Below, piece after piece: positions 1-33,890 of a stretch of DNA of 33,890 nucleotides. Both the position numbers and the translations under genes were made by a program. The notes under the pieces are model-generated. The model did not search any database, was not told the origin of the DNA, and was given only the letters and a program-made list of their open reading frames with translations. Origin of the DNA: Candidatus Methylumidiphilus alinenensis (GTDB lineage Bacteria > Pseudomonadota > Gammaproteobacteria > Methylococcales > Methylococcaceae); contig QJPH01000357.1 of assembly GCA_003242955.1 (NCBI GenBank), forward strand, positions 1 through 33,890, read 5' to 3'. Positions within the stretch are counted from its first letter, which is position 1, and every line of letters begins with the position of its first letter.

Positions 1-106
1 GGGCGCAACAGGCTTGTTCCGTCGTTTTGGCAACGTCTTTTGTTGACCGTCAAAACGGCCTATGTGCCATTTTTTTCACCGCTAGGAGTCCCGATTTGCA
101 TTCATG

Positions 107-226
107 TACAGCGTTTTTTCTTAACAAAGGAAAATAATAAAAGACACTCATTCAAACTATCCTGTGTGTCTGTGCTTTGCAAAATGGTAACCCAACAAGT
201 AACTATTCGATATTAAAAACGCTGTA
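107..226. repeat. TA-ended miniature inverted-repeat element, copy A
   Basis: A 120-bp segment begins with TACAGCGTTTTTT and ends with TTAAAAACGCTGTA, so the ends are inverted repeats bounded by TA. The same ends bound 8294-8445 and 30904-31053, but the interior here differs from theirs. TA at both borders fits target duplication of the IS630/Tc1 type (inference). No transposase is present. The right end lies 19 bp before the yefM start. Confidence 0.7.
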
Positions 227-245
227 TATGTAGTACTTAAAAATT

Positions 246-533
246 ATGAATATTTTAACTTTTAGCGAAGCCCGAGCCAACTTGAAAACCGTGATGGATG
301 ATGTTTGCAAAGACCACACTCCAACCGTCGTTACCCGTGTAAGTGGTGAACATATTGTGATGTTGTCTCTGGCTGATTTCAATAGCATAGAGGAAACAAT
401 GTACCTCCTTGGATCTGCGAATAATGCCAGTCGTTTAATGGAATCCATTGCACAGCTTAAAGCTGGTAAGGCTCAACCACGAGACCTAATCCGAAATGGC
501 AAGCAAGAAGAGCAAAAACAAGAACCAAGCTAA
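246..533 (+). CDS. yefM: YefM/Phd-family antitoxin
   Basis: This is the antitoxin of a type II toxin-antitoxin pair. It should bind and neutralise the downstream YoeB toxin and, with it, repress their operon. The 95-residue product begins MNILTFSEARANLKTVMDDV, the usual YefM opening (the N-terminal DNA-binding half), followed by VVTRVSGEHIVMLSLADFNSIEETMYLL, the family core. The C-terminus, rich in K, Q and E, is the part expected to wrap the toxin and is a little longer than in the 83-residue E. coli protein. The gene overlaps yoeB by 38 bp, so translation is probably coupled. There is no clear Shine-Dalgarno before the ATG. The upstream border of the gene is the TA-ended repeat at 107-226, so the promoter probably lies in that element. 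Family assignment is secure; regulation is inferred. Confidence 0.93.
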   Translation: MNILTFSEARANLKTVMDDVCKDHTPTVVTRVSGEHIVMLSLADFNSIEETMYLLGSANNASRLMESIAQLKAGKAQPRDLIRNGKQEEQKQEPS

Positions 534-792
534 AAATGGCGTTGTTTCATTCACTCCAAATGCATGGGATGAGTACCTTTTATGGCAAAAAGAAAACCCG
601 AAGATAGTAGATGAAATCAATAACCTAATAGAGGAATGCCGACGTAATCCTTTCAAGGGAACAGGAAAGCCAGAGCCTCTCAAAGGAAACCTTACAGGTT
701 TTTGGTCTAGGCGAATTACCAACGAGCATCGTTTGGTCTATTTGCCTGAAGACGAAACCATCTATGTTGTATCTTGTCGATACCACTATTAA
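496..792 (+). CDS. yoeB: YoeB-family ribosome-dependent mRNA interferase (toxin)
   Basis: YoeB cleaves mRNA in the ribosomal A site when freed from YefM. From residue 16 the protein aligns along its length with E. coli YoeB: WDEYLLWQ, RRNPFKGTGKPEPLKGNL, GFWSRRITNEHRLVY and the terminal CRYHY are all present. The catalytic residues known from E. coli (E46, R65, H83, Y84) correspond to E60, R79, H97 and Y98 here, so the toxin looks intact. The ATG at 496 is the only plausible start; it adds about 14 lysine-rich residues (MASKKSKNKNQ) not found in the 84-residue E. coli protein and places the start well inside yefM. A hairpin at 835-859 follows the gene. Confidence 0.94.
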   Translation: MASKKSKNKNQAKNGVVSFTPNAWDEYLLWQKENPKIVDEINNLIEECRRNPFKGTGKPEPLKGNLTGFWSRRITNEHRLVYLPEDETIYVVSCRYHY

Positions 793-834
793 GTTTTGTG
801 TGTGCAACCATGCCTGTCTAACCACGAAACGTTA

Positions 835-859
835 CGGACGGGATTACAAATCCCATCCG
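835..859 (+). terminator. Hairpin after yoeB, possible terminator
   Basis: CGGACGGGATT and AATCCCATCCG pair at 10 of 11 positions across a 3-nt loop, 42 bp after the yoeB stop. A T-run (TTTTTT) follows about 8 nt beyond the stem, so it is not a textbook intrinsic terminator. GGGATT/AATCCC hairpins also occur as dispersed repeats in many genomes. Confidence 0.45.
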
Positions 860-901
860 GCTGTAGGTTTTTTGTATGCCGGATTGCGTGGTTCATTCTA
901 C

Positions 902-938
902 AAATCCCCCTCGGCCCCCATTTTCCAAAGGGGGGGGC
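902..938. repeat. C-rich dispersed repeat, copy 1
   Basis: The segment reads AAATCCCCCTCGGCCCCC, then ATTTTCCAAAG and a run of eight G. C and G runs can pair. It is a degenerate relative of the repeat at 24281-24315 and of the fragment at 32739-32764. It lies about 18 bp beyond the stop of the minus-strand GH36 gene and could act as that operon's 3' hairpin. Confidence 0.6.
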
Positions 939-955
939 AAAGGCAATGCGTACCA

Positions 956-2962
956 TCAGTAATTAATGGTCAAACTCTCGCTTTGCTTCCCGGACAACAG
1001 GAATTCAAGCCTGCCTGTCTGTTCGTCAAACGTGAAATCTACCATTGCCTCGTTGACGATTATCGAAACAGGGCGGTTCCGGCTATACGCTAGGAACTGT
1101 CCGCTGCCACGCACCCGCAAAGTAATCCTATTCGGTGATACCTGCTGCCATTCATTGACTGCACCACCGCTGTTGTAATATTGTGGCAGGCCGATTGGGG
1201 CAAAACCACCCACGACCGGGACGATGGTCATGATTTCAAAACCTAATGGGGCCAACAAGGTAAGCGGCCAGGTTTCATCACGCTTGAACAGGCGCAGTTG
1301 ACAGGCATTGTGGGCGTACACCGCATACCACTCAGCCGTTGGGTCGAAAGCAGGCGAATTGATGTCCAACGGAGAAACAGCACCGCTGATTTCACTGGAA
1401 TCCTCTCCATGCAGGCAGTTGAAGATGCCGACCACGCCGCTGCCGGCGGTGTTTACATTGAAAACCTTGAGCAGCATGTCTTCTTTGGTCACGTCATGGA
1501 ACAGGCAGTCGCGGGTAGGGCGGCCCACACCGCAGGCGCGCAGCACGCTGCCATCGGGTAGCGCCAGTTTTCGTAGGATGTCAAGGTTGTGTTCGTCTGG
1601 CTTGTCTGACACATACACAGGACCGCCGCTCACCGCCCGACCGGCAGCGTGAAATGCGCCGTTTTCATGACCAGACTGAAACATATCCCAGTCGGGATGG
1701 ATAAATTCGCCAAACCACATCCCCACCTGAGCGTTGGTATAGAGATGAGGCCCGTGAGTGTTGGGTGAATTTGGGTAAAAATCACCCGAAGTGCGGACAA
1801 GGGTAGAATTAACGGCGCTATAGAGCATATCGTTTGAGCCTGACATGCAGTTGATCAAATTGCCGTTGAAATGAATCTGCGCAGAGTTTTCGAGTGCTTC
1901 ATGGTAGCTTTGCATCATCGCCACACGACCGCCAGAACCGGCTGCCAATCCCTCCAAGGATGACTGGTTGTCCACCTTGGCCCCGTCCACGCCCTGCAAG
2001 CGCAGATGGCGGTGATAATCGTTGTAGAAACGGTGAATTCTCGAAACGCTTGGCACACCTACTTGTTTTGAAAACCAGTTGTTCAGATCGGGCAAATAAC
2101 CCAAGAGGTCAATGGAGTAATTGCGTGTGATGTCATGAACGTCATAGGTCGGCAAGGATTCGCCATCCACACCGGCCCAATAACCCATGATGGCATGCCA
2201 GACCATGAAAGTTTCAACGCCAAATTCGTGCTTGGCCATTAGTACCGTGGGGGCCAGATCGCCGGGAAACTTTTCGTTGGCTGAAAAAGCCGTAAGGCGG
2301 CGCTCGTTTTCGGCGGTTTCGCGTAACGATTGCCAGCCATCATCAAGAATTAGAAATTTTGGTGCTACGCCACCCTCGGTAAAGCTCTGCAATCCTCGGC
2401 GTATCAGGTCGTGCGAAACATCTTGGTAAAAAGCGTCCCATGTACACCAGCCGAATTGATCCACAAAAGTCGGCAGGGGCTTCTCGGTGCGCAGGCGCGT
2501 ACTACCCATGTGCGCGGCCACACTACGTGCGGCGGCGGTTATTAGGGCGTAAGGATCCTCCCCGGCGGCGGCAAAAAGTCCCACTACCGAGTGGCCGAGC
2601 ACCTGCGAATCGCCGGTATCCGCTACCAATTCCAGCCCGTTTTCCCCCGCGCCGCGCAAAGCCCCGCGGAAAGGTGAATCCACCAAGGGTATCAGTAATA
2701 CGCAGGTGGAATCATCCATTTCCAACAGCAGTGACTGTGTCTCGACGGGCGTTCGCCCAAGGCAAACGCCTGCTTCGGGTATCATCCAGAAAGGGTCGCA
2801 GCGACGACAAGCCATGAAGCGGGAAATCTTCATCTCGCCAATGGGAAAAACCAACCGGCTCGAGGTCTGCGCGGCAGTAAACCTGACAAAAACACCCACG
2901 CCTAGGGGATCGGGAAGAAGCTCACAGGAAGAGAGAAGGGATTCAAGGGATGATGGGATCAT
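956..2962 (-). CDS. GH36 raffinose synthase/alkaline alpha-galactosidase (Sip1) family protein
   Basis: This belongs to the raffinose synthase/seed imbibition (Sip1) branch of GH36, whose members transfer or hydrolyse alpha-galactosyl groups. Seen in the 668-residue product: FGWCTWDAFYQ near residue 170, LILDDGWQS near 205, GVDGAKVDNQ with the likely nucleophile D331, and RTSGDFYP with the likely acid/base D394. There is no signal peptide, so it should be cytoplasmic. I chose the ATG at 2962 because GGAG sits 8 nt upstream; an in-frame GTG/TTG-type start at 3007 would overlap the preceding gene. It is the last gene after galT, galK and a GtrA-GT2 gene, which suggests that galactose it releases feeds the Leloir pathway. 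Bacterial members mostly lack biochemical proof, so hydrolase versus galactosyltransferase activity is open. Confidence 0.85.
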   Translation of the reverse strand: MIPSSLESLLSSCELLPDPLGVGVFVRFTAAQTSSRLVFPIGEMKISRFMACRRCDPFWMIPEAGVCLGRTPVETQSLLLEMDDSTCVLLIPLVDSPFRGALRGAGENGLELVADTGDSQVLGHSVVGLFAAAGEDPYALITAAARSVAAHMGSTRLRTEKPLPTFVDQFGWCTWDAFYQDVSHDLIRRGLQSFTEGGVAPKFLILDDGWQSLRETAENERRLTAFSANEKFPGDLAPTVLMAKHEFGVETFMVWHAIMGYWAGVDGESLPTYDVHDITRNYSIDLLGYLPDLNNWFSKQVGVPSVSRIHRFYNDYHRHLRLQGVDGAKVDNQSSLEGLAAGSGGRVAMMQSYHEALENSAQIHFNGNLINCMSGSNDMLYSAVNSTLVRTSGDFYPNSPNTHGPHLYTNAQVGMWFGEFIHPDWDMFQSGHENGAFHAAGRAVSGGPVYVSDKPDEHNLDILRKLALPDGSVLRACGVGRPTRDCLFHDVTKEDMLLKVFNVNTAGSGVVGIFNCLHGEDSSEISGAVSPLDINSPAFDPTAEWYAVYAHNACQLRLFKRDETWPLTLLAPLGFEIMTIVPVVGGFAPIGLPQYYNSGGAVNEWQQVSPNRITLRVRGSGQFLAYSRNRPVSIIVNEAMVDFTFDEQTGRLEFLLSGKQSESLTINY

Positions 2963-2981
2963 GTGATTCTCCAAAAGGATA

Positions 2982-4364
2982 TCATAAGTTTCCAGTGGTT
3001 TTCTCAATAATATAACGTGGTCTCCGTTTGGTTTCCATATAAATTTTTGCTAAATACTCGCCAATGATACCAAGACAAAGTAATTGAATGCCGCCAAGAA
3101 AATAGATAGGTAAAACAGTGGATGCCCATCCAGGTATCGCCAGTTCAGTGAACAGCTTAATCCAGATAGCCCAAATGGTGACTGCAAAACTAATCAAGGA
3201 TACCAGTAAACCTAAGCCAGTGATGAATTTTAAAGGCACATTAGAAAAGGATGTTATACCCTGCCAAGCCAATGAGAGCATTTTTTTTAACGGATATTTT
3301 GATTCTCCAGCAAAACGGTCAGCGCGTTCGTAATACACTATGGTATTAGAAAAACCCAACTGAGGAATAATACCTCGAAGAAACAAATTGACTTCGCCAA
3401 ATTCTCTCAACGCATCAATGACTCGGCGGCTCATTAGCCGGTAATCGGCATGATTGTAGATAATTTCAACGCCCATGATGCCTAGCAACCGATAGTAGGC
3501 TATGGCCGTGAAGTTTTTGAAAAAAGTATCCGTCTTACGAGAACTGCGAACTCCGTACACAATATCGTAGCCTGCGGCATAGTCATCAAGCATCTCTTCG
3601 ATAGCCGCTAAATCATCCTGCAAATCCGCATCGACGCTGATGACAACCTCACCCTTCACCGTCAACAGTCCCGCCAACAGAGCATTTTGATGGCCCAGGT
3701 TGCGAGACAGTTTAATCCCCCGCACAAAGCTGTTAGTTTTGGATAATGTCTCAATCAAGCTCCAAGTTCCGTCGCGGCTGCCATCATCCACATAATATAC
3801 GCAACTATCTAAAGTGACTTTCCCCTTATTTATCAGGTATTGCAATAACTCCGTGAGTCGTTGAACCGTTTCGGGAAGCACTGCTTCTTCATTGTAGCAA
3901 GGAACAACAATACTCAGTTCTGTCATTCGCGTGGTGAGGCTTGCCTTCTTAACGGTCCTAGACTTATTCGCTTGTTCAAGTGTTGGCTGTATGCCTCTAC
4001 GCTCACGGAAAGCAAAGTAGCGACTACCCATAAATCCTATGGCTGTATAGGGAATAATGCCTAATGCTTGGGACAGATAAGCATTCAATTCAAAATGGGA
4101 ATTGGCAAAAAGTACCGTTTCAAGATTCGCCACATAGGCTACTAATAGCACTAGCAAATAGCGGAGGAAACTGTAAACCGGGTGATCCTGGCTTTTAAAA
4201 GTCCATTTTTTGTTTAGGGCAAAACTCACCATAATGCCAATCAAGTAGCCAAACGCATTAGAAGAGGCGACACCCATTTGTAGAAAATACATGGCTAGGT
4301 AGATAGTTCCAAGTCCGACCAGTGTATTAACAATGCCAACAAGCAAATACCGAATTAGAGTCAT
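2982..4364 (-). CDS. GtrA-GT2 fusion: polyprenyl-phosphate glycosyltransferase with flippase-like domain
   Basis: Two proteins that are usually separate are joined in 460 residues. Residues 1-120 are a four-helix GtrA-like domain (RYLLVGIVNTLVG, FALNKKWTF, SRYFAF), the family thought to flip lipid-linked sugars. Residues 148-380 are a GT2 domain of the GtrB/DPM1 type (SIVVPCYNEE, DDGSRDGT, VDADLQDD with the metal-binding acidic residues, RNLGHQNALLAGL, HADYRLMSR), followed by two C-terminal membrane helices. A linker at about 121-147 joins them. The likely role is to transfer a sugar to undecaprenyl phosphate and move it across the inner membrane. An internal ATG (codon 147, at 3926) could give a GT2-only product, but it has no clear ribosome site. 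The gene lies 31 bp after galK and 19 bp before the GH36 start. The sugar is unknown. Confidence 0.9.
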   Translation of the reverse strand: MTLIRYLLVGIVNTLVGLGTIYLAMYFLQMGVASSNAFGYLIGIMVSFALNKKWTFKSQDHPVYSFLRYLLVLLVAYVANLETVLFANSHFELNAYLSQALGIIPYTAIGFMGSRYFAFRERRGIQPTLEQANKSRTVKKASLTTRMTELSIVVPCYNEEAVLPETVQRLTELLQYLINKGKVTLDSCVYYVDDGSRDGTWSLIETLSKTNSFVRGIKLSRNLGHQNALLAGLLTVKGEVVISVDADLQDDLAAIEEMLDDYAAGYDIVYGVRSSRKTDTFFKNFTAIAYYRLLGIMGVEIIYNHADYRLMSRRVIDALREFGEVNLFLRGIIPQLGFSNTIVYYERADRFAGESKYPLKKMLSLAWQGITSFSNVPLKFITGLGLLVSLISFAVTIWAIWIKLFTELAIPGWASTVLPIYFLGGIQLLCLGIIGEYLAKIYMETKRRPRYIIEKTTGNL

Positions 4365-4395
4365 GCAAAATCCCGTGAGTTGTGGGTAACTACTG

Positions 4396-5598
4396 TTAAA
4401 GAAACGTTTCGCCGACGCGTTCGGTACGCACGGTTAGTGTGTGGATCGAATCCGGTCCGAAGACCGCTGCTATGGTTTTCGCATACTTCGGTAAAACCTG
4501 CAAGGGAACATAAGCTTGAATAGTGCCTGCAAATCCCCCGCCGTGTACGCGGCAGGCCCCCTCCCCTTTCATAAACTTGCGGGTGAGCGCCAGACCGAGC
4601 AGAATAGCTTGGTCTTTCACCGCTCCTGTGGGAACCACATTTTGCAGGAACTCAGCCGAGGAATGGCCCGAAGTGTTCACCAGATTCAAGTAGGTGTCGA
4701 AGTCACCGGTCTCAATGGCGTTCACCATATCGTCCACCCGTTGGTTCTCCTCGAAAAAGTGGATGGCTCGGAGCAGTGCCCTGTCACCTACACGGGTACG
4801 CAGGCCGGCGATCCCTGTCCAGAATTGATCCTGTTCCACGTTGCGAAGCACCTCATGGCCGAAGCACTGGGCTACTAGGTTCATCTCAGACCGGATGGCG
4901 GAATAGTCGGAGGTCAGGTCGCCGTGCCTGCTCTTGGTGTCAACGATGCACAACGCCCAACCCTTGGCTTCCCAATCCAGCGTTAGTTGACGGATCTGGG
5001 GGTGAGAAGGGTGCAGAAAGTCGATGTTGACGATGCCGCCAAGGGAGCATGAAATCTGGTCCATCAGACCACAGGGCTTGCCATAATAGTTGTTTTCGGC
5101 CTCCTGCCCGATCACCGCCAATTGCACAGGGTCGACCTGTCCGTCATTGTAGAGGGTGTTAAGGATGTTTCCGGCTAGGATTTCGAAAGCCGCTGAACTG
5201 CTCAGGCCCGAACCCTGGGGTACACTCGATTCAACACAAGCCCGGAAGCCGCCAATCCGGTGTCCGCGCTTTTGGAAGCCGGCAGCTACGCCTCTCAGCA
5301 AAGCCACGGGCCTTCCGGTTTCGGCGCGGTTTGGACCCAAGTCATCCAGTTGGACTTTGAAAGGCTGTTCCCAGCCAGTCGAAAGAAGTTCTATCACTCC
5401 CTCGCAGGGTTGGACCGCAGCGACCAATTCGAGGTCGATGGCGGCGGCCAGCACCTTGCCGTTGTTATGGTCGGTGTGGTTGCCTGCCAGTTCCGTGCGG
5501 CCTGGAGCCGTGAAGAATCTCAGGCCACGGCTGTTGCCATAGGCTTCGCGGAAGCGCTTTTCCAGGCACATAAAAACAGCTTTGCGGTTCGCGTTCAT
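4396..5598 (-). CDS. galK: Galactokinase
   Basis: A GHMP kinase that makes galactose 1-phosphate from galactose and ATP in the Leloir pathway. The 400-residue product has the galactokinase signature near residue 32 (APGRTELAGNHTDHNNG), the phosphate loop PQGSGLSSSAAFE near 127, the catalytic aspartate in CGLMDQ (D180) and the C-terminal GGGFAGT motif. The signature has N40 where E. coli has Glu (GEHTDY), a variant I associate with a GNHTDH subgroup of galactokinases. I chose the ATG at 5598 because it overlaps the galT stop as ATGA, giving translational coupling; an ATG-less extension to 5619 would run further into galT. Assignment is secure. Confidence 0.95.
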   Translation of the reverse strand: MNANRKAVFMCLEKRFREAYGNSRGLRFFTAPGRTELAGNHTDHNNGKVLAAAIDLELVAAVQPCEGVIELLSTGWEQPFKVQLDDLGPNRAETGRPVALLRGVAAGFQKRGHRIGGFRACVESSVPQGSGLSSSAAFEILAGNILNTLYNDGQVDPVQLAVIGQEAENNYYGKPCGLMDQISCSLGGIVNIDFLHPSHPQIRQLTLDWEAKGWALCIVDTKSRHGDLTSDYSAIRSEMNLVAQCFGHEVLRNVEQDQFWTGIAGLRTRVGDRALLRAIHFFEENQRVDDMVNAIETGDFDTYLNLVNTSGHSSAEFLQNVVPTGAVKDQAILLGLALTRKFMKGEGACRVHGGGFAGTIQAYVPLQVLPKYAKTIAAVFGPDSIHTLTVRTERVGETFL

Positions 5599-6629
5599 TG
5601 CAATGCCATTTCGCTGCATGCACGCAGACGGTCGGCGGCCTGCTCTGGGGTAATGTCGCGTTGAGGCTGGGCCAGCATCTCGTAGCCCACCATGAATTTC
5701 TTCACGGTGGCGGAACGCAGGAGTGGCGGTAGGAAATGCACATGGAGTTGCCAGCCTTCGTGTCCCAATCCGTCGGTTGGCCGCTGGTGAAGGCCCATCG
5801 AGTAGGGGAAGCTGACACCGAACAGGTTGTCATATCGTCGTGTCATGCGGCCTAGGGCATCGGCAAAGCCATCTATCTCGGCAGTGCTTAGTTCGGTCAG
5901 ATCGCGGCGTTGGGCTTTAGGCAGCAGCATTGTTTCGAAGGGCCAGACGGCCCAGAAAGGCACCACGGCGGCCCATGTGTCGTTTTCGAAGATTATACGC
6001 TCGGGGTTTGAAATTTCGAGTTTCAAGTAGTCCAGTAATAGAACCGAGCCCTTGTCCTTTTTCCAAGCGGCTTGGCGTTCGGTCTCGCGGGCCGGAAGGT
6101 CGGGAACGGTCTTCTGTGCCCAGATCTGACTATGGGGGTGGGGGTTGGAACAGCCCATGATTTCGCCACGGTTTTCAAAAATCTGAACGTGATTGATGTC
6201 GGGTCGGTCCCCAAGCTCGTTGTACTGGTAAGTCCACTCTTTCACTACTGCCACCAGTCCTTTCAGGTCCATCGTGGCCACGGTCAGATCGTGGCGAGGG
6301 CTGATGCAGACCACTTTGCATATCCCCAACTCCGACTCGGCAATCAGAAGACCGTTTCCGTCATTGCGCGAAGCCGCAGGGACATCTTCCAGCAACGCCG
6401 GGAAATCATTGGTGAAAACAAACACCTCTTTGTAGTCAGGGTTTACTGTGTCGCCGGCCCGCTTGTTGCCGGGGCAAAGGTAACAAGCGGTATCGTGCCG
6501 AAGCAGTACCGCTGGGGGCAGACTCTCAACCTTGCCCTGCCAAGGCCGCTGGGTGCGATGGGGCGACACCAGCACGGTTTCGCCAGTCAGAGGGTTGAAG
6601 CGGTTATGGGGAACATCGTTCCAATTCAT
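5595..6629 (-). CDS. galT: Galactose-1-phosphate uridylyltransferase
   Basis: GalT exchanges galactose 1-phosphate with UDP-glucose to give UDP-galactose and glucose 1-phosphate. The 344-residue protein has the N-terminal RFNPLTGETVLVSPHRTQRPW, the zinc-site pair CYLC (C49, C52) with H113 and H164, and the active-site HPHSQIW, in which H166 is the uridylylated histidine. Starting at the ATG at 6629 gives H166 the same number as in E. coli, which supports this start. A longer reading to 6680 would draw its first residues from the 126-bp repeat and is unlikely. galE and galM are not in the window. Transcription must come from within or across the repeat at 6669-6794. Confidence 0.95.
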   Translation of the reverse strand: MNWNDVPHNRFNPLTGETVLVSPHRTQRPWQGKVESLPPAVLLRHDTACYLCPGNKRAGDTVNPDYKEVFVFTNDFPALLEDVPAASRNDGNGLLIAESELGICKVVCISPRHDLTVATMDLKGLVAVVKEWTYQYNELGDRPDINHVQIFENRGEIMGCSNPHPHSQIWAQKTVPDLPARETERQAAWKKDKGSVLLLDYLKLEISNPERIIFENDTWAAVVPFWAVWPFETMLLPKAQRRDLTELSTAEIDGFADALGRMTRRYDNLFGVSFPYSMGLHQRPTDGLGHEGWQLHVHFLPPLLRSATVKKFMVGYEMLAQPQRDITPEQAADRLRACSEMALQ

Positions 6630-6668
6630 AGGTACTTCATCAATGATGCTCCTGGTGGTTGAATTTCT

Positions 6669-6794
6669 GGCTTTGGTCATCGTTCAGCCCGATGGGTGAG
6701 TTTGTGGAGTGCGGCGACTCGTCGCCGCATGGTTCCGAAAGCGGCGACAAGTCGCCGCACTCCACATTGGGCGGGCTGAACGATGACCAAGGCC
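6669..6794. repeat. 126-bp palindromic element, copy 1 (inverted relative to copies 2 and 3)
   Basis: The outer arms are GGCTTTGGTCATCG and CGATGACCAAGGCC; the inner arms are GTGGAGTGCGGCGACTCGTC and its complement around a short loop. The segment can fold into one long hairpin. The 7-bp sequence GAATTTC lies directly outside both ends (6661-6667 and 6795-6801), as a target-site duplication would. It sits between the stop of the membrane glycosyltransferase gene and galT. Confidence 0.85.
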
Positions 6795-6801
6795 GAATTT
6801 C

Positions 6802-8262
6802 CTATTCGTATTTGTAAACCCGAAAATCATTGGTTTCAAACTTCTGATGCCAAGACGAGGGTATTATTCTATCTTCAGATTTTTTGATGACCACCAGCGA
6901 GCCAGGCATAACATCGCTTGCAGTGATTTGGATTGATTCTGAAATAAGCGGCCAATTGTAAGTTACGCCGGAACTGTGTTTGAGTAATTTCAAATTATTT
7001 TCTGGTAAATAATACTTAAAAACCAAATAGTCAATTGGTGATTCTATTTCTACCGAATAATTTGATGAAATCAAAGCAACAACTTCAGAGTATTTCGTCA
7101 AGTAAGGCATCCGAACCACGAAAAACAGTAACGCAAGATAGACACTAATAATCCATACGATTTCTTTCTTTGCAACTCTCCACCAAACATATAATATCCA
7201 GACTATCAACATAGTGCCATAACCAATCACATAGCGATCAATATAAATATTCAACCCAAATGAGGATGCCAACAAATCAAAAGTTAACGGCACGAACCCC
7301 ATTGATGTTAGAATAATGATATCGCGTAACCCTTCTTTGTCCTTGATGCTATTTTTGAGTATAATAATAAAAGCAATGACCGATGCAATAAGTATTACAA
7401 AGCCAATATTCCCCATAGAGAGTGGAAACGAAAATGTATTAGCTGGAGAAAAACCAATTTGACGACTATCAATGCCAAATAAAAAGTCGGTAATAGTTTT
7501 TGGGATTACAGATAAATCGGCTGCTGGAATCCACAGCATCGTTGATGGTTGTTTGATGAATTTTCCTAAATTTGTGATTGACCATGCCCACGTTACTACA
7601 AGCCACCCTAAAAACGTAACAACAGCTATTCTTTTCATCAAGCCTGAATCATAGAGGGTTTTGTTTTCCTCCATCTTGAGCAACACAAAAGCAACGAAGA
7701 AGCCTGACACAATGAGGACACTCAAAAAGTGCGTCATCATCACCATAAATAACATTACACCCCAAATCACTAAGTCTTTCGAGAGCTTGAACGAATTCTT
7801 TGAGGCTTTGATAAAATAAATTATTGAGACGAGCATTAAGAATAAGAGAAATGCATATGATCTAGCTTCAGTTGAATAGCTGATGAAAAATGGGGAAAAC
7901 GACAATACCGCCATTGTCGTAATACCTAACCACTTTTTATCTTCCTTTGCCAAACTAAGTTGATGAATTAACAAGTAGCCTATCGGGATCGTTGCAATTC
8001 CAAAAAAGATCGAAACTAATCTTAGATGAAAAGGATTAGTTGAACCTGTTATCCATGTGACAAACATTACAAGCGTAAAAAACAATGGCGGATGGTTTCT
8101 ATCTTGAATTAGAGTTGATATAATATCCGGCCATGATTGCCGGATCATAACTCCAGTATATGCTTCATCATACCAAACATCATTATTTAATGCTTCATTA
8201 ACACGCAAGACTGTTCCTCCAAGGATAATTAGTATCCATGGAAGCGTTGGAATAGCTTTCAT
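6802..8262 (-). CDS. Multi-spanning membrane glycosyltransferase, GT39/GT83 (PMT/ArnT)-like
   Basis: A 486-residue polytopic protein of the dolichyl/undecaprenyl-phosphate-sugar glycosyltransferase superfamily, which uses lipid-linked sugars to modify lipids or proteins on the outer face of the inner membrane. The N-terminal region shows NDVWYDEAYTG with the acidic pair D32/E33 in the first periplasmic loop, DRNHPPLFF near 54 and YSTEARSYAFLLF near 129, all typical of the family, and roughly ten hydrophobic segments follow. The ATG at 8262 has GAGGAA 8 nt upstream; a TTG start at 8292 is less likely. Sampled lines are about 30-37% GC, far below the neighbouring gal and efflux genes, which suggests separate acquisition. 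It could use the lipid-linked sugar made by the GtrA-GT2 protein; this is inference. Donor and acceptor are unknown. Confidence 0.8.
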   Translation of the reverse strand: MKAIPTLPWILIILGGTVLRVNEALNNDVWYDEAYTGVMIRQSWPDIISTLIQDRNHPPLFFTLVMFVTWITGSTNPFHLRLVSIFFGIATIPIGYLLIHQLSLAKEDKKWLGITTMAVLSFSPFFISYSTEARSYAFLLFLMLVSIIYFIKASKNSFKLSKDLVIWGVMLFMVMMTHFLSVLIVSGFFVAFVLLKMEENKTLYDSGLMKRIAVVTFLGWLVVTWAWSITNLGKFIKQPSTMLWIPAADLSVIPKTITDFLFGIDSRQIGFSPANTFSFPLSMGNIGFVILIASVIAFIIILKNSIKDKEGLRDIIILTSMGFVPLTFDLLASSFGLNIYIDRYVIGYGTMLIVWILYVWWRVAKKEIVWIISVYLALLFFVVRMPYLTKYSEVVALISSNYSVEIESPIDYLVFKYYLPENNLKLLKHSSGVTYNWPLISESIQITASDVMPGSLVVIKKSEDRIIPSSWHQKFETNDFRVYKYE

Positions 8263-8293
8263 ATTGAAGATTCCTCGTACTAAATTTCGCAAT

Positions 8294-8445
8294 TACAGCG
8301 TTTTTTATATCAATTTTGTACTTACATAATGTCCGTTCCATGTCGGCAAAGGGTTGCCGACCTACTGCGTATCAAGGACTGTAGGGCGGCAACCCCTTGC
8401 CGCCAAAGGTAAACAAAGTAATCAATGGACATAAAAAACGCTGTA
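8294..8445. repeat. TA-ended miniature inverted-repeat element, copy B
   Basis: The ends are TACAGCGTTTTTTATATC and GACATAAAAAACGCTGTA. The interior is a long hairpin (GGCAAAGGGTTGCCG pairing with CGGCAACCCCTTGCC) and is nearly the same as in 30904-31053. The left end is 31 bp upstream of the minus-strand glycosyltransferase start, so that gene's promoter probably overlaps the element. The outward-reading end contains TATAAA. Confidence 0.85.
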
Positions 8446-8554
8446 GCTTTACATAGGATAAATACATTATCGACGAAATCTTAAAACAAGCTTAAGGCCA
8501 ATCACAAAATATTCTCTTTAATTTAATTGCAGCCGCCCTTACTACAGAGGATGT

Positions 8555-8680
8555 GGCCTTGGTCATCGTTCAGTCCACCCAATGTGGAGTGCGGCGACTC
8601 GTCGCCGCTTTCCGAACTTTGTGGCGACGAGTCGCCGCACTCCACAAACTCACCCATCGGGCTTAACGATGACCAAGGCC
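8555..8680. repeat. 126-bp palindromic element, copy 2
   Basis: Same family and length as 6669-6794 and 29362-29487. It has the same orientation as copy 3 and is inverted relative to copy 1. The outer arms are GGCCTTGGTCATCGTT and AACGATGACCAAGGCC; the inner arms carry GCGGCGACTCGTCGCCGC-type palindromes. Short open frames on both strands here are by-products of the palindrome. Confidence 0.9.
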
Positions 8681-8802
8681 GTAACATCAGTAAGTCAAGT
8701 CCGTCGAAGTGAGTTATTGCTGCGAAATCAATCGTACAATAGCAATACACGGTCTGTTAATGTTATATTTCAATCAAAATAGCTACTTTCTTCTGTACAG
8801 TC

Positions 8803-9183
8803 ATGAAATTCAATCCTTTACCCTGGTTACTTATTCTGGCAATTCTAGCCCTTTCTTGGTGGGCCAAAAGTCAATTGATCGAACGGCAAGAATTGGCCTT
8901 TTTTTGCGGAGGCGGCGGTCAAACTCTTCAATGCAAGATGCGCTGGTTAATCGTAATGATTTTCCACAGCGGGAGCATTGGTTTTTTTGCCCTGTTCCTT
9001 GGCCTGTTGTCAGCGATTACCCGGTCGGGCTTCATCGGGCTCTTAGCCGGGGTAATCGGTGTGGCATGCTTGCTTCTGCATGGCGGGGATAATGCTGCCG
9101 TGGATTTTGCCTCTCTCGGTTTCTTGCTAGGCGTTCTGACGTTGGCTCGCGCGCAGTTCGACGACTACCGGACCCAATACTGA
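8803..9183 (+). CDS. Small hydrophobic membrane protein of unknown function
   Basis: The 126-residue product is not recognised. It is mostly hydrophobic, with about four predicted helices: residues 5-22 (LPWLLILAILALSWWA), 48-68, 75-92 and 98-115. The N-terminal hydrophobic stretch could be a signal anchor. Between the first two helices lies a cysteine- and glycine-rich loop (FFCGGGGQTLQC) that could form a disulfide or bind a ligand. There is no strong ribosome site before the ATG. The 3' end overlaps the convergent GH17 gene by 57 bp. It reads as a genuine protein because hydrophobic segments and charged loops alternate regularly. Proximity to GH17 hints at a shared envelope or glucan role, but nothing in the sequence proves this. 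Confidence 0.6.
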   Translation: MKFNPLPWLLILAILALSWWAKSQLIERQELAFFCGGGGQTLQCKMRWLIVMIFHSGSIGFFALFLGLLSAITRSGFIGLLAGVIGVACLLLHGGDNAAVDFASLGFLLGVLTLARAQFDDYRTQY

Positions 9184-10812
9184 ACCAGCCAGTGTTAGGC
9201 ATAGCACAGCCCATGCAATGGCGTGTTGGTTGATCCCATCCGCCAGCCGCCAAGGTTCATCTTGAACAATAATGATGTGTTCAGCGACCGCTATCCATAG
9301 CCCGGCAAAGCCGACCCAACCGGCGAGTAAAACTTCCTCCAAATCAGCCTCGCTCTTGCCCTTGATCCAAGCCAACAAGGCAAGGCCGATGGCGGGTACG
9401 GAAAAGAGTGCCACTGGAAAATCCCGTGATCGCAAATCAAACACCAGGCACACGCAAACCAAAGCGGCACCGAATAAAAAAACAAACCGCAGCGCACCCA
9501 ACAGGCGGGCGGTTTTATCAAAACTTTGGTCATTGCGCCGGAACCACCGCACCAAATGGCTGGCCGTGGACATGGCTGGCACAGTTTCGCCGGTCGAACA
9601 CCATGCTGCCAAAGGGCTACCCAATACAAACGTGGCGGCTAATAGCAAGGCGGCATAAAGGCCGGTATAGGCCCATTCCAGCGGCGTTCGGTTGGTCATC
9701 ACCATGTCGCGGCAGAAACCGGCCCAAGCACCTCCGCTGCTGATGCTGATGGCAAGCAATGCCGGAAACGTGCCGCCGTCCAGCTTTCGCGCTCTCAACT
9801 GGATAATCACCAATAGGCATAAAAATGCGACCATAGTGCCATAGGCTGCGAAGCTCCAGTAAGGGGCTTCGGCAACGGGACCGCGAATGGGAAACTTGGT
9901 GATGCCGTCAGCAGCGTAAATACCCCAATATCCGCCGACAGCGCCTTCTGAATCGCGCTTCCAAGGCTGATCGAACGCTTCGATGACGTTGTAGGGGATT
10001 TTTTCCAATTCCGCGCGTAATGCAAATTCCCGGATAAATCGCGCTTGGTTGACCAGCGAGGGTTCCGCTTCCTGGCGTTGGCGACCGTAGCTGGGCCAGC
10101 CGGTTTCCCCGATCAACACCTCCTTGCCCTTCAGCTCAGCTTTTGCGTGCTGGTAAATATGGCTGACATGGCCGACTGCGTTTTCGATCCCAATGGGATC
10201 GTCTTCCCAGTAGGGAAGGATATGCACCGTGGCGAATGACACTGAATCCAACAAATCCTTTTGGTAGCGCAGCCAGAATTCCCATACATCGGCATAGGTG
10301 ACCGGCACACCCGGCACCGCCGCCTTGACTCGCTCAATGTAGGCCCGCATCATCGAGGGGGGCTGTTCCCTGCGCAGCAGCACTTCGTTGCCGACGATAA
10401 TGGCACGGATGACTGAGGGATATTTTTGCGCCAGATCAATGGCAATAGTCAGTTCCTTTTCATTACTGCTTTGCTCGCGCCCAATCCATATGCCGAGCAA
10501 CACTTTGATGCCTAGCTTTTGCGCTAACCTGGGCACTTCTTGCATTCCTTGGGTTACAGAATAGGTCCGCACGCAATCGAAACGTTGTGCCAGTGCTGTC
10601 AAGTCAGCTTCGATTTGTTCTGTGCTTATGGATGTTTCCCTGTCGAAAGGCGTTTGACCCGGCCTATGGAAGGGTGAATAAGACACACAGCTAAGGTGGT
10701 CTGTGAGGGCATCTACAAGAATCACCGGCTGGATCAAACTCCACCAGTAAAGGATCGAGAGCAAGGCGCCAGCCGCTAGGATGATGGAAACGAGCACCCG
10801 TTTCAAAAACAT
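9127..10812 (-). CDS. Membrane-anchored GH17 beta-glucan enzyme, NdvC/beta-(1,6)-glucan synthase-like
   Basis: A 561-residue protein with an N-terminal membrane helix (5-23), a GH17 TIM-barrel domain at about 38-320 and a C-terminal half of about six to seven membrane helices. The GH17 catalytic pair is visible: acid/base E143 in IIVGNEVLLR and nucleophile E236 in LIGETGWPSYG. GH17 enzymes hydrolyse or transglycosylate beta-1,3-glucans. Proteins with this domain plus a membrane tail are often named beta-(1,6)-glucan synthase after Bradyrhizobium NdvC, which acts in cyclic glucan formation. The domain should face the periplasm. The ATG at 10812 has AGGG 8 nt upstream. No NdvB-like glucosyltransferase is in the window, so the substrate source is unknown. 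Confidence 0.85.
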   Translation of the reverse strand: MFLKRVLVSIILAAGALLSILYWWSLIQPVILVDALTDHLSCVSYSPFHRPGQTPFDRETSISTEQIEADLTALAQRFDCVRTYSVTQGMQEVPRLAQKLGIKVLLGIWIGREQSSNEKELTIAIDLAQKYPSVIRAIIVGNEVLLRREQPPSMMRAYIERVKAAVPGVPVTYADVWEFWLRYQKDLLDSVSFATVHILPYWEDDPIGIENAVGHVSHIYQHAKAELKGKEVLIGETGWPSYGRQRQEAEPSLVNQARFIREFALRAELEKIPYNVIEAFDQPWKRDSEGAVGGYWGIYAADGITKFPIRGPVAEAPYWSFAAYGTMVAFLCLLVIIQLRARKLDGGTFPALLAISISSGGAWAGFCRDMVMTNRTPLEWAYTGLYAALLLAATFVLGSPLAAWCSTGETVPAMSTASHLVRWFRRNDQSFDKTARLLGALRFVFLFGAALVCVCLVFDLRSRDFPVALFSVPAIGLALLAWIKGKSEADLEEVLLAGWVGFAGLWIAVAEHIIIVQDEPWRLADGINQHAIAWAVLCLTLAGSVLGPVVVELRASQRQNA

Positions 10813-10862
10813 GCCAAATACCCTATATATTGTAAGTTATTACGGTTAATATTCACTGATGT

Positions 10863-10876
10863 TACCAACGTTGGTA
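10863..10876. promoter_or_regulatory. Perfect 14-bp palindrome upstream of the GH17 gene
   Basis: TACCAACGTTGGTA is a perfect palindrome about 51 bp before the minus-strand GH17 start. A TACAAT hexamer lies downstream of it near 10831-10836 and could be a -10 box with a weak -35. The palindrome could be an operator; no regulator gene is nearby. Confidence 0.4.
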
Positions 10877-11270
10877 GGCAAAAATTCCCATTAGGCGTAA
10901 ACCGTAGGGACAAGGATACTCCGAATACATCCGGCGTCCAAGCTACTTGGAGCTTGTCGAAGGGGATTGCAAGCTTCAGTTTATGGCGTACCTTGTAGAT
11001 TCTGCTTTGCTCTTAACGTTGCGTCGTTGCGCCGTTGCGTGAGACAAACAATCTTCGCCCATTGAATTGACATGCCGCATTGCAAGAAAGTCAAAAGAAG
11101 GTCTCACGCAACGACGCAACGTAAAAGCGCAAGTGATGGGTGAGATGGCAATGGGCAGGTTGACAGTGACGGGCCTGACCGGTTTTTCCGCAGCAAATGC
11201 TCCCTTTGATGACAAAGGCGCAATAGCTCCATGCGGATTGCACATTACCGGGTTGCGTAACATCAGTTAT
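10877..11270. other. Non-coding interval between the GH17 and GH3 genes
   Basis: About 390 bp with no convincing gene. It holds a long inverted repeat (11013-11122) and a TTGTCGAAGGGG motif near 10958 of the kind found in dispersed repeats. The short open frames across it are not supported by any recognisable protein. Confidence 0.55.
11013..11122. repeat. Inverted repeat built from GCGTCGTTGCG units
   Basis: The left arm (11013-11044) contains ACGTTGCGTCGTTGCG and GTTGCGTGAGA; the right arm (11101-11122) is GTCTCACGCAACGACGCAAC plus GT. The arms are about 57 bp apart. Sequences of the form CTCACGCAACGACGCAACG are common dispersed repeats. It lies downstream of the GH3 gene and may also serve as a 3' structure. 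Confidence 0.6.
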
Positions 11271-13820
11271 TCACGGCTGTTTTGCGAGGAGCGTGATGAC
11301 CGCACTCTCGACAGGGTGGGACTCCTCAGATAGCAGGCTAATCTGATAGCGGCCCGGCGACACGACCCAGGCGTTGCTTGACTCATCAAAGTGGCGAAAA
11401 GCCTCTGCATCAAGTTTGAACTGCACATCGGCTGACTGGCCGGGGCGCAAAAAAACCTTTTTGAAACCTTTCAACTCTCGAACAGGCCGGGTCGCAGTCG
11501 GGTTAAGTTCGCCTACATAGAGTTGTGCAACATAAGCCCCCGCCCGTGTGCCGGTATTTTTTACGCTTGCATCGACTTCAACATACGGTTTCGAAGCATC
11601 AGCGTCTAGCACCGTCACCCTGGCAATTTTGCTTGAGAACGTGGTGTAAGAAAGCCCGTGGCCGAATCGAAAAGCGGCATGGCCTGGCTCCAAGTCGAAA
11701 TACCGATAGCCTACAAAAACGTCATCTGAGTAAGTTGCAACTCCGTCAACGCCGGGGTAAGTTTGCGCTGCTGGCGAATCCCCCCAGGTTTGTGGAAATG
11801 AAATCGGCAACCGGCCCGAGGGGTTCACCGCTCCAAGAAGCACATCGGCGATGGCTAGCCCACCTTGTTCGCCAGGATACCAAGCATAAACGATGGAGCG
11901 GACTTTTGATGCCCACGCTGTCATGTCAATCGGGCTTCCAGCTTGAACAATGACAATCGTATTCGGGTTTGCTTTGGCTGTTTTCAAAATAAGCTCTTCT
12001 TGCCCGAATGGAAGCCGCAAGCTTGACCGATCAAAGCTCTCACTTTCAGTTTTTGCGGACTGGCCGACAAAAAGCAAGGAATAATCGGCTTGGCGAACCA
12101 TTGAACCCATGCCGGGAGGCTTTGCAGTGCTGGCAGATTCAGTGGCGCCATCCGGCTCAACAACTTCCAATTGAAGATTGGCAAGCCCCTCCATTTTGTA
12201 ATATTCGATTCTCAGTTGGTAAGTCTTGCCAGCAGACAATGGCTTGCGAACTGTGTCGTCGGTGAGCTGCGCTTGATTGGTATCCGCCGACCAATGATCG
12301 TAGATCAACGAATCGTCAAGGTAGACTCGTGCCGCTTGGGTAAAAGCAATCCGAAAAGCATGTTCACCGGTTTTGCGCGGGGTAATGGCGGCGGTCCAGC
12401 GAGCGGAAAACTTATTGGCGTTGACGGATTTTCCGGGCGAACCCCACTCCCAATCAAAATCGATGGTGGAAAATTCTTGATTGTGTACTGGTTGGCCGGC
12501 GAGGTTAGGGTTGTTGAAAAACTCGCCACGAAACGGGCCTGTCACAATCTCAGACTTAATTACCCCATCTCCCGGCAGGCTCATGTTGTCGTGAACATGC
12601 AGTTCAATGCTTGCTCCAGATTCTTGAATGCGTTGCCGCAAACCATCAGCCGCTGATATGGCTGTAGAACCATGGACAAACGAACTGCCGCCGCCACCCG
12701 TCCGGGCGCGTGTGGCCGAGGGGCCAAGAACCTCAACCGAGATTTTTTTCTTCAACGGCAAGGGTAACAGCGTTTTGTCGTTTTTCAGCAAGACAATGCT
12801 TTCTTGTGCAATTTTGAGTGCCGTTTCCGGATGATGGCTGGCAAAATTTGTCACTCTGTCGTCATTAGAGTTTTTACTGGAAGTGGCATCTTCAAGAAGA
12901 CCTAGACGAGCTAAGACACTCAAAATCCTTCTGACTTTGTCGTCGATCACAGCGGTCGGAATTTTTTTCGTTTGCACGGCGCTTAAGAGTTCGGGTCCAA
13001 AGAAAACAGGATTTGGCATTTCAAGGTCAAGGCCATTAAGTGCTGCCGCAATCGTCGAGTGCGTCCCCTCCCAATCCGAAACGACAAAACCATCAAACCC
13101 CCACTCACGCTTCAAAATATCTTGTAGCAAACGGGCATTCTCAGAGCAGTAAGCGCCATTGGCTTTATTGTAGGCAGCCATGACCGAAACCGAACCGGCG
13201 TTCACACCGGCGGCGAAGCCGGGCCAATAAATTTCGCGCAAGGCCCGCTCGCTCACATGGACATCAATGTGGTCGCGGCCCCATTCTTGATTATTGACGG
13301 CGAAGTGCTTGATGCTGGTGCCGACCCCCATGGATTGAACCCCCGTCACAAATGCGCGCGCCATTTCGCTAGTCAGTAAGGGGTCTTCTCCGTAGCTTTC
13401 AAAATTGCGCCCACCCCAAGGTGTGCGTGTGATGTTGACCATCGGGGCGAGCAGCAGCCTTTTGTTCTGGGACCTGGCCTCCTCCCCGAATTCGCGAGCC
13501 ATCTTGCCGACAAGTTCGGGGTCAAATGTAGCAGCCATGGCAATACCGGCAGGCCATGCGGTTGTTCCATGGCCAGCGCGAACTCCGACGGGTCCATCTG
13601 TCATTTCTAGCGCAGGAATGCCCAGTCGGTCAATGGCGCGAGTGGCAAACCCTGTGCCGCCAAGCAGGGAGACCTTTTCTTCCAGGGTCATTTTGCTGAT
13701 TAAGGTTTCAACCCTTGACTGAGCGGTAGGTTTTCCTTGGCTCTCCACAGGGGTGTGTTGCTTAGTAGCGCATCCGGATAAGGTGGATATGATGATTAAA
13801 GCTGTAAAAAATTTATTCAT
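11271..13820 (-). CDS. GH3 beta-glucosidase lipoprotein with PA14 domain
   Basis: An 849-residue glycoside hydrolase family 3 enzyme expected to remove beta-linked glucose or related sugars. The N-terminus is a lipoprotein signal (MNKFFTALIIISTLSGC) with the lipidated cysteine at residue 17. The catalytic N-terminal barrel covers about 35-310 and has the nucleophile D249 in VVSDWEGTHS plus KHFAVNNQEWGRD near 171. The second GH3 domain is interrupted by a PA14 domain at about 430-575 (GEFFNNPNL, FRIAFTQAARVYLDD), and a fibronectin-III-like domain ends the protein. Lipidation puts it in the periplasm or on an outer-membrane face. I chose the ATG at 13820 because it gives the lipobox at the right distance and follows the synthetase stop by 19 bp. 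It is the last gene of the run. PA14 suggests an oligosaccharide substrate; specificity is unknown. Confidence 0.93.
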   Translation of the reverse strand: MNKFFTALIIISTLSGCATKQHTPVESQGKPTAQSRVETLISKMTLEEKVSLLGGTGFATRAIDRLGIPALEMTDGPVGVRAGHGTTAWPAGIAMAATFDPELVGKMAREFGEEARSQNKRLLLAPMVNITRTPWGGRNFESYGEDPLLTSEMARAFVTGVQSMGVGTSIKHFAVNNQEWGRDHIDVHVSERALREIYWPGFAAGVNAGSVSVMAAYNKANGAYCSENARLLQDILKREWGFDGFVVSDWEGTHSTIAAALNGLDLEMPNPVFFGPELLSAVQTKKIPTAVIDDKVRRILSVLARLGLLEDATSSKNSNDDRVTNFASHHPETALKIAQESIVLLKNDKTLLPLPLKKKISVEVLGPSATRARTGGGGSSFVHGSTAISAADGLRQRIQESGASIELHVHDNMSLPGDGVIKSEIVTGPFRGEFFNNPNLAGQPVHNQEFSTIDFDWEWGSPGKSVNANKFSARWTAAITPRKTGEHAFRIAFTQAARVYLDDSLIYDHWSADTNQAQLTDDTVRKPLSAGKTYQLRIEYYKMEGLANLQLEVVEPDGATESASTAKPPGMGSMVRQADYSLLFVGQSAKTESESFDRSSLRLPFGQEELILKTAKANPNTIVIVQAGSPIDMTAWASKVRSIVYAWYPGEQGGLAIADVLLGAVNPSGRLPISFPQTWGDSPAAQTYPGVDGVATYSDDVFVGYRYFDLEPGHAAFRFGHGLSYTTFSSKIARVTVLDADASKPYVEVDASVKNTGTRAGAYVAQLYVGELNPTATRPVRELKGFKKVFLRPGQSADVQFKLDAEAFRHFDESSNAWVVSPGRYQISLLSEESHPVESAVITLLAKQP

Positions 13821-13839
13821 TTCGAAAAACCTTGCCCCG

Positions 13840-16800
13840 TCACCCGGCATTTATGCGCCTGACCGGCGCACCAGACCATTCCGTGCCTTTGAGCAGTCGT
13901 TCCCCCTTCATCAGCAGTGACAGGTCGCCGACCTTCACATCGTCCTCGATCACCGTGTCATACAGAATTAGCGTGTTACTACCGATTGATACCCGTGAAC
14001 CGATAACCACGTTAGACATCTTCATCACGCGGTCCTCGAACAGATGGGTCTGGATGGTGCAATCTTCGTTCAGGGCGACATCATCACCAAGCCGGACTAG
14101 ATCAAACTCGGTGAAATCTGTTGTCATGAGGCAAGCCCGCCGTCCGATGTGCATGCCCAACATGCGGAAATACCAAGGCAGGAAAACTGTGCCGCGCAAA
14201 TGCGAAGTGAGGAATTCATTGGTGAAGTGCTCGCAAAACCCCGTCACCAGTTCGGTGCGCCATACGAAAGGACTCCACAAGGGTTGTTCGGCAGGCTTGT
14301 ATCGGCCAACGATCAACAGTTTCATGATGACGGTCAATGCAACGCCCGCGACCCCGAAGACGATGTAAAGCAAGGGAAATGCTAGAGCCGCGACGGTCGG
14401 GCCGAAGTCATCCTCAATCTGGATGGAGAAGGACAGCATTAGGGTGGTGAATACCACAAAACCCGTGGAGGGCAGGATCACTCGGAAAAATTCGATGAAC
14501 AGGCGCTGACAATAGACAAACAGCGTAGGATGGTAGGTTCTTTCCTCCGTGAACTGGTGTTCCGATTTTTGGCGTTGGGGAAGGTACACAGCGGGTGTGC
14601 CGACCCATGATGTCCCATCCGGGGTCACATCCCCTGGCGGGCTGCTCTGGCAACCAAGCAGGCAGTTGTCTCCGATCTTCGCACCGACCGGGACATAGGC
14701 ATTATTGCCAATGAAGCTCTTCGAACCGATGACGGTTTTTTTTAGTATCAGGTTGCCGTCGAAGGCTTTGGCTGGCCCAAGCGCAGCGTTGTCGGCGATG
14801 AAACTGCCATCGCCGATAGTCAACAAGTCGGGGAGGATGAAAGCAGCAGTGGAAACTTCGGCGTTTTTGCCGATCTTGACGCCTAAGGCCCGATACCAAG
14901 GGTTGAGATAGATCGTGGAATAAAGCGTCAGCAACAAATCTAGGCTGGAACCCATCAATTTATCCACAACCCATTTGCGTAGGTAAAACCAGCTTTTGAC
15001 GGAATAGACACCTTCCTTCAACTTTCCCAGCAGGACCCACTTGAGCAACAGAATCTGCAAGGCGGACAATACCACGAAGATGAGGGCAACGACGGGGGCC
15101 AACAGCAGATAGCCATAGTCCTCGCTCGCATAATCGAAGTGGTACATGAAAACGATGCCAGGAAAAATAGGCAACAGTGACACGGCGGGGAGGATAAAGA
15201 AACTGACTCCGTAAAATACAGTGGCCAAGGCATCCTTAAATGGCGACTCATGCCTGTTTCCCTCCCTTGGGGGTCCGTCCTCCCCGCGAATGGCCGGCGA
15301 CCCGGACCAGTATTCGTTCTCTCCAAGGCGCTGGCCGCTGGCTATGCAGGTGTGATCGCCGATGACCGTGTCATCTCCGATTTCCACATCCATGCCGACA
15401 GACGAGCGTATGCCAATGCAAACATTATTCCCTACGGTTATTCTACGGACTTTTAACAGCCCGTCCTCCAGCCCGTAGCAGGATAGATTGGCATCGGCGT
15501 TGATGCAAACATCCTCGCCCATGCTCAACAAATCCAAACCGGCGACCAGATGGGACTCTATATGCGCCCCTTTGCCAATCTTGGAACCTAGGCACTTGAG
15601 ATAAATGCACAGCAGCGGCGTACCCGACAAAAAATGGATGGGTACACAATTCAGCACTCGCTGGACAAATAGCCACCTTAGGTAATAGAATCCCCAGATC
15701 GGATAGTCACCTTCCTTCAACCGGCCTAGCACCAGCCATTTGCAGGCGATGCCGAGCAATAACATCACGGGGTAGACGACCACAAGGCCCATGAACGAAG
15801 CCCCCAAAGATTCCCAGAAAGGGTATTCGTAGGCTTTTAGGAAACTGTAAATCAGAAAGGGCGTGACCCACTGGAGCGCAAAAAAGCCCATGATGAAATA
15901 CACCATGAGTGCTTGCAAACAAACACTTAGGCGGTATTTCCAAGCCCCTATATGGAAGAATGGGGTTGCCCCCTTGGCTTCGCCAGCCCCCAGTGTTTTC
16001 GCTATATGGTTCGCCAAATAAGCCGCTAGTTTTGCTATCGTCGGATGGGCATAGATGTCTCCCATGGACAGGTCCGAAAACCGGTTGTCCATGCGCATTG
16101 CGGAAACAAATTCGGCTGCCAGCAAGGAGTGCCCACCCAAATTAACAAAGAAATCGTCGGTTTCGTCGATGATATCGGTGCTGAAAAGCTTGCGCCATTG
16201 ATCGTAGATGGCTTGTTTTAGCGGAGAATCGAATTCTTGAGCGGTCCCTTGAGCAATTTTCCTGTCAGGTGCAGGGAAAGCTTTGCGGTCAACCTTGCCA
16301 CTGGGAAGTAGCGGGAAAGACTGGGTTGATTCAATGAAGGCAGGGACCATATAAGGCGGCAGTATCCGTTTGAGCCGGGTGATGAGTTCCTGCTCATCGA
16401 CATGCGCCCCCTCTGCACTGATCACATAGGCTGCCAATACCGGGCGGCCTTCGATTTCTTGGACCAAGGCCACCGCGTTGAGGATACCGGCTTGGGTGCG
16501 GAGTAGAGCTTCAATCTCGGCCAGTTCCACGCGAAACCCTCGAATTTTTACCTGAGTGTCAATCCGCCCCAAGTATTCGATAGCGTCGTCCGCATTAATC
16601 CTAGCCATGTCACCGGTGCGGTAAAGGGTCGGGCTATCATCGCCCGTTAGTCCGGCCTGGACATTCACAATGAATTGCTTTGCAGTCAGTTCCTCGCGGT
16701 TCAGATAACCCTTTGCCACCCCGTTGCCGCCTATTACGAGTTCCCCTTCCTGCCCTTTTTCAAGAAGGCTCCCGTCCTCGTCCATGATATAGATCGTATA

Positions 16801-17859
16801 ATTTGCGAGCGGACGGCCAATTGTGACTTTTTCATGTGGTCGGCAGAGGCTGGCGGTGGCAACCACGGTGGTTTCTGTCGGGCCATAGGTGTTATAGATG
16901 CGGCGATCCGGTGAGAACCAAGGTTTAATGAAGTCTTCTGGCAGGGTTTCCCCTCCCAAGATAAGCAGCCGTATGGAAGGGACAGGCTTTGGCATCGTCG
17001 CCAATAGGGTTGGCACACAGGAAAGGACGCTGATCTGTAATTCGGCAAGCACTTTGCACAGATCAGGACCGGCATGCATGATTTCCGGCGTGCCTGCGAT
17101 TAGGGTGGCCGCTGCATTGAAGGCAGTCCAGACTTCCTCAACCGAGGCATCAAAGGCCAAGGAAAAGCCTTGCAGCAGTCGGTCTTCTGGCCTTACTGCA
17201 TAGATCTGTTGTTCGGCGAGTATTAAGTGGTAAGCATTGCCATGGCAAATCGGCACACCCTTGGGCTTTCCGGTGGAACCCGAGGTGTAGATGACATAAG
17301 CCTCGTCTTCAGGTCCAATATTTGTTGGGACAGGCTTTTTACTCTGTTTGTCGATTTCGTTCCTGGATTCGTTGAGGTATATTTTCGGTATGTCGATTTC
17401 CCCAGCGAGATCGAAGAACTCCAGGCTTGTTAGCAGGGCCACCGCCGCACTGTCCGAAACGATGAAGCGGACGCGCTCCTCGGGGTAGGAAGGGTCTAGG
17501 GGTACGTAAGATGCCCCGGCTTTAAGTATTCCCAATATGGCAGTGTATATTTCCAAAGATTTGGAGAGGAGAAGGCAGATGCGTTGACCCTTGCCGATTC
17601 CGACGCTATGAAGGAAATTGGCAAACCGGTTCGTCTGCGATTCCATATCCCCATAACTAATGTTACTGCCCCTGCATTCGACGGCAATGCGATCTGGATA
17701 TAGATTGGCACTGTTTTCAAACAGCGTGTGGAGAAGCCCACTCTTGGTTATTGAAGGATCGGGGTTTTGCAGGAATGCGTATTTCTTGTCAGAAAAACTT
17801 ACCTGTTCAATAGGACGAATAAGTTTTTCAGTATCGGTATCTATTATTTCCAGTTTCAC
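13840..17859 (-). CDS. Pls/PosA-family single-module non-ribosomal peptide synthetase (poly-amino-acid synthetase-like)
   Basis: A 1339-residue protein with an adenylation domain at about 45-525 (YVIYTSGSTGKPKG, YGPTETT, YRTGDMARI, KIRGFRVELAEIE, LPSGKVDRKAF), a carrier domain with phosphopantetheine Ser578 (GGHSLLAAEF) and three tandem C-terminal units at about 640-858, 875-1094 and 1115-1335. Each unit has two membrane helices, a K-x-L-x-x-G-[KR]-x-K turn, a hexapeptide-repeat beta-helix and a closing W-x-G-x-P motif. There is no condensation or thioesterase domain. This is the architecture of Streptomyces epsilon-poly-L-lysine synthetase. Aligned by eye to GrsA, the pocket reads D237 A238 E241 S280 I300 G302 T324 V332 V333 K522, close to the lysine code DAESIGSVCK recalled for bacitracin synthetase. 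I chose GTG 17859, which has GAGG 5 nt upstream; GTG 17877 is the alternative. Product inferred: a lysine-type homopolymer. Confidence 0.9.
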   Translation of the reverse strand: MKLEIIDTDTEKLIRPIEQVSFSDKKYAFLQNPDPSITKSGLLHTLFENSANLYPDRIAVECRGSNISYGDMESQTNRFANFLHSVGIGKGQRICLLLSKSLEIYTAILGILKAGASYVPLDPSYPEERVRFIVSDSAAVALLTSLEFFDLAGEIDIPKIYLNESRNEIDKQSKKPVPTNIGPEDEAYVIYTSGSTGKPKGVPICHGNAYHLILAEQQIYAVRPEDRLLQGFSLAFDASVEEVWTAFNAAATLIAGTPEIMHAGPDLCKVLAELQISVLSCVPTLLATMPKPVPSIRLLILGGETLPEDFIKPWFSPDRRIYNTYGPTETTVVATASLCRPHEKVTIGRPLANYTIYIMDEDGSLLEKGQEGELVIGGNGVAKGYLNREELTAKQFIVNVQAGLTGDDSPTLYRTGDMARINADDAIEYLGRIDTQVKIRGFRVELAEIEALLRTQAGILNAVALVQEIEGRPVLAAYVISAEGAHVDEQELITRLKRILPPYMVPAFIESTQSFPLLPSGKVDRKAFPAPDRKIAQGTAQEFDSPLKQAIYDQWRKLFSTDIIDETDDFFVNLGGHSLLAAEFVSAMRMDNRFSDLSMGDIYAHPTIAKLAAYLANHIAKTLGAGEAKGATPFFHIGAWKYRLSVCLQALMVYFIMGFFALQWVTPFLIYSFLKAYEYPFWESLGASFMGLVVVYPVMLLLGIACKWLVLGRLKEGDYPIWGFYYLRWLFVQRVLNCVPIHFLSGTPLLCIYLKCLGSKIGKGAHIESHLVAGLDLLSMGEDVCINADANLSCYGLEDGLLKVRRITVGNNVCIGIRSSVGMDVEIGDDTVIGDHTCIASGQRLGENEYWSGSPAIRGEDGPPREGNRHESPFKDALATVFYGVSFFILPAVSLLPIFPGIVFMYHFDYASEDYGYLLLAPVVALIFVVLSALQILLLKWVLLGKLKEGVYSVKSWFYLRKWVVDKLMGSSLDLLLTLYSTIYLNPWYRALGVKIGKNAEVSTAAFILPDLLTIGDGSFIADNAALGPAKAFDGNLILKKTVIGSKSFIGNNAYVPVGAKIGDNCLLGCQSSPPGDVTPDGTSWVGTPAVYLPQRQKSEHQFTEERTYHPTLFVYCQRLFIEFFRVILPSTGFVVFTTLMLSFSIQIEDDFGPTVAALAFPLLYIVFGVAGVALTVIMKLLIVGRYKPAEQPLWSPFVWRTELVTGFCEHFTNEFLTSHLRGTVFLPWYFRMLGMHIGRRACLMTTDFTEFDLVRLGDDVALNEDCTIQTHLFEDRVMKMSNVVIGSRVSIGSNTLILYDTVIEDDVKVGDLSLLMKGERLLKGTEWSGAPVRRINAG

Positions 17860-17890
17860 AATATCCTCACAAAACACTTCTTATTTCGGC

Positions 17891-19201
17891 TCAGTTGATT
17901 ATCTTACGTTTCCGATTGAGCGCCTGTCTCGCTTGATGGACGACGATGGAGAGTATTTTCAACTGGTCGGCATCTAGGGGAGTTTCCGCATCGGGCCCAA
18001 GTGATCTGGCCACAATAGTGTCGATTTCGTCTTCGAACTTGTCGAGTTCTTCCGGGTTGGCGTTCCGTGCTTCACGCATAATCCCAATAAGCCTGTCAAT
18101 CTCCAATCTCCCGTTATTCTTAATGGGTTTTTTACGGGAGCCGAGCAACCACGCAAATCCCGAACCGAACACGCCCAGTACAATTGAAGTCAAGTAAAGT
18201 ATGTTGGTGGCGCTGTCGACTAAGGAGGTTTGCTCGCCGCTGAAAAATGCAGCCGCACCAGGGTGGACTGGCAGCGCTTCATTCTTATCGTCGGAGTCAG
18301 GTTCCTCGATCTGCATCGCAATGGGCGTTACGGATATGAGTCTTGCTTTGGCAAGGAACAAAATTCGAGCGACTTCGCCGACAACGAAGTCCGGCAGCGA
18401 ATATTTGGCGACCAAGCGATAGGTCACGGCCAGCGTGGTCAAATCTTCCTCAGGTCGAGGAGAAGCCCCTCCGAACGCCCCGGCCTCGATGTCGTTAGAT
18501 TCCACCCCCGTAAGCTGTTTGGCAATCGCCGCCGCTTGTTTGTCCCCAATCAATTCAGGGGGGGATTTCGTCGCGTGGGTAATGGAGGCAATGACCTTGG
18601 ATATCAGCCCAGGACCCACCGGGCCTAGCGCCAAAATACCGACGACCCTTTTTTGGGTGACGGCCTCCCCGGTTTCCTCGAAAGATAGCAACTCACGCCC
18701 CACCCTGCCTGGTGAAATGTTGTAATAATTTAGAATAGCGTCGAGCAGGTGTTCCAACTGCCTGTCTTCTTCCTCTGCGCCTGATTTGAGAATGCCAATC
18801 TTCTTACCTGCAAGGTTCTGCAAACTCGTGATGTGAGAATGGGCCGGTACAATCAAGACAAGGCTGTCGCGCCTTAAAATGGCAACCGTCAGACCGTTTT
18901 TTGGCATCAAAATATCGCTACGAACAACGGCAAGATCCGCCGTGCCATTTTCCAGAGCCTTGGCACTCATAGCCATATTGTCGTTTTGAATGCGGTGGAG
19001 GCGGACATGCGGTTCCTCCTCGGCAAAGACTTGGTTGATCGCACTTAACCCCAGCACCCCACCCTCAAGGGCGGGGCCGGTGGCAACATTCAACGGCCAA
19101 ACGGCCAAACTAGAGTTCCACCAAAGCGTTGCAACCCCCCCGATGGCAAGAACGCAAAGCAAAGTGACCAAAATTAGGTTAGATGCAATATTTCGTATCA
19201 T
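17891..19201 (-). CDS. TAXI-family TRAP-type solute-binding protein, membrane-anchored
   Basis: A 436-residue member of the TAXI (TRAP-associated extracytoplasmic immunogenic) family, periplasmic receptors that normally pass a ligand to a TRAP permease. A signal anchor (ILVTLLCVLAIGGVATLWW) opens it, followed by VATGPALEGG, NGTADLAVVRSD, LAGKKIGILKSGAEE and LAVTYRLVAKYSLPDFVV, which fit the two-lobed binding fold. Unlike a soluble receptor it has a second membrane helix at about 328-352 and a charged cytoplasmic tail of about 80 residues. No TRAP permease gene is present. It precedes the Pls-like synthetase by 31 bp, so it may serve that system as a membrane sensor or supply protein (inference). 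The ATG at 19201 lacks a good ribosome site; TTG 19240, behind GGGGCG, is possible and would overlap the GT4 remnant. Confidence 0.82.
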   Translation of the reverse strand: MIRNIASNLILVTLLCVLAIGGVATLWWNSSLAVWPLNVATGPALEGGVLGLSAINQVFAEEEPHVRLHRIQNDNMAMSAKALENGTADLAVVRSDILMPKNGLTVAILRRDSLVLIVPAHSHITSLQNLAGKKIGILKSGAEEEDRQLEHLLDAILNYYNISPGRVGRELLSFEETGEAVTQKRVVGILALGPVGPGLISKVIASITHATKSPPELIGDKQAAAIAKQLTGVESNDIEAGAFGGASPRPEEDLTTLAVTYRLVAKYSLPDFVVGEVARILFLAKARLISVTPIAMQIEEPDSDDKNEALPVHPGAAAFFSGEQTSLVDSATNILYLTSIVLGVFGSGFAWLLGSRKKPIKNNGRLEIDRLIGIMREARNANPEELDKFEDEIDTIVARSLGPDAETPLDADQLKILSIVVHQARQALNRKRKIIN

Positions 19202-19622
19202 AGCTACAGTGAGGATATTCAAGTATAACACGCTTGCCAAACAGTCGCCCCATCAACATTGCCGGCACGGGGGCGATCAAGAAGTTCCAGTAGCTGGCGG
19301 AAAAGGCATGTCCCACGTCTGCACGGGGGATTTTCGCAGCAACAAGAGTGTGTAGAGGATTAAATTTCCAATACCAGAGCGAAGGCTTGGGCTTTGGGAG
19401 AAAGGATTGGGGCATCTCTCCGTGGAACGTCATTGTTGACGTACGCAGAAACAGACGGTCAACAACGACAACAAACCGGGTATGTGTACCCCATCCATCG
19501 AACGGTGGAGGGTATTTGGCTATCTCTAAAAATGGAGGTGCATCTTTTTTGGGAGGCATCAGAAAATTTAATAGCGTTGGGATTGTTGGCAATGATACCA
19601 TCATACTGTTTAATTCGACCAT
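19179..19622 (-). pseudogene. Truncated GT4-family glycosyltransferase (N-terminal remnant)
   Basis: A 147-residue frame whose middle and end match the acceptor-side domain of GT4 glycosyltransferases: YPPPFDGWGTHTRF near residue 38 and ADVGHAFSASYWNFLIAPV, then LMGRLFGKRVILEY near residues 100-135. The similarity stops at about 19215. The remaining residues (PHCSYDTKYCI) come from the 5' end of the TAXI gene read in another frame. The GT-B C-terminal domain, which binds the nucleotide sugar, is missing, so the product should be inactive. It starts 34 bp after the outer-membrane lipoprotein gene. A deletion probably joined this fragment to the TAXI gene and left TAXI without its own upstream region. 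GT4 assignment is from pattern recognition only. Confidence 0.6.
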
Positions 19623-19656
19623 CCTTAGCTGTCCCGGTTTAAGTTGGTAGCCGAAA

Positions 19657-21135
19657 TTACTCTACCGGAAACGGCAGATAGTCCGTCCACTTAGTCTCGC
19701 CACCCGCTTCGTCAGGCCCCGGCAGGGCTGAAGTGTCCCAACCGCCGCCCAGTGCCGTGACAAGCAGCACGGCGGCGGTCAATCGTCTGCCCTTCAGTTG
19801 CACGGCATTATTCTCACTAGCCAAAGCAGCGGCTTGGGCGACCATGACATTCAGATAGCCCACCGTACCTGATTTGTACTGATTGACTGTCAACGCCAAA
19901 GATTCGCGGAAGGCACGTACCGCTCTGTCCTGTACTTCAGCCTCTTCTTCTAGGATGCGCAATGCGGCTACGTTGTCTTCCACCTGCTGAAAACCGGTTA
20001 GTATCGTTTGTTTATAGTTGGCGACGGCGGCATCGAAGGCATCGACGGTCTGCTTCAATTGCGCGTTTCGCGCCCCCCCGTCGAAAAGAGTCAATACTGC
20101 GGAGGAAGGGCCCAACGCCCAATAACGGCTCGCCATGGAGAATAAAGACGAGAGCGTGTTGGTTTGATAACCGTTGTTGGCGGACAAGGTGACTGTCGGA
20201 AAGTAAGCCGCCTTGGCCACGCCGATTAGCGCATTGGCGGCGGCGATCTGGCGCTCGGCGGTGGCGATGTCAGGCCGCCGCTCCAGCAGTTGCGAGGGGA
20301 TGCCGACCGGTATCGGTGGTGGAACCGCAGTCAGCGGCGCGGCATCCAGGGACAGTTCATACGGGGGTTTGCCGATCAACACCGCCACCGCATGTTCCAT
20401 CTGCGCCCGCAGCACCCCAACATCAATGGCTTGGGCATGGGCCGACTCGAGTTGGGACTCGGCCAGTGCCACGTCAGTTCGCGCCGCGACCCCCGCCGCA
20501 TAACGGTTTTGCGTCAATTCTAGCGATTTCTGGTAAGAGGCTGCGGTTTCATCCAGCAGTTTTCTCTGCGCATCCAGCGCACGCATCTGAAAGTAATCCT
20601 GGGCCAGGGTGGCTTGGGTGGAAAGGCGCAAAGCCTGCATGGTGCCGGCGCTGGCTTGGGCGCTGCCGATGTTGGACTCGACCTGCCTGCGCACGACACC
20701 CCATAAATCGGGTTGCCAGGTTGTGGAAAAGTTTTCCGTAAACAAATATTTGACACCGGGGACTGCGGCACTCGTCCCGCTGACGGAACGGAAGCGATTG
20801 ACCGCTGTCGTCGAGCTAGCAGTGGGGAAAAACGCGGCCCGCGCCGCCTGTACCAAGGCTTGCGCATGGCGGTATTGGGACTCGGCCTGGGCGATGGATT
20901 GATTGCCGGTGGCGACTTGTTCCTCCAGCGCATTCAATTGCGGGTCTTGGAATATCTCCCACCATTTGCCGGGAGGCAGGTGATCGCGTGGCTGCGCCTG
21001 TTTCCACCCTTTAAGTTCTTTGAAAGCAGCGGGGGTTGGCATAGTCGGGCGGACATAATCCGGACCGACGGTGCAGCCTGCCAGTAGTATGGCCAAAATC
21101 GGGAATGACAGTTTTTTCGAGTATCGGGACATCAT
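19657..21135 (-). CDS. RND efflux outer-membrane lipoprotein, OprM/NodT family
   Basis: A TolC-like outer-membrane channel for the RND pump encoded just upstream. The 492-residue product starts with a lipoprotein signal (SFPILAILLAGC, lipidated Cys21), then TVGPDYVRP, the usual start of the mature NodT-family protein. Two outer-membrane-efflux repeats follow, with long alpha-helical segments such as ALVQAARAAFFPT and the LLERRPDIATAERQIAAANALIGVAKAAYFPT motif near residue 290. It begins 13 bp after the mdtC stop. A TTG at 21165 would overlap mdtC and add residues before the signal. Gene order mdtA-mdtB-mdtC-channel supports a dedicated tripartite pump, whereas E. coli MdtABC borrows TolC. Confidence 0.93.
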   Translation of the reverse strand: MMSRYSKKLSFPILAILLAGCTVGPDYVRPTMPTPAAFKELKGWKQAQPRDHLPPGKWWEIFQDPQLNALEEQVATGNQSIAQAESQYRHAQALVQAARAAFFPTASSTTAVNRFRSVSGTSAAVPGVKYLFTENFSTTWQPDLWGVVRRQVESNIGSAQASAGTMQALRLSTQATLAQDYFQMRALDAQRKLLDETAASYQKSLELTQNRYAAGVAARTDVALAESQLESAHAQAIDVGVLRAQMEHAVAVLIGKPPYELSLDAAPLTAVPPPIPVGIPSQLLERRPDIATAERQIAAANALIGVAKAAYFPTVTLSANNGYQTNTLSSLFSMASRYWALGPSSAVLTLFDGGARNAQLKQTVDAFDAAVANYKQTILTGFQQVEDNVAALRILEEEAEVQDRAVRAFRESLALTVNQYKSGTVGYLNVMVAQAAALASENNAVQLKGRRLTAAVLLVTALGGGWDTSALPGPDEAGGETKWTDYLPFPVE

Positions 21136-21148
21136 ATGAAACTTGAGA

Positions 21149-24100
21149 TTACTGAGTATGGTCAACTACCGGATTAGGTCTGAAACCGCGGCCACACCAG
21201 AGCCGGAACCGCTCCAAATAGAGATAAACCACTGGCGTGGTGTAAAGCGTGAGCATTTGGCTGACGATCAGGCCACCGACGATGGTGATTCCCAATGGTC
21301 GGCGCAGTTCCGCCCCATAGCCGGAACCAAGCGCCAGCGGCAAGGCACCGAGTAGGGCTGCGAAGGTCGTCATCATGATCGGGCGAAAACGGATCATACA
21401 CGCGGTGAAAATGGCTTCGTGAGCATCAATCCCTTGTTCGCGCTCCGCATTTAGGGCAAAGTCGATCATCATGATGGCGTTCTTTTTCACTATGCCGATC
21501 AACAAAATTACGCCGATCAAGGCGATGATGCTAAATTCCGTGCCGGTTGCCAGCAGGGCAAGAATCGCCCCGACACCGGCGGAGGGCAAGGTGGAGATAA
21601 TGGTGATGGGGTGTACGTAGCTCTCATAGAGGATGCCCAGCACGATGTAGATGGCGAAAAGGGCGGCTAAAATCAGCCAGGGCTGGTTTTTCAACGAGTC
21701 TTGGAACACCTTCGCCGTACCTTGGAAGCCGCTGTGGACCGATGCCGGCACACCGATTTCTTGCAAGGTTTTTTTAATGATCTCGGTTGCATCGGAGAGT
21801 GAGTATCCGGGTTTCAGGTTGAAGGAGATGGTCGCCGCAGCGAATTGTCCTTGATGGTTGACGGTCAACGGCGTGTTGGTCGGCGCGTAACTCGCAAAAG
21901 CCGACAGCGGTGGCTGGGTGTTGGCCGTTTGCGGTGTCACCGGGGCGACGCTAAGGTAAATTTGCCGCAAAGTTTGTGAGTTTTGCCAATATTCGGGGGC
22001 CAGTTCCATCACGACATGGTATTGATTGAGCGGGTTGTACATGACGGAAACCTGGCGCTGTCCGAAGGCATCGTTTAAGCTCGCATCAATCAATGCCATG
22101 TTGACCCCGAGCCGCGTCGCCGCGTCGCGGTCCACTTTCAGCGACACCTGCTGCCCCTTGTCCTGCTGGTCGGTGTTGACATCCGTCAGTTCGGGGCGTG
22201 TGGACAGTGCCTTGAGGATTTTCGGTGCCCACTCGCGCAGATCGGCCAGGTGTTCCGCCTGCAAGGTATATTGGAACATGGAGGCCGACAACCGGCCACC
22301 CACGTTGAGTTCTTGCTGCGGTTGCAGAAACAGACTAGCCCCAGGCTCGTTTGCCAGCTTTTTACGCAAACGGCCCAAGATGAGGTCTAGGGGGGCATCC
22401 CGATCTTCCGGTGGCTTGAGCACCGCGAACATCCGGGCGGTGTTACTGCCCTGCTGACCACCTGCAACGCCAATGACGTTGTCTATGGCCTGGTCTTGCC
22501 GCACGATATTGACAAAGTCGGCCAGTTTTTTCGCCATGGACTGGAACGAGGTGCTCTGGTCCGCCTGGATGGTGCCACCCAGCCTCCCTGTGTCCTGCAC
22601 CGGGAAAAACCCCTTGGGTATGATCACATAGAGATAGATGTTCAGTCCTATTGTGCACAAAAGCAGAAGCATCATCAGGCGTGGATGGCCCAAGGCCCAG
22701 CGCAAACTTCGTTCATAGCCTCGTAGCAGACGGTCGAAAAGGCGTTCCACCCAGAGGTAGATGCGACCGTGTTGTTTGCTTTCCGGTTTGAGCAAGCGCG
22801 CACAAAGCATGGGGGTAGTGGTCAACGACACCACCAGCGACACCAACACGGCGACGGAAAGAGTGACCGCAAACTCCCGAAATATTCGTCCGACGAGTCC
22901 GCCCATCAGCAATATCGGAACAAACACGGCAATCAGCGACAAGCTCATGGATAGCACCGTGAAACCGACTTCCTCGGTGCCTTTTAGCGCGGCCTGGAGC
23001 GGGGGAACCCCCTTTTCGATGTGGCGGGAGGTATTCTCCAGCACCACGATGGCATCATCGACCACGAAGCCGGTGGCGATGGTCAAAGCCATCAGTGACA
23101 GGTTGTCGATGCTGTAATGGCATAGGTACATCACCCCGAAGGCCCCGATCAGTGAAACCGGCACGACGATGATCGGGATAAGGGCCGAAGCCGGATTGCG
23201 CAGGAACACAAACACCACAAAAATCACCAGTCCGATGGAGATAAACAGGCTTTTCCCCACTTCGTTGACAGATGCCCTGATGGTCGTAGAACGGTCCACC
23301 ACCACCGACAGGTCGATGGCGTTTGGGATGGATGCCCGTAGTTGCGGGAGCATGGCCTTCACCTTTTCCACCGTTTCGATGACGTTGGCACCGGGCTGTT
23401 TGAACAGGATCAGCAGCACGGAGGGTTTGCCATTTTTCAGTCCGGCATTGCGCAGGTCTTCCACCGAATCCACCGCTGTGCCGAGGTCGGCGATGCGCAC
23501 GGCGGCGCCATTGCGATACGCCACGATCAGCGGCAGGTATTCCTTGGCGCTTTTGGCCTGATCATTGGCCTGGATTTGCCAATAATGCCTGTCATCTTCC
23601 ACTGAACCTTTGGGGCGGTTCGGATTGGCCGCGACAATAGCCGTGCGGACATCTTCCAGCCCCACGCCGTATTTCGCCAAGGCATTGGGATTCAACTCGA
23701 CCCGCACCGCAGGCAATGAACTGCCGCCTACGGTCACTTGTCCGACTCCCCGGATTTGGGAGATTTTTTGCGCCAGAATCGTCGAAGCCGCATCATACAT
23801 TTGACCGCGAGTCTGGGTATCCGAGGTCATTGCCAGAATCAGGATGGGGGAGTCGGCCGGGTTTACTTTGCGATAATTGGGACGGCTGGGTAAATTGGTG
23901 GGCAGTAGGCTACTGGCGGCGTTGATAGCCGCCTGCACATCGCGGGCCGCGCCGTCAATGTCACGATCAAGGTCGAATTGCAGGGTGATGTTGGTGGAGC
24001 CCAGGGAACTCGATGAAGTCATCTCCGTAATGCCGGCAATCCGTCCCAAAGACCGTTCAAGCGGGGTGGCCACTGTGGCAGCCATGGTTTCCGGACTGGC

Positions 24101-24259
24101 ACCGGGCAGGGAAGCCGAAACGTTGATGGTAGGATTATCCACCTGTGGCAACGGTGCCACAGGTAGTTGTAGAAAGGCGATGATGCCCGCCAGTGTCAAG
24201 CCGATGGTCAGCAGTGTAGTGGCGACTGGCCGATAGATGAAAAATGCGGATAGATTCAC
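21149..24259 (-). CDS. mdtC: RND inner-membrane transporter, MdtC-like
   Basis: A 1036-residue RND proton-drug antiporter of the type that pairs with MdtB as a hetero-trimer. It opens with [15 protein letters not shown] and matches MdtC in length and motifs: [21 protein letters not shown], the proton-relay pair in [29 protein letters not shown] with the relay lysine, and [20 protein letters not shown]. Twelve membrane helices and two large periplasmic loops fit the family. The GTG at 24259 lies 18 bp after the mdtB stop, behind GACGAGG. In E. coli MdtABC exports novobiocin and bile salts and affects zinc and copper tolerance; the substrate here is unknown. Confidence 0.95.
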
Positions 24260-24277
24260 GCCTCGTCACCCATCATT

Positions 24278-27200
24278 TTATTCCCCCTTTTGCAAAGGTG
24301 GGTAGGGGGGATTTTCCAGCCTGCCACTCACACGGCGGGCCATCCGGTCCATGGCTAAATAAATGACCGGTGTCGTGAACAGGGTCAATAGTTGGCTCAA
24401 GATCAAGCCACCGACCATCGTGATCCCCAGCGGATGGCGCAGTTCCGATCCTACTCCGGTTCCCAACATCAGCGGAAGGGCACCGAGCAATGCCGCCAGG
24501 GTCGTCATCATGATGGGCCGAAAGCGCAGCAGGCAAGCCTGATGAATAGCCTCTCTAGGCGGCAGACCCTGCTTGCGTTCCGCATCCAGGGCAAAGTCGA
24601 TCATCATGATGGCGTTCTTTTTCACGATGCCAATCAGCAGGATGATGCCGATAATGCCGATGATGCCGAGGTCCATATCCGAAGCCATCAGTGCAAGCAG
24701 GGCACCGACACCGGCAGAGGGCAGGGTTGAAAGTATCGTGATAGGGTGGATATAGCTTTCGTAAAGAACCCCAAGCACGATATATACCGTCACGATGGCG
24801 GCGAGAATCAGCCATAGCGTATTGGTCAGCGAGGCGGTGAAAGCCAAAGCCGCGCCTTGGTAATTGGTGCGGACGCTCAATGGCATGCCGATTTCTTCTT
24901 TGGCCGCCTCAATGGCCTTGACCGCATCGCCTAGGGAAGCCCCCGGTGCCAGATTGAAGGAAATCGTCGAAGATGGAAACTGGCCTTGGTGATTGATGGA
25001 TAAAGAGGTTTGACGCTCCGACACCTGTGCAATGGCGGACAAGGGGACTTGCGTCCCGTTAGTCGAAGGGATGCGAAGATCATTTAGGGACTCCGGGCCA
25101 CCACGATAATCGGGTTTCACTTCGAGCACTACCCGGTATTGGTTCGACTGGGTGAAGATGGTGGACACCAACCGTTGCCCGTAAGCATCGTACAGGATGT
25201 TGTCGATGGCCGCCGTAGTGACCCCTAGGCGGCTCGCGGTGTTGCGGTCAATGGACACGAACGCTTGCAGCCCCTGGTCTTGCAGATCGCTGTTGACCTC
25301 GGTGATTTCATGCACATGGGAAAGCCGCTCGACGAGGCGATGCGTCCATTGATTCAACTCCTCTGGAATGGCTGTCTCCAGGGTAAACTGGAATAAGGTG
25401 CGGCTGACCCGGTTTTCCAGGGTGAGGTCCTGCACCGGTTGGAGAAACAGCGAAATGTCCTGTACTTCCGCCAGCTTAGGCTGTAGCCTCCGGATCACCT
25501 CCGTGACATTCACCCCCCGCACGTCCAGCGGTTTCAGATTGATTAGGAAGCGGCCACTGTTCAGAGTGGGATTAGTGCCGTCCACACCGATGAATGAAGA
25601 CAGGCTTTCCACTGCCGGGTCTTGCAGAATGATATTAGCCAAAGCTTTTTGCCGCACCCCCATGGCAGGGAAGGAAATGTCCTGTGGCGCTTCTGAAATC
25701 CCTTGGATGAGCCCGGTGTCTTGAACCGGAAAGAACCCCTTGGGTATGATGATGTAAAGCCACACGGTCAGCCCTAAGGTTGCGAACGCGATAAGCAAAG
25801 TCAGGGTTTGCCGTTCCAACACCCATTCCAGCATCCGGCCATAACCCGCAATCATCCGGTCAAAAAACCGACCGCTGCTAAGATAAAACCAACCGGCTTT
25901 TTTCTCGTCTATCGGGCGGAGCAGCTTGGCGCACATCATCGGCGTCAAGGTCAGCGACACGACGGCGGAGATGAGAATGGACACCGCCAGCGTGATGGCG
26001 AATTCGCGGAACAGACGACCGACCACATCCCCCATGAACAGCAGTGGAATCAGCACCGCGACCAGCGAAAAGGTCAATGAAATAATGGTGAAACCGATCT
26101 GTTCCGAACCCTTGAGAGCCGCCTCCAATGGGGGGTCGCCTTCTTCAATGTAACGGGAAATGTTCTCGATTACCACGATGGCATCGTCGACCACAAAGCC
26201 TGTGGCGATGGTAAGCGCCATCAGGGTCAGGTTATTGATGCTGAAACCGGCGAGGTACATAACACCGAAGGTTCCGATCAGGGACAATGGAACCGCAATG
26301 CCCGGAATGGTGGTGGCCGGGACATTGCGGAGAAAGACAAAAATCACCAACACGACCAAGGCCACGGACAGCAACAGTTCGATGCGGACATCCCGTACCG
26401 AGGCGCGGATAGTGATCGTGCGATCCGTCAGCGGTGCAATGTCCACCGATGTGGGTAGTATCGCCTGCAATTTAGGAAACAATTGTTGGATGCGGTCTAC
26501 GACTTCGATCACATTGGCGCCCGGCTGGCGCTGGATGTTGACGACGACGGCCGCCGTTCCGTTGGCCCAGGCGGCGAGCCGGACATTCTCGGCACTGTCC
26601 ACCGCGTCGGCGACCTCGGACAGTTTCACCGGGGCACCGTTACGGTAGGCGACAACCAGTTTCTGGTATTCCGCCGCCGACTTGAGTTGGTCATTGGCAT
26701 CAATGATGGCCGCACGGGCCGGACCGTCAAACATACCCTTGGCTTGGTTTACATTGGCGGCGGCAATCGCTGTGCGCAGGTCTTCGAGACTCATGCCGTA
26801 GGCGGCCAAGGCTTTGGGATTAGCGCGGATGCGCACCGCCGGACGCTGCCCACCCGTGATGCTGACCAGCCCGACCCCCGGCAGTTGGGAAATCTTTTGT
26901 GCCAACCGGGTATCGACCAAGTCTTCCACCTGGGACAATGGCAAAATCTTCGAACTGACGGCCAAAGTCAGGATCGGCGCATCCGCCGGGTTGACCTTGT
27001 TGTAAATGGGCGGCATCGGTAGGTCGGTGGGCAGAAACGTGTTGGCGGCATTGATGGCCGCCTGTACTGTTTGTTCGGCGATATCCAAGTCCAAATTGAG
27101 GTTGAACTGCAAGGTGATGACCGATGCGCCGCCTGAACTGGCCGATGACATCTGGTTAAGCCCCGGCATCTGGCCGAATTGGCGCTCCAAGGGTGCTGTG

Positions 27201-27424
27201 ACCGACGAGGTCATGACCTCGGGGCTGGCACCGGGATAAAGTGTCACCACTTGGATCATCGGGTAATCCACTTGTGGCAAGGCCGAAATTGGCAATAACC
27301 GATAAGCTAGGATGCCGACCAACAACAACGCCACCATCAGCAAGGAGGTGGCGACCGGGCGTAAAATGAACGTCCGTGACGGATTAAAGGACGGCAATGG
27401 ATTGGGATCGGACTGAAGGCTCAC
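24278..27424 (-). CDS. mdtB: RND inner-membrane transporter, MdtB-like
   Basis: A 1048-residue RND subunit partnering MdtC. Motifs: [36 protein letters not shown] (nearly identical to E. coli MdtB), [14 protein letters not shown] with the proton-relay aspartates, [15 protein letters not shown] and [20 protein letters not shown] chose the GTG at 27424: it overlaps the mdtA stop as GTGA, has AAAGG 9 nt upstream, and gives an N-terminus like the E. coli one. The last residues ([11 protein letters not shown]) are translated from a C-rich dispersed repeat at 24281-24315, so the natural C-terminus has been replaced or extended by repeat sequence. The rest of the protein looks intact. Confidence 0.95.
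24281..24315. repeat. C-rich dispersed repeat, copy 2, inside the mdtB 3' end
   Basis: On the minus strand this reads AATCCCCCCTACCCACC, then TTTGCAAAAGGGGG. It belongs to a repeat type seen in many gammaproteobacteria and cyanobacteria, and is related to 902-938 and 32739-32764. Here it is in frame and encodes [10 protein letters not shown] at the end of MdtB. Confidence 0.75.
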
Positions 27425-28821
27425 GAACCAGAGCCTTTGCGCCAATGTTGGCGTTTGCCAGAATCGGGGGCTTGTTTCCCATCCGAATTATCCAGTGGTT
27501 TCCCGCTAGCAGGCGCTTGCGGGGTTGCTGGGTTCGTGGGGGCCTGTGTATCAGCCGCCTTTTCCTGGGTCTTTCGGACACCCGGCTGGATGACTTCCAC
27601 TTTTGTCCCTTCACGGAGTTTGTCGACACCGTCCACCACCAGTGTTTCGTTGGGTGCCAGCCCTTCTAGGATTGCCGTTTTTTCCCCTTCGGACGGACCC
27701 TGTTTCACCGGGCGCACAGTCACTGTATTGTCATCCTTCACCACGTAAACAAAGGCACCGATTGAACCATGCTGAATCGCCGCAATCGGTGCGATGGTCG
27801 CGGCAATCAGGGTATCTAGTTTCATCTTGACGTTGACGAATTGGTTTGAAAACAGCCTAAAGTCATCATTGGCGAACTGGGCCTTGAGCTTGACAGTACC
27901 CGTGGTTACATCAATCTGGTTATCCACCGCCAATAGATGTCCGGTCGCGAGTTTGTTCTTGCCGGCCCGGTCATAAGCTTCGACTGCAATCTCTTCTCCC
28001 GAACGCCAGCGCTTCATGACGGCGGGCACTTCATCTTCAGGCAACGTGAAGACTACAGCGATAGGTTGGATTTGCGTGATTACGACCAGCCCGTTGGCAT
28101 CGGCGGCATGGATGATATTGCCCTGATCGACTAACCGTATCCCCACCCGTCCGGTAACAGGGGATGTCACTCGCGCATAGATGAGTTGTAGTTTGGCGGT
28201 GTCAACCAAGGCGCGATCCATTTCCACATTGCCCCGGTATTGCTGGACTAGGTATTCCTGCGTCACGGTTTGCTGCGCGGCAATGGAGTCTTGCTCCAAC
28301 AGTTTCTTATAGCGGACCAGGTCGATTTCGGCGTTCTTCAACAAGGCTTCGTCCCGCAACAACTGCCCTTCGGCCTGATGCAACTGAACCTGAAATGGCC
28401 GGGGGTCGATTTCAGCCAACAAGTCTCCTTCGTGGACCATCTGGCCTTCAGTGAAGGCCACGCGCATCAATTCGCCATCGACGCGGGTATGCACCGTGAC
28501 CGTGCGTAGCGCAATGACCGAACCCAATCCATTCAAATAAATCGGAAAGTCCCCTTGAGTGGCCTTGGCGACGGCAACCGGTATGGGCATATCGGGCATC
28601 TTTCCGTGCTTTGATTTGGGGCCGGATTCGGGTTCTTGGTGGTTGCCGGGTTGTTTGTGGAAGAATCCGGCAATACTGGTGGTTGTCGGAAGCTGACTGT
28701 CGGGGTTCCTGACAAAGTACCAAGCAATGCCGATTGCAATGATTGCAACGAGCCAAAGCAGCCGCTTTAACCAGCTTCGATTTGCCGACGGTTGTAAAAC
28801 CCGGTGTTCATCTTGATTCAT
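27421..28821 (-). CDS. mdtA: RND periplasmic adaptor (membrane fusion protein), MdtA-like
   Basis: A 466-residue HlyD-type adaptor that links the MdtB/MdtC pump to the outer-membrane channel. One N-terminal membrane anchor ([21 protein letters not shown]) is followed by the lipoyl half-motif [33 protein letters not shown], an alpha-hairpin (about 140-200), [20 protein letters not shown] and the beta-barrel region. The last 50 residues are proline-, alanine- and lysine-rich and probably disordered. The ATG at 28821 is preferred over TTG 28824; there is no strong Shine-Dalgarno. It is the first gene of the operon, with a promoter at 28855-28883 and a large palindrome further upstream. Confidence 0.95.
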
Positions 28822-28854
28822 CAATAATAATGCGATTGTGTGTCCATAATCTTA

Positions 28855-28883
28855 TTTATACCTGTTTAGCGGACTTTTGTCAC
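28855..28883 (-). promoter_or_regulatory. Sigma-70-type promoter for the mdt operon
   Basis: On the minus strand GTGACA (28883-28878) and TATAAA (28860-28855) are separated by 17 bp; each matches the consensus at five of six positions. Transcription would begin near 28847, giving a leader of about 26 nt before mdtA. Confidence 0.7.
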
Positions 28884-28898
28884 CTCAAAAAGGCATTA

Positions 28899-28949
28899 TT
28901 TTGTATCGCTGTGTGTCTTGATCGGACATTGACACAAAACGATACAAAA
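28899..28949. promoter_or_regulatory. 51-bp inverted repeat upstream of the mdt promoter, likely operator
   Basis: Two 19-bp arms, TTTTGTATCGCTGTGTGTC and GACACAAAACGATACAAAA, pair at 17 of 19 positions across a 13-bp spacer. The proximal arm ends 15 bp upstream of the -35 box. The size and position fit a binding site for two regulator dimers. No regulator gene is in the window. Confidence 0.65.
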
Positions 28950-29361
28950 AGCCATGCTACCGAAACATCATAGATACAACTAGGTGTTGAAATGTAATAA
29001 CTATATTCTTAAATGGCATATTTTATAGGACGCTAGGTCAATGACAGCCGTATTTTTTTGATGTTACCTTAAAAAGCTTACCGAATAGATTAGAAAATAC
29101 AGATGTCTATAAATCCTATTGGCAATACAAGATGGGAATTGGATGGGACGTGGGAAACCATATAGACAGGAATTGCTGTTCCGATAACTTTGTTGAATTT
29201 GTCGAAAAAGTCATAGAGAAATATCCTTGTATTTCTAGCAAAACTTTTGAAATATGATCGACCACCCCAACCAAGCCCCAGACGAAAGGAATACTCACAT
29301 TCGCATCTTTTGGAATTGGCTTCAAGTTGCGGGTAATACTGGGGTTGTATAGGTTGCCTAC
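28950..29361. other. Interval without a recognised gene between mdtA and the third 126-bp element
   Basis: About 410 bp, AT-rich. Minus-strand frames of 85-99 codons run through 29090-29389, but they begin inside the palindromic repeat, overlap one another in different frames and match nothing I know. I see no RNA gene or terminator here. Confidence 0.5.
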
Positions 29362-29487
29362 GGCCTTGGTCATTGTTCAGCCCACCCAATGTGGAGTGCG
29401 GCGACTCGTCGCCGCTTTCCGAACTTTACGGCGACGAGTCGCCGCACTCCACAAACCCACCCATCGGGCTTAACGATGACCAAGGCC
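29362..29487. repeat. 126-bp palindromic element, copy 3
   Basis: Almost identical to 8555-8680 and in the same orientation. The outer arms are GGCCTTGGTCATTGTT and AACGATGACCAAGGCC; the inner arms are GTGGAGTGCGGCGACTCG and its complement. A fragment of cysC begins at its right border. Confidence 0.9.
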
Positions 29488-29541
29488 CTTTGTGCCGATC
29501 TTGGCTTTAGTACCCCAGATCGTGCTAAAAACGTCCGCCGC
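29488..29541 (+). pseudogene. cysC: Fragment of adenylylsulfate kinase gene (cysC)
   Basis: Eighteen codons read LCADLGFSTPDRAKNVRR, matching the conserved CysC stretch that in E. coli reads LCSDLGFSDADRKENIRR. Similarity begins exactly at the border of the 126-bp repeat and stops after RR, where CysC would continue with a GEV-type sequence. The fragment is too short to work and is probably a relic of rearrangement at the repeat. Confidence 0.6.
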
Positions 29542-29569
29542 TCTGAAATTAAACGTGGTGGACATGCCC

Positions 29570-30015
29570 GGTCCCACGGAAATGGGTCCGCTAGTCGCCG
29601 ATTTAAAACCAGGTTCGCAAGCTAGGTTAACCGTATGGCGCAATGGGCAATCCAAACTCATCACGATGCGTGTCTACGAAGCGAATGACGACACACAGCA
29701 GGCTAGCGCAGCGGCGGAACTTTCGGAAAGTCGGCTCGGGTTGGCCGTCTACAGCTTGCCACAGGACGGCGACGGGCAAACCGATGGCACTGGCGGCTTG
29801 ATGGTGGAGCAATCTTCCGGTCCTGCGGCACGGGTCGGCATCGCCCCTGCGATGTCTTGCTGGCTATCAATGATCATCCATTGGCGAATGCCAGGCTGTT
29901 GCGCGAACTAGTGGCTAAAGCCGGCAAACATGTGGCTCTGCTGGTGCGTCGGCGGGGGTGCGATGGGAATGGACGGTTAGTCTGCCCTGAACTCGACTTT
30001 AGTGACATTGCGTAA
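29570..30015 (+). pseudogene. Frameshifted C-terminal fragment of a DegP/DegQ-type serine protease
   Basis: The first part (frame from about 29570) reads PLVADLKPGSQARLTVWRNGQSK, then SRLGLAVYSLP and GGLMVEQSSGPAARVGIAP, the end of the first PDZ domain and start of the second in DegP/DegQ (HtrA) periplasmic proteases. Near 29850 the frame shifts by one base: DVLLAINDHPLANARLLREL and VAKAGKHVALLVRR, the rest of the PDZ2 core, continue in another frame to a stop at about 30013. The protease domain and N-terminus are absent. This is therefore a doubly damaged relic. Its end overlaps the convergent higA gene by about 39 bp. Confidence 0.75.
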
Positions 30016-30270
30016 ATCCACAACTTGCTTTGCCTGCCACAAGTCATGGTTGTCTTGCATAGCAAGCCAGCTTTCGGGGGAGCGGCCCAAAGCCTTTGAC
30101 AGGCGAAGAGCCATTTCCGGGCTAACGCGGCTGGAACCGTTTAAAATGCGATTGAGGGTTGAGGCGGCAACTCCGAGTTTGGATGCGAGTTCCCGGCAAC
30201 TGATTTCATTGGGTTCCAAGTAAACCGACTGAATGAACTCTCCAGGATGCGGGGGGTTATACATGGTCAT
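29977..30270 (-). CDS. higA: HigA-family antitoxin
   Basis: A 97-residue XRE-type helix-turn-helix antitoxin. It has the HigA opening MYNPPHPGEFIQSVYLEP, the helix-turn-helix ELASKLGVAASTLNRILNGSSRVSPEMALRL at about 28-58 and the closing SPESWLAMQDNHDLWQAK. It should neutralise HigB and repress the operon. The start overlaps the higB stop as TAATG, so translation is coupled; a second ATG lies two codons later. As in other host-inhibition-of-growth loci, the toxin gene comes first. Its 3' end overlaps the degP-like relic. Confidence 0.95.
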   Translation of the reverse strand: MTMYNPPHPGEFIQSVYLEPNEISCRELASKLGVAASTLNRILNGSSRVSPEMALRLSKALGRSPESWLAMQDNHDLWQAKQVVDLRNVTKVEFRAD

Positions 30271-30548
30271 TAGTGATAGTCCTCATAATCCAAAAGATGA
30301 GCGTTTCCACCCTGAAATGCAAAGGTAATGCGCCAATTCCCATTGACCCATATTGACCAACGGTCACTATCGGCACCTTTCAGTGGGTGCAGGCGGAAGC
30401 CGGGGATATCCATATCGTCAATGGTTTTTGCTGTATCCAACGCGGTCAACTGCATTCGCAGGCGTTTGGCCTGAGCGGGTTGAATCCCAGCCAAACTACC
30501 TAACTCGAAAAACTTCTTCAAGCCCTTGTGTCGAAACGATGCGATCAT
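30270..30548 (-). CDS. higB: HigB-family toxin, RelE superfamily mRNA interferase
   Basis: The 92-residue product matches the compact HigB type from end to end: MIASFRHKGLKKFFELGS, AKRLRMQLTALDTAKTIDDMDIPGFRLHPLKG, WSIWVNGNWRITF and the terminal LLDYEDYH. Such toxins cut mRNA on the ribosome. The sequence appears complete and in frame, so it should be active. The ATG at 30548 has no Shine-Dalgarno and lies about 7 nt from the putative -10 box, so the transcript may be leaderless. Confidence 0.95.
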   Translation of the reverse strand: MIASFRHKGLKKFFELGSLAGIQPAQAKRLRMQLTALDTAKTIDDMDIPGFRLHPLKGADSDRWSIWVNGNWRITFAFQGGNAHLLDYEDYH

Positions 30549-30554
30549 CTGTAA

Positions 30555-30583
30555 ATGATAGCGCGTTGCGTCATGCGCAACAA
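30555..30583 (-). promoter_or_regulatory. higBA promoter with embedded inverted-repeat operator
   Basis: On the minus strand TTGTTG (30583-30578) and TATCAT (30560-30555) are 17 bp apart. The inverted repeat GTTGCG-N5-CGCAAC (30565-30581) fills the spacer, where a HigA dimer would block RNA polymerase. Promoter and operator are inferred from position and symmetry. Confidence 0.6.
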
Positions 30584-31298
30584 GACCTTCCTGTCAAAGT
30601 TGCTGCGCCGGTGCGGCTTTGGCTTTGTCGCGCCGGAACGGGCGGCCGATTAGGTGTAGTTTAAACAATCGTCAAAAAAGTCACCTTGTCTAGTGTTACT
30701 GCCCCCCGCAATTTTCTCTGGCACCAGTTCCGGGAATGCAAAACATCCTGTGAGAGTTTTTATCCGTTTGTGCAAACCTACCCCATCCGGGCCGAACTGG
30801 GGTCTATGAACCAGTATATTAATGATGCCACCCATACTTATACAACCACACATAATTTAATTATGGGATCTCTGTTCATGAACTGGTAGCCCCTTTACAG
30901 TCATACAGCATTTATTATGTCACAAGTTACTTACATAATGTCCGTCCATGTTGGCAAAGGGTTGCCGACCTACTGCGTAACAATGGCCGTAGGGCGACAA
31001 CCCCTTGCCGCCAACGATAAACAAAGTAATCAATGGATATTAAAAACGCTGTACTGATGATACTTATTCTTATTTAAAGTCACTAATGGGCAAGTGCATC
31101 GCCATTTTTCTTGAAACTCGATGCTCTGTCCCATTTCGATTTTGGAGCAGATGCTTGGGGACACTTCGTGCGGCTTGCATATGAAAGCTAAATGGGGCAA
31201 AATTGGCACACAATCGGAATTTCATCTTCTTCAGACGATTCCGTCACAGTTTTTCACCTAGCAACCATTGAAATCGACACCGATGCAAGAGAAAACTT
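30584..31298. other. Gene-poor interval between higB and the acyl carrier protein gene
   Basis: About 715 bp without a convincing gene. It contains the TA-ended element at 30904-31053 and a short perfect palindrome GTTCATGAAC at 30874-30883. A 26-codon plus-strand frame near 30574 (MRNKTFLSKLLRRCGFGFV) could be the end of a lost gene; I do not recognise it. The part from 31054 to 31298 shows nothing identifiable. Confidence 0.5.
30904..31053. repeat. TA-ended miniature inverted-repeat element, copy C
   Basis: The 150-bp element has ends TACAGCATTTATTATGTC and GATATTAAAAACGCTGTA and the same interior hairpin as 8294-8445 (GGCAAAGGGTTGCCG and the matching CAACCCCTTGCC). The left terminal repeat has drifted more than in copy B. 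Confidence 0.85.
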
Positions 31299-31544
31299 AT
31301 GAATAATATCCTGGAATCCGATGTAGGAAAAAGAGTTGTCGCTGTAATTTCAAAGAAATTTAACATTAAAGAAGAAATCAATGGCAGCGCTAATTTCATC
31401 AATGACTTTGGCGCAGACTCAATCGATGTTGTCGAATTAATCATGGAATTAGAAGAAGAGTTTGGCATTGAAATACCCGCTGAAGAATCTGAAAAAATAC
31501 TCACCGCCGATCTAGCGATTTTGTATATACAGGCTCATATATAG
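31299..31544 (+). CDS. Orphan acyl carrier protein
   Basis: An 81-residue acidic AcpP-like protein that carries acyl chains on a phosphopantetheine arm. The attachment site is Ser41 in FGADSIDVVEL, where AcpP has DSLDTVEL; the flanking FINDFGAD, MELEEEFGIEIPAEESEKI and the final ILYIQAHI follow the AcpP fold. The ATG has GAGA about 7 nt upstream. No fatty-acid synthesis genes (fabD, fabG, fabF) are next to it, so it is not the housekeeping acpP locus. It stands alone, convergent with an exported protein of unknown function. Its partner could be an acyltransferase elsewhere; I cannot tell. Confidence 0.92.
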   Translation: MNNILESDVGKRVVAVISKKFNIKEEINGSANFINDFGADSIDVVELIMELEEEFGIEIPAEESEKILTADLAILYIQAHI

Positions 31545-31587
31545 CAGACGTTTCGTTCCCATGTTCGAGGAAGGTTTCCGATAAAGT

Positions 31588-32652
31588 CTAACGCGAAATG
31601 ATCTCTTTGCGTAGGTTTTCAAGCCTACCGACCATTTGGGCTTTCATTCGTTCCCTCCCTATGGAATGTTTCAATCCGCTGGCCATCCCGGCGACTTGGT
31701 CGGTGGATGTCCTTTGTGAGTAAAAAACGATGGTCCCGTCGTGATGGGGAAGGCAACCGATGATTAGGTTGATGGAGTTATACGAGTGGCCTACATAGTA
31801 ATGCCTGATGGCGATCACGGCACCTCCGCTGTCAAACTCGACAAGCCTATGGCCTAGTATGGCTGTAGGCCGATCCTCCACATTCCTGTTCAGCCAAAAA
31901 AACTGCCCTACGATACCCTCAGGTGTTCCGTTTGGATAATCAAGCCAAGCCTTTTTCAATTCAGGGTAGTAACGTGCGAAGGCTTTGTCGCTCTCTGCCG
32001 AGACACGAAGCTCGGCGGCGGGATCGGCATCGGGCACACCTTCGGGGTGGGCATAGGGCGCGATGCCGGCCAAGCCCCTGCTTCGATAAGACTGCCAACG
32101 ATGCAGCAAAATTTCCTGGTAATGTGCCGATACGGCTTCGGCCTGGGTTTTTTTGTCGGCATCTGCAAGTTTCCGAAGCGATTTGAAGCTATCGATTTCC
32201 TCTCTTGACAGGTTGAATCGGTCCCCCGGTTCGGCAGCGAGCAGGCCCTCGACTTCGTCGGTCTGATTTTCCGCAAAGGCAAAACCCTTGAAGGCACTCA
32301 CGTCGGCATCCGGCGAAATATCCCCATGCGCCACCATGTCCGAGTCGATAGCCTCTACCTCGGCGCGTCGCAAATAGTCGAAGACTTTTGCCAGAGGGAC
32401 CGGCAAGTACAGGACGGCATCCATCGCCAACTCTTTTTCACCCGATTCCTGATTGGGTTGGCTAATGATTTCGCCCTGTTCGAGTTTCGCAACCTGTTTT
32501 GGGGAAATGCCTAAAAGCGCAAGCACCTCACCGACGGCAGGCAAAGCCAGAACCGGCAACGGAATGGCAAGCCATAGAGCCAACAAAATGCATAGCCAAC
32601 AAAAACCGTTTAGGCGGGAATTTTTGGTGTTCACGATGGCATTAATCCGCAT
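31588..32652 (-). CDS. Exported protein of unknown function
   Basis: A 354-residue protein I cannot assign. It starts with a charged region and a hydrophobic core (WLCILLALWLAIPLPVLA), a signal peptide probably cut after VLA. The mature part is soluble, with AKLEQGEIIS near 55, AVLYLPVPLAKVFDYLRR near 80, an acidic stretch with GDRFNLSREEIDSFKSLRK, and a C-terminal part rich in aromatic residues (GQFFWLNRNV, RHYYVGHSYNSINLIIGCLP, GTIVFYSQRTSTDQVAG). The pattern in the C-terminal half resembles lipid-binding START-like proteins, but that is only an impression. The ATG at 32652 is chosen over GTG 32661; GGA lies 5 nt upstream. The product is probably periplasmic. Confidence 0.7.
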   Translation of the reverse strand: MRINAIVNTKNSRLNGFCWLCILLALWLAIPLPVLALPAVGEVLALLGISPKQVAKLEQGEIISQPNQESGEKELAMDAVLYLPVPLAKVFDYLRRAEVEAIDSDMVAHGDISPDADVSAFKGFAFAENQTDEVEGLLAAEPGDRFNLSREEIDSFKSLRKLADADKKTQAEAVSAHYQEILLHRWQSYRSRGLAGIAPYAHPEGVPDADPAAELRVSAESDKAFARYYPELKKAWLDYPNGTPEGIVGQFFWLNRNVEDRPTAILGHRLVEFDSGGAVIAIRHYYVGHSYNSINLIIGCLPHHDGTIVFYSQRTSTDQVAGMASGLKHSIGRERMKAQMVGRLENLRKEIISR

Positions 32653-32738
32653 ACTGTCCACTGCTTCTGTCCGTGGTAAGGGGGAAGCAGATATTCTACA
32701 CGTTATATGCTTGAAAATGATAAATGTTGGTCAACCAC

Positions 32739-32764
32739 AATCCCCCCGCCCACTTTTTGTAAAG
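32739..32764. repeat. C-rich dispersed repeat, partial copy
   Basis: AATCCCCCCGCCCAC followed by TTTTTGTAAAG resembles the first half of the repeat at 24281-24315 (minus strand). The G-run half is missing. Confidence 0.5.
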
Positions 32765-32811
32765 CCTATCCTCAGCCTAGTCGAAGGGGCAATGCTGTTT
32801 GCACAGCCATT

Positions 32812-32902
32812 ATACCGGCAGGTTTTGCCGGTATCCAGAACACAGGGAGGTTAATGTAAATCACCCTCCATTGCGACTGGGTTCCGGCAATCCCTGCCGG
32901 AA
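32812..32902. repeat. Pair of REP-like TGCCGG hairpins
   Basis: ATACCGGCA-GGTTT-TGCCGGTAT (32812-32834) has perfect 9-bp arms, and TTCCGGCA-ATCCC-TGCCGGAA (32882-32902) has perfect 8-bp arms. They share the CCGGCA/TGCCGG core. Paired short palindromes in an intergenic space are typical of REP/BIME-type repeats; they may also form 3' structures. Confidence 0.65.
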
Positions 32903-32997
32903 CGACGAGCAAAAATCTGTGTCAACAGCATTGTGTCAAATGTGGGGTACAAATTTATAACCGAGTCGTTACAATTGCCGCGCCGGTAAAAAACAAT

Positions 32998-33570
32998 TCA
33001 AACTGCCCCACGCAATTCCTTTTTTACCGCGACAACCTGCGCCAATGCCTCTTCCCATGAAACCTCCGGGTATTTTGGATGGTAATCCGTCTTTACCGTC
33101 TGATAAACGGTAATCACTTTATCACCGGCGCTTTGGCCTTTGAAGTCAGTTTTCTCCAATGCCAATTCCTCGTTCAATTCATTCCAAACCGTTCCTTCGC
33201 CTTCGATCATTGGCAGCAATACATGGTGGACCCCGTGGAATTTGACTTGGATGGGCTTCGGAATGTTTTCCACATAAAACACTGCAACCAAACTGTCGTC
33301 GGTGTCAGAAGAGTACTTGTCATAAAATAAGCTCAGGTATTCGAGTTTTTCGATAAACCCGGAGACAAATAGGATTTTATCCTCGCCCGTCAACATCGCC
33401 ACTTGCTTAATGAAAGAAAGCGGGGGCATCCGCCTGCCGAGAGAATCTGCTATTTCACCTTCTTCCAGCACCAAATCGCCGCGATAAGCATCCAAATTAG
33501 GGGTGGTGGTTTTTTCTTTGACATTGACGTTGGTTAGCAATGCACTTTCATCGTAGCGGTTAAGCAGCAT
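32998..33570 (-). CDS. Uncharacterised 190-residue protein
   Basis: Not recognised. The 190-residue product has no signal peptide or membrane segment and looks like a soluble cytoplasmic protein. It is acidic in the middle (DKYSSDTDDSLVAVFYVEN), with FHGVHHVLLPMIEGEGTVWNEL near 113-134 and a C-terminal EVSWEEALAQVVAVKKEL that looks helical. The ATG at 33570 has a clear ribosome site (GAGGAA, 6 nt upstream), which supports it as a real gene. It is separated from the exported protein by repeat debris, so co-transcription is doubtful. Confidence 0.65.
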   Translation of the reverse strand: MLLNRYDESALLTNVNVKEKTTTPNLDAYRGDLVLEEGEIADSLGRRMPPLSFIKQVAMLTGEDKILFVSGFIEKLEYLSLFYDKYSSDTDDSLVAVFYVENIPKPIQVKFHGVHHVLLPMIEGEGTVWNELNEELALEKTDFKGQSAGDKVITVYQTVKTDYHPKYPEVSWEEALAQVVAVKKELRGAV

Positions 33571-33890
33571 GGTTGTTCCTCAGAGTGATTGATGGTTTAA
33601 ACTGTGATTAATCCATACAGAATACATGCCATACAGAAGATATGATAAAAAACAGATAGATAGATTATATGGCCAGTCAATGCCTGCATCGCAATGGAAC
33701 ATTTGTCGGGAATGCTACAAGAAACCTTCCCCCTTTTGCTTTGCAATCATCCATCATACCGATTAGGGAAGAAGCGGCGCTTGCAGTGGTTGGCACGGCT
33801 CCTTCACCAGTGCGCGACATGCTGTAAGGTATTTATTATCACTTATACGCTAATATACAAAACCATGATAACAAATAATACAAGACAATT
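33571..33890. other. Right-end interval without a recognised gene
   Basis: About 320 bp, AT-rich at both ends. No gene, repeat or terminator is recognised. An ATG at about 33865 could open a gene that continues past the window, but only a few codons are visible. Confidence 0.4.

Follow-up and report, generated by a model that had tools for sequence, protein, structure and literature searches.

The locus described here raises the question of whether a Gram-negative bacterium encodes a synthetase that makes a homopolymer of lysine or another diamino acid, as an earlier note on this DNA had proposed, and of how such an enzyme might form its bonds. The window (the whole 33,890-nucleotide stretch analyzed, contig QJPH01000357.1 of Candidatus Methylumidiphilus alinenensis) was confirmed to carry an intact gene of the Pls/PosA family. 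On the evidence of sequence comparison, its product is quite probably a polylysine-type synthetase that makes an isopeptide-linked cationic lysine homopolymer. The adenylation domain would activate L-lysine with ATP and load it onto the carrier domain, primed by a phosphopantetheinyl transferase from another locus of the same genome. The membrane-embedded C-terminal part would then move the carrier-bound lysyl group onto the side-chain amine of free lysine or of the growing chain, using a single acyltransfer site in unit 3 while units 1 and 2 act as scaffold, and an isopeptide-linked cationic homopolymer would result. We infer that lysine is the real substrate, that it is polymerized, and that unit 3 holds the single site on a scaffold of units 1 and 2.

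Reading frame and domain layout

The gene and its domains lie as follows.

13840..17859, minus strand: Pls/PosA-family synthetase gene (TIGR02353); GTG start at 17859 preferred, frame open to 17877
16273..17727, minus strand: adenylation domain (approximately residues 51-535, counting from the start at 17877), from Pfam and alignment
16015..16203, minus strand: carrier (thiolation) domain, with the GGHS site at residues 581-584
13861..15918, minus strand: putative C-terminal polymerization part, three units of membrane segments plus predicted beta-helix, from the TIGR02353 match and a structural model

From its first possible start, the minus-strand frame (13840-17877) is open for 1345 aa. The GTG at 17859 is most likely the true start and is preferred over 17877 because TGAGGATATTGTG at this position is common to the window and its closest homologue, L009, and because L009 has ATA at the site of the window's earlier GTG. 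Comparison of the two synthetase genes over 1339 codons gave a dN of 0.110 and a dS of 0.877 (dN/dS, ~0.13), which shows purifying selection on the gene. The motifs YTSGSTGKPKG, YRTGD, GKVDRK, and GGHS are intact. Scans for promoters (12 versus 12.9 in shuffled sequence) and terminators (22 versus 22.4) did not rise above shuffle level.

Pfam (up to an E value of 1) placed AMP-binding at residues 53-392 and PP-binding at residues 559-621, together with hexapeptide repeats; AMP-binding_C at residues 454-528 scored 24.4 bits, just below its own cut-off of 24.5. Condensation and thioesterase families were absent from the synthetase's Pfam listing at that threshold. The adenylation and carrier domains precede the C-terminal part, as in the Pls/PosA family, and TIGR02353 matched residues 654-1339 over model positions 2-695 of 695 with 608.8 bits (cut-off, 423.1). 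W-x-G-x-P occurs exactly three times, at residues 857, 1091, and 1334; whole-protein shuffles contained a mean of 0.08, and none of 1000 contained three. Pfam, TIGR02353, and the motif count thus bear out the layout that the earlier note had described (adenylation, carrier, three tandem W-x-G-x-P units, and no condensation or thioesterase domain), and its comparison with Pls held for the C-terminal units as well, which pass the Pls/PosA model. Two reports describe the same adenylation-carrier-three-unit layout for Streptomyces Pls (PMC8117764) and, for poly-diaminopropionate synthetase (PDAPs), adenylation and carrier domains followed by three C-terminal domains in tandem, interspersed with membrane segments (PMC4668381).

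The adenylation pocket and its predicted substrate

Alignment to PosA (8g95) and Pls (7wew) upheld the specificity code DAESIGTVVK that had been read by eye, at residues 243, 244, 247, 286, 306, 308, 330, 338, 339, and 528. No preference for a nonbasic amino acid was predicted: the pocket equals that of the polylysine synthetase 7wew at 9/9 compared positions, and the tenth, K528, comes from the window alone. Two code residues described as important in the family (PMC10522769), Asp at position 1 and Glu at position 3, are present as D243 and E247. At position 2, the same source gives Ala for lysine enzymes, Met for PosA, and Phe for diaminopropionate and diaminobutyrate enzymes; the window has Ala244 rather than the PosA-type Met or the PosA code DMEHNGTVSK. 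By that account, the earlier wording of "lysine or other diamino acid" can be narrowed toward lysine, which is the best-supported substrate from the code. The claim of such a homopolymer in a Gram-negative host is supported to this extent, the product still being a prediction.

It is unlikely that the enzyme shares the family chemistry but uses another diamino acid (ornithine, beta-lysine, or diaminobutyrate) or arginine. According to PMC10522769, family members differ in their codes, one homologue is modestly active with arginine, and PosA prefers ornithine and takes lysine modestly, so these pockets are not absolute. The PosA code is itself closest to that of a lysine domain, yet ornithine is preferred, so that codes can mislead (PMC10522769). 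Near-identical codes also occur in ordinary modules, with 8/10 code letters in common in two of the seven other adenylation domains of the window's own genome. However, the codes reported in that source for other substrates differ from DAESIGTVVK (PosA as above; beta-lysine, DGESISVVNK; the arginine homologue, DSECYGGVTK), and the diaminopropionate type, including PDAPs, has Phe at position 2 where the window has Ala and agrees with 7wew throughout the compared positions. PosA, the delta-poly-L-ornithine synthetase of Acinetobacter baumannii, resembles the window's enzyme in its family and Gram-negative host, and its 139-residue pocket core aligns without gaps; the two are set apart by their codes.

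In the C-terminal tree, the two PosA-code rows and 15 of 16 DF-code rows lay on other well-supported branches than the window, the exception being a long-branch row, and the DAE-code rows did not form one clade (at least 6 changes). The Streptomyces homologue L124 has the same code as the window, and its C-terminal part is ~30% identical over 638 residues. In the quick tree, it shares a branch of length 3.13 with a second Streptomyces row, L130; the pair joins four other rows (support 80) within a group of 56 rows (97*), to which the window and the ornithine-code rows also belong.

The C-terminal units and the proposed acyltransfer site

Within the C-terminal part, the following features were delimited, with invariant columns counted over 40 sequences.

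15280..15726, minus strand: soluble part of unit 1 (C1); 5 invariant columns, all Gly/Pro
14575..15027, minus strand: soluble part of unit 2 (C2); 17 invariant columns
13849..14307, minus strand: soluble part of unit 3 (C3); 29 invariant columns
14029..14052, minus strand: QTHLFEDR motif (residues 1276-1283) with His1278, the proposed acyltransfer site

Profile comparison showed the three units to be genuine repeats (unit 3 against unit 1, E = 5e-48; against unit 2, E = 5e-25). An AlphaFold model covering residues 640-1345 (mean pLDDT, 93.0; pTM, 0.93) is built of three blocks in which long helices lead into short strands, and from the structural matches the strands are read as beta-helices. 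The top matches were hexapeptide acetyltransferases, with Z scores of up to 8.3 (units 1 and 3), the tool itself cautioning that values near 8 are weak; five Foldseek matches at E <= 0.001 included YrdA, serine acetyltransferase, and an LpxD-type chain, with a whole-model TM of 0.15 or less among the matches listed. Maltose and galactoside O-acetyltransferases and other hexapeptide acetyltransferases, which share the single-unit fold, are soluble homotrimers without an adenylation domain, whereas the window's protein carries three units on one chain, with membrane helices.

The units are unequal: 16 of the 19 invariant polar columns of the soluble parts fall in unit 3, around QTHLFEDR. His1278 is kept in all 94 aligned rows that have a residue there, and single-unit acetyltransferase-like relatives also have histidine in this column. 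Because of this clustering and conservation, we infer one acyltransfer site per chain. The C-terminal part might then be an asymmetric pseudo-trimer descended from a one-unit membrane acetyltransferase, whose histidine would survive only in unit 3 (as His1278), units 1 and 2 having lost it and become scaffold, a proposal that we advance tentatively. In the motif of a Streptomyces locus outside the 96-row set (L123; code DFECLSVVTK), LQAHSLEDGVFK, the Gln, His, Glu, Asp, and Lys are kept and the Thr and Arg are not. The unit 3 profile matched PDB sequences weakly (best E, 9.6e-8), and the best match, 3ixc, has Asp rather than His opposite His1278 and is no help to the single-site reading.

The likeness of the units to acetyltransferases that act on sugars and other small molecules, and the existence of single-unit relatives as stand-alone proteins, would also fit an enzyme that activates lysine and makes no free polymer, its C-terminal part transferring lysyl groups to a different acceptor, for example a component of the envelope. 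We consider this improbable, since the characterized members with the full layout make homopolymers, as PMC10522769, PMC8117764, and PMC4668381 report, and the C-terminal part lies far above the TIGR02353 family cut-off.

Neighboring genes and distribution

One neighbor is linked to the synthetase.

17891..19240, minus strand: TAXI-like solute-binding protein gene, upstream of the synthetase; putative partner

This gene lies 31 bp upstream and travels with the synthetase in one congener (window versus L009: dN, 0.120; dS, 1.07). As a general partner, it was rejected: strong matches occurred in 2/41 relatives (both synthetase positive), and G005, which carries the synthetase, gave no TAXI match. 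Two further matches, weak and short, came from G045 and from a different contig of the window's own genome. Across the phylum, 25/398 genomes had TAXI matches with an E value of 1e-20 or lower, the window's own among them; identity in the others was at most 34% among the matches listed. Of these TAXI-matching loci, 11 were fetched (~1.5 kb of flank where the contig allowed), and none contained a synthetase. Upstream and in the same orientation is an operon for an RND pump, with genes for a membrane-fusion protein, MdtB- and MdtC-like permeases, and an outer-membrane channel. It was rejected as a dedicated exporter for want of a conserved partnership: L009 shares only the TAXI gene, the pump being absent from its 8 kb upstream, and permease matches elsewhere were confined to L042 and L057 (21-24% identity). 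Streptomyces and Corynebacterium operons include a peptidase, according to PMC8117764, whereas no peptidase family that might confer self-protection was found among the Pfam-scanned neighbors in the window.

The host is of the Methylococcaceae type, and the nearest named records agree with the earlier note that it is Gram-negative, which distinguishes it from the host of the Streptomyces polylysine system. Its genome has a methane/ammonia monooxygenase gene and a single match to the phosphopantetheinyl transferase family PF01648, a 279-aa frame in which both transferase domains are present. In a census of 80 loci (the top 80 among 349 relatives, some truncated at contig ends), phosphopantetheinyl transferase was the commonest synthetase neighbor (14/80 loci, in 13 of these within ~125 bp; family confirmed by Pfam on one member), and an ABC-type cluster occurred in 11/80 loci at scattered distances. 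The synthetase is patchy, scoring over the cut-off in 3/7 same-genus genomes (its own included), and a 147-aa frame upstream resembles a gene remnant, but a decaying or silent acquisition without function is highly improbable given the open frame, the intact motifs, and the dN/dS ratio relative to L009.

Family members from Gram-negative bacteria, and clusters of this type in methanotrophs, have already been published (PMC10522769 and PMC11964084); the window's enzyme extends a family already spanning many phyla with a lysine-code representative from a Methylococcaceae-type genome. The predicted polymer is a positively charged lysine chain resembling the food preservative polylysine, and relatives with lysine-type codes in Verrucomicrobiota, Planctomycetota, Acidobacteriota, and Bacteroidota are candidate sources of polylysine-like polymers. 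Compared together, lysine, ornithine, and DF-code homologues show the fixed residues of a poorly understood polymerization part. These residues lie mostly in unit 3, and the site of isopeptide bond formation without a condensation domain is therefore testable by a few point mutants. If true, the single-site pseudo-trimer would displace the picture of three equivalent condensation-like domains across the family, whatever the amino acid.

Domain architecture and adenylation code of the synthetase

The synthetase is a single chain whose domains, numbered from 17877 (subtract 6 for numbering from 17859), are as follows.

13840-17877, minus strand: open frame of the single-chain synthetase
Residues 53-392: AMP-binding domain (Pfam)
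Residues 454-528: adenylation C-terminal domain (Pfam, 24.4 bits versus a cut-off of 24.5)
Residues 559-621: PP-binding domain (Pfam)

Comparison with the closest homologue, L009, favored the start at 17859 proposed in the earlier note over the longest-ORF start at 17877, because L009 shares TGAGGATATTGTG at the former and has ATA opposite the upstream GTG of the window. Hexapeptide repeats were also matched in the synthetase, and, in agreement with the same note, Pfam searches up to an E value of 1 revealed no condensation or thioesterase families. The NCBIfam Pls/PosA model TIGR02353 matched residues 654-1339 (608.8 bits; cut-off, 423.1), spanning model positions 2-695 of 695. The dN of 0.110 and dS of 0.877 relative to L009 indicate, at the level of codon comparison, that the synthetase is under purifying selection.

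The pocket residues (D243, A244, E247, S286, I306, G308, T330, V338, V339, and K528) give the code DAESIGTVVK, and this reading, first made by eye, was borne out by alignment to the structures of PosA (ornithine; 8g95) and Pls (polylysine; 7wew). The 139-residue core aligned to PosA without gaps and to Pls with one four-residue and one one-residue insertion, both outside the pocket positions; Pls is identical to the window at all nine core pocket positions. We took 8g95 to be PosA, as the residue numbers and code in PMC10522769 fit its chain at an offset of two. That paper gives the PosA code as DMEHNGTVSK and reports loss of activity on mutation of Asp1 or Glu3, Ala as the position 2 residue of lysine enzymes, and a nearly ten-fold gain for lysine in the PosA M218A variant; PosA nevertheless prefers ornithine, although its code was closest to that of a bacitracin lysine domain. 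Seven further adenylation domains of the same genome (from 37 further matches, many partial) have codes that differ from that of the window, with Glu at position 3 in three; two of the seven, DAEGLGTVVK and DAEDIGSVVK, have 8 of 10 letters in common with it. Since similar codes occur in these other domains, the code by itself does not mark out a polymer enzyme, and the case for one is that of code and C-terminal part together. Many other NRPS-like genes, one of them an open frame of 8142 residues, lie on contigs C3, C13, C180, and C197 of this genome.

The C-terminal units and a candidate acyltransfer site

The three tandem units described in the earlier note were recovered: W-x-G-x-P occurs at 857, 1091, and 1334 (three copies arose in 0 of 1,000 shuffles), and the unit 3 profile matches those of the other two. 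Each profile was built from 40 sequences, the window plus 39 homologues hand-picked for spread over the set; unit 3 matched unit 1 at an E value of 5e-48 and unit 2 at 5e-25. An AlphaFold model of residues 640-1345 (mean pLDDT, 93.0; pTM, 0.93), for which the input was the window and 51 of 53 homologues chosen at <75% identity, contains three blocks in which long helices are combined with series of short strands. It agrees with the PosA model in PMC10522769, a roughly three-fold symmetric arrangement of three beta-helices on six helices. Structurally, units 1 and 3 best matched hexapeptide acetyltransferases, mostly of the maltose/galactoside type (Z up to 8.3).

In the soluble parts (40 sequences per unit), unit 3 has the most invariant columns, 29, against 17 in unit 2 and 5 in unit 1, where each is Gly or Pro. 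Unit 3 also holds 16 of the 19 invariant columns that are polar (D, E, H, K, R, N, Q, S, T, or Y), including E1257, D1259, the QTH and EDR of QTHLFEDR (residues 1276-1283), K1286, K1324, and E1326; a few more invariant residues, e.g., R1125 and E1129, lie between units. Across a 96-row set, E1257, Q1276, H1278, D1282, and E1326 were present in 94 of the 94 rows with a letter, the two gapped rows being incomplete pieces, while T1277, E1281, R1283, and K1286 differed in one or two rows. A Streptomyces homologue outside this set (L123) keeps the Gln, His, Glu, Asp, and Lys of the motif but not the Thr or Arg. Because the rows span codes beginning with DAE, DF, DME, and DLE, H1278 is not linked to the substrate. 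The position matching H1278 is Tyr in unit 1 of the window and Ala in unit 2. In hexapeptide acetyltransferases, a histidine of the beta-helix serves as the base.

From these patterns we infer, at about an even chance, that each chain has one acyltransfer site, in unit 3. Counting against the single-site reading, 3ixc, the top-scoring PDB sequence in a profile comparison, has Asp opposite His1278. PMC4668381, citing Kito 2013, describes the three tandem domains as all being essential, which is compatible with scaffold roles and equally with three sites; it also mentions a few residues conserved throughout all three. Part of the single-site reading may already be known through Kito 2013, after which a figure legend in PMC7179176 marks conserved residues for polymerisation.

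When fifteen TIGR02353 matches below the cut-off (L094-L108) were aligned with units 1-3, all 15 had His in the His1278 column; 14 are trusted, the frame of L097 looking wrong. L099/L100 and L107/L108 appear to be near-copies and aligners tend to stack histidines, so this column is support rather than proof. Two genomes of the family and a third from the order carry three of these matches (L094, L095, and L096), stand-alone one-unit frames of 222-258 aa with N-terminal hydrophobic stretches (by eye) and TIGR02353 as their top NCBIfam match, under cut-off. One-unit relatives of this kind are possible ancestors of the C-terminal part.

Gene neighborhood

Genes flanking the synthetase include the following.

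956-6680, minus strand: sugar block of four genes (raffinose-synthase-like, GtrA-glycosyltransferase fusion, galactokinase-like, and galactose-1-phosphate uridylyltransferase)
17891-19240, minus strand: TAXI-like binding protein whose C-terminal end, by eye, is a membrane segment and tail
19179-19622, minus strand: 147-aa frame with no family match
19657-28824, minus strand: MdtABC-like RND pump operon that includes an outer-membrane channel, immediately upstream

The TAXI-like gene ends 31 bp upstream of the preferred synthetase start, and its product scored 60.2 bits with TRAP_TAXI, under the 84.35 cut-off. L009 has a TAXI-like gene in the same place (80% identity); strong matches were found in 2 of 41 relatives, both of which carry the synthetase, and the two genes are paired in one congener. 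The RND pump is not shared with the upstream flank of L009. Two stretches of the 147-aa frame, one containing a stop, match a frame in a related genome (G004); the frame is probably a gene remnant, and a glycosyltransferase origin would be a guess. A GH3 glucosidase ORF overlaps the synthetase 3' end. A phosphopantetheinyl transferase (family assignment checked for one member) lies near the synthetase in 14 of 80 loci, within about 125 bp in 13, and, by annotation, on a Sphingomonas plasmid as well; the window's own genome has a single PF01648 match, a frame of 279 aa located on a different contig.

Distribution and place within the family

The window is contig 44 in a 6.57-Mb assembly of 597 contigs, which contains one strong match (419.5 bits) to PF02461, the methane/ammonia monooxygenase family; this fits a methane-oxidising host. 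The best named relatives of the synthetase are in Methylococcaceae MAGs (L009, 81%; L010, 67%, partial) and in a gammaproteobacterial MAG (L011, 68%, cut by a contig end). Of 61 relatives, counting the window's own genome, 5 passed the TIGR02353 cut-off. Three of these are among the 7 genomes of the genus; the other two, G023 and G028, belong to the family and have synthetases of another type that fall within the DF-code branch (first three code letters outside those loci). Class-wide, 8 of 369 genomes, again counting its own, were above the cut-off, and a ninth match, a fragment, appears to belong to the genome of L011. Plasmid-borne members make up 69 records, including Sphingomonas, Azospirillum, and Rhizobium.

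A full code was obtained for 89 of the 96 aligned rows, which include the window and some duplicates or pieces; 70 of the 89 start with DAE, a share that does not describe the family, as the rows were selected for their resemblance to the window. A quick tree was built from 92 C-terminal parts, with 4 partial rows left out; in it, the window groups with two Methylococcaceae rows (support 100), then with seven Holophagaceae rows and one Sandaracinaceae row (support 91, not starred), and beyond these with mainly Verrucomicrobiota and Planctomycetota rows (support 81); with many long branches, deeper placement is unsure. The DAE rows require at least 6 changes versus a shuffled mean of 21.4, and thus the lysine code is clustered but does not form one clade. 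Transfer of the synthetase between phyla is likely. The frames of the seven Holophagaceae homologues (L025-L028 and L030-L032) extend about 176-205 residues beyond the match end, and in a Coxiellaceae MAG homologue (L062, 7983-11933) an in-frame stop splits the gene into two frames, and L113 probably represents this gene too.

Among the literature search results, no title or abstract opening names the unit 3 motif or the TAXI pairing, though earlier reports of either may exist. PMC10522769 documents family members in Actinobacteria, Proteobacteria, cyanobacteria, fungi, and archaea; many genera have lysine-type codes, and the first product outside Actinomycetes is described there. PMC11964084 describes non-alpha poly-amino acid clusters in methanotrophs, rarer in Methylococcaceae than in some other families, and NCBI annotation already names Gram-negative members. 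The synthetase of the window therefore adds to an established family.
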